NCBI GenBank assembly: GCA_002356435.2
Contig: AP018040.2
Span: 1,178,001 to 1,242,000 of the forward strand
Length of the DNA stretch: 64,000 nt
Reading direction: 5' to 3'
Origin: Petrimonas sp. IBARAKI
Lineage (GTDB): Bacteria > Bacteroidota > Bacteroidia > Bacteroidales > Dysgonomonadaceae
How positions within the stretch are numbered: position 1 is the stretch's first letter; every line of letters starts with the position of its first letter. Shown here one piece after another: positions 1-64,000 of the stretch. The notes under the pieces were generated by a model, which saw only the letters and a program-made list of their open reading frames with translations, did not search any database and was not told the origin of the DNA. The position numbers were made by a program, and so were the translations under genes.

Positions 1-268
1 AGTTGTCTATCCCAAGTGCATAAAGTGTTGAAAACGCATGTTCAACAGTGCTGACGGTGACATTACCCACTCCCAGAACCGTGCCTCGCTGGGTATGGAC
101 AACATTTTCGGCCACCGCTTCAATAACAGGTTGATCCTCTAAATCTACCCGTTGGATCCGGTATCCGGAATCAACGGGTGCAGGATTGAAAGTTATTTCA
201 ATTTTGTAACCGGTATGAAGCCCCTGGCCTTTTAGCGTAAAGCTGGATTTTAATGTTTTCTGTTTCAC
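1..268 (-). CDS. lpxC: LpxC N-terminus, UDP-3-O-acyl-GlcNAc deacetylase (partial)
   Basis: Zinc deacetylase that commits UDP-acyl-GlcNAc to lipid A synthesis in the cytoplasm. Only the first 89 codons lie in the window; the rest runs off the left edge. The N-terminal strand with the GLHTG motif and the following NPAP and QRVDL segments are typical of LpxC. The start is taken as GTG at 266-268 because an in-frame stop lies seven codons upstream and the family begins with a KQKTLK-like stretch here. In Bacteroidota lpxC is usually fused to fabZ, which cannot be checked here. It lies 121 bases downstream of lpxD on the same strand, the usual order. Confidence 0.9.
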   Translation of the reverse strand, partial: MKQKTLKSSFTLKGQGLHTGYKIEITFNPAPVDSGYRIQRVDLEDQPVIEAVAENVVHTQRGTVLGVGNVTVSTVEHAFSTLYALGIDN

Positions 269-389
269 CTTGTTATATCGATAAATTTAATTTTGAGTGC
301 AGATAATCCGGCAAAGATACAACTTTGCCTTGAAAAGTATGAATTTGGCTCTCCCGTTAGGTTTTTTTAGCAAAACATGTCTCCTGTTC

Positions 390-1427
390 TTAGGAGAGTT
401 GTTTTTTTAACTCCTTGATTTCTTTTTCCAGCACATTTATTTGACGGTACATGTCGGGTAGCTTGGGGATGATTATGCTCGATTTGAAATAGTTTTTTAT
501 TTGATATGCCGGCGAGCCCATTACTTCAGATCCCTCAGGAGTATTGCTGATAATTCCGGACTGTGCACCAATCTGCGATTGGTTACCGATAGTTATATGT
601 CCGCCTATTCCGACCTGGCCGCCTAAGACACAACCTTCACCTATTTTGGTTGATCCGGCAATTCCTACCTGAGCCGCCATAACCGTATTCTTTCCGATTT
701 CGCAATTGTGTGCAACCTGTATTAAATTATCGAGTTTCACTCCTCGACGAATGATGGTCGATCCCATAACGGCACGATCTATAGTTGTATTGGCACCTAC
801 TTCTACATCTTCCTCCAGTATCACATTACCGATCTGTTGGATTTTATGGTACACCCCCTCTTGTTTGCTGAACCCGAATCCGTCCGCACCAACAACAACT
901 CCTGCGTGTAAAATACAGTTGTCGCCAATTATACAACTGTGATAGACTTTTACTCCGGCATAAATAACAACATTATTTCCGATTTTTACATTATCCCCAA
1001 TATATGCTTGCGGATAGATTTTTACGTTTTTACCCACCTGTACGTTTTCTCCGATATAGGCAAACGCTCCGACATAAATATTATCGTCAAGTTTTGCAGT
1101 TGCCGAGACGAAAGACATCGCTTCTATTCCTATTTTTGGTGGAGTTAAGCTGTTCACCAGGTCCAGCAGAGAAGCCAGAGCTGCATAAGCATCGGGGACT
1201 TTAATTAATGTGGCAGAAACAGTTTTTTCCGGTATAAAGTCATTGTTTACCAGTACAATATCTGCCTTAGTCTCGTAAATATAATGGGTGTATTTGGGGT
1301 TGGAAAGAAAAGCAATGGTTCGTGGTTTTCCCTCTTCAATTTTTGCAAAATTATCGACTTCTACGTTCGGGTTCCCTATAATCTCTCCCTTTAGAAAGTC
1401 GGCAATTTGTTGTGCTGTAAAGGTCAT
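390..1427 (-). CDS. lpxD: LpxD, UDP-3-O-acylglucosamine N-acyltransferase
   Basis: Transfers a 3-hydroxyacyl chain from acyl carrier protein to the 2-amino group of UDP-3-O-acyl-glucosamine, the third step of lipid A synthesis. The 345-residue length is normal. Residues 1-100 form the uridine-binding domain. From about residue 105 to 310 the protein is built of hexapeptide repeats (IG/VG-x4) of a left-handed beta helix. The catalytic His is H240 in the QVAHN motif. A short C-terminal helix ([11 protein letters not shown]) closes the trimer in this family. Housekeeping gene, cotranscribed with lpxC. Confidence 0.97.
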
Positions 1428-1482
1428 TTACTCTATTTTATTGGGTTTAAAAATGCAAATTAACAAATAAAAATCTAACAGA

Positions 1483-1490
1483 CAAAGTTA
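1483..1490 (-). promoter_or_regulatory. Candidate -7 box of lpxD
   Basis: On the minus strand this reads TAACTTTG, a perfect TAnnTTTG Bacteroidota -7 element, 56 bases upstream of the lpxD ATG. I see no TTTG -33 element at the right distance, so the call is tentative. Confidence 0.3.
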
Positions 1491-1521
1491 AGCGTACAGA
1501 AAATGTTTAGTTAAGATAAAT

Positions 1522-1552
1522 TTTGCAGATTTAAAAATATAAAGTACCTTTG
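1522..1552 (+). promoter_or_regulatory. Promoter of the tRNA-Pro gene
   Basis: TTTG (1522-1525), 19 bases, then TACCTTTG (1545-1552). This matches the Bacteroidota consensus TTTG-N19-TAnnTTTG exactly. Transcription would start near 1559, a few bases before the mature tRNA 5' end at 1565. It is the clearest housekeeping promoter in the window and supports the phylum assignment. Confidence 0.85.
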
Positions 1553-1564
1553 CATTCACTTTTT

Positions 1565-1640
1565 CGGGATGTAGCTCAGTCCGGTTTAGAGTACTCGTCT
1601 GGGGGGCGAGTGGTCGCTGGTTCGAATCCAGTCATCCCGA
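1565..1640 (+). tRNA. tRNA-Pro (anticodon GGG)
   Basis: Folds into a full cloverleaf. The acceptor CGGGATG pairs with CATCCCG, the D stem is GCTC/GAGT, the anticodon stem CTCGT/GCGAG carries loop CTGGGGG with anticodon GGG at 1601-1603, and the T arm is GCTGG-TTCGAAT-CCAGT. A1640 is the discriminator. The CCA end is not encoded. It has its own promoter and terminator. The 3' end marks the border between core genes and the glycan-utilisation island. Confidence 0.95.
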
Positions 1641-1648
1641 CTGTTTTT

Positions 1649-1685
1649 AAAGCAATTGCGTAATTTATCGCAGTTGCTTTTTTTT
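1649..1685 (+). terminator. Rho-independent terminator of the tRNA
   Basis: Hairpin AAGCAATTGCG / CGCAGTTGCTT (one G-T pair) with a short AT-rich loop, followed by eight T residues. It begins about ten bases after the tRNA. Confidence 0.85.
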
Positions 1686-1775
1686 GTAGCCTTTAAAAAT
1701 CTTCAGTACCAAAACACATTTTCTTTTTGGTTAAAAACAACCCTCCTTGAATTTTTTCTGAAAATAATGTATATA

Positions 1776-1806
1776 TTTGAGGATTATTAAAAGTTTTTTT
1801 CGCAGA
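1776..1806 (+). promoter_or_regulatory. Weak copy of the shared operator, upstream of the XylR-type regulator
   Basis: TTTGAG-N19-CGCAGA, one base off per half from TTTGCG-N19-CGCAAA seen at six other places in this window. The spacing is the same 19 bases. TATAGGTG at 1836-1843, 29 bases further on, could be a poor -7 box. A better -7 match, TATATTTG (1772-1779), overlaps the left half-site, which would suit autorepression. Weaker than the other copies. Confidence 0.3.
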
Positions 1807-1825
1807 ATGAAAGTCGTTCATTCTG
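1803..1825 (+). promoter_or_regulatory. Perfect hairpin in the leader of the regulator gene
   Basis: CAGAATGAA, loop AGTCG, TTCATTCTG: a perfect 9-bp inverted repeat ending 43 bases before the start codon at 1869. It is not followed by a T run, so it is unlikely to be a terminator. It could be an operator or an mRNA structure controlling the regulator. Confidence 0.5.
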
Positions 1826-1868
1826 ATATTGACCCTATAGGTGAAAAAAATCTGAAAACAAGAAGTAA

Positions 1869-3032
1869 ATGAAAAGAATTCTAATACTTATTGACTACTC
1901 CAGTGAATTCAGCCGCCGGCTACTGAGAGGTTTGATTCAATATGCTCATGAACACGGGCCTTGGTTATTTTACAGACTACCCACTTATTATAAGACGATG
2001 TATGGAAAGGAGGGTATAATTGAATGGGCCAAAAGCTGGAAGGCCGATGCAATTTTGGCACGATGGGATCATGAAGGAACCAATTTGTTAGCCTCTTTAA
2101 ATATACCTATCGTGCTACAGAATTACAAATCCAGAAGTCCTTATTTTTCCAACCTAACCGGAGATTATGTGGGTACCGGAGTGATGGCTGCTAAGTTTTT
2201 CATTATGCGCCGTTTCCGCAACTTCGCGTTTTATGGTAACAAGGGTGTTGTTTGGTCGAAGGAGAGGGCGGAGGGTTTTCAGAAAGAGGTTGAGAAAGCG
2301 GGAGGAAATTTCTTTTGTTTTGAAAGTGAAGATTTGGGGGGCAAGGAATGGAGCAGCACTCATGCCGAGTTGGATGAGTGGTTATTATCTCTTCCAAAAC
2401 CTGTAGGCCTCTTTGCCTGTGACGATGATTTCGCTTTAAGAATATCTCAAATTTGTAAAATTAACAACATTAAAATTCCTGAAGAAATTTCATTGCTGGG
2501 GGTGGATAACGATGAACTGATTTGTCACCTTTCCGATCCTCCCATATCATCCATTGTAACAGACGTAGAAAAGGGAGGGTACGAAGCTGGAAGATTGATC
2601 GACCGGATGATCAAGGGAGAGATCGTAGAGCCCTTCAACATCATTATCCGGCCAACGCGGTTCGAACTTCGAAAATCGACAGAGAAGTATGATATATCCA
2701 ATGGCTATATCTCTCAAGTCGTCAATTATATCGAAGACAATTTCACCACAGATATAAATATCGAAGCACTCAGCGACCTGGTACCTCTTTCGCGACGCAA
2801 CCTTGAGGTAAGGTTTAAGGAGGAGATGGGAACTTCCATATATCAGTTCATATTAAGTTGTAGGATTGATTATTTCGCACATTTATTACTAACAACAGAC
2901 CGGGCACTGTTTGACCTGGCTTTAGAGTCAGGATTTAATGATTGCAAAAATATATCCCGTATTTTTAAAAAAATCAAAGGATGTACTCCTATAGAATACC
3001 GTAGAAAATATTGCGACTCTAAGAATGAATAA
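1869..3032 (+). CDS. XylR-type transcriptional regulator (PBP domain plus AraC helix-turn-helix)
   Basis: A one-component sugar-responsive regulator of the XylR class. Residues 1 to about 270 form a LacI-like periplasmic-binding-protein fold (start LILIDYSSEFSRRLLRG, later GLFACDDDFA and ISLLGVDND, typical ligand-binding strands). Residues of about 280-385 form an AraC double helix-turn-helix with the usual ending (SGFNDCKNISRIFKK...TPIEYRRKY). It acts in the cytoplasm. The 387-residue length is normal. It is the only transcription factor in the window and lies just before the nag unit, so it is the best candidate for binding the repeated TTTGCG-N19-CGCAAA site. The ligand is not known; a hexosamine or its phosphate is a guess from context. 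Confidence 0.9.
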   Translation: MKRILILIDYSSEFSRRLLRGLIQYAHEHGPWLFYRLPTYYKTMYGKEGIIEWAKSWKADAILARWDHEGTNLLASLNIPIVLQNYKSRSPYFSNLTGDYVGTGVMAAKFFIMRRFRNFAFYGNKGVVWSKERAEGFQKEVEKAGGNFFCFESEDLGGKEWSSTHAELDEWLLSLPKPVGLFACDDDFALRISQICKINNIKIPEEISLLGVDNDELICHLSDPPISSIVTDVEKGGYEAGRLIDRMIKGEIVEPFNIIIRPTRFELRKSTEKYDISNGYISQVVNYIEDNFTTDINIEALSDLVPLSRRNLEVRFKEEMGTSIYQFILSCRIDYFAHLLLTTDRALFDLALESGFNDCKNISRIFKKIKGCTPIEYRRKYCDSKNE

Positions 3033-3059
3033 CGTTTTTTGAAAACACAATTACGTTTT
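3029..3059 (+). promoter_or_regulatory. Shared operator copy a, upstream of the nag unit
   Basis: ATAACG-N19-CGTTTT with TTTTTTGA at the start of the spacer. The right half departs from the CGCAAA consensus but keeps CG at the correct place. A -7 box TAATTTTG (3087-3094, perfect TAnnTTTG) follows after 27 bases. A second ACGTTTTTT run overlaps the right half. The left edge overlaps the stop codon of the regulator gene, so the site fills the gap before the MFS gene at 3151. Confidence 0.55.
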
Positions 3060-3150
3060 TTAAGCATTTTTTGAATATATAAAAAATAATTTTGTGCATT
3101 CATATCATAATGAAGCACGAACTTCTTATTGTTAAAAATTTACTGTAAAT

Positions 3151-4527
3151 ATGAGTACTACACCTCCAATGAATCAAGCCCGGAATAAAAGTACCACCAT
3201 CAAGTCGATGATTATCCTGGCATTGTTGTTTTTTATTTTCGGGTTGGTTTCCTGGGTAAACACTATCCTGGTTCCTTATTTTCAGCTGACCCTTCAGCTA
3301 TCTAATTTCCAATCCTCTTTTGTTACATTTGCATTTTATATTGCTTATTTGGTGATGGCTATCCCTTCTTCTTTTTTACTGAATAAGGTGGGATATAAAA
3401 GAGGAATGATGTTTGGACTCTGGTGCATGGCAATCGGAGCACTGCTCTTTGTTCCTGCTGCCTATTGGCGTCTTTATCAGTTGTTTTTGCTGGGACTCTT
3501 CCTGCTGGGCGTGGGGCTGGCTATTTTGCAGTCTGCTGCTAATCCTTACGTAACCATTGTCGGGCCTATTGAGAGTGCCGCCAAAAGGATGAGCATAGTT
3601 GGAACAGGTAATAAACTGGCAGGAGTAATCGCTAACCTTATTTTTGCCGGAGTTGTTATCCGTGAATCCGACAAGGTGTTGATGCGTGAAATAGAATCCG
3701 GTTTATACACCGGTGCAACGTTAGAGACTGCTTTGGACACCCTGATTAAGGGAGTTATGACACCATACCTGATTTTAGCAATCGCGCTTTTTATTTTTGG
3801 AATTGTTGTCCGTTATTCGGCTTTGCCGGAATTAGATCCCTCGGTAGTAAATAAACGTTCTGCTGAAGATGAAAGTTCACAGAAATCCATCTTTCAGTAT
3901 CCTGCACTGATATTGGGAGTAATTGCCATGTTTTTCCATATAGGAACACAGATGATCGCTCTTGCTACCAGTATTCAGTATGCAGGCACAATGGGTGAAA
4001 GCCTCGCCGGTCCAGCTAAAAATATCCCTTCCTATACCATGTTGTTGACTTTTTTGGGATATTTTATCGGAATCATTTTAATCCCCAGATACCTGAAGCA
4101 ACGTAACGCGCTCTTGATTTGTGCTTTATTGAATTTATCGCTTTCTGTTTTAATCATTAGCACTTCGGGAACGGTGAATTTTCTCGGTATTACATCCGAC
4201 ATTTCTATCTGGTACCTTGTAATGATGGGACTTCCCAATGCATTGCTTTACGCCGGAATCTGGCCTCTTGCTATTAACGGATTAGGGAAGCATACCAATC
4301 TCGGCTCTGCTTTTTTGGTAATGGCGCTTTGTGGAAGCGCATTTATGCCGATGATTTATCATTCACTTGTGGAGCTTAATTCGTCTCTTTCGCCTTTTGC
4401 TGCAATGAAATATGCTTATTGGATCCTTATTCCCTCTTTTGCTTATATTGTTTGGTATGCTGCTTACGGATATAGAATAAGATCATGGAAAAAAAGCGAG
4501 GTTGTCAAAAATACGGTTGTTTCTTAA
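3151..4527 (+). CDS. MFS sugar porter, FucP/GluP-like
   Basis: Inner-membrane proton-coupled sugar importer of the major facilitator superfamily, fucose-galactose-hexose porter branch. Of 458 residues most lie in about twelve hydrophobic segments. The first, LALLFFIFGLVSWVN, and the early NxxLVPYF region are characteristic of this branch, as is QSAANPYVT near residue 130. It heads an operon with nagA and nagB (31-base gap to nagA), so N-acetylglucosamine or another N-acetylhexosamine is the likely substrate. Bacteroidota porters placed like this are often called NagP. The substrate is inferred from context, not from a residue signature. Confidence 0.85.
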   Translation: MSTTPPMNQARNKSTTIKSMIILALLFFIFGLVSWVNTILVPYFQLTLQLSNFQSSFVTFAFYIAYLVMAIPSSFLLNKVGYKRGMMFGLWCMAIGALLFVPAAYWRLYQLFLLGLFLLGVGLAILQSAANPYVTIVGPIESAAKRMSIVGTGNKLAGVIANLIFAGVVIRESDKVLMREIESGLYTGATLETALDTLIKGVMTPYLILAIALFIFGIVVRYSALPELDPSVVNKRSAEDESSQKSIFQYPALILGVIAMFFHIGTQMIALATSIQYAGTMGESLAGPAKNIPSYTMLLTFLGYFIGIILIPRYLKQRNALLICALLNLSLSVLIISTSGTVNFLGITSDISIWYLVMMGLPNALLYAGIWPLAINGLGKHTNLGSAFLVMALCGSAFMPMIYHSLVELNSSLSPFAAMKYAYWILIPSFAYIVWYAAYGYRIRSWKKSEVVKNTVVS

Positions 4528-4557
4528 TACATTTAATTAACACATAAACATCAAAGG

Positions 4558-5748
4558 ATGATGAATAGACTTATCATAAAAAACGGAAAAGTTATCTTTC
4601 CGGAAAAAATTGAAGAAAACGTAACCGTGGTGTGTGAAAACGGAAAAATAACCGATATTCTTAATAATGAAGAGTACATACACGGTAATGATGATGTTGT
4701 GATAGACGCAACAAATAAGTATATTGCCCCCGGGTTTATAGATATTCACACGCATGGAGGAGGCGGCCACGATTTTATGGACGGAACGGTGGAAGCTTAT
4801 CTGGGAGCAGCAGAAACGCACGCCAGGTATGGAACCACTGCATTATTGCCTACAACGTTGACAAGCACGTTTGACGAGCTCATAAATACGTTTGCCGTAT
4901 ACAAGGAAGCCGCAAGACTGAACACAAAAGGTGCAAAACTTTTGGGCTTGCATTTAGAAGGACCTTATTTTGCATACAATCAACGGGGAGCGCAGGATCC
5001 CAAATACCTTAGAAACCCTGAACCGGAAGAGTACAATAAGATTTTATCCGAATCAGACGATATTGTACGGTGGAGCCTGGCACCGGAACTGCCCGGCGCA
5101 TTCGATTTTGGAAAGGTGCTGACTTCAAAAAATATCCTCACTTCCATAGCACATAGCGATGCCATTTACGAGGAGGTGTTGGATGCCTTTAACGCAGGGT
5201 TCACCCACGTGACCCATCTCTATTCGGCTATGTCTACTGTTACCCGTAGGAATGCATTCCGTTATGCAGGTGTTTTGGAAGCCGCGTACCTGATTGATGA
5301 TATGACGGTGGAAATTATTGCTGATGGAGTACACCTGCCCAAGTCTCTTCTGCAGTTCGTATATAAATTCAAAGGATCCGAAAAGACAGCACTATGTACC
5401 GACTCTATGCGGGGAGCGGGAATGCCGGACGGTGAATCCATCCTGGGCAGCTTGGAAAAAGGACAAAGGGTAATTATCGAAGATGGCGTAGCCAAGTTGC
5501 CCGACCGTACCGCTTTTGCGGGAAGTGTGGCAACTACAGATCGTCTGGTAAGAACAATGGTAAACGTAGCGGAAGTGCCGTTGATAGAAGCTGTGAAAAT
5601 GATGACGCTGACTCCGGCTCGCATAATGAAGATAGATCAGCAGAAGGGGTCTGTTCGTAAAGGGAAAGATGCCGATTTAGTTGTTTTTGATAATAATATT
5701 AATGTTTCATACACAATCTTGGAAGGAAATGTCATATACGGAAACTAA
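4558..5748 (+). CDS. nagA: N-acetylglucosamine-6-phosphate deacetylase
   Basis: Cytoplasmic amidohydrolase that removes acetate from GlcNAc-6-phosphate. The 396-residue length is normal. Metal and substrate motifs are present in order: HTH at residues 64-66 followed by GGGGHDF, HLEGPYF, AHSDA, THLYSAM and CTDSMRGAGMPDG with the catalytic Asp. The C-terminal AxxxG-x-KGKDADLVVFD strand is typical of the superfamily. It overlaps the next gene, nagB, by 20 bases, so the two are translationally coupled. This is the only clearly cytoplasmic catabolic pair in the island and shows that amino sugars are an end product. Confidence 0.93.
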   Translation: MMNRLIIKNGKVIFPEKIEENVTVVCENGKITDILNNEEYIHGNDDVVIDATNKYIAPGFIDIHTHGGGGHDFMDGTVEAYLGAAETHARYGTTALLPTTLTSTFDELINTFAVYKEAARLNTKGAKLLGLHLEGPYFAYNQRGAQDPKYLRNPEPEEYNKILSESDDIVRWSLAPELPGAFDFGKVLTSKNILTSIAHSDAIYEEVLDAFNAGFTHVTHLYSAMSTVTRRNAFRYAGVLEAAYLIDDMTVEIIADGVHLPKSLLQFVYKFKGSEKTALCTDSMRGAGMPDGESILGSLEKGQRVIIEDGVAKLPDRTAFAGSVATTDRLVRTMVNVAEVPLIEAVKMMTLTPARIMKIDQQKGSVRKGKDADLVVFDNNINVSYTILEGNVIYGN

Positions 5749-6541
5749 CACAAACGTAATCACATTCAAAGTAGGAATGTTGGAAGTGAGAATTTTCCCT
5801 AACAGGGAGGAAATGGGTAAAGAGGCAGCAGTCGATGTATCTGACACTATAAGACAGTTGCTTAATGAAAAAGACGAGATCAATATGATTTTCGCAGCTG
5901 CTCCATCGCAAAGTGATTTTATGAAGGAATTAACAGCTGATAAACGGATCCGGTGGGAGAAGATCAATGCCTTTCATATGGATGAGTATATTGGATTGGA
6001 GAAGGATGCACCCCAAGGGTTCGGTAATTTCCTTAGAGAAAGGATATTTGAAAAGGTCCCTTTTAAAAGTGTACATTACATAAATGGGCTTGCTGAAGAT
6101 CCTTCTGCTGAATGTGAGAGATATGCCGGCTTGCTGACACGATATCCGGTAGATATCGTTTGCTTGGGAATTGGAGAGAACGGACATATCGCTTTTAACG
6201 ATCCTCCGGTTGCCGATTTTAATGATCCAAAACTGGCGAAGGTGGTAGAGTTGGAGATGGCTTGCAGGCAACAACAGGTAAATGAAAACCTTTTTACAGG
6301 AATAGACCTGGTACCCACCCATGCCGTCACCGTAACCATTCCGGCATTGCTCAGAGCGAAATATATGTTTTGTATGGTGCCTGCCGAAAACAAAGCAAAG
6401 GCTGTGTATCATACTCTTAACGATGATATTAGTGAGGATTGTCCTGCTACGGTCTTAAGAACAAAAAAGGGAACTGTATTATATCTCGACAAAGAGAGTG
6501 CTTCGTTCCTGGAGACAACTAACAACACAGCCGATAAATGA
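5729..6541 (+). CDS. nagB: Glucosamine-6-phosphate deaminase
   Basis: Converts glucosamine-6-phosphate to fructose-6-phosphate and ammonia in the cytoplasm, the step after NagA. 271 residues from the ATG at 5729; a longer frame exists from 5681 but it lies inside nagA and adds an unrelated hydrophobic stretch. Family motifs: FHMDEYIGL at about 82-90 and GIGENGHIAFNDPP at 147-160, matching the canonical active-site loops with small changes (the family usually has FNEP). The ring-opening His is present in NGHIAF. It overlaps nagA by 20 bases; the next gene begins 38 bases downstream. Confidence 0.9.
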   Translation: MSYTETNTNVITFKVGMLEVRIFPNREEMGKEAAVDVSDTIRQLLNEKDEINMIFAAAPSQSDFMKELTADKRIRWEKINAFHMDEYIGLEKDAPQGFGNFLRERIFEKVPFKSVHYINGLAEDPSAECERYAGLLTRYPVDIVCLGIGENGHIAFNDPPVADFNDPKLAKVVELEMACRQQQVNENLFTGIDLVPTHAVTVTIPALLRAKYMFCMVPAENKAKAVYHTLNDDISEDCPATVLRTKKGTVLYLDKESASFLETTNNTADK

Positions 6542-6578
6542 ATTTATGTTTTTCACAACATCAAAAAATAGAAATATT

Positions 6579-7577
6579 ATGAGAATTAGAGTTATATTGT
6601 TAACAATTCTAGCCTTTGTTTTAACTCAGGCTCAAGCACAGATTAAGATTGGTATCATTGGCCTGGATACCTCTCATGCAATCGCCTTCACCAAGTTTTT
6701 GAATGGAGAAGACAAAAAAGAGGAGTTCAAAGAGTTTAAAATTGTCGCAGCCTATCCCTACGGGTCGAAAACCATTAAGTCAAGTTTTGACCGTATTCCC
6801 GGTTACATTGAACAGGTAAAAGGTTTGGGAGTGCAAATTGTTCCTTCCATTGCTGAACTTCTGAAGAAAGTGGATTACGTAATGTTGGAAACAAATGATG
6901 GGAACCTCCATCTGGAGCAGGCATATGAGGTTTTCAAAGCCGGAAAGCCCATGTTTATTGACAAACCACTTGGTGCTACACTTGCGCAATCGATAGCGAT
7001 CTATCAGCTGGCCAGAGAATACAATGTCCCTATTTTCTCTTCCTCAGCGTTGCGGTATGTTCCACAAAATCAGAAATTACGCAAAGGAGAATTTGGAAAA
7101 GTTTTGGGAGCTGATTGTTACTCCCCCGCAAGTCGCGAAAAAACACATCCCGATTTTGGGTGGTACGGCATCCATGGGGTAGAAACCCTTTTCACCATCA
7201 TGGGAACCGGATGCGTTTCGGTTAACCGCATGTCGGCTGAAGGTACTGATGTAGTAGCTGGATTATGGAGTGATGGAAGAATAGGTACGTTCAGAGGCCT
7301 TCGTACCGGGAAAAGCAATTACGGAGGAACAGCCTTCACGGACAAAAGCATAGAGCCGGTTGGCCCTTACCAGGGATACGAAGTGCTGCTCACAGAGATA
7401 CTTAATTTTTTTAAGACTCGTGTTGTCCCTGTTTCCGAAGAAGAAACACTGGAAATCTTCACTTTTATGGAAGCTTCCAATGAAAGCAAGCGCAACGATG
7501 GAAAAATTATCCTGATGGAAGATACTTATCGGAAAGGTTTGGCAGAAGCCAGGAAATTACTTTCGGATTTAAAGTAA
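6579..7577 (+). CDS. Exported Gfo/Idh/MocA-type protein with an atypical nucleotide loop
   Basis: Predicted periplasmic oxidoreductase-fold protein. The ATG at 6579 gives a clean Sec signal peptide (hydrophobic to LTQAQAQ, cleavage near residue 20), so the longer frame from 6498, which overlaps nagB, is not used. The Rossmann strand IKIGIIG is followed by LDTSH instead of the third glycine of GxGxxG. The lysine motif is DKP (129-131) rather than EKP. The second-domain His is in GIHGVETL. 332 residues. The altered loop means NAD(P) binding is uncertain. Cotranscribed with nagB (38-base gap) and the next gene (7-base gap). Confidence 0.85.
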   Translation: MRIRVILLTILAFVLTQAQAQIKIGIIGLDTSHAIAFTKFLNGEDKKEEFKEFKIVAAYPYGSKTIKSSFDRIPGYIEQVKGLGVQIVPSIAELLKKVDYVMLETNDGNLHLEQAYEVFKAGKPMFIDKPLGATLAQSIAIYQLAREYNVPIFSSSALRYVPQNQKLRKGEFGKVLGADCYSPASREKTHPDFGWYGIHGVETLFTIMGTGCVSVNRMSAEGTDVVAGLWSDGRIGTFRGLRTGKSNYGGTAFTDKSIEPVGPYQGYEVLLTEILNFFKTRVVPVSEEETLEIFTFMEASNESKRNDGKIILMEDTYRKGLAEARKLLSDLK

Positions 7578-7584
7578 AAGTGAA

Positions 7585-9009
7585 ATGAAAAGTTTTTTGT
7601 TGACCGGTATCATTGGTCTGATGTTTCTATCTTGTATGCAGCAAAGTAGAGAAAAGACAAGTAATTCTACGGTATTTACCGGTAAAGCAGGCGAAGTGAA
7701 ATTGATCGTTCTTGCGCCGGGACATTTTCATGCCAATCTGCTTCAAAAAAGTACCATCGACCAAGTGAATGATTCAGTTTACGTTTACGCCATGTCTCCT
7801 GATGATGCCGGATTAAACCAATATCTTTCAGCTATTGAGTCATTCAACAACAGGGCAGAGAATCCTACGAGCTGGCAAGAGGTTATATACACGGGTGACG
7901 ACTTTGTGGACAAGATGGTGACAGATGAAAATGGTAATGTTGTGGTACTTGCCGGTAACAACAAAAACAAGACCGAATATATTCTCCGCGCTGTGGATGC
8001 CGGATTGAATGTGTTGTCCGACAAGCCGATGGCTATTAACAGGAATGATTTTCTTTTGCTGGAAGAAGCGTATAAGAATGCAGGGTCAAAAAATGTTCAA
8101 CTGTATGATATGATGACGGAACGCTACGATATGCTGAACATCATCGAAAAAGAGTTGATAAACAATCCCGATTTTTTTGGAGAACTTAAGGTGGGAACGC
8201 CGGAAGATCCTGCTGTCTATATGGAAAGTGTGCACCATTTCTATAAAGAGGTTTCGGGATCACCGTTGATCCGTCCGGCATGGTACTACGACGTGGAACA
8301 ACAGGGAGAGGGTATTGCAGATGTCACTACTCACTTAATTGACTTGCTGTTCTGGAAATGTTTTCCGGATCAGCCTATCGATTATACACGGGACATCGGA
8401 AGTATCTCATCTACTCACTGGCCGACTGATATCTCTCGGCAGCAGTTCATGCAGTCTACCGGAGAATCATCATTTCCTGATTATCTTCATAAATACCTTG
8501 ATAATTCAACGCTGAAAGTCTATGCCAACGGAACTGTAAACTTCGATGTGAAAAACCACAACGTAAGTTTACAAGTTATGTGGAACTATCAGGCACCTGA
8601 GGGTGGAGGTGACACATTCATCTCCACGTTGAAAGGCACAAAAGCTATTTTGAGAACTGTTCAGAATAAGGAACAAAACTTTATCAAACAGTTGTATGTG
8701 TATAAAGCTGAAGGTGTTAGTGAGAAGGAATTTGCAGAAAATATTCAACAGGTAGTCACGAAAATACAAAAAAGATATCCCTTTGTCACTGTTTTGCCTA
8801 CATCCAATGAGGGTGAATATCTCATCAATATTCCGGCAGAAAACAGGGAGGGACACGAGTCACACTTCAGGTATGTTGCTGAATGTTTCTTTAAATACCT
8901 GGTTAATCGCGATATGCCCGAGTGGGAAATGTCAAATACACTGGCAAAATATTATATTACGACAAAAGCAGTAGAGGTTGCAACTGAATTGAAGATAAAC
9001 AATGATTAA
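7585..9009 (+). CDS. Oxidoreductase-like lipoprotein, Gfo/Idh/MocA fold with Oxidoreduct_C domain
   Basis: Predicted lipid-anchored protein. The signal peptide ends in the lipobox FLSC with Cys17. The N-terminal Rossmann-like half starts with VKLIVLAPGHFHA, which replaces the GxGxxG loop, and carries DKP at 146-148. The C-terminal half (about 160-474) contains IADVTTHLIDLLFW and corresponds to the putative oxidoreductase C-terminal domain family of Bacteroidota. The 474-residue length is usual. Its last codons overlap the DoxX gene by 8 bases, and DoxX overlaps the next Gfo gene, so these three are made in a fixed ratio. Substrate unknown. Confidence 0.82.
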   Translation: MKSFLLTGIIGLMFLSCMQQSREKTSNSTVFTGKAGEVKLIVLAPGHFHANLLQKSTIDQVNDSVYVYAMSPDDAGLNQYLSAIESFNNRAENPTSWQEVIYTGDDFVDKMVTDENGNVVVLAGNNKNKTEYILRAVDAGLNVLSDKPMAINRNDFLLLEEAYKNAGSKNVQLYDMMTERYDMLNIIEKELINNPDFFGELKVGTPEDPAVYMESVHHFYKEVSGSPLIRPAWYYDVEQQGEGIADVTTHLIDLLFWKCFPDQPIDYTRDIGSISSTHWPTDISRQQFMQSTGESSFPDYLHKYLDNSTLKVYANGTVNFDVKNHNVSLQVMWNYQAPEGGGDTFISTLKGTKAILRTVQNKEQNFIKQLYVYKAEGVSEKEFAENIQQVVTKIQKRYPFVTVLPTSNEGEYLINIPAENREGHESHFRYVAECFFKYLVNRDMPEWEMSNTLAKYYITTKAVEVATELKINND

Positions 9010-9508
9010 CGAAAAGAAATATACAAAAGCCCAACTGATCTTTTTATTGGTTCTCCGTTTCGTAATTGGATGGCATATATTATATGAGGGAATATCTAAG
9101 GTTATGAATCCACAATGGACATCCGCGAATTTCTTGCAAGAGTCCCAAGGAATCTTATCGGGTTTTTCCGGTTGGATATTATCGAACAGCAGTTTGCTTT
9201 CTATTGTCGATTTTTTAAATATATGGGGATTAGTACTTATAGGACTCGGCCTGATATTCGGATTTCTTTTTAAACCTGCCGCCATTGCGGGATCTGTTTT
9301 GATATTTATTTATTACCTTAGCGTTCCCCCTTTGGTGGGTTACGAATACACGCTACCCTCCGATGGGAGCAATCTTGTAATTAATAGGACACTTATTGAG
9401 GCCGTCGCACTTTTTGGGTTGGCCCTTTTCCCAACTAACGAAGTTTTCGGATTAGATTATTTTATCAGTTCCCGACAGAAAGGAACACTTCAACATGGCA
9501 GAAAATAA
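9002..9508 (+). CDS. DoxX/DoxD-like integral membrane protein
   Basis: Small four-helix inner-membrane protein of 168 residues. Hydrophobic segments lie near residues 8-27, 55-95 (two) and 125-145. The first helix carries RFVIGWHILYEGISK, the typical DoxX start. The family includes the small subunit of an archaeal thiosulfate:quinone oxidoreductase and many proteins of unknown role linked to redox enzymes. It overlaps the oxidoreductase-like lipoprotein upstream by 8 bases and the Tat-signal Gfo/Idh/MocA gene downstream by 14 bases. That arrangement suggests it passes electrons from the exported oxidoreductases to the quinone pool; this role is inference. Confidence 0.85.
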   Translation: MINEKKYTKAQLIFLLVLRFVIGWHILYEGISKVMNPQWTSANFLQESQGILSGFSGWILSNSSLLSIVDFLNIWGLVLIGLGLIFGFLFKPAAIAGSVLIFIYYLSVPPLVGYEYTLPSDGSNLVINRTLIEAVALFGLALFPTNEVFGLDYFISSRQKGTLQHGRK

Positions 9509-11105
9509 CAACAATACAGGTGAGAGAGAACCGGCGAAGAATCAATCTTCCCCAGATAGTACCGAACATACATCAACCAAAGACATCTCCCGGAGAACTG
9601 TTCTAAAAGCGTTTGCCGGAATTCCTGTTGCTGGGATACTCGGTTACGAATGGTTCAAAAAAATTAATTACGATAAAAACAAAAAAGATCGAATTGCCCG
9701 TGAACTGGGTCTCGATAAAATGGAGTTCCCTGTATCGGATTACGGAAAAGACGCTAAACGAGACACACTTCGAATTGGGATTATCGGATTTGGACGACGT
9801 GCTGAACAATTGTCTGCAGGTCTAGGGTTTATGCACCCTGATGAGGTGAAGAAAAGAGAAAACAACAATACGTTAATCAGTTGGCTTGAACAAGAGGATC
9901 TTCATGTTGCCATAACAGGAATTTGCGATGTTTTCGATTTACATGCTGAACGCGGATTGACCGTAGCAAATAATAGTGTTCGTCACGGAGCGTCCAAATT
10001 GTCTGTCAAACAATATCGAACGTACCAAGACATGCTGGCTGATGAGAGCATCGATGCTGTAATAATATCTACCCCTGATCATCACCATGCCTCTATGGCC
10101 ATCGATGCCGTAAAAGCAGGAAAGCACGTTTATTTGGAAAAAAGCGTAGCTCATACGGAAGAGGAACTGAATGAACTTTACCGTACGGTAAAAGAAAGCT
10201 CCATAGTTTTCCAGTTAGGCCACCAGATAACACAGAGCACGGTTTTTAAACAGGCAAAAGAGATTATCGGCAAGAACGTATTGGGTAAAATTACGTTGAT
10301 AGAAACTACCAGTAACCGCAATACGGCAGAAGGTGCTTGGATAAGGCATTTGGACAGTAACGGTAATCCCAAACCAGGGGATCTGAAAAGTATTGATTGG
10401 GAACGGTGGTTAGGCAACACACCTTATGTACCTTTTACCATTGACCGTTACTATAACTGGACAAAGTGGTTCGCTTATGATACCGGATTGATTGGCCAAT
10501 TGTTTACCCATGAATTCGATGCAGTGAATCAGCTGTTGCGAATTGGTATCCCTCAATCGGTATCCTCATCAGGTGGTATCTATTACTGGAAAGACAACAG
10601 GGAGATTCCCGATAGCTTACACTGTGTCTTTGAATACCCTCACAAGGATTTGACTTTGTTATACAGCGGAAATCTGGCATCGAGCAGGAGCCGAGGGCGA
10701 GTTTTTATGGGGCATGATGCTTCAATGGAACTCGGAAACAATATTAAAATAACCGTTGATAGAAATTCAACGCAGTACAAGAAAGGCATAGACTCAGGGT
10801 TAATTGATACGGGATCCCCGATGCTTACTTATAATCCCGGTGCAGGTCAGATTGACGCAGTAACGTCTGCTTCCGAGAAGTACTATGCCGATAGGGGATT
10901 GACCAATACCGTTATTAATGGTAAGCAGATCGATGTAACACATTTACATTTGCGCGAATGGCTGGATTGTATTCGTGAGAACAAAACTCCAAGCGCAAAT
11001 ATCGAAGTAGCTTACGAAGAAGGAATTGCTTGCTTAATGGCCCATCGTTCCTATCTTGAAAAACGTCAGGTTTTTTGGGACGAAGTAAACAGAAAAATTG
11101 TTTGA
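9495..11105 (+). CDS. Tat-exported Gfo/Idh/MocA oxidoreductase with EKS in place of EKP
   Basis: Predicted periplasmic or membrane-anchored NAD(P)-type sugar oxidoreductase of 536 residues. A hydrophilic 30-residue leader precedes the twin-arginine signal SRRTVLKAF (RR at 33-34) and a single hydrophobic segment that may act as an anchor. The Rossmann strand is LRIGIIGFGRR (about 92-102). The next motif is STPDHHHAS, then LEKS at 214-217, where the family nearly always has EKP. The second domain has QLFTHEFDAVNQLLR with the conserved His. The sequence GNTPYVPFTIDRYYNWTKWF is typical of the exported branch. Translation is coupled to DoxX (14-base overlap). Confidence 0.88.
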   Translation: MAENNNNTGEREPAKNQSSPDSTEHTSTKDISRRTVLKAFAGIPVAGILGYEWFKKINYDKNKKDRIARELGLDKMEFPVSDYGKDAKRDTLRIGIIGFGRRAEQLSAGLGFMHPDEVKKRENNNTLISWLEQEDLHVAITGICDVFDLHAERGLTVANNSVRHGASKLSVKQYRTYQDMLADESIDAVIISTPDHHHASMAIDAVKAGKHVYLEKSVAHTEEELNELYRTVKESSIVFQLGHQITQSTVFKQAKEIIGKNVLGKITLIETTSNRNTAEGAWIRHLDSNGNPKPGDLKSIDWERWLGNTPYVPFTIDRYYNWTKWFAYDTGLIGQLFTHEFDAVNQLLRIGIPQSVSSSGGIYYWKDNREIPDSLHCVFEYPHKDLTLLYSGNLASSRSRGRVFMGHDASMELGNNIKITVDRNSTQYKKGIDSGLIDTGSPMLTYNPGAGQIDAVTSASEKYYADRGLTNTVINGKQIDVTHLHLREWLDCIRENKTPSANIEVAYEEGIACLMAHRSYLEKRQVFWDEVNRKIV

Positions 11106-11133
11106 AATCTGTGAGTAATTAAATAAATCGGAT

Positions 11134-12483
11134 ATGATGACTTCAAGAAGACAATTTATTAAAAAAGTAGCAGTAAGTGCCTCTGTTCTTTCACTTGGGG
11201 GTGTTCTGCCAGGTTTTAGCGCTTCAAGCTACAGGAATATCATGGGGTCAAATGACCGCATCCGTATTGCTGGAATCGGTGTGAACTCCAGAGGTAATGC
11301 CCTGGCTAGAGGGTTTGCCAATGAAAAAGAAAAGGGATGTGTTGTGACTGATATATGCGATGTCGATTCACGCGCTATTGAGAAATGCATTAAGACTGTT
11401 CAGGAAATTGCCGGCAATAAACCCAGGGGACATAAAGACATTAGAAGAATGTTGGAATCAGACAGCTACGATGCTGTCTTTATTGCCACACCTGATCACT
11501 GGCACGCTACAGGCGCCGTGATGGCAATGAAAGCCGACAAACATGTTTACTTGGAGAAGCCTACGAGTCACAACCCCGAAGAGAACCGGATTCTGGTTGA
11601 AGCTGAAAAAAAGTATGGAAAGATAGTTCAGGTTGGTAACCAACGACGCTCTTGGCCTAACGTAGCACATGCGATAAAAGAATTACATGCCGGCATTATT
11701 GGTGATATTCATTACGGGAAAAGCTGGTATTATAGCAAGCGTCCCTCGATGGGCATTGGAAAGAATACATCGGTTCCGGATTGGTTAAACTGGGAGCTCT
11801 GGCAAGGACCTGCGCCCAGGGTATCCTATAAAGACAATATTGTCCATTATGATTGGCATTGGATATGGCATTGGGGTACTGGAGAAGCTTTAAATAACGG
11901 TATGCATTTTGTGGATTTGTTACGTTGGGGAATGCAATTAGGTTATCCCATAAAAGTAGCTTCTACCGGTGGAAGATACCATCATCAAGACGATTGGGAA
12001 ACGCCCGATACACAGCTGGTTAATTTTAACTTTGCTAATGGTAAAGCAATAACCTGGGAAAGCCAGAGTTGCGTAAAATCAGATATTTATGGCTACGGTA
12101 GTGGTGTCGCATTTTTTGGAGATAAAGGAACTTTAGTTATAGGTGGAGGAAACGAATATAAAGTTTTCGACTTAGATAATAAATTAGTCAAACATATAGA
12201 CAGCAAGATGGTATTTGAAGAAGGCAACTTGGTTAATCCAACGCAAAGCCTTGATGCGTACCACTTTCAAAACTTTTTCAATGCTATCCGAGAAGGAGAG
12301 AAGTTAAACTCATGTTTGACAGAAGCATGTGCCAGCACACAGCTGGTACAGCTGTCCAATATTTCTCACAGAGTAGGAAGAGCGTTAAACATCGATCACA
12401 GGAATGGTGCTATCCTGAAAGACAATGAAGCTTCAAAATTGTGGAAAAGAGAGTATGAAAAGGGTTGGGACTTAAAAGTCTGA
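11134..12483 (+). CDS. Tat-exported Gfo/Idh/MocA oxidoreductase
   Basis: Periplasmic sugar oxidoreductase-type enzyme of 449 residues. The Tat signal has TSRRQFIKK at residues 3-11 and a hydrophobic core to about residue 27. The NAD(P) strand is IRIAGIGVNSRGNA (43-56). ATPDHWHATGAV precedes EKP (141-143), the intact lysine motif. The second domain carries NNGMHFVDLLRWGMQLGYP with the conserved His and Asp. The usual end, REYEKGWDLKV, is present. It lies 28 bases after the previous Gfo gene in the same operon. Candidate C3 or C1 dehydrogenase of a glycan-derived sugar; substrate not deducible. Confidence 0.9.
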   Translation: MMTSRRQFIKKVAVSASVLSLGGVLPGFSASSYRNIMGSNDRIRIAGIGVNSRGNALARGFANEKEKGCVVTDICDVDSRAIEKCIKTVQEIAGNKPRGHKDIRRMLESDSYDAVFIATPDHWHATGAVMAMKADKHVYLEKPTSHNPEENRILVEAEKKYGKIVQVGNQRRSWPNVAHAIKELHAGIIGDIHYGKSWYYSKRPSMGIGKNTSVPDWLNWELWQGPAPRVSYKDNIVHYDWHWIWHWGTGEALNNGMHFVDLLRWGMQLGYPIKVASTGGRYHHQDDWETPDTQLVNFNFANGKAITWESQSCVKSDIYGYGSGVAFFGDKGTLVIGGGNEYKVFDLDNKLVKHIDSKMVFEEGNLVNPTQSLDAYHFQNFFNAIREGEKLNSCLTEACASTQLVQLSNISHRVGRALNIDHRNGAILKDNEASKLWKREYEKGWDLKV

Positions 12484-12525
12484 TAATATCCTGCTTTTCT
12501 CGTCTGACCTAAATACCATGTACTT

Positions 12526-13644
12526 ATGAGTATAGATAATTCAAGATCCGACAAGACAAGAGTGCGATCCATTGATGCGCTCAGGGGATTTGATATGTTC
12601 TGGATCATGGGTATTGGCAGCGTGGTTGTTCAAGTAGCAGCCATTGAGGGAACTCCTTTCTGGACTGGATTATCAGCACAGTTTGAGCATCCGTACTGGA
12701 ATGGGTTTACGCTTTGGGACATGATTTTTCCATTGTTCATGTTTTTATCTGGGATTTCGTCACCCTTTTCGATTGACAATCAATTAAAAAATGGTCGTTC
12801 AAGGAAGCAAATCTTGTGGAAAGTTATAAGGCGTGGACTCATTCTTATCTTACTGGGGATTATTTATAATACAAAAGGGATTGAGTTAAGGCCTTTGTCT
12901 GACTACAGGTATGCGAGTGTGTTAGGTAAGATTGGTGCAAGCTATATTTTTGCAAATATAATTTATTTATATGCTAGGCCTAAAGCACAAGCAGTGTGGT
13001 ACTGGGTACTTCTTATCGGATATTGGTTGCTGTTGAAATTTACTTCTGCTCCGGGTTATCCTCCGGGGAACCTTACGGAAGCCGGCAATTTTGCTTCCTA
13101 CTTTGACCGTATTATTTTACCGGGCAGACTTTCACGTGACATTCACGATACGGTAGGCTTACTCTGTACAATTACTGGGGTATCAACCACACTTCTCGGA
13201 GTCATAACGGGAAATTTCTTAAAAAAGTACCCCATGAGTCCAATTAAGAAAGTCTTTTGGTTCAGTATTGGGGGACTGGGTTTGATTTTACTGGGGCTCC
13301 TTTGGGGTTTAGATTTTCCAATAAATAAGAACTTATGGTCTAGCTCGTTTACCCTACTTACGGGAGGTATAAGCTTATTACTGTTCGCACTTTTCTATTA
13401 CATTATTGATGTTAGGGGATACTATAAGTGGTCTTTCTTTTTCCGGGTTATAGGCATGAATTCAATTTTCATCTATATCTCGCCAATCTTTATTAATTAT
13501 TTCTATATAGCTAAAGCTTCACTTCGCTGGATAGGGCAATTGTCAGGTACTTATGAAGTGCCGGTTATGGGAATTTGTACTGTGTTTGTGTCTTGGTTGG
13601 TGCTTTACTTCATGTATAAAAAAAACATTTTTATAAAAGTATAA
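12526..13644 (+). CDS. DUF5009 / heparan-alpha-glucosaminide N-acetyltransferase-like membrane protein
   Basis: Inner-membrane protein of 372 residues with about ten hydrophobic helices. It opens with RVRSIDALRGFDMFWIMG, the signature of the COG4299/DUF5009 family, which is related to lysosomal HGSNAT, an enzyme that acetylates terminal glucosamine across a membrane. The loop WNGFTLWDMIFPLFMFLSG holds the conserved acidic residue of helix 2. In an island with NagA and a PIG-L deacetylase, a role in acetylating or re-acetylating free amino groups of hexosamines before uptake is plausible but unproven. The next gene starts 4 bases after its stop. Confidence 0.82.
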   Translation: MSIDNSRSDKTRVRSIDALRGFDMFWIMGIGSVVVQVAAIEGTPFWTGLSAQFEHPYWNGFTLWDMIFPLFMFLSGISSPFSIDNQLKNGRSRKQILWKVIRRGLILILLGIIYNTKGIELRPLSDYRYASVLGKIGASYIFANIIYLYARPKAQAVWYWVLLIGYWLLLKFTSAPGYPPGNLTEAGNFASYFDRIILPGRLSRDIHDTVGLLCTITGVSTTLLGVITGNFLKKYPMSPIKKVFWFSIGGLGLILLGLLWGLDFPINKNLWSSSFTLLTGGISLLLFALFYYIIDVRGYYKWSFFFRVIGMNSIFIYISPIFINYFYIAKASLRWIGQLSGTYEVPVMGICTVFVSWLVLYFMYKKNIFIKV

Positions 13645-13648
13645 CCTC

Positions 13649-14371
13649 ATGAAAATCTCCTTATCACACGTGCTGTTGTTGATTTGTATGTCTATTATGG
13701 AATATGCAGCGGGAAAACCACTCCAAAGTAATAACATGGACAATCGATGGCAGCCACTCTTCAAGACAGCCGAAGATACGGTACATTGGACATCTGTCCG
13801 TGATACGCCCTTTCCAAATGAAGGGTGGCAAATTAAAAAGAAAGAATTAATCCTGCTTTCCGGAAGGAAAGGTGGAGACATTATAACCAAAAGGAAATAT
13901 GCTGATTTTGAGTTGAAGTTAGAATTTAAAATGACCCGTCTGGTCAATTCAGGAGTAAAATATCTTGTCCATCAAATGTTTAATAATGATGCTGAAAGAA
14001 TGGAGTGGATTGGATTCGAATACCAAATAATTGATGATTTTCATCAAAATGAAATACAAGGTTTCGATGACGATAAAGGTTCAACTGCTGCTCTGTATCT
14101 ATTGTATGCTCCTGATAAAAATAAAAAACTAAAGCCATTAGGTACTTGGAACTCATTAAGAATTAGAGTCCAAGGGAATAAAGTTGAACATTGGTTGAAT
14201 GGGGAGAGGGTTGTAAGTGTTGATGTTGATTCGCAAGAATTTAAAAATAGAGTGCAAGGAACAAAGTTTAAAAAATACGGTGATTTCGGTAAAAAAAGAG
14301 ACGGTCATATACTTTTACAGGATCACGGCGACCAAGTGCACTATAGGAATATCATGATTAAGGAGCTGTAA
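13649..14371 (+). CDS. DUF1080 (PF06439) protein, 3-keto-glycoside lyase/hydratase family
   Basis: Exported jelly-roll (LamG-like) protein of 240 residues with a Sec signal peptide (about 1-22). Recognisable blocks in order: GWQIKKKELIL, FELKLEFK, NSGVKYLVHQ, GFEYQIIDD, GTWNSLRIRV, HWLNGERVVSV and HILLQDHGDQVHYRNI. These are the DUF1080 hallmarks, with the final HG pair. The family is now linked to cleavage of 3-keto-glycosides made by Gfo/Idh/MocA dehydrogenases. Sitting 4 bases behind a membrane acyltransferase-like gene and in the same operon as four Gfo-type genes, it fits that redox route. First of three DUF1080 genes here. Confidence 0.88.
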   Translation: MKISLSHVLLLICMSIMEYAAGKPLQSNNMDNRWQPLFKTAEDTVHWTSVRDTPFPNEGWQIKKKELILLSGRKGGDIITKRKYADFELKLEFKMTRLVNSGVKYLVHQMFNNDAERMEWIGFEYQIIDDFHQNEIQGFDDDKGSTAALYLLYAPDKNKKLKPLGTWNSLRIRVQGNKVEHWLNGERVVSVDVDSQEFKNRVQGTKFKKYGDFGKKRDGHILLQDHGDQVHYRNIMIKEL

Positions 14372-14383
14372 TATGGAAATCCA

Positions 14384-16780
14384 ATGAAAAGGGGAAAAAA
14401 CGGTATTATCATCTTATTGTTGTTTTGTTTTAGCCCGTGTATATTTGCTAATAGCCTTTGTGAAAAAGATTCTAAAAAGAAAAATCCAGCACCAAAAAAA
14501 AATTACACAGCTTCCTCCGATTCGTTAAAAAGGAAACAGGAACTCGAGTGGATATTGTCTGTTTTACCCACTGATGAGGTCCATCGGGGCAGGGTTTCAT
14601 ATCTTGATGAAACATTTAAAGACTGGTTGAGTAGAACAGGTGAACTGCCTCCCGATTTTGACAAAATGTCTTCTCTGCCATTCCTGCCCAATCCCTTAGT
14701 GATGGATGAAGGAAGAGGTAGTACTCCGGTTGTTTCTCTGAATCAATGGAATATGCAAAGAGATTGGATGAAGCAACAACTTGAGTACTATATTACCGGG
14801 ACAGTCCCTCCCCCTCCCGTTAATTTACAATCCGACATATTACAGGAAAAGAAGGATGGTGAGATAACCATTCAGACCATTCTATTATCTTTTGGCCCAG
14901 ATAAAAAAGCGACCCTCACGCTCGAGTTAATGATTCCTCCAGGCAAAGGTCCATTTCCTGTATTCCTTACAAACTGGAATCATCGGGAGTGGGCTCAGAT
15001 TGCTGTACGAAGAGGCTATATCGGTTGCTTGTATGCAGGTGCTGACAGTAAAGATGACACGGAAGCATATTCGGAAATTTGGGCAGGGTGTTATGATTTT
15101 ACCCGTTTGATGAGAAGAGCGTACGGTGCTTCGAGGGCAGTAGATTATTTATATACGTTGTCCTGTGTGGACAAGGATAAGATCGGTATCACCGGTCACT
15201 CCAGAAATGGGAAAACGTCGCTAATGGCTGCTGCTTTTGATGAGAGAATTGGTGCTTGTATTCCCAGCAGTGGTGGCACGGGTGCCGAAGTACCCTGGCG
15301 TTATAATGCCCATAAATATGATGTTGAAGATATTGCGCTGCTTTCTTGCGCACAACCGGCCTGGTTACATCCCAGATTAAGATTCTTTGTTGGAAGAGAA
15401 AATAAATTGCCTATAGATCAAAATTCATTTATGGCATTAATTGCTCCACGAGGGTTAATGATAAGTACAGCAACAACTGAATCGGCAAGTAATATTTTTG
15501 GAATTGAGCAAGCTTATCATTCCAGTAAGAGAGTATATCAATTTCTGAATGCGGGTGATAATATCGCGATAACGTCACGTTACGGGTTACATGGAGTGAA
15601 TGCAAACGATATTGAAGGTTACATTGATTTTTTTGATTTTGTATTTAATAGAACCGATAGAAAGCCAGGAAACAGATTATTGCATAATTACTCTTTTGAA
15701 ACATGGTGTGCTCTAAGTAATCAGTCCGTGACACCCCATGATCACGGACTAGCAACTATCGACCTGGATGTATACGCAAGCAACAGGAATAAGTGGAAGG
15801 ATAGTAAACAAATCATAAAAAATAACCTCCGATGGATGTTGGGCGATGAACCGGCGGGTGTTACAAACCCGGGACCGCGAAGCCTAGCAAAAGGAGATAT
15901 TGGTGAAGAACGATTCGGATCCTTCCTCTCCAGACCCAGGGAAACCAAATCGATGAAAATCATGGCTATCACACCTTACGATGGATTTGGTGACAACCTG
16001 TTCGGCTATCTTTATTATCCTGTGGATGAAACGGGTAAGCTCTTAGGTGAAAATCTTCCTGTGGTGATTTACCTTCATGAATACGACTATTCGAAAGGTT
16101 TTTCTTCCATGAGTTACGATCACGAGATTCAATCGGTTTTTGAGGATTTGACCAAACTGGGATATGGTGTTTTTGCATTCGATATGATTGGTTTTGGAAA
16201 TCGATTGGAGGAAGGAGTCAATTTTTATGACCGTTATCCCCTATGGTCGAAAATGGGGAAAATGGTTGCTGACATGAAAGGGGCTGTCGATGCAATTTCA
16301 AACCTTGATTTCGTGGATCGTTCGAGAATAGTCGTGTCTGGATATTCTCTTGGAGGTACCGTAGCTCTTTTATCGGCAGCGCTGGATGAGAGAATTGCCG
16401 GTGTTGTATCCATAGCCGGTTTTACTCCCATGCGTACGAACACACTGGATCGGGGGACAGAAGGAATTAAGGCGTATTCTCATTTGCATGGGCTTATCCC
16501 AAAGTTGGGGTTTTTCGTCGGGCATGAAAGTGAAATACCTGTTGATTTCGATCAAATTATAGGTTGTATCGCTCCCCGTCCGGTTTTACTTATTGCTCCA
16601 GAACGGGATAAAGATGCGCACCTGGATGATATTAAAAAATGCGTTGGACAGGTAGGGCAAATTTATGGATTATATTCCTCGAAAGATAATATTCAACTCT
16701 ACACCCCGAATGATTACAATCGATTTTCCACAGTTATGCGGCAGAAGATGTTTTATTGGTTAAAAACTCTGAAGGAATAA
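14384..16780 (+). CDS. Double esterase: CE15-like domain fused to a second alpha/beta hydrolase
   Basis: Exported 798-residue protein with two hydrolase domains in tandem. The signal peptide spans about residues 1-22. Domain 1 (about 110-430) resembles glucuronoyl or acetyl-xylan esterases: nucleophile motif GITGHSRNGK with Ser273, then RLRFFVGRENKLPIDQ, LIAPRGLMIST and YGLHGVN with the likely catalytic His. Domain 2 (about 510-795) is dienelactone-hydrolase or acetyl-xylan-esterase like: VVSGYSLGGT with Ser655, then FTPMRTN, FDQIIGCIAPRPVLLIAPERD with the acidic residue. Both nucleophile elbows are intact, so both may work. Expected to remove ester decorations in the periplasm. Last gene of the nag unit. 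Confidence 0.83.
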   Translation: MKRGKNGIIILLLFCFSPCIFANSLCEKDSKKKNPAPKKNYTASSDSLKRKQELEWILSVLPTDEVHRGRVSYLDETFKDWLSRTGELPPDFDKMSSLPFLPNPLVMDEGRGSTPVVSLNQWNMQRDWMKQQLEYYITGTVPPPPVNLQSDILQEKKDGEITIQTILLSFGPDKKATLTLELMIPPGKGPFPVFLTNWNHREWAQIAVRRGYIGCLYAGADSKDDTEAYSEIWAGCYDFTRLMRRAYGASRAVDYLYTLSCVDKDKIGITGHSRNGKTSLMAAAFDERIGACIPSSGGTGAEVPWRYNAHKYDVEDIALLSCAQPAWLHPRLRFFVGRENKLPIDQNSFMALIAPRGLMISTATTESASNIFGIEQAYHSSKRVYQFLNAGDNIAITSRYGLHGVNANDIEGYIDFFDFVFNRTDRKPGNRLLHNYSFETWCALSNQSVTPHDHGLATIDLDVYASNRNKWKDSKQIIKNNLRWMLGDEPAGVTNPGPRSLAKGDIGEERFGSFLSRPRETKSMKIMAITPYDGFGDNLFGYLYYPVDETGKLLGENLPVVIYLHEYDYSKGFSSMSYDHEIQSVFEDLTKLGYGVFAFDMIGFGNRLEEGVNFYDRYPLWSKMGKMVADMKGAVDAISNLDFVDRSRIVVSGYSLGGTVALLSAALDERIAGVVSIAGFTPMRTNTLDRGTEGIKAYSHLHGLIPKLGFFVGHESEIPVDFDQIIGCIAPRPVLLIAPERDKDAHLDDIKKCVGQVGQIYGLYSSKDNIQLYTPNDYNRFSTVMRQKMFYWLKTLKE

Positions 16781-16828
16781 ATCCGATGCCGTCTATCAAA
16801 AAAAAATGCCTCGTATTATGCTTTTCAG

Positions 16829-16864
16829 GCATAAAGGATGCGAAGGCCTTATGCTTCTTTTATT
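16829..16864 (+). terminator. Terminator-like hairpin after the nag unit
   Basis: GCATAAAGG pairs with CCTTATGC (one bulged A), loop of nine bases, followed by the T-rich run TTCTTTTATT. Imperfect but well placed 49 bases after the last stop codon. The rest of the 327-base gap (16781-17107) holds operator copy b near its right end; I see no gene in it. Confidence 0.45.
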
Positions 16865-17003
16865 ACGCATAGAACATCATTAAATCTCATATATAGGTTG
16901 TTAACATATTTCGAGGTCGGCACAGTAATAAACCGTTACAATGAATTGGATATGTAAAATGTATCTAAAACAGATGCTTTGCAAGCAGAACTGAAATGAG
17001 GTA

Positions 17004-17034
17004 ATTACGTTTTTTGAGGGTTGTTGTGCGGAAT
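17004..17034 (+). promoter_or_regulatory. Shared operator copy b, upstream of the enolase-superfamily unit
   Basis: ATTACG-N19-CGGAAT, with spacer beginning TTTTTTGAGG. A -7-like box TTTCTTTA lies at 17063-17070, exactly 28 bases after the site. The start codon of the first gene (17108) is 74 bases away. Confidence 0.6.
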
Positions 17035-17107
17035 GTTAAGTAAAATTATTATTTTTATACTATTTCTTTATACTGTGAAATTTCTTCGAAACAATTGACT
17101 GAGGCTT

Positions 17108-18559
17108 ATGATATCACGAAGACAATTCTTAACAAACAGCATGGGCCTATTGGGCGGTGCCACGTTGTTAAGTCCTGGCTGTATACCAAAAAAAAACAAC
17201 AAAACGGAAACAGCATCTGAACCTGGGAAGACTTTATCTTTAAAATATGTAAGAGGAAATATAAAAATTATTGGTGTTGATTCCCGGTTTGAACGAGAGC
17301 CTCTCCGAAATCCATTTGGATTCAAAGGTGGCTACCTTTCTGAACTTTGGCAAACTGTAAGTTATTTACGAAGTAGAAACAATAACCATGGAATTGGTTT
17401 AGGCACACAAAGTGTTTTGTGGTCGGATGATTTGATATTTTCCTCTCATTCAGAATCAGGAGGTAATGCTCTTATGTATTCCTTGACTGAGCGAGCACTT
17501 CAGTTATTGAAAAATCAATCATTCAATAATCCTACTGAGTTGATTGAGCCTTTATATCAAGAGGTTCATGAGTATGGCAAATCAGTCACAAACAATTCTG
17601 ACTTGAGAAAGACTTTTGCTCTTAATGCACTGGTCTCAGTAGATAACGCCCTTTGGCTGCTTTATGCTAAAGAAAATGGAATTACGAATTTTGATCAATT
17701 GATTCCTGATGAATTTAAAACCACCTTTTCTGGGAAACATGAAAAACTTGCAGCAATACCTTTAATCTCATATAATGTTACACCAGAGGAGATAAAAAAA
17801 GAGGTAGAGCAGGGATACTTCTTTATGAAAATAAAAATTGGTCAGTCGGGTACGCAGTCAGAAATGCTTGAAAAAGATAAAAACCGGCTACTTGAAATAC
17901 ACAATGTTTTAAAAGATATAAGATCACCATACTCCAAGACCGGGAGGTTACCTTACTATTTTGATGCTAATGGCAGATACGAAGCCAAAGATACCTTTAA
18001 TCGTTTTTTAGATTATGCCCGGCAGATTGGCGCATTCGATCAAATAGCGATGGTTGAAGAGCCTTTTCCTGAAAAAATGGAGATGGATGTTGCGGATGTC
18101 CCCGTTCGATTAGCAGCTGATGAGAGTGCCCATACTGACAAGGACACTATTAAACGTATTCAGATGGGATATAAGGCAGTGGCTTTGAAACCTATTGCTA
18201 AGACATTGAGTATGACAATGAAGATTGCAAAAGCTGCGGCAGAAAGAAATATTCCCTGCTTTTGTGCTGACCTGACTGTTAATCCTATTTTGGTAGAGTG
18301 GAACAAAAATGTAGCGGCCCGGTTAAAGTCGTTCCCCGGCCTTGATAATCTCGGTTTGGTAGAAAGTAACGGACATCAGAACTATGTAAATTGGCACCAA
18401 ATGAAAAAATACCTCCCTCAGTGCAGAGCTTCTTGGGTTGATGTAAAAGATGGATTTTACCACACCAATAAAGAATACTTCAATAATGGAGGTGGAATTT
18501 TTGATTCAATACCTCATTATGAAGAAATGTTCAAAAAAACAACAGGAAATATAAGCTAA
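17108..18559 (+). CDS. Tat-exported enolase-superfamily lipoprotein (mandelate racemase/epimerase-like)
   Basis: 483-residue enolase-superfamily enzyme, exported. The signal is twin-arginine (ISRRQFL, residues 2-8) and ends in a lipobox LSPGC with Cys25, so it should be a Tat-translocated lipoprotein. Active-site residues of the muconate-lactonising/epimerase branch are in order: KIKIG with K241 and K243, metal ligands D286 (FDANG), E318 (EEP) and D338 or E339 (ADES), and the opposite-face base K361 (LKPIAKT). All are present, so catalysis by proton abstraction next to a carboxylate is expected: an acid-sugar dehydratase or epimerase. Most members are cytoplasmic, which makes this export notable. 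First gene of its unit; 12-base gap to the next. Confidence 0.85.
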   Translation: MISRRQFLTNSMGLLGGATLLSPGCIPKKNNKTETASEPGKTLSLKYVRGNIKIIGVDSRFEREPLRNPFGFKGGYLSELWQTVSYLRSRNNNHGIGLGTQSVLWSDDLIFSSHSESGGNALMYSLTERALQLLKNQSFNNPTELIEPLYQEVHEYGKSVTNNSDLRKTFALNALVSVDNALWLLYAKENGITNFDQLIPDEFKTTFSGKHEKLAAIPLISYNVTPEEIKKEVEQGYFFMKIKIGQSGTQSEMLEKDKNRLLEIHNVLKDIRSPYSKTGRLPYYFDANGRYEAKDTFNRFLDYARQIGAFDQIAMVEEPFPEKMEMDVADVPVRLAADESAHTDKDTIKRIQMGYKAVALKPIAKTLSMTMKIAKAAAERNIPCFCADLTVNPILVEWNKNVAARLKSFPGLDNLGLVESNGHQNYVNWHQMKKYLPQCRASWVDVKDGFYHTNKEYFNNGGGIFDSIPHYEEMFKKTTGNIS

Positions 18560-18571
18560 ACAAAGATATTT

Positions 18572-19996
18572 ATGAAAAACAAAACAACACGTAGGGATTT
18601 TCTCAAAAAATCATCGATGGCTGTCGCCGGAATATCTGTCGCCGGGGTAACTAAAACTACAGTTGCTGCACCATTTGCCGACACAAAGAAAAGAGTAATC
18701 GGTGCTAATGACAAGGTTCGGGTAGGATTTATTGGAGTAGGTAATCGCGGAACACAACTTTTACACCTCTTTATGGAAGAACCTGACTGTGAAGTAGCAG
18801 CTCTCTGTGACGTATATGAGCCATACGTGACAAGAGATTATTCTGCTGTACTCGATCGTTACAAGAAAGATATGGGGACGAGAATACCCAAGATGGGAGA
18901 AAATTTCCCTTCAAACGTAAAGCAGTACAAAGATTATCGGGAGATGTTAGGAGACAAAAGTATTGATGCTGTTTGTATTGCAACACCCGACCACTGGCAC
19001 GCTTTGCAAACAATTGATGCTATAAATGCGGGTAAAGATGTATTTGTTGAAAAACCTCTATCAAAAACAATTGCTGAAGGCCGAAGAATGGTTGAAGTTG
19101 GCAACAGCAGCAGGCAAATCGTGACGGTGGGTTTAAACAGGCGTGGCGCCCCAACTTTTCAGAGATTAGCAAAAGAAATCCCCGCAGGAAAAATAGGAAA
19201 AGTAACTTTTGCGTCGGCTTGTCATGTAAGCAACATGTATCCTAGCGGCATTGGGAAATTACAGCCTGAGACCCCGCCAAGAAATTTTGATTGGGACATG
19301 TGGTTAGGTCCAAGAGCTTACCGGCCGTATCAGTATAACATTGCTCCCTACATGTTCCGCTGGTGGGAGGACTATGCAAACCAGATTTCTAATAACGGTG
19401 TTCATTATCTCGATCTGTTGAGATGGCTTATAGATGAAGAGGCTCCAACGGCCATCAGTGCACATGGAGGTAAATTTGTATTGAATGATGATCGTACCAT
19501 TCCAGATACAATGCATGTAACATACGAATTTAAATCGGGAGTACTTGTTACTTTAACAATACTTGAAGCAAGTACCGGCACATTTATTCCCCACGGATTT
19601 CTCGAGCTGAGAGGTACAAAGGGGACAATCCATACAGGAGAAAATGATTATAAGATTACTCCTGCCAGTGCGGGACAATTTCAGACATGGAAGCCAATGA
19701 TCGAGCCCGAAGATTACTCTTTGGCTAAAGATGACACGCTGTTAATTGATGGTAGTTATAAAAACAGTGCGTCAAGCCTTGTGCGTAACTTCCTCGATTG
19801 TGTAAAATCACGCGAACAACCTTGGGCTACCTTGGAGATTGGACACAGATCAACCACTATGGCGCATTTGGCAACAATTGCTATGATGACACGGGAAAGG
19901 CTTGAATGGGATGCGGTAAACGAAAGATTTACTAACTCTGAGGTCGCTAACAAATACCTGTCGTACGAGTATAGAAAACCTTGGAAATTGGATTAG
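18572..19996 (+). CDS. Tat-exported Gfo/Idh/MocA oxidoreductase
   Basis: 474-residue periplasmic oxidoreductase. Tat signal TTRRDFLKK at residues 5-13 and a hydrophobic core to about residue 33. This copy has the most canonical nucleotide loop in the island, VGFIGVGNRG (51-60), followed by ATPDHWHAL and EKP (160-162). The second domain has ISNNGVHYLDLLRWL with the conserved His and Asp. DMWLGPRAYRPYQYN is typical of exported bacterial members. Ends in YRKPWKLD. Placed between the enolase-type and PHP-type genes with gaps of 12 and 10 bases, so it probably acts on the same substrate chain. Confidence 0.9.
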   Translation: MKNKTTRRDFLKKSSMAVAGISVAGVTKTTVAAPFADTKKRVIGANDKVRVGFIGVGNRGTQLLHLFMEEPDCEVAALCDVYEPYVTRDYSAVLDRYKKDMGTRIPKMGENFPSNVKQYKDYREMLGDKSIDAVCIATPDHWHALQTIDAINAGKDVFVEKPLSKTIAEGRRMVEVGNSSRQIVTVGLNRRGAPTFQRLAKEIPAGKIGKVTFASACHVSNMYPSGIGKLQPETPPRNFDWDMWLGPRAYRPYQYNIAPYMFRWWEDYANQISNNGVHYLDLLRWLIDEEAPTAISAHGGKFVLNDDRTIPDTMHVTYEFKSGVLVTLTILEASTGTFIPHGFLELRGTKGTIHTGENDYKITPASAGQFQTWKPMIEPEDYSLAKDDTLLIDGSYKNSASSLVRNFLDCVKSREQPWATLEIGHRSTTMAHLATIAMMTRERLEWDAVNERFTNSEVANKYLSYEYRKPWKLD

Positions 19997-20006
19997 TTCT
20001 TACGAG

Positions 20007-21635
20007 ATGGACAGGAGAGAATTTATCAATAAGACGGGATGGACATTTGTTGGTTTAGCCGCAACAGGTAGCTTGTTGCAAGGTTGTCCTCCAAAATCCA
20101 AAGAGGCAAAAAAAACATTACCATCTTCCCATAACCTGAAACTCTATTGGGGTGATATACATAACCACTGCAATCTCACCTATGGGCACGGAGATATGAG
20201 AGATGCGTTTGAAGCAGCCAGGGAGCAGCTCGACTTTGTTTCGGTCACCCCTCACGCAATGTGGGAAGATATTCCCGGCAGGAATGATATGCGCCTGCAA
20301 TGGGTTATCGACTATCACACCAAATCATTCGATGCTTTGCGTGCAGGGAAATGGGACGAATACGTGAAAATGACGAGCGGATACAACAAGGAAAATGAGT
20401 TTCTTACTTTTTTGAGCTACGAATGTCACGACATGGCGCATGGCGATCACGTGGCATTGTTGTATGATTTGGAAGGGACAATGGTGGAACCTTCAAATGC
20501 CATGGAGCTGAAAGCAAGGCTCAAAGGGCAGAAAGCTTTTGTTACACCTCACCACATGGGATATCAGACCGGCTTCCGGGGATATAACTGGAAATCATTT
20601 CAGGAAGACGAACAGACGCCTTTCGTTGAAATGTACTCCCGCCACGGGCTGGCTGAAAGCGATGACGGCGACTACAACTACCTGCACGACATGGGTCCCA
20701 GGCAATGGGAAGGAACCGTGTTGTACGGATTGGAACAAGGGTACAAATTTGGAATTATCGGCTCTACGGATCAACATGCCGGCTACCCCGGAAGCTATGG
20801 TGACGGACGGGTGATGGCCCTCGCCCCTTCCCTCAAACGTGATGATATTTGGCATGCTTTGCAGAACAGAAATGTAGGATGTGCCACGGGTGACAAGATA
20901 AAGATAGATTTTCGGATCAACGACGCCATCATGGGCGAAGTCATCAGAGGAAACAGTCGAAGAATTTACCTGAATGTAGAGGGAGAGAATTCGGTTGATT
21001 ACGTAGATATTATCAAGAACGGTAAATGCATCGCACGCATGAACGGGCCGCTTATTCCCACGGTACCTAAGGAAGATCCGGTGAGATGTAAAATAAAAGT
21101 AGAATTCGGATGGAACCGCGAAGAAGAATATGTACATTGGAACGGTAGATTATCAATTGATAAAGGGATAATAAATAGGATAACGCCCTGTTTCAGAGGA
21201 GCGGCATATACTTCTCCCCAGCCTGGCGAGAAAGCATTTAAGACCCGGGTAAACAGGGTTTTATCCTCTTCTGAAAAAGAAACAATACTGGATGTGTATA
21301 GCACCAAGAACCCCAATACTATGACTCCGACAGTTCAGGGTGTTATTTTAGATGTAACCATGCCTAAAGCGGGAAACTTAACGTCCGATTTCAATGGGAA
21401 AAAGATCACGCATTCTATCGGAGAATTATTACAAGGTTCAAAATCACACTTTATGATAGGCTGGTTGAGTGAAGCAATATTGTTCGGCAGGGCAATCCCT
21501 GAAAACGCTTTTCAGGTAGAACATTATATGGAAGATACTGTTGCAGAAAGAGAGATCGATTACTACTATGTGCGCGTAAGACAAAAAAACCAGCAATGGG
21601 CTTGGAGTTCTCCTATCTGGGTGGAAAAAAGGTAA
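20007..21635 (+). CDS. PHP-type (DUF3604-like) metal-dependent hydrolase, Tat lipoprotein
   Basis: 542-residue exported protein. Tat signal DRREFINK (2-9) with lipobox LLQGC and Cys27. The mature part opens with YWGDIHNHCNLTYG (H52, H54), the first metal motif of PHP-fold proteins, followed by FVSVTPHAMWED, FLSYECHDM, FVTPHHMGY and GSTDQHAGYPGSYG, which supply further His and Asp ligands. This order is that of the DUF3604 family. The C-terminal part (about 320-540) is beta-rich with VYSTKNPNTMTPT and ends near YYYVRVRQKNQQWAWSSPIWV. Substrate unknown. Context suggests a phosphodiester or lactone/ester derived from the glycan, but this cannot be read from the sequence. Confidence 0.75.
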   Translation: MDRREFINKTGWTFVGLAATGSLLQGCPPKSKEAKKTLPSSHNLKLYWGDIHNHCNLTYGHGDMRDAFEAAREQLDFVSVTPHAMWEDIPGRNDMRLQWVIDYHTKSFDALRAGKWDEYVKMTSGYNKENEFLTFLSYECHDMAHGDHVALLYDLEGTMVEPSNAMELKARLKGQKAFVTPHHMGYQTGFRGYNWKSFQEDEQTPFVEMYSRHGLAESDDGDYNYLHDMGPRQWEGTVLYGLEQGYKFGIIGSTDQHAGYPGSYGDGRVMALAPSLKRDDIWHALQNRNVGCATGDKIKIDFRINDAIMGEVIRGNSRRIYLNVEGENSVDYVDIIKNGKCIARMNGPLIPTVPKEDPVRCKIKVEFGWNREEEYVHWNGRLSIDKGIINRITPCFRGAAYTSPQPGEKAFKTRVNRVLSSSEKETILDVYSTKNPNTMTPTVQGVILDVTMPKAGNLTSDFNGKKITHSIGELLQGSKSHFMIGWLSEAILFGRAIPENAFQVEHYMEDTVAEREIDYYYVRVRQKNQQWAWSSPIWVEKR

Positions 21636-21696
21636 AGTACTGTAATTTGCTTAAATTTGCAAAACTCCAATTAATTATTTGATAATCAGTTTTTTA

Positions 21697-21704
21697 TATT
21701 TTTG
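21697..21704 (+). promoter_or_regulatory. Candidate internal -7 box
   Basis: TATTTTTG, a perfect TAnnTTTG match in the 94-base gap ahead of the gene at 21730. A TTTG lies 15 bases upstream (21678-21681), shorter than the usual 19-21. Could give extra expression of the last two genes of the unit. Confidence 0.3.
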
Positions 21705-21729
21705 GCCAATTAAATAAATTAGTTAATAG

Positions 21730-23187
21730 ATGAAACGAAGGATTTTTTTAAAGAATGTGGCCGTAACCGGCGTATCGTTAACTATTCTTCCAAGTTATGC
21801 TGTCTCGGGATTAGGGCACGTCGCTCCGAGCGATAAGCTTAATATTGCTGGAATCGGTATTGGGGGCAAAGGAAAAGTGAACCTGAGAAATATGGTCGGG
21901 CAAAACATTGTTTCTCTATGCGATTGTGATTACAATTACGCCAGGGATGTTTTCAAATCTTATCCAAAGGCTTCCCGATATAAAGATTTTCGGTTAATGC
22001 TGGAGAAACAAAAAGACATTGATGCAGTTGTAATTGCTACACCTGACCATACACATGCTGTAACTGCTGCAGCCGCAATGGAATTAGGTAAACATGTCTA
22101 TCTTCAAAAACCTCTGACTCATTCTGTTTGGGAATCAAGATATCTCTCTCAGTTAGCAAAAAAAACAGGAGTAATAACTCAAATGGGAAATGAGGGCCAT
22201 TCTTCTGACACCGTGTATGAGGTGACAGAAGTAGTACAAAGTGGTTGTTTAGGTACCGTACGTGAGGTGCATGTGTGGACAAACAGGCCCATATGGAGAC
22301 AAGGTATGCCAAAGCCTTTAATAAAAGTACCTGTTCCGGATTCACTAGACTGGGACTTGTTCATAGGTCCTGCACCCATGCGAGAATACAATCCTGAATA
22401 TCATCCATGGATTTGGAGAGGGTGGTGGGATTTTGGTACAGGAGCTCTTGGCGATATGGGATGTCATTTGCTGGATGTACCTTATTATGCATTAAAACTC
22501 GGACAACCTGTTGCATTCCAAGCAGCATCATCTCTTGTTAATACACAAAGTGCGCCTATATCGGCAAAAGTTAGTTACAAATTTCCCGCCAGAGATAATT
22601 TACCCTACTGTCAACTGCCCGAACTGGAATTGACGTGGTATGACGGAGGTTTGATGCCCTCACGCCCCTATAATCTCCCTGAAGATGCTCCCATGAACCC
22701 CGGGGGAGGGTTTATGCTTGTTGGCTCAGAGGCTATCCTCATTGCTGAAGATTATGGTAAAAATTGGAAAACATATAGAAACGGCTCCTGTTTTATTCCT
22801 GAGGTCAAGGTAGATTTGAAAAGAATCCCCGATAATCCATTAGGAGGAGGCAGACATGAAATGCATTTTGTTGATTGCTGTAAAAATGGTGGACAACCTT
22901 CTTCGGATTTCAGTTATGCAGGTCCCTTCAACGAAATGGTTGTAATGGGAAATCTGGGTATAAGGTTGCAATCACTTCAAAAGACACTTTTATGGGACAG
23001 TGAAAAGATGCAAGTAACCAATATTTCCCCAAACGAAGAGCTAACTACCGCTGAATTAACACCTTTCTCTAGTGATATTGTTACCAGAAGTGTGGAACAG
23101 AAATCTCAAAAATGGATAAAATGGAATGCACTTAATATGTGTGAACAATGGATCAAACACAATTATCGTCCCGGATGGAATTTATAA
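21730..23187 (+). CDS. Tat-exported Gfo/Idh/MocA oxidoreductase with QKP in place of EKP
   Basis: 485-residue periplasmic oxidoreductase. Short Tat signal KRRIFLKN at residues 2-9. The nucleotide loop is IAGIGIGGKG (39-48). ATPDHTHAV is followed by LQKP (125-128): the acid of the EKP motif is Gln here. The core blocks DLFIGPAPMREYN, WRGWWDFGTGALGDMGCHLLD and PELELTWYDGG match the gene at 28924 closely, so the two are paralogues. The C-terminal VEQKSQKWIKWNALN extends past it, ending NYRPGWNL. It is followed after 25 bases by a DUF1080 gene, the pairing expected for oxidation followed by elimination of a glycosidic bond. Confidence 0.9.
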   Translation: MKRRIFLKNVAVTGVSLTILPSYAVSGLGHVAPSDKLNIAGIGIGGKGKVNLRNMVGQNIVSLCDCDYNYARDVFKSYPKASRYKDFRLMLEKQKDIDAVVIATPDHTHAVTAAAAMELGKHVYLQKPLTHSVWESRYLSQLAKKTGVITQMGNEGHSSDTVYEVTEVVQSGCLGTVREVHVWTNRPIWRQGMPKPLIKVPVPDSLDWDLFIGPAPMREYNPEYHPWIWRGWWDFGTGALGDMGCHLLDVPYYALKLGQPVAFQAASSLVNTQSAPISAKVSYKFPARDNLPYCQLPELELTWYDGGLMPSRPYNLPEDAPMNPGGGFMLVGSEAILIAEDYGKNWKTYRNGSCFIPEVKVDLKRIPDNPLGGGRHEMHFVDCCKNGGQPSSDFSYAGPFNEMVVMGNLGIRLQSLQKTLLWDSEKMQVTNISPNEELTTAELTPFSSDIVTRSVEQKSQKWIKWNALNMCEQWIKHNYRPGWNL

Positions 23188-23212
23188 AAAACATTATAAA
23201 AATATTAACACG

Positions 23213-23905
23213 ATGAAATCAACATTTTTTTTTACGTTCTTATTCCTTTTCTCCATTTTGTTATCAGCTCAGGATAAGGATAATATCCTGACACCCGAAG
23301 AGTTCGAACAAGGTTGGGAGTTGTTATTCGATGGCAAGTCTTTAAAAGGCTGGAAAGCGTACAATGGAGATACACCAAAGACCTGGTCGGTGAACGATAA
23401 TGCAATTTATTGCAATGGAACTTCAGGGGGAGATGATCTGATGACAGTTGATGCATTTGGTGATTTTGATTTTAAATTTCAGTGGAGAATCCCGGAAAAA
23501 GGGAATAGTGGTGTAATCTATAGGGTTAGAGAAGGAGTTCAGTGGAAGAAGCCATATCAAACCGGTGCAGAATATCAGGTATATGGAGAGGATGAAAATT
23601 TTAGTAAAACATCGGTAGGATCACTATACGATGTCTATCCTCCTTCAACTGATAAAAAAATTATGCCTGCCAAGGAATGGAACAGTGGCAGGATTAGAAT
23701 CTCAAACGGTTTGATAACCCACTGGGTAAATGAGGTTGTAGTTATGCAGTGCCAAATTGGTTCTGAAGACTGGAAGTCGAAAATTGCAGACTCAAAATGG
23801 AAAGATAATCCTTTTTTTATGAAATCCTCATTCGGCCACATCGATTTTCAGAATCACGGATCTGAAATTTGGTATAAAAACGTTAAGATACGGAGGTTGA
23901 AGTAA
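23213..23905 (+). CDS. DUF1080 (PF06439) protein, 3-keto-glycoside lyase/hydratase family
   Basis: 230-residue exported jelly-roll protein. The ATG at 23213 starts a clear Sec signal peptide (cleavage after LLSAQ), so the longer frame from 23126, which overlaps the previous gene, is not used. Blocks: GWELLFDGKSLKGW, the classic DUF1080 opening, then WSVNDNAIYC, FDFKFQWRI, GNSGVIYRV, GAEYQVYGED, EWNSGRIRI, HWVNEVVVM and HIDFQNHGSEIWYKNVKI. Complete family set. Final gene of the unit, directly behind the QKP-type oxidoreductase. Confidence 0.9.
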   Translation: MKSTFFFTFLFLFSILLSAQDKDNILTPEEFEQGWELLFDGKSLKGWKAYNGDTPKTWSVNDNAIYCNGTSGGDDLMTVDAFGDFDFKFQWRIPEKGNSGVIYRVREGVQWKKPYQTGAEYQVYGEDENFSKTSVGSLYDVYPPSTDKKIMPAKEWNSGRIRISNGLITHWVNEVVVMQCQIGSEDWKSKIADSKWKDNPFFMKSSFGHIDFQNHGSEIWYKNVKIRRLK

Positions 23906-23934
23906 GTTATTAAATAAAATATTTTGCAATTTTT

Positions 23935-23965
23935 TTTGCGTTTTTTGAGGCTGTTGTTTCGCAAA
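23935..23965 (+). promoter_or_regulatory. Shared operator copy c, upstream of the first SusCD unit
   Basis: TTTGCG-N19-CGCAAA, a perfect inverted repeat and the best copy in the window. The spacer starts TTTTTTGAGG. A -7-like box TTACTTTG lies at 23994-24001, exactly 28 bases on. The susC start is at 24172, leaving an AT-rich leader of about 165 bases. Confidence 0.7.
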
Positions 23966-24171
23966 ACCAATCATTTTGATTTTTTTTAAATCTTTACTTT
24001 GCGTCGAGTAAGGTTGCATGATTTTTTTTGTGATGTAAAAATGTTAATCAGTCTTTAATTATGATGAATTGAATTAAAAATACAAATTAGTAAAATACCA
24101 ATAAAAAGAGATACAATTAAATTAAATTTTCTATAAATTATTTATACTATGAAATTGATAATTATTTGCTT

Positions 24172-27100
24172 ATGAAAAAGTTTATTTTTACTTTATTTTC
24201 CTTATTCTTGCTAAATATAGGATTAATGTTGGCACAAACTCTAACAAAGGGAGTTGTTTTGGAAGAATCCGGTGAGCCCGTGATAGGGGCATCAATTCAA
24301 ATTAAAGGTACAGGACAAGGTACTGTTACAGATATTGATGGGAACTTTTCTCTAACTGTTCCGACAGGGACCAATGTATTGGTTGTTTCATATGTTGGTT
24401 TAAAAACACTTGAAGTAGTAGCACAACCGAATATGCGTATTGTGCTTCAATCCGATGTCGAACTACTTGATGAGGTAGTTGTGGTTGGTTATGGTACGGT
24501 TAGGAAAAGAGACCTTACCGGATCCGTTGGGCAGGTCTCAAGCAATAATATTAAGGATTTAAATATCTCAAATGCAACTCAGGCATTGGCCGGTCAGATT
24601 AGTGGTGTATCCGTACAACAAGGTTCCGGATCGCCAGGGAGAGGTGCTATCATTCGTGTTCGCGGGGCAGCATCAATTACGGCTAATAGTAGCCCTCTAT
24701 ACGTTGTAGATGGATTTCCGATCACGGGAGATATGTCTACCCTTAATCCAAATGATATTGCGTCAATAGAAGTATTAAAAGATGCATCAGCAGCAGCAAT
24801 CTACGGTTCAAGAGCTTCGAACGGCGTTATTTTGATTACGACTAAATCCGGCCGCCAGGGCAAAGCTACTGTACAATTTGATAGCTATGTAGGTGTACAG
24901 ACTGTTGCTAAAAAACTGGAATTATTAAATGCACAGGAGTTTATAGAGTTAAACAAAGAAGCCTTTAATGCAAAATATATAGCAAGTGTTCCGGGTGCCA
25001 AGATTACGGATCCTGTTGTCAATAGGCCTTCCGGTTACAGGTATAAATACCCTGATTTTTACGATGATCCTGCGGCTGTTGCTGCAGTAGGGAATGGTAC
25101 TGATTGGCAGGATGAACTTTTCAGGACAGCTCCGGTTCAGAATTATCAATTAAATGTTTCTGGAGGTACTGATAATATAAATTATTTTTTCTCTACCGGA
25201 TATTTTAATCAGGACGGAATTATTCTTAATACAAACTTTGAACGTTTCTCATTTCGTGCCAAGATTGATTCCAAAATCAACGAAAGGCTTACCTTAGGAG
25301 TAAATATTGCACCGAATTACTCAAACTCTAATGGTGTTAGTGAGGGACACCCGACAAATGGAGTAATTATTCAAGCGGTTGCTGTAGCTCCGTGGGTACC
25401 GGTCAGGTATGAAAATGGAGTGTATGCTTCTTCAATCGATTTCGGTAAAGCGGGTGGGGATGGTGTAACGGGTTTACCCAACGCTGTAGCAAGCGCAACT
25501 GAAATAAAAAATAAAACAAATCAATTACAATTATTTACCAATGCCTATGCAGAACTTGCATTGCTAAGTGATAAGAGTTTAAAGTTTAGAACAACCCTTG
25601 GTGCAACGATAACAAACTACAGTAGAAACTTCTTCCGGCCAGCGGGTAAAATTCCAATTGCCGGGAATCCGGGGTTGGGATTACCTCAACATCGTGAAGC
25701 TCAGTCAGATGCGCAAGAAACGTTCAACTATTTGAACGAGAATACATTGTCATATGCGAGAACGTTTAATGGTGTTCATAATTTTGATGCGGTTGCTGGA
25801 TTTACGGTACAAAAACAAACCTGGAAGCAAACTTATGCTAACGGTTCTGATTTTCCGGATGACATTATTGAAGTGATCAGTAACGCTAAAATCAGGCAGG
25901 GATCTTCTAATATGAATGAATGGGCAATGATGTCTTATCTTGGCCGCGTAAATTACAATTATAACAATAAATATTATGTGACTGCTTCTTTCCGTTCAGA
26001 CGGATCTTCAAAATTTGGGAAGAACAACAGGTTCGGTAATTTTCCATCCATGTCTGTCATGTGGCGGGCCTCAGAAGAAAAATTTATCAGCAACCTGGAT
26101 TTGTTCAGTGATCTGAAATTGCGTGCAAGTTACGGTGTTACGGGTAATGATGCTTTATCAAACAATTATGCAGCCATCGGGACAATTGCTACAAGCAATT
26201 ATGTGTTTGGCAGTGGGTCCGGAGTTATCGTAAATGGAGCTATCATGAATTCTATTGCCAATCCCGACCTTACCTGGGAAAAAGCATCTCAATTGGATTT
26301 GGGTTTAGAAATGGGTTTTTTTGATAACAGACTGACTGTTGGAACTGATTATTATAGTCGTAAAACAACTGACCTGTTATTGAATGTGCCCATTCCTACG
26401 ATTACGGGATTTGGAAGTGCTTACCAGAATATAGGCAAGGTCGATAACTGGGGATTGGAATTCAACGTTGGAGCAAACATTATTAACAACAGTGATTTCT
26501 CCTGGTTGGTCAACGCTAATTTATCGTTGAACAGAAATGAGGTGAAGGCATTAGGCCCCGCGGGTGATCCGATTTATTACACAGCGCAAACCTCTGGTCA
26601 GGGCCATGTTTTAAAAATAGGATATCCTCTTGGAACATTCTACGGATTTGATCATTTGGGAGTCTATATGAATCAAAAAATGTTTGATGAAAATCCTAAA
26701 GAAGCAACATCTAATGTTGGTGATGCAATGTATCGTGATGTTAATGACGACGGAGTAATCACTTCTGATGACCGCACTGAAATTGGGAATGCAGAGCCGG
26801 ACTTTTATTACGGTATAAATAATACTTTCTCTTACAAGAATTTTGATTTGGGTATATTGATACAGGGCTCTTATGGGGGAGAGATACTAAATATTGGTAA
26901 ACGCTATTATGAAAACCTAGAAGGAAATCAGAACCAGCTAAGAACTGTTTTGAATCGGTGGAAGTCAGAAGAAGAACCCGGGGATGGATGGATGCCGCGT
27001 GCGTATGCAAACCCCACAGGTCAGACAAGCCAGGTTTCAAGTCGTTGGGTTGAGGATGGTTCTTATTTGCGTTTGAACAACGTCACATTAGGGTATTCCT

Positions 27101-27300
27101 TTTCGAATAGAATTCTTAGTAGGGTAAATATTGAAAATTTGAGGATATATCTTTCAGCACAGAACCCGATTACAATTACCAAATATTCTGGTTTTAATCC
27201 TGAAGTTAATACATCTGAGAATACGGTAACCCCTGGTTCCGACCACGGAATTTATCCAACGTCCAAGTCTTATAGCTTTGGGTTAAATATAACTTTTTGA
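24172..27300 (+). CDS. SusC/RagA-type TonB-dependent outer-membrane transporter (1)
   Basis: 1042-residue outer-membrane importer, taking up glycan fragments with its SusD partner. The ATG at 24172 gives the signal peptide MKKFIFTLFSLFLLNI; a TTG two codons upstream is not needed. Residues of about 24-100 form the CarboxypepD-reg-like domain (GVVLEESGEPVIGASI). Next comes the TonB-box/plug junction DEVVVVGYGT (about 102-111) and the plug (GVSVQQGSGSPGRG, IRVRGAASI, YVVDGFPI, IEVLKDASAAAIYGSRASNGVILITT). The remainder is a 22-strand barrel ending in Phe, the usual last residue. Followed by susD after 26 bases. Confidence 0.95.
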   Translation: MKKFIFTLFSLFLLNIGLMLAQTLTKGVVLEESGEPVIGASIQIKGTGQGTVTDIDGNFSLTVPTGTNVLVVSYVGLKTLEVVAQPNMRIVLQSDVELLDEVVVVGYGTVRKRDLTGSVGQVSSNNIKDLNISNATQALAGQISGVSVQQGSGSPGRGAIIRVRGAASITANSSPLYVVDGFPITGDMSTLNPNDIASIEVLKDASAAAIYGSRASNGVILITTKSGRQGKATVQFDSYVGVQTVAKKLELLNAQEFIELNKEAFNAKYIASVPGAKITDPVVNRPSGYRYKYPDFYDDPAAVAAVGNGTDWQDELFRTAPVQNYQLNVSGGTDNINYFFSTGYFNQDGIILNTNFERFSFRAKIDSKINERLTLGVNIAPNYSNSNGVSEGHPTNGVIIQAVAVAPWVPVRYENGVYASSIDFGKAGGDGVTGLPNAVASATEIKNKTNQLQLFTNAYAELALLSDKSLKFRTTLGATITNYSRNFFRPAGKIPIAGNPGLGLPQHREAQSDAQETFNYLNENTLSYARTFNGVHNFDAVAGFTVQKQTWKQTYANGSDFPDDIIEVISNAKIRQGSSNMNEWAMMSYLGRVNYNYNNKYYVTASFRSDGSSKFGKNNRFGNFPSMSVMWRASEEKFISNLDLFSDLKLRASYGVTGNDALSNNYAAIGTIATSNYVFGSGSGVIVNGAIMNSIANPDLTWEKASQLDLGLEMGFFDNRLTVGTDYYSRKTTDLLLNVPIPTITGFGSAYQNIGKVDNWGLEFNVGANIINNSDFSWLVNANLSLNRNEVKALGPAGDPIYYTAQTSGQGHVLKIGYPLGTFYGFDHLGVYMNQKMFDENPKEATSNVGDAMYRDVNDDGVITSDDRTEIGNAEPDFYYGINNTFSYKNFDLGILIQGSYGGEILNIGKRYYENLEGNQNQLRTVLNRWKSEEEPGDGWMPRAYANPTGQTSQVSSRWVEDGSYLRLNNVTLGYSFSNRILSRVNIENLRIYLSAQNPITITKYSGFNPEVNTSENTVTPGSDHGIYPTSKSYSFGLNITF

Positions 27301-27326
27301 TATAATTAATTATAAAAATTATTCCT

Positions 27327-28808
27327 ATGAAAAAAATATTGCAATTGGGAAGTATGGTTTTTATCTTCCTTATCATATATTCTTGTTCCGATTTCTTGGA
27401 TCTTGTTCCTAAAGACAGGTTAAGCGAAGAGGTGTATTATGAAACACCCGAACAATTGGAGTTCGCTTTAAATGGTGCTTATTCTATACTCAGAAGCAAT
27501 GGCGTGACAAAAAATTGGTACGTATTGGCTGAGATACCTTCGGACAATACATATGGAGTGTTGTCTGGTACAGTAACAGACAGAGATGAATTCGATAAGT
27601 TTTATCTTCGTTCATTAAACCCATTTTTATCCGGTTTTTGGGATGATGCTTATTTTGGTATCAATCGGGCTAATAAAGTCATAGAGGAACTGATAGACTC
27701 AGATGTAGAGGAATCATTAAAAAACCGCTATACTCTGGAAGCAAAGTTTTTGCGAGCCTTTCTGCATTTCAACTTAGTCCGTATTTTCGGGGATGTCCCC
27801 TTAATGACAAAGACTGTAACTATTCCTGAATCTTACAACGTGTTACGTACGAAAAAAAATGAAGTATATGCACAGATTATAGCAGACTTGACTGATGCTA
27901 CAGCTCTTCCTAAGTCGTACTCTTCGCCGGCTGATATTGGCCGGGCAACATCAGGAGCTGCAAAGGCACTACTCGGCAAGGTATACCTAACCATGGGAGA
28001 TTATTCCAAAGCAGCCGTGCCCCTCAAAGAGGTTATTGATTCCAAGCAGTATCGCCTGATTGAAAATAACACACCCGGAACCTGTGATGGATTTGAGAAA
28101 TATTTTGACCCCAACAATCATAACAATGAAGAAGCCATTTTTGAAGCTCAATTTAAGAAAGGCGGGTTCGGTACCGGAAGTGGCTGGGTAAATTCGTTCT
28201 CTCCTGGCGCTTCGGGTGATAATGTAGTAGCTGTTGGTGGTTCCGGTGATGACAATATCCCTGAAGAAGGAATGTGGGAATCTTGGGACGAAGGTGATTT
28301 TCGCAGAGACTTCTCTATGGCTTTGGGGTATACGAATAAAAAAACAGGACAATGGGTAGTAGCCCGTCACGTTCGTAAATATAGGGACATACCTTATGCC
28401 AATGGTGATGCTAATAACAATTGGCCATTTCTTAGGTATGCGGATGTTCTTTTGATGTACGCAGAATGTTTAATTCAGTCCGGAGACTTAACTTCAGCAG
28501 CTGAATATATTAATCAAACTCGTCGTCGTGGTTTTGGTTATCAAAGCACAGAAGTGGGTTCTCCGGCGGATATTCCCGCTGTCAGTAAAGATCAGCTTTT
28601 TTTGGCAGTTGAAAAAGAACGCCGTAACGAACTGGCATTCGAGGGTCATCGATGGTTTGATTTGGTACGGACTGGACGTGCACTTACCGTGTTGAGAGCC
28701 ACAGGTCAAAAGTTAAACGAAACTAATTTCATTGCCCCGATACCGCAAAATCAGGTTGATGTAAATCCGAACATTGAGCAAAATGACTATCGTATTGAAC
28801 CAAAATAG
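27327..28808 (+). CDS. SusD/RagB-type surface glycan-binding lipoprotein (1)
   Basis: 493-residue outer-membrane lipoprotein that caps the SusC barrel and binds the glycan. Signal peptide with lipobox IIYSC, Cys20, then SDFLDLVPKDRLSEEVYY, the typical SusD start. Tetratricopeptide-like helices carry EAKFLRAFLHFNLVRIFGDVPL and AAKALLGKVYLTMGDY. The conserved C-terminal block is present: WPFLRYADVLLMYAECL, INQTRRRGFG, ELAFEGHRWFDLVRTG and PIPQNQVDVNPNIEQNDY. Expressed with the SusC gene just upstream. Confidence 0.95.
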   Translation: MKKILQLGSMVFIFLIIYSCSDFLDLVPKDRLSEEVYYETPEQLEFALNGAYSILRSNGVTKNWYVLAEIPSDNTYGVLSGTVTDRDEFDKFYLRSLNPFLSGFWDDAYFGINRANKVIEELIDSDVEESLKNRYTLEAKFLRAFLHFNLVRIFGDVPLMTKTVTIPESYNVLRTKKNEVYAQIIADLTDATALPKSYSSPADIGRATSGAAKALLGKVYLTMGDYSKAAVPLKEVIDSKQYRLIENNTPGTCDGFEKYFDPNNHNNEEAIFEAQFKKGGFGTGSGWVNSFSPGASGDNVVAVGGSGDDNIPEEGMWESWDEGDFRRDFSMALGYTNKKTGQWVVARHVRKYRDIPYANGDANNNWPFLRYADVLLMYAECLIQSGDLTSAAEYINQTRRRGFGYQSTEVGSPADIPAVSKDQLFLAVEKERRNELAFEGHRWFDLVRTGRALTVLRATGQKLNETNFIAPIPQNQVDVNPNIEQNDYRIEPK

Positions 28809-28850
28809 AATACCTGTTTTCTAAATCTTAGAGCGTATTCGCTATTCTTT

Positions 28851-28897
28851 GTAAATAACTGTCTGATTGATTATGAAAAAATTAGACAGTTATTTGC
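28851..28897 (+). promoter_or_regulatory. Long hairpin between susD and the next gene
   Basis: AAATAACTGTCT (28853-28864) pairs perfectly with AGACAGTTATTT (28884-28895). The stem extends by four more pairs inward and two outward with G-T wobbles, giving about 18 bp. No T run follows, so it is more likely an mRNA-stability or partial attenuation element that sets SusCD above the enzyme genes downstream. It ends 26 bases before the next ATG. Confidence 0.6.
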
Positions 28898-28923
28898 AAT
28901 TTATATAACATTGAAAAAAAATT

Positions 28924-30405
28924 ATGTCGTCAAACATTTCAAGAAGAAAATTCATTCAGTCCGGTACAACTGTAGCTGCAGGGTTAACTGTAGTCCCCTC
29001 AGCTGTATTAGGAAAAAGTAAGGGACACATATCCCCGTCTGATAAATTAAATATCGCAGGTGTTGGTGTTGGAGGAAGAGGATTCACTGTGCTTAGAGGC
29101 ATGGAGAGTCAGAACATTATAGCGCTTGCCGATGTGGATTGGAACTATAGCAAACGTGTTTTTGATTACTTCCCAAATGCCAAGAGATACTACGATTATC
29201 GTAAAATGTATGATGAGTTAGGAAAAAGCATAGATGCTGTGATGATTGCTACATCTGACCATACCCATGCGGTTATTGCAGCTGATGCCATAACAATGGG
29301 TAAGCATGTATACGTTGAAAAACCGTTGACACATAGTGTTTACGAATCGCGATTACTAACAAGATTGGCGGAGAAATTTAAAGTTGCTACTCAAATGGGC
29401 AATACTGCAGCCTCCGGGCCTGGTGTTCGTCAGATTATCGATTGGATTTGGGATGGTCAAATTGGTGAAGTTAGAAGAGTTGACGCTTATACAGACAGGC
29501 CTATTTGGCCTCAGGGATTGCAACGTCCTATGCAAAAAGAATCAATCCCCGAAACATTAAAATGGGATTTGTTTATAGGCCCTGCCCCCATGAGACCATA
29601 CAACAGTATATATACACCGTGGAACTGGCGTGGCTGGTGGGATTTTGGAACTGGAGCGCTGGGCGATATGGCTTGCCATATTTTAAATCCTGTATTTAAA
29701 GGATTAAATCTATTATATCCAACAAAAGTACAGGGTTCTTCAACTATGCTAATGGCCGAAAGTTGTCCTGCTGCACAAATGTTTAAATATGTTTTTCCTG
29801 CTCGTGATAACATGCCTAAGGTAGGTATGCCCGAAGTGGAAATTACTTGGTACGATGGAGGTTTACAACCATTTCGACCCGATGGAATGCCAATTGGTAA
29901 AAGTTTAAATGTTGGAGGTGGTGCTGCAATTTTTTATGGTTCAAAGGATACTTTAATTTGTGGAAATGGAGGAAGAGAACCTTGGCTAATCTCAGGACGA
30001 ACCCCAAATTCTCCTAAAGCACAACGAGAAATAACAATTTCACATGAAATGGATTGGGTACGTGCATGCAAGGAAAGCCCCGAACACCGGTCAAAGCCTG
30101 CTTCAGATTTTTCTATAGCAGGACCTTTAAACGAAATGGTTGTGATGGGCGTTCTCGCTGTTCGCTTGCAAGGATTAAATCAAGAATTAATTTGGGATGG
30201 TGAAAATATGAAGTTCACCAATATTCCTGAGGATGCAACAGTTAAGTCCATTATTGAAGATGGCTTCAAAATCTCGGATGGTCACCCTACTTTTAATAAG
30301 ACATGGACAGAACCTCAAAAAGCTGAGGTGTTCGCACAGGAATTGATCAAACACACCTATTATAACGGTTGGAAATTACCAGACATGCCACAGGGGAGGT
30401 CGTAA
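28924..30405 (+). CDS. Tat-exported Gfo/Idh/MocA oxidoreductase
   Basis: 493-residue periplasmic oxidoreductase. Tat signal ISRRKFIQS at residues 5-13. Nucleotide loop IAGVGVGGRG (44-53), ATSDHTHAV (Ser where the others have Pro) and intact EKP at 132-134. The core DLFIGPAPMRPYN and WRGWWDFGTGALGDMACHILN match the QKP-type protein at 21730; here the Asp after the conserved His is replaced by Asn. C-terminus KLPDMPQGRS. It follows susD after a strong intergenic hairpin and precedes the PIG-L gene by 39 bases. Likely acts on the glycan imported by SusCD 1. Confidence 0.9.
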   Translation: MSSNISRRKFIQSGTTVAAGLTVVPSAVLGKSKGHISPSDKLNIAGVGVGGRGFTVLRGMESQNIIALADVDWNYSKRVFDYFPNAKRYYDYRKMYDELGKSIDAVMIATSDHTHAVIAADAITMGKHVYVEKPLTHSVYESRLLTRLAEKFKVATQMGNTAASGPGVRQIIDWIWDGQIGEVRRVDAYTDRPIWPQGLQRPMQKESIPETLKWDLFIGPAPMRPYNSIYTPWNWRGWWDFGTGALGDMACHILNPVFKGLNLLYPTKVQGSSTMLMAESCPAAQMFKYVFPARDNMPKVGMPEVEITWYDGGLQPFRPDGMPIGKSLNVGGGAAIFYGSKDTLICGNGGREPWLISGRTPNSPKAQREITISHEMDWVRACKESPEHRSKPASDFSIAGPLNEMVVMGVLAVRLQGLNQELIWDGENMKFTNIPEDATVKSIIEDGFKISDGHPTFNKTWTEPQKAEVFAQELIKHTYYNGWKLPDMPQGRS

Positions 30406-30444
30406 GTAGGTAAAGTGAAAGTAATTAATTAAAAATAAATATTC

Positions 30445-31326
30445 ATGAAGTATACGGTTGTATTTATTTTATTTCTATTTTCATGTTCTCTGAGTTACAG
30501 TCAGAACAGCCAGATTAATCAGGATAATAGAATCAATGTGATAGTTTTTGGAGCACACCCTGATGATCCTGACAGTAAAGTAGGCGGCACTGCAATTAAG
30601 TTTGCAAAGCTTGGACATAATGTACTCTTTGTTTCGCTCACAAATGGTGATGCTGGACATCAATCAATGGGAGGAGGCGCATTGGCAAAAAGAAGAAGAG
30701 CCGAGGCTATGGAAGCCGCCAGGCGATTAGGAGTTACTTACAAAGTTCTGGAAAATCATGATGGTGAACTGCTTGCCACCCTGGATCTGAGGAAAGAGGT
30801 GATCAGATTGATCAGGCAGTGGAATGCTGACATAGTTATTGGTCCCCGGCCATATGATTATCATCCGGATCACAGAAATGCAGCAATTGTCATACAGGAT
30901 GCAGCCTACATGGTTATTGTTCCAAACGTAGTGTCTGATACACCTCCATTGAAAAAAAACCCTTTGTTCCTTTATAAACAAGACCGTTTTATGAAGCCTT
31001 ATCCTTTTAAACCTGATATCACCATTGACATTACGGATGTGATAGATCAGAAAATATTGGCTATGACTGCACATGAATCTCAATATTTTGAGTGGCTCCC
31101 ATGGACTAGTTCAATCGAGGCGCCCAGTGATGAAAAAGAAAGGGTTCAGTGGCTCAAGATATTTCGTGAACTACCCATCACTCCCTCCATCAGAGAGTCT
31201 CTTGTTAAATGGTACGGAGAAGAAGTAGGAAATTCCATTACAGCTGCTGAGGCATTTGAAATATGTGAATATGGAAAACAACCTACCGAAGAGGAGATTA
31301 GGGAGTTGTTCCCTATGTTGAAATAG
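30445..31326 (+). CDS. PIG-L family de-N-acetylase, exported
   Basis: 293-residue zinc deacetylase of the PIG-L/LmbE fold. Members remove N-acetyl groups from GlcNAc-containing compounds. N-terminal signal sequence (residues 1-20, ending SLSYSQ). Zinc motif GAHPDD at 36-41 with Asp at the position where the family usually has Glu (DPD), and the second metal motif HPDH at 140-143. RRRAEAMEAARRLGV is the usual helix between them. Its location in the periplasm and beside a Gfo/Idh/MocA and a DUF1080 gene suggests deacetylation of an N-acetylhexosamine before or after oxidation. Confidence 0.88.
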   Translation: MKYTVVFILFLFSCSLSYSQNSQINQDNRINVIVFGAHPDDPDSKVGGTAIKFAKLGHNVLFVSLTNGDAGHQSMGGGALAKRRRAEAMEAARRLGVTYKVLENHDGELLATLDLRKEVIRLIRQWNADIVIGPRPYDYHPDHRNAAIVIQDAAYMVIVPNVVSDTPPLKKNPLFLYKQDRFMKPYPFKPDITIDITDVIDQKILAMTAHESQYFEWLPWTSSIEAPSDEKERVQWLKIFRELPITPSIRESLVKWYGEEVGNSITAAEAFEICEYGKQPTEEEIRELFPMLK

Positions 31327-31400
31327 TAACTTTGATTTTATCAATCACGAGGTAATAATCAATTGGAATATTAAGTTAAATTAAAAATTTTCACAGTATT

Positions 31401-32132
31401 ATGAAATCAAAAGAAACTATTATAATTTTTTTAATATTTTTTTTGCTGTTTTCTTGTCAAAAGAGTGTGCGGCATAATATTTTGTCAAACAAAGAGATAG
31501 ATGAGGGATGGGAGCTTCTGTTCGATGGTGAAACAATGAACGGATGGAGAGATTATAACGGAAATTCACTAACGGCTCCGTGGTACGTAGAAAATGGAAC
31601 AATTCAGGCCGCAGGGACTGGAACAGATGCTCACGGCTATATTGTTACAGAAAAAATATTTGAAAATTTTGAGTTTGTTTGGGACTGGAAAATTGCAGAA
31701 GGTGGTAATAGTGGCGTCTTGTATCATGTTGTAGAAGATCCTAAGTTTAATGTCCCTTATCTAACTGGGCCAGAGTATCAGTTAATTGATGAATATTCAC
31801 CATCCAGTACGCGGGAGGATTGGCAAAAGACTGCAGCCAATTATGCAATGCACACGACAGATAAATCGAAGCTTGTTATAAAACCCTCTGGTGAATGGAA
31901 TACGTCCAAGATCCTTTTTGATAACGGTCATGTAGAACATTGGCTTAACGGAGAGAAAGTTTTAGAGTTTGAAGCATGGTCAGATGATTGGTTTGCACGT
32001 AAGAACAACGGAAAATGGAAAGATGCACCAGACTACGGCCTTTCTAAAAAGGGAGTAATATGCCTGCAGGACCATGGTTCGGCTGCATGGTTCCGAAACT
32101 TAAAGATCAGGCAACTGCCAACGTTATACTAA
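31401..32132 (+). CDS. DUF1080 (PF06439) lipoprotein, 3-keto-glycoside lyase/hydratase family
   Basis: 243-residue lipid-anchored jelly-roll protein. Signal peptide with lipobox LLFSC, Cys19. Family blocks: GWELLFDGETMNGWRDYNG, WYVENGTIQAAG, FEFVWDWKI, GNSGVLYHV, GPEYQLIDEY, EWNTSKILFDNGHVEHWLNGEKVLEFE and GVICLQDHGSAAWFRNLKI. Complete. Unlike the other two DUF1080 proteins in the window it is a lipoprotein, so it may act at a membrane face near SusCD. It lies 74 bases after the PIG-L gene. Confidence 0.9.
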   Translation: MKSKETIIIFLIFFLLFSCQKSVRHNILSNKEIDEGWELLFDGETMNGWRDYNGNSLTAPWYVENGTIQAAGTGTDAHGYIVTEKIFENFEFVWDWKIAEGGNSGVLYHVVEDPKFNVPYLTGPEYQLIDEYSPSSTREDWQKTAANYAMHTTDKSKLVIKPSGEWNTSKILFDNGHVEHWLNGEKVLEFEAWSDDWFARKNNGKWKDAPDYGLSKKGVICLQDHGSAAWFRNLKIRQLPTLY

Positions 32133-32201
32133 AGATAAGAACTTATTTAATGGATTGGCTTTGAAACATCATAATTTTTTAAGTAATAAACTACAACAGT
32201 A

Positions 32202-33287
32202 ATGAAGATGGGGAGACACTTTATCCGTAAAAGTTTTGCTTCAATATTTATTTTGATACTCATAATAACAACAAATGCTTGTGAAAAAAGCAAGTATTAT
32301 CTTATTGATGATTTTAAGAAAATACCTAAGACAGACGTTCATTTACATATCAACACATTGAACAAGAAGTATATGGGGTTTATATCACAATATAACTTTC
32401 GAGTGGTTTCTCCTAATGTCGATGCAAGGATTTCAATTGATGAACAGCTACAAACGGCAAGTGCTCTGAAGAAAAGTTGGCCCGGAAAATTTGTTTTTTT
32501 GGGAACCTTTACGGTGGATGATTTTGGAGAACAGGGATTTACAGATAATGTGATCAAGAGGATTGATCATTGCAAAAATGCAGGAGCTTCAGGAATAAAA
32601 ATCTGGAAAAATGTTGGGATGACTTTGAAAGATTCATTCGATGAATATGTCATGATAGACGACCCGCGTCTTGATTCGATATTTATTTTTATGGTTGAAA
32701 ATAAAATTCCTGTTATGGGACATATGGGAGAACCACGAAACTGTTGGTTACCACTACACGAGATGAACGATTCATCGAATTATCGATACTATAAGTCACA
32801 TCCTGAATATCATATGTACCTTCATCCTGAAGCTCCTTCTTATAAGGATCAAATCGACGCCAGAGATAATTTATTGAATAAATTTCCAGATTTGATTTTT
32901 ACTGCAGCACATTTAGGAAGCCTTGAATGGGATGTCGATGAAATAGCCAAAAGGTTGGACAGGTTTCCGAACATGAATATTGATCTGTCTGCCCGGATAG
33001 CACATCTTCAATATCAATCAATCATTGATTACGATAAAGTGAGAAACTTTATGATAAAATATCAGGACCGAATCATGTATGGAACGGATATAACGATCAA
33101 TGAAAATCAAACAGACCCTGATGCAATCTTACAGAGGCTGTTGGATAGATGGCAATCGAACTGGAGCTACTTGGCTACCGATGTAACACAAGAGATAAAT
33201 GATATTACGCAGCCGGTTAAAGGACTAAAATTACCAAAAGAAGTGATTGATAAGATATATAATACAAATGCAGATTATTTTTTTTAA
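32202..33287 (+). CDS. Amidohydrolase-2 family lipoprotein
   Basis: 361-residue TIM-barrel metal hydrolase of the amidohydrolase-related (PF04909) type. Signal sequence ends near TTNAC, with Cys27 as likely lipidation site. HLH at 47-49 is the first metal motif. Later come SGIKIWKNVG, VMGHMGEPRN, AAHLGSLEWD and MYGTDIT, which supply the remaining His and Asp ligands. This family includes lactonases and decarboxylases acting on small carboxylated rings. In this setting a sugar lactone or elimination product is a reasonable guess. The next gene follows after a 183-base gap without visible features. Confidence 0.8.
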   Translation: MKMGRHFIRKSFASIFILILIITTNACEKSKYYLIDDFKKIPKTDVHLHINTLNKKYMGFISQYNFRVVSPNVDARISIDEQLQTASALKKSWPGKFVFLGTFTVDDFGEQGFTDNVIKRIDHCKNAGASGIKIWKNVGMTLKDSFDEYVMIDDPRLDSIFIFMVENKIPVMGHMGEPRNCWLPLHEMNDSSNYRYYKSHPEYHMYLHPEAPSYKDQIDARDNLLNKFPDLIFTAAHLGSLEWDVDEIAKRLDRFPNMNIDLSARIAHLQYQSIIDYDKVRNFMIKYQDRIMYGTDITINENQTDPDAILQRLLDRWQSNWSYLATDVTQEINDITQPVKGLKLPKEVIDKIYNTNADYFF

Positions 33288-33470
33288 TGTGCGAGAATTT
33301 TATCCGAGTCGGGTCCTGAGTTTTCTAAAAGACGGAAATCGAGAAATATAAACTTTTATCCGATCATTCCATCATTGAAATTGTCTGCCTGATGAGAACT
33401 TAATGAGTAAAACTTCATTGAAATAAAACAAAAAGAATTTAGCTATCAACATAAAAAATAATCGATTATT

Positions 33471-34925
33471 ATGAACGCCCTTCGCAAATCTGAGGAATTT
33501 ACAAAAGGAAAGAGATGGTTATATTTAATTGGTGGTTTGTGTTTCGCTCAGAGCATATGGGGACAAAAAACCTCTGCTTCACAACCAAACATTCTGGTTT
33601 TTATTGCTGATGATGCGGGAATGGACTTTGGGTGTTATGGAAATTCTGCCATAAAAACTCCTAATATTGATCGTTTGGCAAAAGAGGGGATACGTTTTAA
33701 AAATGCGTTTGTAACTTCTCCTCAATCAAGTCCGTCCCGAACCAGCATGATGACTGGTATGTTTGCCCATACTATAGGAACTGAGGATTTACATACTCCC
33801 TTGGAAGAAAATACAAAAATGATGCCATCTTATTTCAAAGAAGCAGGCTATAAAACTGGATCGATGTTAAAAACACACTGGGGGCCGGAGGGGGACAAGC
33901 AATTCGACGAGAGAATTTCCGGAGGATATCTTCCAGGCCAAGGTGATTTGACAGAAGAAACCTATAAAAATTTTTCTGAATTTTTGGATGGTTGTGAGAA
34001 TAATCCTTTTTTTCTTTGGATAGGTTTTGTAGATCCACACCGTCCTTATAATAGAAGTGTTTGTCCTGAAAGGAATAATCCGGACGATGTGATTGTTCCT
34101 CCTTTCTTGATTGATGGTCCGGATACCCGTCGGGATCTGGCAGATTACTATGATGAGATAACGAGAATGGATGAAAATATGGGCAAAATGATATCCATCT
34201 TGGAGGAGAAAGGAAAACTTGATAATACAATTGTTGTTTTTCTTAGTGACAATGGAAAACCCTTTCCAAGGTGTAAAGGTTCACTCTATGATTCTGGAAT
34301 TCAGACTCCGCTTATCTTTATGTGGAAAGAGAAAATTAATCCTAATACAGTACATGATAATGGTTTAATCAGTTGTGTTGATCTAGCTCCTACGCTTTTA
34401 GGCCTTGTTGATATTCCGTTACCTCAGAATATTTACGGGAACAGCTTTCATGAGATTGTTTTTGATCATACTAAAAGGGGAAGAGATTACATCTTCGCTG
34501 AACGAAACTGGCACGACACAGATGAATACATCCGCTGTATTCGCACAGAGAAATATAAACTTATTTATAACGCCTACTTTGAAGTTCCGCATGGAACAGC
34601 ATCTGATTTGAGTTCAAGCGCAAGTTGGTATGAATTGAGAAAGCAGCAAAATAATGGTCTCTTGACAAAAGATCAAATGCAAGTATTTACTGCTCCCCGT
34701 CCGATGGTAGAACTGTATGATTTGCAGAATGATTCTCTTGAATTGAACAATGTTGCCGATGTACAAGAACATATACAGGAGGGTAGGAAATTAGCCAAGT
34801 TGCTCGTCCAATGGCAAAAGGAAACTCTTGATCATCCATCCTGGAAAAGAAAACGGGCCGATAAAAATGATCGTATAACCGGATTTTTATTGTTTGATCA
34901 AATTCCTGAACTGAGAGAAGAATAA
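33471..34925 (+). CDS. Sulfatase, Ser-type formylglycine
   Basis: 484-residue exported arylsulfatase-fold enzyme. Signal peptide about 1-31 (ends SIWGQ). The metal-binding FIADDAGMDFGCYGN (D47/D48) opens the fold. The activation motif is S86-S-P-S-R-T-S-M-M-T-G, so Ser86 would be converted to formylglycine, a reaction that needs the radical-SAM maturase anSME, not found in this window. FLSDNGKPF gives the second Asp/Asn metal ligands. The C-terminal subdomain ends near LLFDQIPELREE. It presumably removes O- or N-linked sulfate from the glycan; the preferred position cannot be read. Confidence 0.92.
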   Translation: MNALRKSEEFTKGKRWLYLIGGLCFAQSIWGQKTSASQPNILVFIADDAGMDFGCYGNSAIKTPNIDRLAKEGIRFKNAFVTSPQSSPSRTSMMTGMFAHTIGTEDLHTPLEENTKMMPSYFKEAGYKTGSMLKTHWGPEGDKQFDERISGGYLPGQGDLTEETYKNFSEFLDGCENNPFFLWIGFVDPHRPYNRSVCPERNNPDDVIVPPFLIDGPDTRRDLADYYDEITRMDENMGKMISILEEKGKLDNTIVVFLSDNGKPFPRCKGSLYDSGIQTPLIFMWKEKINPNTVHDNGLISCVDLAPTLLGLVDIPLPQNIYGNSFHEIVFDHTKRGRDYIFAERNWHDTDEYIRCIRTEKYKLIYNAYFEVPHGTASDLSSSASWYELRKQQNNGLLTKDQMQVFTAPRPMVELYDLQNDSLELNNVADVQEHIQEGRKLAKLLVQWQKETLDHPSWKRKRADKNDRITGFLLFDQIPELREE

Positions 34926-35052
34926 TGCAATTAAATGATGTTTGTTAAGGTGAAATCTGCTAGGTTGTTTGATTGAAGTGAGTTGATTTTTGATAGCCTG
35001 TGGGCTTTTATCGTAACACAGGTGAAAGTATATAAACAGATTATAATCCATA

Positions 35053-36954
35053 ATGATGATGAACAAATTCACCCTGTTTTTTCTTGTGTTTGGTGTCTCA
35101 ATTTTATCTGTTCATGCGAAACAGATAAAACTCCTTGCGATAGGAAACAGCTTCTCAGACGATGCAATTGAATATTATCTCTCCGGATTAGCTGAAGCAA
35201 ATGGAGATACCATTATACTCGGAAACATGTACATTGGCGGGTGCTCTTTAGAAAAGCATTACAACAATTCTGTAAATAATTCCCCCGACTACTCATATCG
35301 AAAAATTGTTAACGGGGTTAAGACTACGACACCCGGTTACACGCTGATCGATGCTTTTGGAGATGAAGAGTGGGACTACATCTCCTTTCAACAAGTAAGT
35401 TCCCTTTCCGGACAATATGAGTCCTATTTCCCATACCTTGAAGAACTGATTAGTTTTGCAGAAAAATACTCCTCCAATCCGGATATGGAGCCCATTTTAC
35501 ACGCTACCTGGGCATATGCACAAACTTCTACACATGCGGGTTTTCAGAATTACAGTAACAATCAGGGTTCGATGTACAATGCCATTATTGATGCCTCTGG
35601 CCGTGCAGCACAAAAAACGGGAATCAAGATTATTATCCCGGCCGGTACGGCTATACAAAACGGTAGAACAAGTAGTCTGGGAGACACTTTTTGCAGAGAT
35701 GGCTATCATCTGGAACTGAACTACGGAAGGTATACGGCTTCTTGTGCATGGTACGAGAAACTATTTAAAAAAACGGTTGTAGGAAACAGTTATGTGCCCT
35801 GTACGGTTACTCCCTTTCAGGCAAAGATAGCTCAGCTTTCCGCCCATTATGCTGTAGCCAATCCCGATAAAGTAACGCCTGTTGAGGTGAGTGAATATTC
35901 CTGGCGTACTATTGCTCCCTATTTCTATCCACCCAAAGAGTACGAGTATAGTTTCCACGGATATCGCTCTCCCCTGCAGTTTTACGACGGTACTCTTGTA
36001 AAGGACAGAACAGATTGGAGAAAGAGGCGTGAAGAGATCCGTTCCCGCTGGATGGAGATGTTGGGAGAATGGCCACCTATATTGGATCAACAGGAATTTA
36101 AAATTATCGACAAAGAGAAAAGAGAAGATTTTACACAATACAGAGTCCGGTTTTATTGGACACCCAATGAACAAACGGAAGGATATTTACTGATTCCTGA
36201 TAAGAAAGGTCAAAAGCCTGCCGTGATATCTGTTTTCTATGAACCGGAAACAGCAGTGGGAATAGGAGGAAAACCTTATAGGGATTTTGCGTATCAATTG
36301 GTAAAAAAAGGATTTGTTACTCTCTCCCTAGGTACTTCTGAAACAACGAAAAACAAAACATATTCCATCTATTATCCAAATAGAGAGTCTGCAATCATAC
36401 AACCTTTATCAGCATTGGCCTACGCTGCAGCAAATGCGCTGGAAGCACTAACAAAAGTAGAGGATGTAGATGCGGAACGGATAGGAATTGTCGGGCACTC
36501 ATACGGAGGGAAGTGGGCTATGTTTGCCTCCTGTCTGTACGATAAGTTTGCTTGTGCAGCGTGGGTTGATCCCGGCATCGTTTTGGATGAGACCAAGGGT
36601 TCCGGGGTAAATTATTGGGAACCGTGGTACTTGGGTTATTATCAACCGCCTTGGAAACAAACATGGAGCAAGACAGGTGAAAATGGCCGGGGGGTGTATC
36701 CAAAGCTTAAAAAAGAAGAATACGACCTTCATGAACTACATGCCCTTATGGCTCCACGTCCTTTTCTTGTGTCTGGAGGATCGTCCGACCAGGTTGAACG
36801 TTGGATTCCTCTGAATCATACCGTTGCTGTTAATAAATTGTTGGGCTATACACACCGGGTTGCTATGACCAACCGCCCTGAACATAGCCCAAATGCGGAA
36901 TCAAATAAAGTGTTGTATGCTTTTTTTGAATGGTTTCTCACACCAAACGAATAA
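35053..36954 (+). CDS. DUF4886 (SGNH-like) domain fused to an alpha/beta hydrolase
   Basis: 633-residue exported double hydrolase. Signal peptide about 1-22 (ends SVHAK). Domain 1 (about 24-265) is DUF4886, an SGNH-type fold: LLAIGNSFSDDA with Ser33 as likely nucleophile, then ISFQQVSSLSG, ATWAYAQTS and DGYHLELNYGRY with the Asp-x-x-His pair. Domain 2 (about 310-630) is esterase-like: GIVGHSYGGKWA with Ser483, AAWVDPGIV, LMAPRPFLVSGGSSDQ and NRPEHSPN with His. Both active sites look intact. Probably removes acyl groups from the glycan. It ends the SusCD-1 unit. Confidence 0.82.
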   Translation: MMMNKFTLFFLVFGVSILSVHAKQIKLLAIGNSFSDDAIEYYLSGLAEANGDTIILGNMYIGGCSLEKHYNNSVNNSPDYSYRKIVNGVKTTTPGYTLIDAFGDEEWDYISFQQVSSLSGQYESYFPYLEELISFAEKYSSNPDMEPILHATWAYAQTSTHAGFQNYSNNQGSMYNAIIDASGRAAQKTGIKIIIPAGTAIQNGRTSSLGDTFCRDGYHLELNYGRYTASCAWYEKLFKKTVVGNSYVPCTVTPFQAKIAQLSAHYAVANPDKVTPVEVSEYSWRTIAPYFYPPKEYEYSFHGYRSPLQFYDGTLVKDRTDWRKRREEIRSRWMEMLGEWPPILDQQEFKIIDKEKREDFTQYRVRFYWTPNEQTEGYLLIPDKKGQKPAVISVFYEPETAVGIGGKPYRDFAYQLVKKGFVTLSLGTSETTKNKTYSIYYPNRESAIIQPLSALAYAAANALEALTKVEDVDAERIGIVGHSYGGKWAMFASCLYDKFACAAWVDPGIVLDETKGSGVNYWEPWYLGYYQPPWKQTWSKTGENGRGVYPKLKKEEYDLHELHALMAPRPFLVSGGSSDQVERWIPLNHTVAVNKLLGYTHRVAMTNRPEHSPNAESNKVLYAFFEWFLTPNE

Positions 36955-37077
36955 TCATTTATTACTTTTTCAGCTATTTTTCCGTTTTTTAAGGAATAGT
37001 CTGCGGATTAATCTGATCTATCTTTTTCATTCCTTTCTTCCTTTGTAATTTCTGACATTGACTATTTGGGTGCAATT

Positions 37078-37118
37078 AAAAAGGGGATAAATGCTTAATA
37101 TCGGCTACTCCTCTTTTT
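37078..37118 (+). terminator. Terminator-like hairpin after the SusCD-1 unit
   Basis: AAAAAGGGGA pairs with TCCTCTTTTT (10 bp, one G-T), loop about 21 bases, right arm ending in five T residues. It lies 123 bases after the last stop codon of the unit. The rest of the 1.3-kb gap (36955-38249) holds two gene remnants and operator copy d. Confidence 0.5.
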
Positions 37119-37289
37119 CTGCTTTATTGTCCATAAGGGGAGCAATGTTTTTTAACTTTCAAATTTTGTTTAGAAATGACAGAACATCTTGCTTCCCAGG
37201 TTGATGCAATGAAATTAAAAGAAAGGAAAATATAAAGAATAGATAATAAAGGAAATAAATATAGTAGGCTATAGCTATAAATATACTAT

Positions 37290-37589
37290 AGTAATAGAAC
37301 GTTTAATGACCTGATGAGACAGTATGAGCACCCCTTCATAAAAGAGATAGGAGAGAAAGCTAAAAAAGTGGGCGGACACGGAGGAATGGACTACATGATG
37401 GATTATCGTTTGATTTATTGCTTAAGAAATGGCTTGCCTCTTGATATGGACGTATATGATGCCGCAGAATGGTCATGTCTCGTAGAACTTACAAAAACAT
37501 CCACTACCAATGGAGGGCAGCCGGTGAAAATTCCCGATTTCACCAGGGGAGATTGGAATGAGTTACAAGGATTGGAATTCTTTCAGTAA
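37290..37589 (+). pseudogene. C-terminal remnant of a GH109 alpha-N-acetylgalactosaminidase
   Basis: About the last 100 codons of a GH109 enzyme, an NAD-dependent glycosidase of the Gfo/Idh/MocA superfamily. [54 protein letters not shown] and IPDFTRGDW are all hallmark C-terminal blocks. Homologous sequence begins near 37290, and a frame stop lies at 37278-37280. An ATG at 37314 gives a 91-residue reading frame but the NAD domain and active site are gone; full enzymes are about 450 residues. The upstream border is AT-rich with an inverted TATAGTA/TACTATA pair. Evidence of past capacity to release terminal GalNAc. Confidence 0.8.
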
Positions 37590-37600
37590 AAATAGTGTAA

Positions 37601-37821
37601 ATCGGGAAAAAAGTGGACTTTCTATTGGTGTTGTGGGAATTCAACAAAAACGAAACAACAGACATTACTACATGGTTACCAAAAAATATCAGGTTGGAAT
37701 TTACACCTCTTTTGGGTGATGGCAAAAAAGTAGACAAACGGTAAAAGACAACGGCGGACTTTCTGTTAAATTACCCAAAGAAAATAGCTTTGTCTTATAT
37801 AAGTATAACATAATTAATTGA
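37601..37821 (+). pseudogene. Frameshifted C-terminal remnant of an unidentified glycan enzyme
   Basis: Two overlapping frames together read like the end of one protein. The first frame gives DITTWLPKNIRLEF and TPLLGDGKKVDKR before a stop near 37742. The second, shifted frame continues VKDNGGLSVKLPKENSF and VLYKYN before a stop at 37819. This kind of ending (LP-x-N/ Y-x-x-LYKY) is common in exported glycosidases of Bacteroidota, but I cannot name the family. No start codon or signal peptide survives. It lies 12 bases after the GH109 remnant. Confidence 0.45.
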
Positions 37822-37884
37822 TTATTATATAATCAATCGATGTGGTTGTAGACTTTTTTTTGAATAAATATCAGTTTGTAAATA

Positions 37885-37915
37885 AAAACGTTTTTTGAAG
37901 ATTTCTTTTCGCAAA
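37885..37915 (+). promoter_or_regulatory. Shared operator copy d, upstream of the second SusCD unit
   Basis: AAAACG-N19-CGCAAA with spacer beginning TTTTTTGAAG. A -7-like box TTCCTTTA (37944-37951) follows after exactly 28 bases. The susC start at 38250 is 335 bases away; the leader in between shows no gene. Confidence 0.6.
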
Positions 37916-38249
37916 AACAGGAGATTTTATCTTTTAAAATATATTCCTTTATATTTAATAATTTTAATGTATTGAATTTAAATCTGTCAAGCTATATGCA
38001 TCAGAAACAGGCCCTTTTGTTTCACAGTTAGTTAATGATTCATATGCACATGATAAGGGTCTGCCGTTTCATGATTTTTGTGGGATAGAAACTCGAGGCA
38101 CCACCATTGATTTTTTTGCCACAATAACACGGGTTTTCAGGATATACATATCAAACATATGTAAATGAAAATGTTGTAAAATTCTTAAATTTAAAAGCCT
38201 ATCGCAGGCAGGCTGATGGAGCTTGCGAAAGTAGAAAAAATGAAATAAT

Positions 38250-41200
38250 ATGGAATCTTTCAAATGTAAAAGTTTATTCTTCGCTTTTATGTGGATATTA
38301 TCTTTTGGATTGTACTCACAAGTAAGCGTAAAAGGTAATGTTGTGGATGAATCGAATGAGCCTGTTATAGGCGCATCTATTCAGGTTAAAGGAACAGGAG
38401 AGGGCACGGTAACGGACTATGACGGAAATTTTTCGCTGACTGTACCTTCAAACGAAAGTACGTTGATTATCTCTTATGTAGGGATGAAAACTCAGGAAGT
38501 TTCACCCGCTCCAAACTTACGGGTAATTCTTCAAACAGATACAGAATTGTTGGATGAATTGGTGGTTGTGGGATACGGTACAATGCGAAAAAAAGACTTA
38601 ACAGGTGCAGTTTCCAGAGTTACAGTTGATGATAAAAGTCTTCAGGCAAACGTGAATCTCTCACAGGTTTTGTCAGGAGTAGCAGGTATTAATATTCAAC
38701 AAAGGGGAGGTGCTACAGGTGAATCTTCTATATCAATACGTGGTCAGAACACCTTGTCAACCTCTTCTTCTCCATTGATTGTGGTCGATGGTATTATTTA
38801 CGATGGTTCCATATCCAATTTTAATATAAACGACATTGAAACCATTGATGTCTTGAAAGATGCCAGTGCCGCAGCTGTTTATGGATCCAGGTCGAAAAAC
38901 GGAGTCATCCTGATTACTACAAAGAAAGGAAAAAATGAAAAACCGCAGGTTTCAGTAGATGCTTATTATGGTTTTCAAGATATGACTAATACCCCTATGC
39001 GGGTAATGAACGGAGAGGAATTTGCTATTCGAATGGTGGATTGGCAATGGCAAAGCGATGTTTACAAATGGTATGCTACAAAGCCCACTTCTGCTGCAGG
39101 CCGTCCCGCGCGCCCGGATATTACCAATCGTCAATTGGTTGCGACCTATTTGAAAACCCCGGAAGAGCAAAACAATTATTTAAATGGAGAACCTATTGAC
39201 TGGGTTAAAGAAGTGACTCAAATTGCTCCGATGCAGAATTTCAATATCGGTTTAAACGGAGGATCAGAAAATTCAAAATATTATTTATCGGCATCCTATT
39301 CGGATATTGAAGGTATACAATTAAACGACAATTTTAAAAGATTTACATTGCGGAGCAATTTAGAAAGTAAAGTTAATAATTGGCTTACAATCAGTACAAA
39401 CCTTACCTATACATTAACCGATCAATCCGGAGAGCAGGCCAATATACATTATGCTAGGGTAGCAACTCCCTGGGCAGATAATCATATTGGAAAAGATGAC
39501 TACGATATATACCTGACCAATGAGTTGTTTCAGCCTTATCCATTGGTTTTTACTTACGCGGATAATTCGAATCTGAATCATACATTTTTCGGAATAGGCC
39601 GTGCAGTTGTTGATTTTCCGTTCTTAAAAGGATTGAAATTTGAATTTGATATTTCAGACAGGTATAATACTGCTGGAAACTATACCTATTGGAATTCCAG
39701 AACACCCGGAGGAATGGCATACGGGGGACGTGCTACGAAAGTTCATACTGAATCCAATAAATGGTTAATGAATAATATTCTTAGCTATACAGAGACTTTT
39801 GGCAACCACTCCATATACGGTACGTTATTGTACAGTCTTGATAAGCTTTCAGGGAATGCTTCTACCTTGCGTGCAGACGGTTTTGATAACGAAACCCTGG
39901 GATACAATAACATGGGCTTGGGTCTTACACCGTATGTAGCTAGCTCTGCCTATGAAGAGTCTAATATTGCCTATATGGCCAGGATTAATTATACTTATTT
40001 ACAACGCTATCTATTTACAGGAACAGTTCGTCGGGATGGTTTTTCCGGATTTGGAAAAGATCACAAGTGGGCTACGTTTCCGTCGCTTTCATTTGGCTGG
40101 GTGCTTACAGAAGAGCCTTTTATGAATAATCCTGCATTCTACCTGAAAACGAGGTTTTCATATGGTGTCAACGGTAATCAGGGTAGTGGCCGGTACGCCA
40201 GTCTAGCTACAATGAGCAGTCTGGGATATGTATACGGTGGGGACTATGCTGTTGGCTTATATCCAAATACACTCGGAAATTCAGAGTTAGCCTGGGAAAG
40301 GACGACTTCCAATAACGTTGGAGTAGATTTTAGTTTCCTAAACGACCGTCTTTCAGGATCGATAGATGCCTATTTATCCAATACAGACGATGTGTTGGTG
40401 AGAAGGCAGTTGCCGGCTACATCGGGTTATGCCAATGTATGGGATAATGTTGCAGAACTTCAAACAAAAGGTATCGATTTGGAAATAAGGTCATTAAATG
40501 TTAACCGTAAGGACTTCACTTGGAACACTAAATTCACTTTTGGGCTTGATAGGGATAAAATAACCAAACTTTACGGGGGAGAGAGTGATGCGGATGTAGC
40601 TAACGGATGGTTTGTAGGTAAGCCCATTCAGGCAATTTACGATTACCAAATTGAAAAAGTATGGACGGAAGAAGAGTTTTTTGCTGGTGAAGTATATCCT
40701 GGATGGTATCCAGGACAGTTTAAGTTAGCTGATTTAGATGGTAGTAATTCGATTGATGCCGTGAATGATCGAAGCATCATCGGTTATAAATCTCCGTCGT
40801 ATCGTTTCGGTATTGAAAATGTACTGCGGTATAAAGATTTCACTTTTTCCTTCTTTATCAACTCTATACAAGGGGGCAAAAATAGATTCATGGCCAATAA
40901 CAGTGATAATGTCAACCCGTTGATCTATTACCCTGAAAGACAAAATGTCTCAGCAGTTAATCCGTATTGGAGTCCTGAAGCTCCTACTACAAATACAACG
41001 GGTATCTACAATAATCCGCCGATTTGGAGTGGAATTTATCAGAACAGGAGTTTTATACGACTTCAGGATGTTTCTCTTGCATACAGCTTTCCAAAGCAAT
41101 TATTAGATAGAATAAACATTAATTCCTGTCAAATTTATTTGTCTAGCAAAAATCCTTATGTATGGACAAAATGGCAAGGCTGGGATCCTGAGATCGGGAC

Positions 41201-41294
41201 TACGGGAAGTGATAGCAAAACTGGTTACAGCTCTACGTCTACTTTCCCAACGCTGACCCGGAATGTTATTTTGGGTTTAAGATTTAGCTTTTAA
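38250..41294 (+). CDS. SusC/RagA-type TonB-dependent outer-membrane transporter (2)
   Basis: 1014-residue outer-membrane glycan importer. Signal peptide about 1-24 (ends GLYSQ). CarboxypepD-reg-like domain GNVVDESNEPVIGASI from about residue 29, very like that of SusC 1 (GTGEGTVTDYDGNFSLTVP). The plug opens at DELVVVGYGTMRKKDLTGA and contains INIQQRGGATGESSIS, LIVVDGIIYDG and IDVLKDASAAAVYGSRSKNGVILITT. The barrel ends NVILGLRFSF. It pairs with the SusD gene 20 bases downstream. The pair forms a two-gene unit closed by a strong terminator at 43065. Confidence 0.95.
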   Translation: MESFKCKSLFFAFMWILSFGLYSQVSVKGNVVDESNEPVIGASIQVKGTGEGTVTDYDGNFSLTVPSNESTLIISYVGMKTQEVSPAPNLRVILQTDTELLDELVVVGYGTMRKKDLTGAVSRVTVDDKSLQANVNLSQVLSGVAGINIQQRGGATGESSISIRGQNTLSTSSSPLIVVDGIIYDGSISNFNINDIETIDVLKDASAAAVYGSRSKNGVILITTKKGKNEKPQVSVDAYYGFQDMTNTPMRVMNGEEFAIRMVDWQWQSDVYKWYATKPTSAAGRPARPDITNRQLVATYLKTPEEQNNYLNGEPIDWVKEVTQIAPMQNFNIGLNGGSENSKYYLSASYSDIEGIQLNDNFKRFTLRSNLESKVNNWLTISTNLTYTLTDQSGEQANIHYARVATPWADNHIGKDDYDIYLTNELFQPYPLVFTYADNSNLNHTFFGIGRAVVDFPFLKGLKFEFDISDRYNTAGNYTYWNSRTPGGMAYGGRATKVHTESNKWLMNNILSYTETFGNHSIYGTLLYSLDKLSGNASTLRADGFDNETLGYNNMGLGLTPYVASSAYEESNIAYMARINYTYLQRYLFTGTVRRDGFSGFGKDHKWATFPSLSFGWVLTEEPFMNNPAFYLKTRFSYGVNGNQGSGRYASLATMSSLGYVYGGDYAVGLYPNTLGNSELAWERTTSNNVGVDFSFLNDRLSGSIDAYLSNTDDVLVRRQLPATSGYANVWDNVAELQTKGIDLEIRSLNVNRKDFTWNTKFTFGLDRDKITKLYGGESDADVANGWFVGKPIQAIYDYQIEKVWTEEEFFAGEVYPGWYPGQFKLADLDGSNSIDAVNDRSIIGYKSPSYRFGIENVLRYKDFTFSFFINSIQGGKNRFMANNSDNVNPLIYYPERQNVSAVNPYWSPEAPTTNTTGIYNNPPIWSGIYQNRSFIRLQDVSLAYSFPKQLLDRININSCQIYLSSKNPYVWTKWQGWDPEIGTTGSDSKTGYSSTSTFPTLTRNVILGLRFSF

Positions 41295-41314
41295 TCATTA
41301 AAATTTTGACAATT

Positions 41315-43030
41315 ATGAGAACTTCGATTATAAAAAAACTAGTAATTGGATTTGTATTTTTTTCGGCAGTTTTATCTTCATGCAGTGAGGCATTCTTGGA
41401 CGAAAAACCTCTCGATTTTTTATCGCCGGAAAATGCATATACTACCGAAACGGGTATAGAGCAGGGGATTACTGCTATTCAAAATAGAATCAGATTTGTA
41501 TATTACACCTATGGCTCTTTTGGTACAATGAATTGGGCAACACATGGATCAGATGTTGGATTCAATGGTGAAACACCAGACCGTGGAAGCCGGTATCTGA
41601 ATTCGTACCGGGATTTAACCCCCACATTTACACCGGTAGTCGATCATTGGGTGAGGGGATTTGAAATTATTCAATGGGCCAACGTATTGATTGACGGTAT
41701 AAAAAAGGCTGATGCGACAATATTCACCCAGGGAGAAGCCGGGAAAAATGCTTATCTTGCCGAAGCTCGTTTTTTCCGTGCATTTATATATCGCCACTTA
41801 GTTTCAACTTATGGAGACATTCCATTACTGGATGAACCGACAACCAAGGCAAAAACAGATTATGTAAGAGCCCCTGTCGCTGAAATTCACAAATTTATGG
41901 AAGAAGATTTCAAATTTGCTGCTGCAAATCTTCCTAAACCGGGAGAAGAGAGTGCACCCGGAAGAGTTACCCAAGGTCCTGCATGGCACTATTTAGCTGA
42001 AACCTATCTAGAGATGGGAAATGCACAAGAAGCTGTTACGGCAGCAAGCCATGCAGTGAATGATTATGATTATGCCTTAATGACTGAGCGATTCGGAAAC
42101 AGGTTGGGTACAGATATTCTGGGTTCAGGTGATGCGTATTTTGATCTGTTTGGATATACTAACCATAACCTGCCTAACAATACTGAAGCTATGTGGGTGA
42201 TTCAAGTAGAGAGAGGAACGTCGGACGAAACTACAATCAATTCTGCATATATTTATGGGCCACGTTATTTTGATATAGCACTAACCCCTGACGGAAAAAA
42301 AGCAACACTTGGAACTTTTTATGGCGGGAAGTATACCGGAATCTCCGATACACTTAGCCGTCCTTGCGCCAACGGACGAGGAACCAATCTGGTTCATTAT
42401 TACATATGGAAGGACAATTGGGATAATGATATCCGAAACGCTGAACACAATCTCAGGAGGAATTATTATTACGACAATCCCGAATCGGCCTATGATGGAC
42501 ATAAGATTGATTTCAAACTCTATGAAGGAACACCGTATCCCCGAACCAATCCGTTAGATGATACAATACGACTGATGTTCCCTACATTTATGAAATTTCA
42601 TGATCCCTGTAATTATACGGTGCAGTTACCCAGAGCAGGTTCCGGTAATACTCATAAAGACTGGTATGCGTTACGTTTTGCGGAAACATTACTGTTGCGA
42701 GCCGAAGCCTATTTGGGAATTAATCGTCCGGATTTAGCTGCTGCAGACGTGAATGTAGTAAGAGCAAGGGCTAATGCCAAGCCCGTATCAGCAAGTACTA
42801 TTGATATAGACTACATTTTGGATGAACGTGCCAGAGAACTTTATGGTGAAGAATGGCGCCTTATTGCTTTGCGTCGTACCGGTAAACTCATTGAGAGGGT
42901 ACGGAAATACAACGATAATCCATTATGCCCGGGTGCACATATCGAGGAGCATAATTTCCGTTGGCCAATTCCTCAAACACAGATTGATTTGAATATTGAT
43001 GCGGAATTTCCGCAAAATCCGGGATATTAA
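41315..43030 (+). CDS. SusD/RagB-type surface glycan-binding lipoprotein (2)
   Basis: 571-residue outer-membrane lipoprotein, partner of SusC 2. The ATG at 41315 is preferred over a TTG at 41306, because it starts the signal peptide (RTSIIKKLVIGFVFF). Lipobox VLSSC, then SEAFLDEKPLDFLSPENAY, a normal SusD N-terminus. EARFFRAFIYRHLVSTYGDIPLLDEP and AWHYLAETYLEMGNAQEAV are the helical repeats. The end has WYALRFAETLLLRAEAYL, VRARANAK and ELYGEEWRLIALRRTGKL. Longer than SusD 1 by about 80 residues, mostly in the middle (290-430), which may widen the binding surface. Confidence 0.94.
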   Translation: MRTSIIKKLVIGFVFFSAVLSSCSEAFLDEKPLDFLSPENAYTTETGIEQGITAIQNRIRFVYYTYGSFGTMNWATHGSDVGFNGETPDRGSRYLNSYRDLTPTFTPVVDHWVRGFEIIQWANVLIDGIKKADATIFTQGEAGKNAYLAEARFFRAFIYRHLVSTYGDIPLLDEPTTKAKTDYVRAPVAEIHKFMEEDFKFAAANLPKPGEESAPGRVTQGPAWHYLAETYLEMGNAQEAVTAASHAVNDYDYALMTERFGNRLGTDILGSGDAYFDLFGYTNHNLPNNTEAMWVIQVERGTSDETTINSAYIYGPRYFDIALTPDGKKATLGTFYGGKYTGISDTLSRPCANGRGTNLVHYYIWKDNWDNDIRNAEHNLRRNYYYDNPESAYDGHKIDFKLYEGTPYPRTNPLDDTIRLMFPTFMKFHDPCNYTVQLPRAGSGNTHKDWYALRFAETLLLRAEAYLGINRPDLAAADVNVVRARANAKPVSASTIDIDYILDERARELYGEEWRLIALRRTGKLIERVRKYNDNPLCPGAHIEEHNFRWPIPQTQIDLNIDAEFPQNPGY

Positions 43031-43064
43031 GACTTAGTTTTCGTCGTCAGAGTATTTTGGAGAT

Positions 43065-43103
43065 AAAAAAACGATCAGGGGTAATCCCCTGATCGTTTTT
43101 TTT
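43065..43103 (+). terminator. Strong rho-independent terminator
   Basis: CGATCAGGGG, loop TAAT, CCCCTGATCG: a perfect 10-bp stem flanked by seven A residues and eight T residues, so it can act on both strands. It ends the SusCD-2 unit 35 bases after the stop codon. Confidence 0.93.
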
Positions 43104-43270
43104 ATGAAGTTAACCTTACTAATTGCTTTGTTAGTGTAGGTACTTTAACAGTCTATTTCTATTTCATGGAAATAGCTCGATCTCCGATTGAAATCAGGTG
43201 AGTTAAACATAGTTAAATTAATAATTATTTTATGTTTTTTATAAATTACTCTAAAATATTAATGCGTATA

Positions 43271-43301
43271 TTTGCATAATATTAATCATCAAAAACGCAA
43301 A
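43271..43301 (+). promoter_or_regulatory. Shared operator copy e, upstream of the third SusCD unit
   Basis: TTTGCA-N19-CGCAAA. The spacer signature TTTTTGATGA reads on the opposite strand, so this copy is turned round relative to the others. A -7-like box TATTTATG (43329-43336) follows after 27 bases. A second possible -7 box, TATATTTG, overlaps the left half at 43267-43274. The rest of the 497-base gap (43031-43527) holds a terminator and AT-rich leader only. Confidence 0.5.
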
Positions 43302-43527
43302 AAGTGGCAAATTGTTTGTGCTATATATTATTTATGTTCTGTAAATTAGATTATTAGAATAATTAATTTTTTAATAAATTGAAATGCCTATGGAAGTTTT
43401 GTCACAATAAAAAGAGATGTAAGTTATTTTCTTGGGAAAATAAGTTTACAAAAATTAAAAGATGAGTAGTTGTTCACTGTCAAGGACAGTAAACCTTAAG
43501 TTTCATTAAAAACAAATTATAAAAAAT

Positions 43528-46500
43528 ATGAATAAATTAAATCTGTCAAGTAAAGGTTTAAGAGAAAAGAAATATTCAGAAAACATCATTTTTTTGATCA
43601 TTTTTTTTCTGTTTGTGCCTTTCTTTGGTTTAAAAGCCAGTTTAAACTTCAGTAACAAATCAATTACAAATGATTTGGACCCCGATGAAAATTTGAAGGA
43701 AATCCGAACTTATTCTCCTTCCGATAGAGTATCTTTAACAATCACTCAGCAGCAAAAAAAGAAAATTACAGGGACAATTACGGATGTTGAAGGAAATCCC
43801 ATTATTGGAGCAAATGTAATCGATGAAAGCGAGAAGGGGAACGGAACTGTAACAGATACGAACGGAAATTTCAGTCTGAATATAGCAGAAAATGCAGTTA
43901 TCCGGATTTCCTACATCGGCTACTTGGAACAAAAAATAAATACAACGGATAAAAATATCTTTATTATCATTTTACAAGAAGATACTAAAGCTTTGGATGA
44001 AGTTGTAGTGGTTGGGTATGGAACTCAAAAGAAAGTAAATTTAACGGGAGCAATTGCTTCAATGAGTTCAGAAGATTTGTCAAAAGTCCCGACACCCAAT
44101 GTCTCAACTCTCTTGTACGGACAATTGCCTGGTTTGATTACACTTCAGAGAAGCGGACAACCCGGCCTAGATAATGTAGCCTTATCGATACGTGGCTTCT
44201 CTAATGCTCTTGTAGTAGTTGACGGAGTTGTAGGCAGGGATTTCTCTCGATTAGATCCTACAGAGATTGAAAACATAACCATTCTGAAAGATGCAGCATC
44301 TTCTGCTGTTTATGGTGTAAGTGGCGGTAACGGGGTCATCCTTGTAACTACCAAAAAAGGAAATACTGGGAAACCCACGTTTAATTATACTATGAATTAT
44401 GGTGTTCAGCATGTGACTAAATATCCCCGATTTGTTACTTCAGCAGAATATGCAATTTTAAAAAATGAAGCGGCGATGAATTTAGGCGGAGAACCTGTTT
44501 ATTCAAAAGAAGAGATCGAAAAATATAGGTTAGGGACTGATCCTGATTATCCCAATTTTGATTACTACGACTATATGGTTAGAGACTATCCTCCTCAATT
44601 TCAACAAAACATTACAGTGAGAGGTGGAAGTGAATCGATAAAATATTTCTTCTTATTAGGGCAAACAAGTCAAGCTTCGATGTGGAAAGGAGGTAATCAA
44701 GATTACGCAAAATATAATTTTAGATCGAATGTTGATGCCCAGATTACAAATGATTTTGATGTGTCAGTAGAATTTGGAGCCAGAATTGAAGACCGTAACA
44801 ATTTGATTCAGGATTCTTACCTCATGGCTTCATGGTTGCAATACTCGTGGCCGATATTTACTCCAAAAAATCCCGATGGGACAATTGCTTCAACAAATTA
44901 CGGATTGACAGCTTATCTTGACAGAGATTTGACAGGGTACATCAAAAATAAACAAAACGTGTATGAAGGAGCCTTAACATTAAATTACAAAATACCCTTT
45001 GTGCCAGGATTGAGTGTTAATTTAAAAGCTGCTTTAGATATGTATTACCAAGACCAGAAACAATGGTTGAAGAAATATTATACTTATACGTGGAACAAGG
45101 AGACTCAAACCTCAACTAGAGTCGGATCTCGTGGTACAGATCAGCTTATATTGGATACATGGAGATCATCTTTTGCCCGCATAATTTCCTCGCTTAATTA
45201 TGAACGTACCTTTGCCGACGTTCATAACCTGAAGGGACTTTTATTATATGAAGTCAGCGAAGGAAATGCGACAAATTTTCAAGCATCAAGAATCAATTAT
45301 GTCGTTCCAATCGATCAAATTTTTGCGGGTCCTGATGCGGGTAAGAGTAATTGGGGAGGAGCATCGGATGACGGAAGAGAAAGTTATGTAGGACGTTTAA
45401 ATTATGATTTTTCAGGGAAATACTTATTCGAATACAGTTTTCGTTACGATGGATCTGCAAAGTTTCCGCCTAATAAAAGATGGGGGTTCTTTTCTGGAGT
45501 ATCTGCCGGTTGGAGAATTTCGGAGGAGGGTTTCATAAAAAATAATTTCAATAATTTGGACAATCTAAAACTTCGAGCATCGTGGGGTAATTTAGGAAGT
45601 GACAACACAGGTAATTTTCAATTTCTTTCAGGATATACTTATCCGTCTGGAAACTATATTTATGGAGGAAACACCATTAGTGGAATGATTGATACCGGAA
45701 CACCAAATCCCAATATTACGTGGGAAAGTAGTCAGATATACGATATAGGCCTAGATATAAGTTTATGGAATAGGCAGTTGGAAATTGAAACAGATGTTTT
45801 CTATCGAAAGCGAGAAGGTCTTTTAGCCAGGAGGACCACTCAACTGCCCAGTACGTTTGGAGCAACCTTACCGTACGAAAATCTTAATTCGGATGATGCT
45901 AGAGGTTTTGAAATATTTGTTGGACACAATTCCTCTATAGGTGAAATAAAGTATCGTATTACATCCAATCTGTCTTGGACAAGAATAAAAAACAAGCATT
46001 TAGAACAAAGAGATTTTAATAATCAATTTGATCAATGGAGAAATAATTCCGAAAACAGATGGAATAATCTTTATTGGGGGTACAAGGCCGTTGGACAGTT
46101 TCAGTCGATAGATGACATCCAAGCTTCTCCTATACAGGATAGTAGGGCGAATTCAACACTCCGCCCGGGAGATATCAAATATGAAGATTTCAACAAGGAC
46201 GGAATTGTTGACGGGAATGATATTCAGATTATAGGAAGAGGTCAAACACCTGAAATTACTTACGGTTTAGGGCTAATGGCTTCATGGAAAAGAATAACTT
46301 TTGACATGAATTGGCAAGGTGCTTCTCGTTCAAATATTCAACAGCAACATTTCCTTATTCAGCCGTTTGCCAATGGAATGAATGCTTATGCTTATTTTTT
46401 GGATAGATGGCACCGTGCAGATCCCTGGAATGCTGACTCAGAATGGATCCCCGGTAAATATCCTTCAACAATAAATGATGGAGCCCCTAATAACAAATGG

Positions 46501-46743
46501 AATTCATCATTCTGGTTGTTAAATGCTACCTATTTCAGATTGAAATTATTGAGTATTGGATACAGTCTTGAAAATAATCTTTTTAAAGAATGGGGAATAC
46601 AAAACCTGGTAGTTTCCTTTAGTGGACAAAACCTAATAACATTGTCTAAGTTAGGACCAATTGATCCTGAAACGCCTAGTGGTCGATTGTCATATTATCC
46701 ACAACAGAAAACATATAATATCGGATTAAATGTTACATTTTAA
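43528..46743 (+). CDS. SusC/RagA-type TonB-dependent outer-membrane transporter (3)
   Basis: 1071-residue outer-membrane importer. It carries a longer N-terminus than the other two: a hydrophobic signal (IIFLIIFFLFVPFFG, about 19-33) and then some 40 hydrophilic residues before the CarboxypepD-reg-like domain (KKITGTITDVEGNPIIGANV from about residue 77). Plug: DEVVVVGYGTQKKVNLTGA, GLITLQRSGQPGLDN, LVVVDGVVGRD and ITILKDAASSAVYGVSGGNGVILVTT. The barrel ends YNIGLNVTF. No STN or signal-transfer domain is visible in the extension, so sigma/anti-sigma signalling is not indicated. The susD start lies 13 bases after its stop. Confidence 0.94.
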   Translation: MNKLNLSSKGLREKKYSENIIFLIIFFLFVPFFGLKASLNFSNKSITNDLDPDENLKEIRTYSPSDRVSLTITQQQKKKITGTITDVEGNPIIGANVIDESEKGNGTVTDTNGNFSLNIAENAVIRISYIGYLEQKINTTDKNIFIIILQEDTKALDEVVVVGYGTQKKVNLTGAIASMSSEDLSKVPTPNVSTLLYGQLPGLITLQRSGQPGLDNVALSIRGFSNALVVVDGVVGRDFSRLDPTEIENITILKDAASSAVYGVSGGNGVILVTTKKGNTGKPTFNYTMNYGVQHVTKYPRFVTSAEYAILKNEAAMNLGGEPVYSKEEIEKYRLGTDPDYPNFDYYDYMVRDYPPQFQQNITVRGGSESIKYFFLLGQTSQASMWKGGNQDYAKYNFRSNVDAQITNDFDVSVEFGARIEDRNNLIQDSYLMASWLQYSWPIFTPKNPDGTIASTNYGLTAYLDRDLTGYIKNKQNVYEGALTLNYKIPFVPGLSVNLKAALDMYYQDQKQWLKKYYTYTWNKETQTSTRVGSRGTDQLILDTWRSSFARIISSLNYERTFADVHNLKGLLLYEVSEGNATNFQASRINYVVPIDQIFAGPDAGKSNWGGASDDGRESYVGRLNYDFSGKYLFEYSFRYDGSAKFPPNKRWGFFSGVSAGWRISEEGFIKNNFNNLDNLKLRASWGNLGSDNTGNFQFLSGYTYPSGNYIYGGNTISGMIDTGTPNPNITWESSQIYDIGLDISLWNRQLEIETDVFYRKREGLLARRTTQLPSTFGATLPYENLNSDDARGFEIFVGHNSSIGEIKYRITSNLSWTRIKNKHLEQRDFNNQFDQWRNNSENRWNNLYWGYKAVGQFQSIDDIQASPIQDSRANSTLRPGDIKYEDFNKDGIVDGNDIQIIGRGQTPEITYGLGLMASWKRITFDMNWQGASRSNIQQQHFLIQPFANGMNAYAYFLDRWHRADPWNADSEWIPGKYPSTINDGAPNNKWNSSFWLLNATYFRLKLLSIGYSLENNLFKEWGIQNLVVSFSGQNLITLSKLGPIDPETPSGRLSYYPQQKTYNIGLNVTF

Positions 46744-46756
46744 ACGGGAAGTTATT

Positions 46757-48520
46757 ATGAGTAATAAATATATTTATGTCTTACTGACACTGCTTTTTCT
46801 ATCAGGTTGTATCGAAAATACATTAGACAGAAAACCTTTAAACATGATTTCTGACGCTGATGTATGGACATCTGAACAATTGATTGATATTTACATGGTT
46901 TCCTTATACAATGCAATTCCTATTGGATTCACGGGTAATCCTCATCTCGCAAATTTAACAGATGAAGGTTCCTATCACGAAGAAAATCCACCGGTGAGTA
47001 ACTTTGGAAACCATCCCCATGTTTTAAACACTTCTATGTATGCATGGATAAGAAGAGCAAACTATTTTCTGGACAGAATACAAACTGCGACAATAACTGA
47101 AGAAAGAATAAAACAATATATTGCTGAATGCAAGTTTGTTCGGGCATATTATTATTTCGATCTGGTTAAAAAATATGGTGGGATGCCTATTATAACTGAA
47201 GTTCAGGTGTTTGATAATAATCTGGAAGAATTACAGGTTTCTCGAAATAAAGAAGAAGAAGTATACGACTTTATTCTCAATGAATTGGATGCGGCCATTG
47301 TTGATCTTCCTAATTCCTGGGATGCAGCAAATATGAACCGGGCCACAAAATTAGTTGCTCAGGCATTGAAATCTAGAGCTATGCTGTATGCAGGATCCAT
47401 CGCCAAATATGGAACTGTACAGTTGAATGGACTTATTGGCATTCCTTCTGATAAAGCCAATACTTATTTTTCAGAATCCATAAAAGCTTCCAAGGTTATA
47501 ATGGAAAGCTCTGTTTATGGTTTGTATGATAAATTATATAATCCAGCATCACAAAGTGGAAATCCGGTAACTAACTATCAGCAAATTTTTGTTGATAAGA
47601 ATAATGAAGAAGTTATTTTTCAAAAAGCATATTCATTTCCGGATAAAGTTCATAGTTTTGATAATTTAAATATTCCTGAAGGATTTACTACAAATAACGG
47701 AAGCTCAATTTGTCCGCTTCTTGAATTGGTCGAATCTTACGAATATGTTAATGGTACCCCAGGGGTTTTAATAGTTGATGGAAAGGAGTTTGATTCTCCT
47801 ACAGAGCTTTTTAAAGACAAGGATCCTCGGTTTGATGCGAGTATTTTTCGTTCGGAATCGCCATATATAGGAAGAGCTGTTCAAATATACAGAGGTATCT
47901 ATGATACCGACGGAACACTTTACGAAACAGAAAGTGTTCCCTTTCCCAAAGATCCAAACATGATACAAGTAGGTATGGACGGACCGTATCCTACAGGGAA
48001 TTATTCCAAAAGCGGTTTTTATATCAGGAAAATATTAAATCCGGACAGAGCTGTGGTGGAACCCAATTATTCTGATCAGAATTATATTGACATAAGATAT
48101 GCAGAGATACTGCTTAATTTTTCAGAAGCAGCATTAGAAACCGGAACCAACCTTTCCGAAGCTCTGGATGCTGTCAATCAGATTAGGGCACGTGCTGGCA
48201 TACGACAGTTATCATCAGATGAATTGACGATTGAGCGGTTGCGTAATGAGAGAAAAGTTGAATTAGCATTCGAAGATAAAAGATTCTGGGATATCAGGCG
48301 TTGGAGAATTGGTACTAGTTTATTTCAAAATACCTATATGCATGGCTTATATCCTTATTTGAAATATACCGGTTCCGGATACAAATACATATTTAAAAAG
48401 ATCAGCGGGTATCCTCTCGATGGAGGATTATCTAGAGTTTGGGAAGAAAGAGACTATTATAGTAATCTTTCCGGTTATATTTCTACAAACAAAAATATTA
48501 TTAACAATCCTGGATGGTAA
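46757..48520 (+). CDS. SusD/RagB-type surface glycan-binding lipoprotein (3)
   Basis: 587-residue outer-membrane lipoprotein, partner of SusC 3. Start at the ATG 46757, since a frame from 46730 runs inside susC. Lipobox LFLSGC, then IENTLDRKPLNMISDADVW. Helical repeat segments ECKFVRAYYYFDLVKKYGGMPI and AQALKSRAMLYAGSIAKYG. Conserved end: YIDIRYAEILLNFSEAAL, VNQIRARAGIRQL, RLRNERKVELAFEDKRFWDIRRWRIG. Closes with NIINNPGW. Standard arrangement. Confidence 0.94.
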   Translation: MSNKYIYVLLTLLFLSGCIENTLDRKPLNMISDADVWTSEQLIDIYMVSLYNAIPIGFTGNPHLANLTDEGSYHEENPPVSNFGNHPHVLNTSMYAWIRRANYFLDRIQTATITEERIKQYIAECKFVRAYYYFDLVKKYGGMPIITEVQVFDNNLEELQVSRNKEEEVYDFILNELDAAIVDLPNSWDAANMNRATKLVAQALKSRAMLYAGSIAKYGTVQLNGLIGIPSDKANTYFSESIKASKVIMESSVYGLYDKLYNPASQSGNPVTNYQQIFVDKNNEEVIFQKAYSFPDKVHSFDNLNIPEGFTTNNGSSICPLLELVESYEYVNGTPGVLIVDGKEFDSPTELFKDKDPRFDASIFRSESPYIGRAVQIYRGIYDTDGTLYETESVPFPKDPNMIQVGMDGPYPTGNYSKSGFYIRKILNPDRAVVEPNYSDQNYIDIRYAEILLNFSEAALETGTNLSEALDAVNQIRARAGIRQLSSDELTIERLRNERKVELAFEDKRFWDIRRWRIGTSLFQNTYMHGLYPYLKYTGSGYKYIFKKISGYPLDGGLSRVWEERDYYSNLSGYISTNKNIINNPGW

Positions 48521-48534
48521 TAAATATAACATAT

Positions 48535-49206
48535 ATGAAAATGAAAAAATTAATATATACTTTGTCCCTCTTCTTGATGCTCTATAGTTGTTCAATAGAT
48601 AATTATGATGCTCCAAACGCAGTATTATCCGGAAAAGTAATAGACAATGTAACTAATGAACCAGTGGAGAATGGTGGAGTAAACGGAGGTACTGTTATTC
48701 ATGTTTTAGAAGGTAATTCTAAACAGCCCATTATTTGCAATTCATTTCCAGATGGACGTTTTGTGAACGCTGCTTTTTTCAGCGGAGACTATAAAATTGT
48801 GGCTTTAGGTGCTTTTAAAATGGTGTCAGATACTATACATGTTTCTGTTTTGAATAATGCGGAAGTAGAGATTAAAGTACTGCCAAACGTTAGACTGAAT
48901 ACTTCAATTGTTAGTAGAGATGCTTCTACAATCACGGTTAAAGTAGAGTATGAAAAGGTCCATGAGAGTCAGGTGTTAAATGAATTGTGTGTAATTTGGA
49001 GTACTTATCCAAATCCGAATATGTTTACCTTTTCTGGAGGTGGCCAGAAAATCGAAAAAGTAGATTCACAGAATCTTTCTTCTGGAGAAAAAATCTTCGT
49101 GATTTCAGGATTAAATAATGGATTAAATTACTATATAAGAGCTGCTGCCCGCACAAATGCAGCGGGTAGTTACTATAATTATAGTAAACCAATTCAAACG
49201 CAATAA
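48535..49206 (+). CDS. DUF3823-type SusCD-associated lipoprotein
   Basis: 223-residue surface lipoprotein found behind SusCD pairs in Bacteroidota. Lipobox LMLYSC, then SIDNYDAPNAVLSGKVID, a DUF3823 opening that leads into a beta-sandwich (VTNEPVENGGVNGGTVIHV, with a carboxypeptidase-regulatory-like shape). A second beta domain (about 115-220) has VYEKVHESQ-like and YYIRAAARTNAAGSYY strands, similar to a fibronectin III fold. No catalytic motif; likely a surface glycan-binding or structural accessory. The ATG at 48535 is chosen over one inside susD at 48514. Confidence 0.78.
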   Translation: MKMKKLIYTLSLFLMLYSCSIDNYDAPNAVLSGKVIDNVTNEPVENGGVNGGTVIHVLEGNSKQPIICNSFPDGRFVNAAFFSGDYKIVALGAFKMVSDTIHVSVLNNAEVEIKVLPNVRLNTSIVSRDASTITVKVEYEKVHESQVLNELCVIWSTYPNPNMFTFSGGGQKIEKVDSQNLSSGEKIFVISGLNNGLNYYIRAAARTNAAGSYYNYSKPIQTQ

Positions 49207-49219
49207 ATATAATTTAAAA

Positions 49220-50572
49220 ATGGAAAATAAAATAAACCGTAGAAATTTTATTCGTACTAGTTCCATTGCCAGTGTAGGACTGGCAATGGGATTATCCAAT
49301 GTTAATTGTGCCAGTAATTCACAAATCAAAAAAGCAGCTATATTAGGTGGTCCGAAAGCATATACCGGCGATTGGTCTAAATGGCCGGTTATCGGACAGG
49401 CAGAACAGGATGAATTATTGAAAGTCTTGAATAGCGGAGGATGGTGCAGGTTAGGGAATAAAACGGCACCGAAGTTTGAAAGTGAATATCAAAAACAGAC
49501 GGAGGCAAAGAATGTACTGGCTGTTTCGAGCGGGACGAGCGCTTTATATACCATGTTGGGCGCTTTGGGCATCGGGCCGGGAGATGAAGTTATTATTCCG
49601 CCATATACTTTTATCGCTACTTATAATGCGGTAGTTTTGAATTATGCTCTCCCTGTTTTTGCGGATGTTGATATTGAAAGTTTCCAAATTGATGCCAATA
49701 AGATCGAATCAGCAATTTCGAATAATACCAAAGTTATTATGCCGGTACATATTGGAGGCTCTCCTTATGACGTGGATAAGGTACATAAAGTTGCAGAAAA
49801 GTATAGTGTTCCGGTAATCGAAGATGCCTGTCAGGCTCATATGGCAGAATGGAAAGGAAAATGTGTAGGGAATTGGGGACTTGGAGGCGCATTCAGCTTT
49901 CAAGCTTCCAAGAATCTTAATTCGGGAGAAGGGGGAGCGGTAATTACCAACGATGATACATTCTATCAGAATTGCTATAGTTTTCATCATCAAGGACAGG
50001 GTGCTGATGCGGCCAGCCTCGTACCGGGCTCAGGCATTAGGGGGGCCAATCTTCGAATCACCGAATTTCAGGCGGCAATTTTGCTTGCTCAGATGACACG
50101 GCTTGCAGATCAAGTGGAAAAAAGGTGGAAAAATGCTCAATATTTAACGAAAATGTTGAAGCAAATATCCGGAATAAAGCCGGCTGAATTGTATGATGGC
50201 GTTACTAAAAGCGCATATCACTTGTATATGTTCCGTTATGATAAAGAAAAATTTTCAGGAATGTCCAGGGAGCAATTTATAAATGCTTTAAATGCTGAAG
50301 GTGTGCCTTGTTCGACTGGATATACTTCCATGACACGGGAAAAATATATTACTGACTTAGCTCAAAATAAACACTATCTTAATGTTTACGGTGAAAAAAG
50401 AATGAAAGAATGGCTTGAAAGCCTTTCTTGTCCGCAAAACGACAAATTATGCGACGAGGAGGCTGTATGGTTTACTCAGACAATGCTTCTGGGAACTAAA
50501 ACAGACATGGAGCAGATTGTGGAAGCCATCAGAAAAATTGCCCGGTATTCAGCTGAGATATCCAAGATCTGA
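49220..50572 (+). CDS. Tat-exported DegT/DnrJ/EryC1/StrS aminotransferase (1)
   Basis: 450-residue PLP-dependent enzyme of the sugar-aminotransferase family, with an export signal. The ATG at 49220 gives NRRNFIRTS (RR at 7-8) plus a hydrophobic stretch, a Tat signal. The fold is complete: SSGTSALYTML (phosphate loop), IIPPYTFIAT, VFADVDIESFQID, EDACQAH with the pyridine-nitrogen Asp202, and FSFQASKNLNSGEGGA with the PLP Lys231. Normal members use UDP- or dTDP-ketosugars in the cytoplasm, so a periplasmic copy is unusual. Last gene of the SusCD-3 unit, 14 bases behind the DUF3823 gene. Two paralogues lie on the other strand at 55891 and 58722. Confidence 0.88.
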   Translation: MENKINRRNFIRTSSIASVGLAMGLSNVNCASNSQIKKAAILGGPKAYTGDWSKWPVIGQAEQDELLKVLNSGGWCRLGNKTAPKFESEYQKQTEAKNVLAVSSGTSALYTMLGALGIGPGDEVIIPPYTFIATYNAVVLNYALPVFADVDIESFQIDANKIESAISNNTKVIMPVHIGGSPYDVDKVHKVAEKYSVPVIEDACQAHMAEWKGKCVGNWGLGGAFSFQASKNLNSGEGGAVITNDDTFYQNCYSFHHQGQGADAASLVPGSGIRGANLRITEFQAAILLAQMTRLADQVEKRWKNAQYLTKMLKQISGIKPAELYDGVTKSAYHLYMFRYDKEKFSGMSREQFINALNAEGVPCSTGYTSMTREKYITDLAQNKHYLNVYGEKRMKEWLESLSCPQNDKLCDEEAVWFTQTMLLGTKTDMEQIVEAIRKIARYSAEISKI

Positions 50573-50598
50573 ATTATTTATAATCTTATTCCAGAGTC

Positions 50599-50643
50599 GC
50601 TGTATGGCAGAAGTAGTACATTCTGCCATACAGCTAACTTTTT
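50599..50643 (+). terminator. Terminator hairpin between two converging units
   Basis: GCTGTATGGCAGAA pairs perfectly with TTCTGCCATACAGC (14 bp, 8-base loop) and is followed on the + strand by TAACTTTTTT. It ends the aminotransferase unit from the left. The long unit from the right stops at 50643, so the hairpin can also block read-through from that side. Confidence 0.9.
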
Positions 50644-53048
50644 CATTTTAAATATTTGTCGATAAATCGGTACGCATCTTCCCTTATATCAGAGGGAAAA
50701 TCGTGACTTGCTTGAGGGTAAACGATTTTTAAATGATCCTCACTATCCAAAAAACGATAAACCTCCCTGACGTGACTGATGCCTTTTCTGACGCCTTCAA
50801 TAGAAAAATTGAGGTCAGATACAGGAGAATTTGAATAAAAAGGCCTGGGGGCAAGTGATGCAATGATTTCATCGAAATCAAAAGGGATTTTTTCAACATC
50901 CAGATTGTATTTATCCCTTATAAAGGGCATATATCGCTCTTGAGCCCACGGACCCAGACGGCCACCGTATCCGGCAGTTACTTGTTCACCGGGGTGGTAG
51001 TAGTCCATCAATGTCCATCCACAACTGGAGACGATTACTTTTATCCGGGGATCAAAGGCAGCAACAAACAGGGCATTATGACCACCCAGTGAGTGGCCTA
51101 TAACCCCAATTCTCTTCTTGTCAACGTAAGGCAGGCTTTGCAGTATATCGACACAAGAGATATGGTTGAAGATCCCTTTCATTGTTCCCGAATCATAGCG
51201 GTCATTAGCAAAGTCGTAATTTTCCAGCTCACCCATACTCGGATAGTCTGGTGAAATAACTACATATCCTCTTTCTGCAAGCTCCTTGGCGTAAGCCCTG
51301 TTTTTAATACTGGTAACGCCATCTATTATCTTCTTGCCTTCAATGCCGGTTCCGTGAAGAGCAAGCATAGCAGGAGATAACATCGATTTATTTTTTGGCC
51401 GGTAGAGATAGGCGAACACTTTTTCAGAGGGTGCTGCCTCAAAGTTGATACTATAACGTACATATTTTTCATACACAGCAGAGTCAGTATAGATCACATG
51501 CAATTTTTTCTTCTGCCGTGGCGGGACTTTTCCCATGACAAGTTGCATATTGTTTAGTACCTCCTCTCTTTTTTTCTCCCATTCTTTTTTATTTGTGACA
51601 GGAAAAATTTGACCGCTACGATCTTTGTAGGTCAACAACTCCCGGGGTTGGTTGGCTTTGTTTCGGTCTAAAAGCCGCTTAATCTTCGTCAGGATCAACT
51701 TTTCCGATTCTGCGGTTACAGGACTGGATTCAATCTCATACCCTCCTTCAGCGTAGGCTGCCTCCGTTCCGATATAAAATGGGCCGTAATCACCGTAAGC
51801 TGCCATCGCAACAAAATGATCCGGCGCCATCTTTTTGGCTGCCAGCTGATACTCCACAAAGAGTTCACCCGGCATAAAGAGCAAACGGGCGTTATGAATA
51901 CGCAAACAGGCGATTTCTATCCCCTTTCCTGCAACCCTCCTTTTATACCATCCCAAACGCCCCATATTGTTGGCAAGCAAACGGCTATCCATTTGATTCA
52001 TGGTCGTCTCTATCTCTTTGATTTTATCCCGATAGGGTAGCAACAGGTTTTCGGTATCCCAACCCAGATCTTCTGATTGAACACTGAACTTTTGGGTATT
52101 ATTCCACGCGCGCTCCATGCCGTCTGCCATTCTCTTTGCGAGGATGAAACGGGTTTCATGGCTGCCATCGTTATACTTTCCGGCTGCAACATTACCTCCA
52201 GCCCCGTTGAAATGAACATGCAAGGCATCCGGTACAGCCAATTGACGCAAAAAACGGGCAATACCGGGAAAATCAGGGTTGGTTGTTTTGGTCAGGTAGT
52301 AACTCTGCGGATGGGTTGCATAAAAACTCAATACAGCCAGCGGAGTATTCTCATTCCAGAAACTTACAAGCGACACATCCGGATCTATTAATCCCTCTGG
52401 CATGGAACGGAGGAGAGAATCCTTACTCGAAGAGCCACGCATCGTAACAATTCGTCCCTCTTTTTTGTAAACTCTTCTGTTTGAAGCTACCTGATGTATC
52501 TCCGCACTACCGATACCTATCTCTGTCACCTCCTTCACGTCTTTGAGTGATAAACGGATTGATGACTGAAGCCTTTGAATCAACTCCCTTGCAAAAGTGC
52601 CGTCAAAACAGCCTGCTGGAATGTTGTTTTCTTTTAAAATTTTTTCTGCAGTGAAATCACAGATGGGAGCATCGTGCTGATGAACTGTATGTACCACCAC
52701 CCGGTTAGGAATAGTACCCGCAGCTTCGGCCATGGCTTCCTTGAAGGCATCCTGTGACTCGTTAGCAATACCTATCCAGTCAACAGAACACAACACGATA
52801 GGATCACCTTCGCCAAATAAAACAATGCCCTTTGCCCTCAATGTTTGTTCTCCGGAGTTTATCATCGGATCGTAAGTGAGTCTGCTCCCTATAGGTGGAG
52901 TAGCATCCACATCAAAAGTAGCAATCCTTATTCCTCGTTTCTCCCGGGGATCAACATTTGAAGTCTTTGAAAATGTTGATCCCGCAATACAAAGAAGAAG
53001 AAAAACAAATTGCATTCTCATTACTTTCAGCCGTTTGTTGTTAATCAT
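50643..53048 (-). CDS. Neutral-ceramidase-like domain fused to an alpha/beta hydrolase
   Basis: 801-residue exported fusion protein. Signal sequence about 10-27. Domain 1 (about 38-470) resembles the N-terminal domain of neutral/alkaline ceramidases: FDVDATPPIG, VLCSVDWIG, VVVHTVHQHDAP (H123 and H125, metal motif) and FYATHPQSYY. Domain 2 (about 490-800) is a dienelactone-hydrolase-type esterase: LALHGTGIEGK, YVVISPDYPS, IGVIGHSLGGHNA with Ser653, SLAPRPFYSNSPVSD and QASHDFP with His782. Ceramidases cut amide bonds, so domain 1 may be an amidase for N-acyl groups on glycans. Last gene of the minus-strand unit, 61 bases after the propeller gene. Confidence 0.8.
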   Translation of the reverse strand: MINNKRLKVMRMQFVFLLLCIAGSTFSKTSNVDPREKRGIRIATFDVDATPPIGSRLTYDPMINSGEQTLRAKGIVLFGEGDPIVLCSVDWIGIANESQDAFKEAMAEAAGTIPNRVVVHTVHQHDAPICDFTAEKILKENNIPAGCFDGTFARELIQRLQSSIRLSLKDVKEVTEIGIGSAEIHQVASNRRVYKKEGRIVTMRGSSSKDSLLRSMPEGLIDPDVSLVSFWNENTPLAVLSFYATHPQSYYLTKTTNPDFPGIARFLRQLAVPDALHVHFNGAGGNVAAGKYNDGSHETRFILAKRMADGMERAWNNTQKFSVQSEDLGWDTENLLLPYRDKIKEIETTMNQMDSRLLANNMGRLGWYKRRVAGKGIEIACLRIHNARLLFMPGELFVEYQLAAKKMAPDHFVAMAAYGDYGPFYIGTEAAYAEGGYEIESSPVTAESEKLILTKIKRLLDRNKANQPRELLTYKDRSGQIFPVTNKKEWEKKREEVLNNMQLVMGKVPPRQKKKLHVIYTDSAVYEKYVRYSINFEAAPSEKVFAYLYRPKNKSMLSPAMLALHGTGIEGKKIIDGVTSIKNRAYAKELAERGYVVISPDYPSMGELENYDFANDRYDSGTMKGIFNHISCVDILQSLPYVDKKRIGVIGHSLGGHNALFVAAFDPRIKVIVSSCGWTLMDYYHPGEQVTAGYGGRLGPWAQERYMPFIRDKYNLDVEKIPFDFDEIIASLAPRPFYSNSPVSDLNFSIEGVRKGISHVREVYRFLDSEDHLKIVYPQASHDFPSDIREDAYRFIDKYLK

Positions 53049-53109
53049 CCCATCTTTTTTTTATAAATTCAACTTCTGTGAGTTTCCTCAGCCTGTTAGT
53101 AACAGTCTT

Positions 53110-54489
53110 TTATCGTTTTATATCGATTCTTACCAGGTCTTCAATGACTTTTCCGTTGTTTTCGAATCTGGCCAGTGTGTAAATGTCGTTTTGGCTCCCC
53201 ATTGCGATTGAGTTGACATAAGTAGGGAAAGAACCATCTTCATAAAAGACCGGTCCCAGGTCTTTGTATTTCTTTTCGGGAATATTGTATGTTACCACAT
53301 GCAGGTGTTCCAGGCCCTTAGCTGCACCCATGTTAATTTTATCAAGACCGGCAACTCTAACGCCATCCTTGTAGATAGGAGCTCCGGTAAGATAATAGAT
53401 AACGCCGTCTTTAATTTTGAATCCAAGATAACCATAGCTGAACTGGTCGGACATTCCACTTTTTCTGGACGGTTCCGAAGTAATTCTATCCACAATCTCC
53501 ACTTTCTTGTTAAGGGGATCAAAGGTGAAAAGATAACCGGAGTTGCCATGCACGCCGTATGCTTTATTTTCCGGTTCGTACCAGTATATTTTTCTCCAGT
53601 TATATCCCATACTGCCGGCATCACTGGCATCAAATTTCCCAAAATAATCGAGTCTCAAATCCACTCCATCCATTTTTTTCAGTTGAGGATCGGAAGGATG
53701 GTAATAATAGATGTCTCCTTCGGCAACAGAATAATAGACATTGCCATCCCTTGGATCTACGAACATAGAGCGGCAGAGCACCCTGTAGTCTTTCCCGATT
53801 ACACCGTTCTCTCCCTGTTCACTAACAAGGCCTAAATTGTTCATCTTGTTGGTATTGAGGTCGTAGTCGATAAAATATCCTTTAGGCCAGGTAATACCAT
53901 AAAGGTGTCCCCTCTCTTTGTCCATGGTCATGGTGAGAATCCCCTCTCCGTCGGGGGCAAGTCCGAGACTTACCAGTTTTTTTGTGCTCATGTCATAATA
54001 GAGAAAATGACCACCCGGGTAAAGCTTGTAGCCTTCCGGTGCATTTTTCGGCAAATGTTCCGCACCGTCAATCATTTCGTAGTAACCTACATGAGTTGAG
54101 AAGTACAGTTTATTGTCATGTTCGTAAAATTCGGTATGACTTTTTCCCTGCGCAATGTAGTTTTGTTCTTTCTCTCCCAATGCTTCAGATAGGTCGGCTA
54201 TAAACTCTGTTTTATCTAGCTGAGGATCATATGAATACATCTGACCGCCCACATCGTGACGAGTAGAGGAGAGGATATAGTAAATCTTTCCGTCGCTTGC
54301 TTCCGTAATTGCATTATAGGTATCGTGTGCATCCTCAAAACCTGAAAAATACCGTTTGGCAATCATTGTATCGGTTTGATTCCCAGAGGAAATTTCACTT
54401 AGATTTGCTTGCTTGTTTTGTTGAACGCATTGAGTAAAAAACAACGCTAGTAATAGTATAGCACTGTAAAACAAATAATTTTTCTTCAT
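53110..54489 (-). CDS. Lipoprotein with a predicted beta-propeller fold
   Basis: 459-residue lipoprotein (signal ends FFTQC). I do not recognise a named family. The body is a series of repeats with the pattern GK/GNxYY-x-x-x-GDIYYYHP or HLYGITWPKGYFIDYDLNT, spaced 45-60 residues, as in six- or seven-bladed propellers that bind sugars or act as lyases. Examples: DGKIYYILSSTR, NKLYFSTHVGYYEM, GHLYGITWPKG, GNVYYSVAEGDIYYY, NKAYGVHGNSGYLFTF and DGVIYYLTGAP. No catalytic motif is evident. Lies between two ceramidase-like genes and 29 bases from the upstream one, so likely linked to the same substrate. Confidence 0.7.
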   Translation of the reverse strand: MKKNYLFYSAILLLALFFTQCVQQNKQANLSEISSGNQTDTMIAKRYFSGFEDAHDTYNAITEASDGKIYYILSSTRHDVGGQMYSYDPQLDKTEFIADLSEALGEKEQNYIAQGKSHTEFYEHDNKLYFSTHVGYYEMIDGAEHLPKNAPEGYKLYPGGHFLYYDMSTKKLVSLGLAPDGEGILTMTMDKERGHLYGITWPKGYFIDYDLNTNKMNNLGLVSEQGENGVIGKDYRVLCRSMFVDPRDGNVYYSVAEGDIYYYHPSDPQLKKMDGVDLRLDYFGKFDASDAGSMGYNWRKIYWYEPENKAYGVHGNSGYLFTFDPLNKKVEIVDRITSEPSRKSGMSDQFSYGYLGFKIKDGVIYYLTGAPIYKDGVRVAGLDKINMGAAKGLEHLHVVTYNIPEKKYKDLGPVFYEDGSFPTYVNSIAMGSQNDIYTLARFENNGKVIEDLVRIDIKR

Positions 54490-54518
54490 GATGTTAATCT
54501 TTTCAAATGATAATGATT

Positions 54519-55883
54519 TTATTTTGTTGTAATATTTTTTAATTCGCTAATAATCTTTGATTCTACTGATTTACTCCATTTGGAAGGTAAACCATAAACC
54601 CGTTGTGAGGTGTCACCCTCATATCCTCCCTCTTCGAGGATCACTTCGGAAGGTATATAACCCATAACATCGTTGGCATATGACATCACAAAAATCTGCT
54701 CCCCGTAAGTCTGTTTCAATTTCACGCTGTATGCAATCACAGATTCTCCTCCGAGAATAAACAGTTTCTGTTGGCCAATTTGCCAGTATCCAACAGGAAA
54801 CGGGTAAGATTTAATCAAATGGCCCTTAGTTTTCACTTCACTGATGATGCCATTAGCCCATCTGGCCTGATAATCACTACCTTTGGCTATAACTTGTAGT
54901 TCTTCTGTTGGAAGAGGGTCATCGATCAAAAGATCTATTTCGGAATACCTTGTGATCAGATTGCTCTCCTGCTGAGGCATCTCTTCAGAAAGAACCCGTT
55001 CGACAGTGGCAGCAAGTTGCTTGCCATACTGAATTGCCAGAGGAACGGTTCTTCGGGGAAGAGGATTCTGGTCAGCACCGGCGCCCTGAAAGAACATGGC
55101 TGTTACACCCGGATAGCGTTTCTCCAGTTCCAGCTGGGCAAACCCGGCATAATCTCCGGAGAACATATTGATGGACAATGTTGTAGGGTGGCAGGCATAA
55201 CCAAAAACTACAGCCAGTAATTGTTTGTCCGGTGATTCGATCTTAATGACCGGCACAGCATAATCGTTGGGGCCTTTCAGTTCAGTGGTAGGTGTAATGC
55301 TGTTTTCCCTGTTGTTACGCCTGTTCACCTGAAAGCGTGTAATACCGTTTTGCGTATAAATGTGCGCCGGTTGTAGATTTTTTATCGCCTGGTCAACCAA
55401 CTCAACCAGCTTCTCTTTCAGTTGTTCCGTATACTTGTCCACAACCTTCCAATCCTGCTCAGTCATTGGATAGATATACTGCAATGCGCGAGAGATGACA
55501 GGTCCGGAGTGTGTATGGGAACTGCTCAGAATTATCTGCGAATTGTTCAGGTTGTATTTACGGTTTATCAGATTTCTCACCTCATCCGAGAAATCCTTTG
55601 AAACACCCAGTATGTCCATCGTAATAAGCAAGGAACGATTGCCTCGTGCATCTTCCAGCAGGAGAGCCTTAGCCCATAAGTCATGCAATTTCCCTTCCGA
55701 CGGGGAAGTGCGACTGGAATAACCTGCCATCCATGTGGGTTCGTTTGGGGTAATCACGGTTCGTCCCGTGCCGATTTTCCAGGTATATTTTTCCTCGTTA
55801 TCATTCACAGCTTGCAACTGTAATATAAAAAACGACAGGAAAAATAGTTGTAATCCAATCCGTGTAATTATTTTCTTCATCAA
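54519..55883 (-). CDS. Neutral/alkaline ceramidase-like exported amidase
   Basis: 454-residue exported protein with signal peptide about 1-25. It shares the core of the neutral-ceramidase family: GTGRTVITPNEPTWMAGY, KALLLEDARGNRSLLITMDI, ILSSSHTHSGP (H123 and H125), GYACHPTTLSINMFSGDYAG and FFQGAGADQNPLPRR, where true ceramidases have the nucleophile Ser in a GDVSPN block. That block is different here, so classic ceramidase activity is uncertain. The family's C-terminal immunoglobulin-like domain is absent. 7-base gap to the DegT gene upstream. Confidence 0.82.
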   Translation of the reverse strand: MMKKIITRIGLQLFFLSFFILQLQAVNDNEEKYTWKIGTGRTVITPNEPTWMAGYSSRTSPSEGKLHDLWAKALLLEDARGNRSLLITMDILGVSKDFSDEVRNLINRKYNLNNSQIILSSSHTHSGPVISRALQYIYPMTEQDWKVVDKYTEQLKEKLVELVDQAIKNLQPAHIYTQNGITRFQVNRRNNRENSITPTTELKGPNDYAVPVIKIESPDKQLLAVVFGYACHPTTLSINMFSGDYAGFAQLELEKRYPGVTAMFFQGAGADQNPLPRRTVPLAIQYGKQLAATVERVLSEEMPQQESNLITRYSEIDLLIDDPLPTEELQVIAKGSDYQARWANGIISEVKTKGHLIKSYPFPVGYWQIGQQKLFILGGESVIAYSVKLKQTYGEQIFVMSYANDVMGYIPSEVILEEGGYEGDTSQRVYGLPSKWSKSVESKIISELKNITTK

Positions 55884-55890
55884 CGAGTGG

Positions 55891-57255
55891 TTATTTTGTT
55901 TTAGCTACTATAAGCTCTGCATGTTTTTGAATTTTCTCTATTGCTCCCGCAATTTTATCTAAGTCTGATTTTGAACTGAGAAGTAGACTCTGGGAAATCC
56001 ATACCGCTTCTTCATTACAAAGCTTCTCATTCAAAGGACATTTATTTGCTTGCGCATATTTTTCATAATTCAACCGTTCTGTTGGATAAAATTTCTGAAA
56101 ATATTTGCTCTCAAAAGCGTTTTTCAAATAAGGCATTTTGTTCAACTCACTATACCCGGCAGAACAAGGTATGCCTTCAGCCTGCAATGCTTTCAGGAAT
56201 TCAGCTCTCGATAATCCCTTGAAATATTCCTTGTGATATCTGAAGGGAAAAAGGTGGTATGCAGCTTTTGTTACATTTTTATATAACTTATAAGGGGATA
56301 TACCGGGTATATCACCGATGAGTGATTGGAGGTAGGTGGCATTTTTGTTTCTCAATTCAGTCTCAGCTTCAAGCCGTTTCAACTGTGCCAACCCAATTGC
56401 TGCCTGATACTCCGTGATACGAAGCTTGGTGCCGATCATCACAGTGCCGGCTCCAATTTGTCCTGCCGTGGTTCCGTGTGGATTGCCATAATTGTGATAG
56501 GAATAACAGCGATCCATAAACGCATCATCATCACTGATGATTGCGCCTCCTTCCCCCATTGCCATATTTTTGGAATTTTGGAAACTGAAACAACCTGCTT
56601 TTCCGAATGTTCCCACCTTCTTCCCGTTAATTTCGGCCAACCATGCCTGACATGCATCCTCCACGACCAACAGGTTGTGTTTTGCAGCAATTTTCATGAT
56701 TCTTTCCATATCACACGGGAGGCCGAGAATATGAACCGGAAGAATTGCCCGGGTGTGAGGTGTTATCTTCTCTTCAATCTTATTGGGGTCCATCTGGAAT
56801 GTTTCAGGATCTACATCCACGAATACAGGTATTGCGCCATTAAACAGAATACTGGATACAGAAGCAATAAAGGTATAGGGCGTAACCAACACTTCATCGC
56901 CCCAACCAATCTCCAACTGGGCAAGAGAAGTGTTCAATGCATTGGTTCCATTGACAACTGCCAGGCTGCGTTTAGCACCCAGCAACTGTGCCCATTTTTT
57001 TTCAAACTCGTCTGTAACCTTACTCCTCGACCAAACGCCGCTGCGCATGACCTCGAGAAGTTGCTTCTCATCGGTCGCAGGATTCCATATTGGCCATTTG
57101 GGCCATTGGCCTGTAAATGATTTCTCACCACCCAGAATAGCAGGTTTTATGTCAACTTTATTAAAAGCCCAGGCTTTTTGGTTACCAAAACCATTTAGTG
57201 TCATCAGGGAAGCGCTACCTATTACACTTTTTTTGAAAAATTTCCGTCTGTTCAT
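55891..57255 (-). CDS. Tat-exported DegT/DnrJ/EryC1/StrS aminotransferase (2)
   Basis: 454-residue PLP enzyme with a Tat signal NRRKFFKKS at residues 2-10. Complete sugar-aminotransferase core: VNGTNALNTSL, TPYTFIASV, VFVDVDPETFQMD, VVEDACQAW with Asp200, and FSFQNSKNMAMGEGGA with PLP Lys229. The distinctive middle DPNKIEEKITPHTRAILPVHILGLP matches the family. Coupled to a ceramidase-like gene only 7 bases downstream. Upstream is a 228-base gap that may hold its own leader; I see no good promoter in it. Confidence 0.88.
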   Translation of the reverse strand: MNRRKFFKKSVIGSASLMTLNGFGNQKAWAFNKVDIKPAILGGEKSFTGQWPKWPIWNPATDEKQLLEVMRSGVWSRSKVTDEFEKKWAQLLGAKRSLAVVNGTNALNTSLAQLEIGWGDEVLVTPYTFIASVSSILFNGAIPVFVDVDPETFQMDPNKIEEKITPHTRAILPVHILGLPCDMERIMKIAAKHNLLVVEDACQAWLAEINGKKVGTFGKAGCFSFQNSKNMAMGEGGAIISDDDAFMDRCYSYHNYGNPHGTTAGQIGAGTVMIGTKLRITEYQAAIGLAQLKRLEAETELRNKNATYLQSLIGDIPGISPYKLYKNVTKAAYHLFPFRYHKEYFKGLSRAEFLKALQAEGIPCSAGYSELNKMPYLKNAFESKYFQKFYPTERLNYEKYAQANKCPLNEKLCNEEAVWISQSLLLSSKSDLDKIAGAIEKIQKHAELIVAKTK

Positions 57256-57483
57256 ATTATTTATTGAATGATTTTGTATTTGTACAATGAATAACTGTTC
57301 GTCGCTGCTAATTTAATGTTAATTCAACTTCCACAAACTTCATTAATTAATCTGTTTTTAAAATTTAGGTACTTGGCTACATTCGCATTGCTATAATGTC
57401 AATTTAAAATTAGTATGAAAGCTTCCAACCCGGAGTTTGTAAAGCCGGTCTGGAACAAATGCATTTTTTTCCTTTGTATTACA

Positions 57484-58482
57484 TTACCAATCGGAAGGAA
57501 GTTCCAGAGACCAGACATCATTGCTTAACGGCGGGATCATTCCTCCGGCTATCCATATTTTATTTTGAAATACAAAAACAGCATGTTCGTGTCTTTCCTT
57601 CCATTTTGATCCTTCCGTTTTTAACTCTTTCCAGTCTTTACCATTTTTTGAATACCAAACATCATCCCAATTCTTATAAGGGTTTCCCGACCAACCTCCT
57701 ATCATCCACATATACCCTCCGTATACTACTGAAGAAAACCATATTCGTTCGTGCCATTGTGCATTTTCAGTCTCTTTTTGCCAATGAACACCATCCGAAC
57801 TGCTCCAAACGTCATTATAACCCCAATATTCCGGGTCATAGTTTCCTCCACCCATTACATAAATCCGATCATTTAATACGACAGCTTGATGAAAAGCTCT
57901 GGGTGACCATTCCGCATTTTTTGTTGCAAGTGTCCAATTTTTTCCATCATCCGAGCACCAAACATCATTCAAAAGACTATTTTTGTTACCATAATAATAG
58001 TCTGTAGTTCCTCCTAATATCCACAACTTGTTTTGAAAAGAAACTATTGCTGCGGCACATCGCGGAGTCCATTCTGCATTTTGGGTAACCAAATTCCAAT
58101 CTTTACCATCTTGAGAAGACCAAACCATATGGCTGGCCGATCGGTTTTCTAAGCGGCCATTGTACCAGCCTCCCATCATCCACATTTTACCTTTAAAAGA
58201 TATGCTCATAGGTAAATCACTGTGTATCCATGGAGCATTTCCAAATACAAGCTCCCAGTTCTTGCCGTCTTTCGATCGCCATACATCTCGGGGAGGAGCT
58301 TCGTATGAGTTATGCCACCCACCCAATATCCACATATATCCGTTATGTACAACTTCTCCCTGTGAATCTCTCGGTGACCACGCTGCCGTTTCCTGCTCTA
58401 ATGTCCATTTAAAAGTGTCCTGTGCGTTCACAATAAATGAGTGTAATAGAGAAAAGGAAAAAAGGATAATGCAAAATCTCAT
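57484..58482 (-). CDS. Exported kelch-type beta-propeller protein
   Basis: 332-residue exported protein. The start is taken at the ATG at 58482, since it begins the signal peptide MRFCIILFSFSLLHSFIVNA; a longer frame from 58536 adds no function. The mature part has about six kelch-like blades with the pattern DVW-S-x-DGKxW followed by NAEW-x-PR and WILGG (for example DVWCSDDGKNW, NDRIYVMGGG, DVWSSSDGVHW and YMWMIGGW). Glycan binding or a galactose-oxidase-like role is possible. No Cys-Tyr copper site is visible, so oxidase activity is unlikely. Confidence 0.82.
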   Translation of the reverse strand: MRFCIILFSFSLLHSFIVNAQDTFKWTLEQETAAWSPRDSQGEVVHNGYMWILGGWHNSYEAPPRDVWRSKDGKNWELVFGNAPWIHSDLPMSISFKGKMWMMGGWYNGRLENRSASHMVWSSQDGKDWNLVTQNAEWTPRCAAAIVSFQNKLWILGGTTDYYYGNKNSLLNDVWCSDDGKNWTLATKNAEWSPRAFHQAVVLNDRIYVMGGGNYDPEYWGYNDVWSSSDGVHWQKETENAQWHERIWFSSVVYGGYMWMIGGWSGNPYKNWDDVWYSKNGKDWKELKTEGSKWKERHEHAVFVFQNKIWIAGGMIPPLSNDVWSLELPSDW

Positions 58483-58520
58483 ACCCCGTTTCTGTAATGT
58501 ATTTGTGGTTGACAGAATAA

Positions 58521-58708
58521 TTACTGCTTCAGCCATGTGTTTTCGGCGAAGATATACTCCGGCGCATGCCAGGTTTTCAATACGGAAAAATCATTCAAAC
58601 GTATCCCCAAAATCTTGGTAGAATCTAACCGTCGATATATTTCCATTCAAACCGGGCATGCGACTATCTTGTATAGCCGGAGCAGACAACCTGTGTGCAA
58701 AATATTAC
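58521..58708 (-). pseudogene. Possible remnant of a coding sequence between the DegT and kelch genes
   Basis: Two minus-strand frames carry protein-like pieces: IQDSRMPGLNGNISTVRF with YQDFGDTF in one, and NDFSVLKTWHAPEYIF with AENTWLKQ ending at a TAA (58521) in the other. Together they look like the C-terminus of a lost exported enzyme joined by a frameshift. I cannot name the family. It fills most of a 239-base gap. Confidence 0.3.
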
Positions 58709-58721
58709 GCAGTTCTTGTAT

Positions 58722-60095
58722 TTATTTGAGTTTCGCAACGTTGTTATGGATTTTATCTACAGCGTTGATAATGTCGTCCATATCGGATTTCGTTCCGAGC
58801 ATGAGTCCGCCATTCCAAATCCAAAGTGCTGAACCGTAAGTTTTAATCAAGGAAGGACAGTGATTTTTTTGCTTATATTTTTCAAAATCCAATTCGTCTG
58901 CAGTGTAAACCTTTTGGTAAATTTCGGATTTGAATACCTCACGCATCATCGGCTGACCGTAAAGAGGATCGTTCGGATAACCGGTCCCTACCGGAACACC
59001 TTCGGCACTGAGCGCTTCGATAAACCGTTGACGCGGCAGTCCGTCAAGTTTGTCCTGGTTGTAAACCATGGAGTAAATGTAATAGGAAGCCGCTGTTGCA
59101 CCCTTGTGCAATTTGACCGGTGTGATACCGGGATAGGCAGCAAGTTTCTCATTCAGGTAAGCTCCGTTTTCGTTCCTGATTTTGTGTTGCTCTTCGAGTT
59201 TTTCCAACTGACACAATCCAATTACAGCCTGGTACTCAGCCATACGAATTTTGTTTGCCAGGATGAGCGCCGAAATAGAACTTATTTGCCCGGATACAGA
59301 CCCTGATGCGTAGCCGAAATTATGGTACGAATACAGCCGGTCAAAATATTCGGTGTCGTCAGTCAGGATTCCTCCTCCTTCGCCTATAGGAAGGTTTTTC
59401 GATGCCTGAAAGCTGAAGCAACCGGCATTACCGAATGTTCCGACTCTTTTACCTCCGATTTCTGCCAAGTGAGCCTGACAAGCGTCTTCCACAACGAACA
59501 GATTATGTTCCTTGGCAATCTTCATAATTTCTGGCATATCAGATGGATATCCGCAAATATGAACTGGTAAAATACCCTTGGTCCGAGGAGTAATTTTTTT
59601 CCTTATCTGTTTGGGATCAATCTGGAATGTCTCCGGATCAATGTCTGCAAAAACCGGCATAGCCCCTTTATAGAGGATGCCGAAAATTGAAGCGCTGAAG
59701 GTATAAGGGGAACAGATTACTTCGTCGCCAGGACCAATATTCGATTGCATCCATGCTGCACTCAAAGCGTTAGTACCATTAACCGTAGTGAGACAATGTT
59801 TCGACCCGTGCATTTCTGCCCACTTTTTTTCAAATTCAGCAACCTTGCGGCTCCGAGACCAAACCCGGTTACCCATCACTTCGTTCATTTTAGGATTGAA
59901 TTTTTCAGCATCCCATTGCGGCCAGGTCTGCCATTTCTTATTCCCCCGGACAGGGGTTCCACCGAGAAGGGCAAGCTTATCCGAAGTGTCCCGGGAATTT
60001 CCAAAAACGGGCGTAATGCCCGATACTGCTACCCCTGTTGTGGCGGCAGCTAATGTACCTATAAAGCGACGACGACTGATTTCATTACTTTTCAT
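58722..60095 (-). CDS. Tat-exported DegT/DnrJ/EryC1/StrS aminotransferase (3)
   Basis: 457-residue PLP enzyme with the Tat signal ISRRRFIGT (residues 6-14) and a hydrophobic core to residue 30. Core blocks: TVNGTNALSAAW, SPYTFSASIFG, VFADIDPETFQID, VVEDACQAH with Asp204, and FSFQASKNLPIGEGGG with PLP Lys233. Nearer to aminotransferase 2 than to 1 (shared DPETFQ, ITPRTKGILPVHI and VWSRSRKV-like parts). First gene of the unit and preceded by a leader of about 475 bases if transcription starts at the -7 box near 60577. Confidence 0.88.
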   Translation of the reverse strand: MKSNEISRRRFIGTLAAATTGVAVSGITPVFGNSRDTSDKLALLGGTPVRGNKKWQTWPQWDAEKFNPKMNEVMGNRVWSRSRKVAEFEKKWAEMHGSKHCLTTVNGTNALSAAWMQSNIGPGDEVICSPYTFSASIFGILYKGAMPVFADIDPETFQIDPKQIRKKITPRTKGILPVHICGYPSDMPEIMKIAKEHNLFVVEDACQAHLAEIGGKRVGTFGNAGCFSFQASKNLPIGEGGGILTDDTEYFDRLYSYHNFGYASGSVSGQISSISALILANKIRMAEYQAVIGLCQLEKLEEQHKIRNENGAYLNEKLAAYPGITPVKLHKGATAASYYIYSMVYNQDKLDGLPRQRFIEALSAEGVPVGTGYPNDPLYGQPMMREVFKSEIYQKVYTADELDFEKYKQKNHCPSLIKTYGSALWIWNGGLMLGTKSDMDDIINAVDKIHNNVAKLK

Positions 60096-60576
60096 GTTGA
60101 TTACTTTTTATTAATTAAACTTGTTATTTTTTAAGTGTGATTAGTCCTAAAAACCGCTTTAGGCTTATAAGACAAAAAAGTTGATTATCCGGGAGAAAGG
60201 CTGATCTTTCTAGCGGATTTCCGTTTACATTTTCTAATTTCTATCTAAATACATATGTTCCGGTGTTTTCATAGAGGAATCGAGGATTTTCTTAATGCGT
60301 TATCTACTAACAGTTTTGTTATTAAATAATTTACGTTAAAGTACTCCGGTAAAAAAAATTGTTTTAGAATGCCATTCACTTGTCCATGGACTATGTTTAT
60401 GTAATGGGAAAAGTTTTTCATCAGAGTGATAAATCAATGGCACATCTTCATTTGTTTTTTGTAGAATTAGTCGTTTTTGTTTAAATACCAACTTAAAATT
60501 ACACTATGCCGAAAAACATTTTACTGAAGAATTAAACACAGATTTGACCTTTAAAAATGATGCTTCCCCTCAATGA

Positions 60577-60584
60577 CAAATATA
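60577..60584 (-). promoter_or_regulatory. Candidate -7 box of the minus-strand aminotransferase unit
   Basis: Reads TATATTTG on the minus strand, a perfect TAnnTTTG. It lies exactly 28 bases downstream of operator copy f. No TTTG -33 box is at the right distance, in line with an activator-dependent promoter. Confidence 0.55.
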
Positions 60585-60612
60585 GAATACAATTGATTAA
60601 ATTTATTTTCTA

Positions 60613-60643
60613 ATTACGCAACCCATCCCTCAAAATACGCAAA
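60613..60643 (-). promoter_or_regulatory. Shared operator copy f, upstream of the aminotransferase/ceramidase unit
   Basis: On the minus strand: TTTGCG-N19-CGTAAT with spacer beginning TATTTTGAGG, the same orientation as copies a-d relative to its gene. The -7 box is 28 bases downstream. It lies 44 bases after the stop codon of the neighbouring unit. Confidence 0.6.
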
Positions 60644-60686
60644 TATCCTCAACAAAAGCACATTAATTTCTACTGTTTTTTCTGTT

Positions 60687-61754
60687 TCAGCTACGGTTCC
60701 GAATCACTTCTGCAACCTGATCAATTGCATCGATGTGTTTTTGTTGACAGGCAGGAAGTGTTGGTCTCCATACAGTCTGCATAAAACCTTTCAGTCGCTC
60801 CGGGGCAATCTTCTTTTCACAATATGTTACTGTTTCTCTGAAATTTATATCATTACTGTGGTTGCTGCCCGTTGGTACTTGGTCAAAACCATGCTCTTCA
60901 AGCCGATCGTATATCCTGACATATTTTTCATTCAATGCGTTGTCAAACTTTTCAAACTGAGTCCCATAGTACCAGTTACTCTGGAGTACAGATTTTGGCA
61001 TCTTCTTAAAGAATTCATCCGGAAAACTCCATACATAATCAGACCAGATCCAAGAACGGACATTCTGTTTTTCAACTTGTTCAGTCAGAAAATAGAAGTC
61101 GTGCCACCAAAGGTCACCCTGTCGTACCACCACATTTTGATGTGTTCTTTGGTTTTCTGCAGTCTCCTCGTCCATCCCGAGGTGGAAGAAACGGGGTTTA
61201 TCAAATAAATCGATCACTTCATGAATTAGGTTGGAGCATACCTTATAATATGTATCAGAGGAGATCATGCGTTGATAGGGTCCCAACCAGGCTTTGTGTC
61301 CTGTTGAAAAATTTAGTTTGGGTATGGGCTCCAATCCAAGTTCACGAATTGTCTTTAATTCTTTTTTCAATTGGGAGGGGCTCCAGGCTCCATTAACCGC
61401 AATTTCCGGGTGACTGTCGTATTTTACACCGTCTCCCAAATCAATTAAAACCATATTCATCCCCACATCAGCCATTCTGATTAATAAACGATCCCACATC
61501 TTTTTATCAAATGAAAGATCAGGGTGATATTTATGTGCCCAAAGATAGGCTTCCCGGCAATCATTACCCGTGAAAACTGAGTCCTGATAAGGTGCAGGTG
61601 TGTGATCTTCCCACATGTTGTAGCTCAAGTGAAGGAGATTGGCCCAGATAAAATCATTTTTTTGTTTTCCGCTCTTTTCAGCGAAAAGAGATTGAGGGAC
61701 ATTGGCCATCAAGCTAGCTGCTGCGATACTCTGAATAAAATCTCTACGTTTCAT
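60687..61754 (-). CDS. Tat-exported GH20-like TIM-barrel protein
   Basis: 355-residue exported protein. Tat signal KRRDFIQSI at residues 2-10. The barrel strands MVLIDLGDG, PIPKLNFSTGH, RFFHLGMDEE (H191, D195, E196) and SWIWSDYVW resemble hexosaminidase-type (GH20) barrels, in which the D-E pair on strand 4 is catalytic. The N-terminal domain of true GH20 is missing, so the assignment is loose. It could be a hexosaminidase acting on the same amino-sugar glycans. Follows a GH42-like gene after 16 bases. Confidence 0.6.
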   Translation of the reverse strand: MKRRDFIQSIAAASLMANVPQSLFAEKSGKQKNDFIWANLLHLSYNMWEDHTPAPYQDSVFTGNDCREAYLWAHKYHPDLSFDKKMWDRLLIRMADVGMNMVLIDLGDGVKYDSHPEIAVNGAWSPSQLKKELKTIRELGLEPIPKLNFSTGHKAWLGPYQRMISSDTYYKVCSNLIHEVIDLFDKPRFFHLGMDEETAENQRTHQNVVVRQGDLWWHDFYFLTEQVEKQNVRSWIWSDYVWSFPDEFFKKMPKSVLQSNWYYGTQFEKFDNALNEKYVRIYDRLEEHGFDQVPTGSNHSNDINFRETVTYCEKKIAPERLKGFMQTVWRPTLPACQQKHIDAIDQVAEVIRNRS

Positions 61755-61770
61755 CGTTTTACTGTTTTAA

Positions 61771-63897
61771 TTATTGTGCTACGGCATAAACTCTGATTCC
61801 AGTCAAATCCACTTCCAAGATTGTTTTTCCCCGTGCCCGGGAAAGATGGATTTCCCTTGACTGATCTCCTAATTCAGGGCTATACAGATTTAGTTTTGTA
61901 ATATCAAACTGTTTTGTGTCAATCTCAAACTTCAATACGTTATTTTTAATACTCGATTCAATTCTACTTAATACGGGTGATTGACCGATATCTTTTACAG
62001 TTGGATGGGGAACTGCTTTCATATTGGTATTCATAAAATGAATCACTCTCTTCCCTTTGTAATCACGTAACCTTACTACCCAACCGATATCGCCAGAGAC
62101 CTGACGTACTATCGGTGAAAAGGACTTGTCCAGAACAAATTGCTGAAATACATTGTCGTTATCAGAAATTGAATCTATCAGTTTCAGATTTTTCCGCTTG
62201 CTGTTTATCAATATATCGGAAAGGGGTTTCTTCCTTAGGTTTCCTTTCTCATCGTGGGTGCCAAAGGGAAGAGAGACCCAGAGTGTACCTCCCCTGGATA
62301 CATATTTTTCAATGGCATTATACTGGTTGTCAGATAGGGATGCCACACCATCGAGCAAGAGCGGACTCTTTTCTGAAAGCAGACAATTTACATCCGATAA
62401 TTCTTTGTATCTGAGAATTCTATAACCAATATTATTTTCTAGAAATTTTTTTGACCACATTTTTGTCTTATTCCAGTGTTCTACACCTTTTTGGTCTTTC
62501 CAGCCGTTAATCCTGCAATAATAATTGTACACCAATCTAACTTCCGGAAGATCTTTCGATTGATGGTGATTGAGATCGCTGAGCTTCATTTCCCAATTGT
62601 TGTAAGGGCGGATCATATCTTCTGTCTCCATAGAATCGGCAGGGTCCTCTTCGTAAACCCGATGCTGAAATGTGCTTGCCCAGTTAGCCACTCCCCAGAA
62701 GCGTGCAAGGCTCCATCCCAGATAACCACCGTCGGGATAAATGGTGTAGCTCAGGGCAATTGCGGGAGAATTACCTCTTTTCTCTGCAATATCTTTCTGT
62801 TGCAGTGCTTCAGCATCCATTTCTCCCCAGTTTACGGAGCGAATGTTGATCCCCACATTCTCCAACATATAAAAATCGAGTTTATCTGCAATACGTTCGA
62901 GGTTAAGAGATATTGAATTGAGTATGATGGGTCCGGTGCTCGAACAACAGGTGAAGAGCGGTTTATTGCCAATAACCTTTTTTACCATTGTTACATGATC
63001 GGCAATAATATCATCCTTCATTTTTATCCAGTCCCTGAACACAGGATTGCCATAGTTACCCCATTGGAGCATTGGTTTAGTAATATCTCCCCAGAAATTC
63101 GTGTCGGTTACCGGGGGAAACTCATGTCCATAATCGCGTTTGAATCTTTCTCTGCAATATTTGCAACCACAAGCCCTAAGACCCACATAGTCACACATAT
63201 CATCGATTTCATAACCATCAAAGTCCACTTCTTTGATGAGGCGCTCCAGGTATTTCTGATGCATATCCAGGAACCCCGGGTTGTTGTGACAGAAAGCCTC
63301 CATCTGGTATTGACGTGCATACCCTCTGCTACCATCAATGATATCTACCTCAACAAGATCCCTGAAGAGATGCCCTTCATATTGTGCATGCTCCGCAGCT
63401 TCCGGATCATGAAACAGCAGAACATGATGACGATGTGTCCGGTGCAGTTTCTCCCGCTCTTCTTTTCCCCTCGGACGGTGTACATGATTACAGGAATAAT
63501 GCTCGATAAATTTAATATCGTATTGGTTCAGTTCCTCCTTCACGAAATGAAAGTATTCATTCAGACGACCGAAATAGTTTGAATAGTCAAATCTCACATG
63601 AAAACCATAGTTCATGGCTGTATCAATATGGGCGCTGGCAAAACCTTCTGCCCTCCTTTTCACCTTGTCTTTAATGACCTTTTGCGACCAAAGCAAATCA
63701 TCCAGTGTATTCCACCAGCTGGCAACCCGTCTGGGTCGGAAAGGGATATCTGGAGCTGTAATCAGTCTCTGATCCGGAGTGATGGAAAGAAATGGATGTT
63801 CTGCAACAGCAGAATAAAGTTGATTCCCCAATCCTGTTCCGGCAACAACCAGTGCGGAACTTTTGATAAAATCTCTTCTGTTGATAATTGTTTTCAT
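61771..63897 (-). CDS. Tat-exported GH42-like glycoside hydrolase
   Basis: 708-residue exported protein with Tat signal NRRDFIKSS at residues 6-14. Residues of about 50-420 look like a TIM barrel: FHVRFDYSNYFGR, YEIDDMCDYVGL (E230, D232, D233), then CGCKYCRERF (C243, C245 and C248), a cysteine cluster like the zinc site of GH42 beta-galactosidases, and YMLENVGINIRS, where the second carboxylate would be. Residues of about 480-600 resemble the beta-galactosidase trimerisation domain (LLLDGVASLSDNQYNAIEKYVSRGG-like). The end is a small beta domain. I call it GH42-like, with the substrate unknown. Its promoter is not in view or is in the last 100 bases. Confidence 0.65.
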   Translation of the reverse strand: MKTIINRRDFIKSSALVVAGTGLGNQLYSAVAEHPFLSITPDQRLITAPDIPFRPRRVASWWNTLDDLLWSQKVIKDKVKRRAEGFASAHIDTAMNYGFHVRFDYSNYFGRLNEYFHFVKEELNQYDIKFIEHYSCNHVHRPRGKEEREKLHRTHRHHVLLFHDPEAAEHAQYEGHLFRDLVEVDIIDGSRGYARQYQMEAFCHNNPGFLDMHQKYLERLIKEVDFDGYEIDDMCDYVGLRACGCKYCRERFKRDYGHEFPPVTDTNFWGDITKPMLQWGNYGNPVFRDWIKMKDDIIADHVTMVKKVIGNKPLFTCCSSTGPIILNSISLNLERIADKLDFYMLENVGINIRSVNWGEMDAEALQQKDIAEKRGNSPAIALSYTIYPDGGYLGWSLARFWGVANWASTFQHRVYEEDPADSMETEDMIRPYNNWEMKLSDLNHHQSKDLPEVRLVYNYYCRINGWKDQKGVEHWNKTKMWSKKFLENNIGYRILRYKELSDVNCLLSEKSPLLLDGVASLSDNQYNAIEKYVSRGGTLWVSLPFGTHDEKGNLRKKPLSDILINSKRKNLKLIDSISDNDNVFQQFVLDKSFSPIVRQVSGDIGWVVRLRDYKGKRVIHFMNTNMKAVPHPTVKDIGQSPVLSRIESSIKNNVLKFEIDTKQFDITKLNLYSPELGDQSREIHLSRARGKTILEVDLTGIRVYAVAQ

Positions 63898-64000
63898 GTA
63901 ATACTTATATTTTTAACCCTATGGTATAAGCTTTCTGTCCCGAAAAATTGTTTAAACACCGGTTATATATGATTGTATTGTTTTCAACACTATTCCGCAT

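Follow-up and report, generated by a model that had tools for sequence, protein, structure and literature searches.

In neutral ceramidases, the catalytic domain is followed by a C-terminal domain. Their zinc ligands and catalytic His, Arg, and Tyr residues have been assigned in the Pseudomonas aeruginosa enzyme, where the first His of the HTH motif is a zinc ligand. CE15 glucuronoyl esterases carry an Arg directly after the catalytic Ser that has a role in uronate binding, and dienelactone hydrolases use a catalytic Cys as the nucleophile. In Tannerella forsythia, the genes murT, murK, and murQ reportedly follow each other in this order, and a 2024 study of an alternative glycan-breakdown pathway is said to describe a 3-keto-glycoside route with the dehydrogenases BT_2158/BT_2159 and a PF06439 3-keto-disaccharide hydrolase.

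We analyzed a 64,000-nucleotide stretch of the Petrimonas sp. IBARAKI genome (here, the window), in which one gene (50643 to 53048, minus strand) encodes an 801-residue protein. Its sequence, relatives, and fold mark it as a putatively exported ceramidase-like amidase joined to a serine esterase. The open reading frame starts with ATG and is single and intact, with no internal stop. Both folds were matched, which confirms the proposal of the first-pass annotation that a metal-amidase fold and a serine hydrolase share exactly this frame. In the parts of the literature that our search returned, no characterized enzyme with such an amidase-esterase layout was found.

Two folds in one predicted secreted protein

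The first residues of the protein, to about residue 27 (52968 to 53048), read as a likely Sec signal peptide, with cleavage predicted at about residue 27 and no lipobox seen. The predicted model had an overall pLDDT of 81.6, with values below 50 for residues 1 to 32 and for residues 464 to 470 (51639 to 51659). The latter appear to form a flexible linker, an assignment to which the linkers of other fusions also contributed, between a neutral-ceramidase-like catalytic domain (N-domain; residues 35 to 463, 51660 to 52946) and a CE15/AXE-type alpha/beta-hydrolase domain (residues 471 to 801, 50646 to 51638), all on the minus strand.

In the predicted model, residues 39 to 471 matched the P. aeruginosa neutral ceramidase (2zws/2zxc) with a VIA Z of 30.9 to 2zws (377 residues, 3.3 Å, 16% identity), and about residues 38 to 471 matched the human enzyme 4wgk (VIA Z 29.3). 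The N-domain also aligned with the stand-alone ceramidase-like family (hhalign E 4e-16). Seven residues, H123, H125, R191, H246, E395, Y425, and Y437, correspond in that order to ceramidase H97/H99/R160/H204/E411/Y448/Y460 and were the same in 82/82 aligned N-domain sequences; the invariance of H246 is partly built into the search that gathered these stretches, and the assignment of R191 is uncertain by one residue. This count leaves aside five esterase-only rows of the alignment, three of which had letters in these columns and had given 37/40 at H123 in an earlier count. H123 and H125, located in the motif HQHDAP, align with the first and second His of the ceramidase HTH motif. The first-pass annotation had thus placed its two metal residues correctly, but it left the other ligand equivalents (H246, E395, and Y425) unnamed. 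Loss of metal ligands, which it had named as evidence against its proposal, was not seen at the level of sequence and fold in the metal-free predicted model.

Despite the shared catalytic fold and active-site equivalents, the fusion differs from neutral ceramidases in several respects. It scored 14.8 bits against Pfam Ceramidase_alk (PF04734), under the cutoff of 32.1, and the ceramidase equivalog NF041649 gave no match at E 0.001. The ceramidase matches stopped at residue 494 of the 646-residue 2zws chain, so that the ceramidase C-terminal part was unmatched; the remainder of the fusion matched esterases. Its loop GAGGNVAAGKYNDG, with K291, Y292, and N293 in 37/37 alignment rows (partly by construction of the search), presumably differs from that of ceramidase. 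A ceramidase fold may also cleave amides of other kinds, which counts against the amino-sugar role proposed below.

Among the families listed in the fold searches, the predicted esterase half (residues 472 to 801) was nearest to CE15 (OtCE15A, 6t0e; VIA Z 28.1, 314 residues, 3.1 Å, 20% identity), with the AXE1/CE7 fold structurally farther (Z 18.9). Its best Pfam match was AXE1 (PF05448, cephalosporin C deacetylase/CE7; 37.6 bits, cutoff 21), and dienelactone hydrolase (PF01738; 31.7 bits, cutoff 21), one of several matches above cutoff, scored lower; a PHROGs search with the fusion matched only an esterase/lipase family. Calling this half dienelactone-hydrolase-like was therefore defensible insofar as PF01738 scores above its cutoff, but the CE15 and AXE folds are nearer, AXE1 is the better Pfam match, and the nucleophile position holds Ser653, not Cys, in 13/13 esterase sequences. 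S653 (in GHSLGG) and H782 (in ASHDFP) are located where the first-pass annotation had put them, and their triad with D745 is kept in all 13. The fold, the catalytic Ser and His, and the APRP region are common to the fusion and the CE15 enzymes (6t0e and Phocaeicola 8q6s). However, the CE15 Arg after the catalytic Ser (present in 8q6s; R268 in OtCE15A, according to the title of 7b7h) is replaced by Leu654 in 13/13 sequences, which makes uronate recognition unlikely and disfavors identity as a glucuronoyl esterase. Unlike the AXE1/CE7 enzymes, whose fold is also similar, the esterase here is joined to an amidase. Judged by fold and intact active-site residues, both halves of the fusion look active.

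Recurrence of the fusion and of its parts

Full-length fusions with 65 to 100% identity through both domains were found in 8 of 101 genomes of the family, the present one included, ruling out an assembly artifact or read-through. The N-domain search gave at least 538 confirmed stretches, from which 80 loci were taken for context. Eight of these loci, Mariniphaga and Cyclobacterium among them, carry the fusion, and 72 are unfused. Together with the family genomes, they exclude a one-off of this genome, and the survey of distribution proposed in the first-pass annotation has thus revealed a recurrent arrangement. No other full-length match was found among the best two candidates per genome in 395 genomes of the phylum and 393 of the order; searches of family genomes and genome contigs did yield further full-length fusions. 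A FastTree phylogeny was built from 82 N-domains; its smallest clade to contain every fused member comprised 15 tips, of which 9 are fused (support 0.78).

The two parts are also associated when separate. A close esterase (at least 50% identity; best 10 candidates scored per genome) was present in 11 of the 14 family genomes with an N-domain and in 0 of the 87 without (n = 101), a comparison that ignores kinship; nine of the 11 owed it to a fusion, one of which was cut at a contig end. Four of the 72 unfused loci held a separate close esterase, and the same was seen in genome G162; in G840 and G865, the N-domain and esterase occupied separate contigs. Outside Bacteroidota, 47 loci were covered, mainly from Verrucomicrobiota, Planctomycetota, and Hydrogenedentota; tblastn with the proteins of the window detected no esterase and no MurQ at a distance of up to 6 kb from the N-domain in these loci, indicating that the N-domain works in other settings too. 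Two long frames among these 47 loci were checked for fusion and rejected: in L097, the 373 upstream codons had no Pfam match and look noncoding, and in L099, the upstream part carries HEAT repeats, not an esterase.

Gene neighborhood

Upstream of the fusion lies a conserved partner (53110 to 54489, minus strand), a putative lipoprotein with a predicted beta-propeller fold (pLDDT 77.3, pTM 0.82), whose match to streptogramin B lyase 2qc5 (VIA Z 26.6) falls within a broad tie of propellers. In 10/33 Bacteroidota loci, the propeller gene lay no more than 6 kb from the N-domain gene. The stand-alone ceramidase-like gene that the first-pass annotation had recognized at 54519 is indeed one (54519 to 55883, minus strand; TTG start with ATG directly after). 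Its product carries the motif SSHTHSGP, matches 4wgk and 2zws by sequence, and scored 67.9 bits against PF04734 (cutoff 32.1) and 33.6 versus 1200 against NF041649. At 67.9 versus 14.8 bits, it is a clearer Ceramidase_alk member than the fusion. Also on the minus strand, domain search identified a Kelch-repeat protein (57484 to 58536), and there follow a GH20-like protein with a signal sequence and the motif HLGMDEE (60687 to 61754) and a Tat-type protein that matched no Pfam family above cutoff (61771 to 63897) that has homologues in L057 and L123. The GH20-like protein had no Pfam match at E 0.1 and a weak match to the GH20 beta-N-acetylhexosaminidase 8bal (E 4e-4); its homologues adjoin stand-alone esterases in L121 and L123. 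On the plus strand, a SusC/SusD-like outer-membrane pair (43528 to 46743 and 46730 to 48520; span, 43528 to 48520) was recognized from its sequence.

Three Tat-type DegT/DnrJ aminotransferases are encoded nearby: A (49157 to 50572, plus strand, convergent with the fusion; domain and sequence search), B (55891 to 57255, minus strand; PF01041, E 4e-99), in which an NRRKFF motif and a PLP-lysine motif can be read, and C (58722 to 60095, minus strand; domain search). Four of the six strong DegT genes of the genome fall within one 24-kb span. The nearest solved sequences to A and C are scyllo-inositol and scyllo-inosose aminotransferases, enzymes that act on non-nucleotide keto-cyclitols. In 12/33 Bacteroidota loci, the closest typed gene on the upstream side of the N-domain was DegT (gaps of 75 to 279 bp between tblastn hits); in other phyla, DegT lay within 6 kb of the N-domain in just 3/47 loci. 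The window shares gene types with the 3-keto-glycoside pathway, namely, five Tat-type Gfo/Idh/MocA proteins and three PF06439 genes. These are on the plus strand, 18 to 41 kb from the fusion, and the two tested scored far below the NF058561 equivalog cutoff.

Just outside the window, MurQ, a kinase, and a major facilitator superfamily (MFS) transporter are encoded side by side (L019). This MurQ, one of two in the genome, scored 297 bits against NF003915 (cutoff 168) and 244 against the TIGR00274 equivalog, under its cutoff of 302; the kinase matched PF01869, and the single NCBIfam equivalog listed for it scored far under its cutoff (37 versus 370). A report on T. forsythia (PMC5790795) names murT, murK, and murQ as N-acetylmuramic acid (MurNAc) utilization genes, and, as there, the MFS transporter, kinase, and MurQ genes adjoin in the present cluster, which, unlike that of T. 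forsythia, continues with ceramidase-like, DegT, and propeller genes. MurQ directly follows the N-domain gene in L031, L057, and L058, lies beside a stand-alone esterase in L123, and is 4.5 kb from the N-domain gene in the present genome. These arrangements suggest a link between the fusion and MurNAc. Nevertheless, MurQ was located within 6 kb of the N-domain in only 2/33 Bacteroidota loci, a set to which L031 and the present genome do not belong, so that muramic acid is not a constant. NagA and NagB are encoded in the window 44 kb from the fusion and were within 6 kb of the N-domain in 0/33 Bacteroidota loci; L059 holds both, beyond that distance. In L017, a GH20 gene lies beside GH88 and heparinase-like genes, and a glycosaminoglycan substrate would thus fit as well. 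The first-pass annotation had envisaged an amino-sugar or lipid-linked glycan. MurQ, the GH20-like protein, NagA/NagB, and DegT bear out the amino-sugar setting but not a lipid-linked glycan or lipid A: among typed genes, LpxD alone (390 to 1427), 49 kb from the fusion, points to lipid A or sphingolipids, and such a role is disfavored.

Proposed function and alternatives

From the predicted folds, the conservation of active-site residues, the recurrence of the fusion and of shared loci, and the MurQ/DegT/GH20 context, we infer, with evenly balanced confidence, that the fusion is a secreted two-headed deacylase, combining a metal amidase with an O-acyl esterase, that acts on an acylated amino sugar, possibly derived from peptidoglycan. 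Its signal peptide would export the protein. The N-domain would bind zinc via H123, H246, E395, and Y425 and cleave an amide bond, most likely that of an N-acyl (acetyl) substituent on an amino sugar. The S653-D745-H782 triad would split off an acyl group held in ester linkage, probably O-acetyl, either from that sugar or from an adjacent one. Fold and context are consistent with the N-acyl and O-acyl removal suggested in the first-pass annotation. The fusion might cooperate with the exported DegT aminotransferases, the beta-propeller proteins, and the GH20-like protein, and the released sugars would then enter the cell, where MurQ, the sugar kinase, NagA, and NagB would process them. Peptidoglycan (MurNAc or N-acetylglucosamine) would be the likeliest single origin of the substrate. 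The evidence does not favor ceramide, lipid A, or glucuronate esters as substrates.

Since fold and active-site equivalents match neutral ceramidase, the protein could instead be a true ceramidase or another lipid amidase that cleaves sphingolipid N-acyl chains while the esterase removes fatty-acyl esters. We consider this very unlikely in view of the subthreshold PF04734 score, the unmatched NF041649, the esterase in place of the ceramidase C-terminal part, the conserved loop that is presumably unlike that of ceramidase, and the sugar genes around the fusion. It is similarly far-fetched that the esterase alone is catalytic, as a generic carbohydrate de-O-acylase, with the ceramidase-like half as a binding or structural domain: the esterase half does match carbohydrate-esterase families and folds, but none of the seven N-domain active-site residues varies in the aligned sequences, although 72/80 loci are unfused.

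Alternatively, the metal domain might cut the amide that joins the stem peptide to the lactyl group of MurNAc, with the esterase clearing a blocking 6-O-acetyl group. The MurQ, kinase, and transporter genes of the cluster and the MurQ genes adjoining the N-domain or esterase elsewhere would suit such a muramyl amidase. We nevertheless think it improbable, because most N-domain genes showed no MurQ nearby, the scheme has no need of the DegT genes, and the fold family is known for removing the N-acyl group of an amino alcohol and is not known to act on peptide amides. Both domains might also act on different substrates within one degradative cluster, the fusion providing co-export and dosage. 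The short flexible linker and the separate contigs in G840 and G865 would agree with this explanation, but the parts recur in one gene or cluster across several genera, and we regard it as unlikely.

A deacylase of the proposed kind might serve the aminotransferases. Outside the cytoplasm, the N-domain would expose the amine of an amino-sugar glycoside, and a Tat-exported DegT protein would then transaminate the sugar to a keto sugar or carry out a PLP-assisted elimination, feeding bond cleavage of the 3-keto-glycoside type, for which the window also carries genes. The frequent upstream DegT genes in Bacteroidota and the likeness of A and C to scyllo-inositol/inosose enzymes count for this route, and the scarcity of DegT near the N-domain in other phyla counts against it; overall, we see it as a long shot. 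If true, amino sugars would be broken down by a PLP-dependent route in the periplasm.

With the fusion, an amidase and an esterase can be assigned to one pathway, and the substrate can be sought with a single protein; the exported aminotransferases beside it raise a further question. If the proposed function is correct, a large branch of the ceramidase superfamily, covering Bacteroidota, Verrucomicrobiota, Planctomycetota, and Hydrogenedentota with at least 538 confirmed stretches, would consist of sugar deacylases rather than lipid-active enzymes, and "ceramidase" annotations would mislead.

The putative amidase-esterase fusion and its probable operon

The genome that holds the window (G000, one contig of 3.69 Mb, window at G000:C1:1178001-1242000) encodes the fusion on the minus strand at 50643-53048, as a stop-free frame of 801 residues whose N-terminus reads as a probable Sec signal peptide. 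The first-pass annotation had described a ceramidase-like domain joined to a dienelactone-hydrolase-like esterase, and inspection of the protein sequence located H123, H125, S653, and H782 where it had placed them. The fusion is the final gene of a minus-strand series, separated by 61 bp from the gene for a putative beta-propeller lipoprotein (53110-54489), which is followed after 29 bp by a stand-alone ceramidase-like gene (54519-55883) and after another 7 bp by the Tat-type aminotransferase gene DegT B (55891-57255). Given these gaps, the four genes probably form a single operon; the successive spacings beyond DegT B are 228, 185, 591, and 16 bp.

In Pfam, the C-terminal half of the fusion scored above the cut-off for AXE1 (37.6 bits), Abhydrolase_6, GCE_fung, Peptidase_S9, DLH, and others, and the N-terminal half (N-domain) matched Ceramidase_alk alone, below threshold (14.8 bits versus a cut-off of 32.1). 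A profile built from 13 N-domains matched one built from 9 stand-alone ceramidase-like proteins (probability 98.7, E 4e-16, 358 columns), and the latter family matched neutral ceramidase 2zws at E 4e-19; the direct comparison of the N-domain profile with 2zws was weaker than this indirect route (E 0.25). An AlphaFold2 model built from a 42-sequence alignment (pLDDT 81.6, pTM 0.67) showed a break at residues 464-470. Structural alignment (VIA-align 2) placed residues 39-471 on 2zws (Z 30.9, 3.3 Å, 377 residues, 16% identity) and residues 472-801 on CE15 esterase 6t0e (Z 28.1, 3.1 Å, 314 residues, 20% identity), with acetyl xylan esterases next for the esterase part (Z 18.9).

Active-site residues and differences from known families

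Residues H97, H99, H204, E411, Y448, and Y460 of Pseudomonas aeruginosa ceramidase, which together with R160 are its zinc and catalytic residues, aligned with H123, H125, H246, E395, Y425, and Y437 of the fusion. The segments bearing E411, Y448, and Y460 are weak when taken alone (1.7 bits in the direct comparison of the N-domain with 2zws and 7.7 bits via the stand-alone family), and both routes are concordant. The counterpart of ceramidase R160 is less firm: the 2zws alignment by the stand-alone-family route leads to the second Arg of an NRR motif, and in the human ceramidase alignment the Arg of NRS lies opposite the first, invariant one (R191), which we tentatively regard as the counterpart. 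All seven of these N-domain positions were invariant across the 82 sequences compared, which comprise those of 80 loci, that of the window, and its paralogue, and since one of the two patterns used to pick the loci includes H246, its conservation is partly by construction, which does not apply to the other six. In the esterase, S653, D745, and H782 were invariant in 13 of 13 sequences (8 fused and 5 stand-alone), as was a Leu directly after the catalytic Ser. At the level of sequence and fold, both halves keep the residues required for their predicted activities.

At the position of this Leu, the CE15 enzymes 8q6s and OtCE15A carry Arg (R268 in OtCE15A, according to the title of 7b7h), and the N-domain fails both the ceramidase family model and the test for the ceramidase C-terminal domain. 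Both halves belong to known fold families, each failing at least one defining test of its nearest characterized family. No description of this fusion was found among the papers listed in open-access literature searches.

Distribution of the fusion and of its N-domain

Among the matches listed, from which G000's own records may be absent, named entries from Proteiniphilum and other Bacteroidales scored best against the N-domain. At E 1e-20, matches were found in 4 of 395 sampled phylum genomes and 4 of 393 sampled order genomes, with G000 in both counts; a full-length match was found only in G000 (two candidates scored per genome). In the family sample, 19 of 101 genomes had a match at E 1e-15, and the survey of the fusion that the first-pass annotation had proposed found it at full length in eight of the 101: G000, G826 (same species as G000), G834, G829, G852, G874, G857 (two copies), and G848. 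The match in a further genome, G837, breaks off at residue 656. Because G834 is labeled as another genus and carries a fusion (locus L021) 100% identical to that of the window, either a recent transfer or contamination or a binning error is possible. G834 has two additional N-domain copies with scores equal to those of the copies in G826. The latter genome also has an extra Tat-type N-domain gene (L119:7278-8681), ∼43 kb from its fusion and neighbored by DegT, propeller, ceramidase-like, and DegT genes, which was absent among the matches reported for G000.

We further compared the best 80 of at least 538 confirmed N-domain stretches, taken at one genome per species and biased to close relatives. 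The N-domain is fused in eight of these loci, including those of Mariniphaga sediminis and three Cyclobacterium (L039 lies at a contig end); they probably overlap in part with the family-genome fusions, so that the counts are not additive. A separate close esterase was present at 4 of the 72 unfused loci (L054, L057, L087, and L098), and in genome G162 N-domain and esterase genes both lie within 10 kb. The 47 loci from outside the Bacteroidota showed no such esterase within 6 kb of the N-domain. In the planctomycetal L099:7140-9542, HEAT repeats precede the N-domain in an 801-aa frame, which may be a fusion of another kind.

Neighboring genes and proposed function

Within 6 kb of the N-domain, the 33 loci classed as Bacteroidota by title, many of them short so that counts are lower bounds, contained DegT in at least 17, an esterase in at least 12 (8 of the 12 fused), the propeller in at least 10, another ceramidase-like gene and SusC/SusD in at least 9 each, Gfo/Idh/MocA in at least 5, and MurQ in at least 2; NagA/NagB was seen in 0 of these 33 often short loci. 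Within the same distance, the other 47 loci had DegT in 3, Gfo/Idh/MocA in 10, another ceramidase-like gene in 1, and propeller or MurQ in none. DegT was the nearest typed gene upstream in 12 of the 33. MurQ directly follows the N-domain gene in L031, L057, and L058, and GH20-like, esterase, and MurQ genes are consecutive in L123. At the three Cyclobacterium loci, a tblastn match to a 798-aa window protein (14384-16780) lies ahead of the fusion; this protein has two esterase domains (GCE_fung in the first half, AXE1/DLH in the second).

PF01041 matches occur at 11 places in G000, six with E below 1e-90, and four of these six genes lie within 24 kb, from DegT A (49157-50572, plus strand) to the N-domain paralogue; uniform placement would give such clustering with a probability of 2.7e-8, a figure for a span picked post hoc that tandem duplication would weaken. 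Among solved proteins, DegT A and DegT C (58722-60095, minus strand) are closest to scyllo-inositol and 2-deoxy-scyllo-inosose aminotransferases, so that a free sugar or cyclitol, not a nucleotide sugar, would fit as their substrate. For the propeller, streptogramin B lyase 2qc5 (Z 26.6), an eliminating enzyme, tops a broad tie of propeller structures.

To the right of the window, L019 carries in order GDSL, kinase, MFS, MurQ, third ceramidase-like, DegT, DeoR, N-domain paralogue, propeller, and Gfo genes. Its MurQ passes NF003915 (297 bits, cut-off 168) and fails TIGR00274 (244 versus 302), and a second, stronger MurQ (375 bits) is encoded elsewhere in G000. The third ceramidase-like protein (L019:4791-6725, 644 aa, SSHTHFAP) matches ceramidase from residue 263 onward; its earlier part weakly resembles propeller- or tectonin-like families, at scores below cut-off, so that the protein is possibly another fusion or insertion. 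Within the window, the stretch 4558-6541 encodes a NagA that scores 297 bits (cut-off 226), together with a NagB-like protein at 127 bits, under the cut-off of 237; the protein at 60687 weakly resembles GH20 (E 4e-4). In a 3-keto-glycoside-type region at 9495-32132 (plus strand), five genes code for Tat-type Gfo/Idh/MocA proteins and three for PF06439 3-keto-disaccharide hydrolases; two of the former, run against the BT_2158 glycoside 3-dehydrogenase model, fell far under its cut-off.

The recognized neighbors are mainly enzymes for N-acetylhexosamines and muramic acid rather than lipids. Since both halves also keep their required residues, we propose that the fusion would act as an exported deacylase, stripping an N-acyl and an O-acyl group from an amino sugar. 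The likeliest source of this substrate would be peptidoglycan debris, followed by glycosaminoglycan-like material, which would suit the GH88 and heparinase-like genes in L017.
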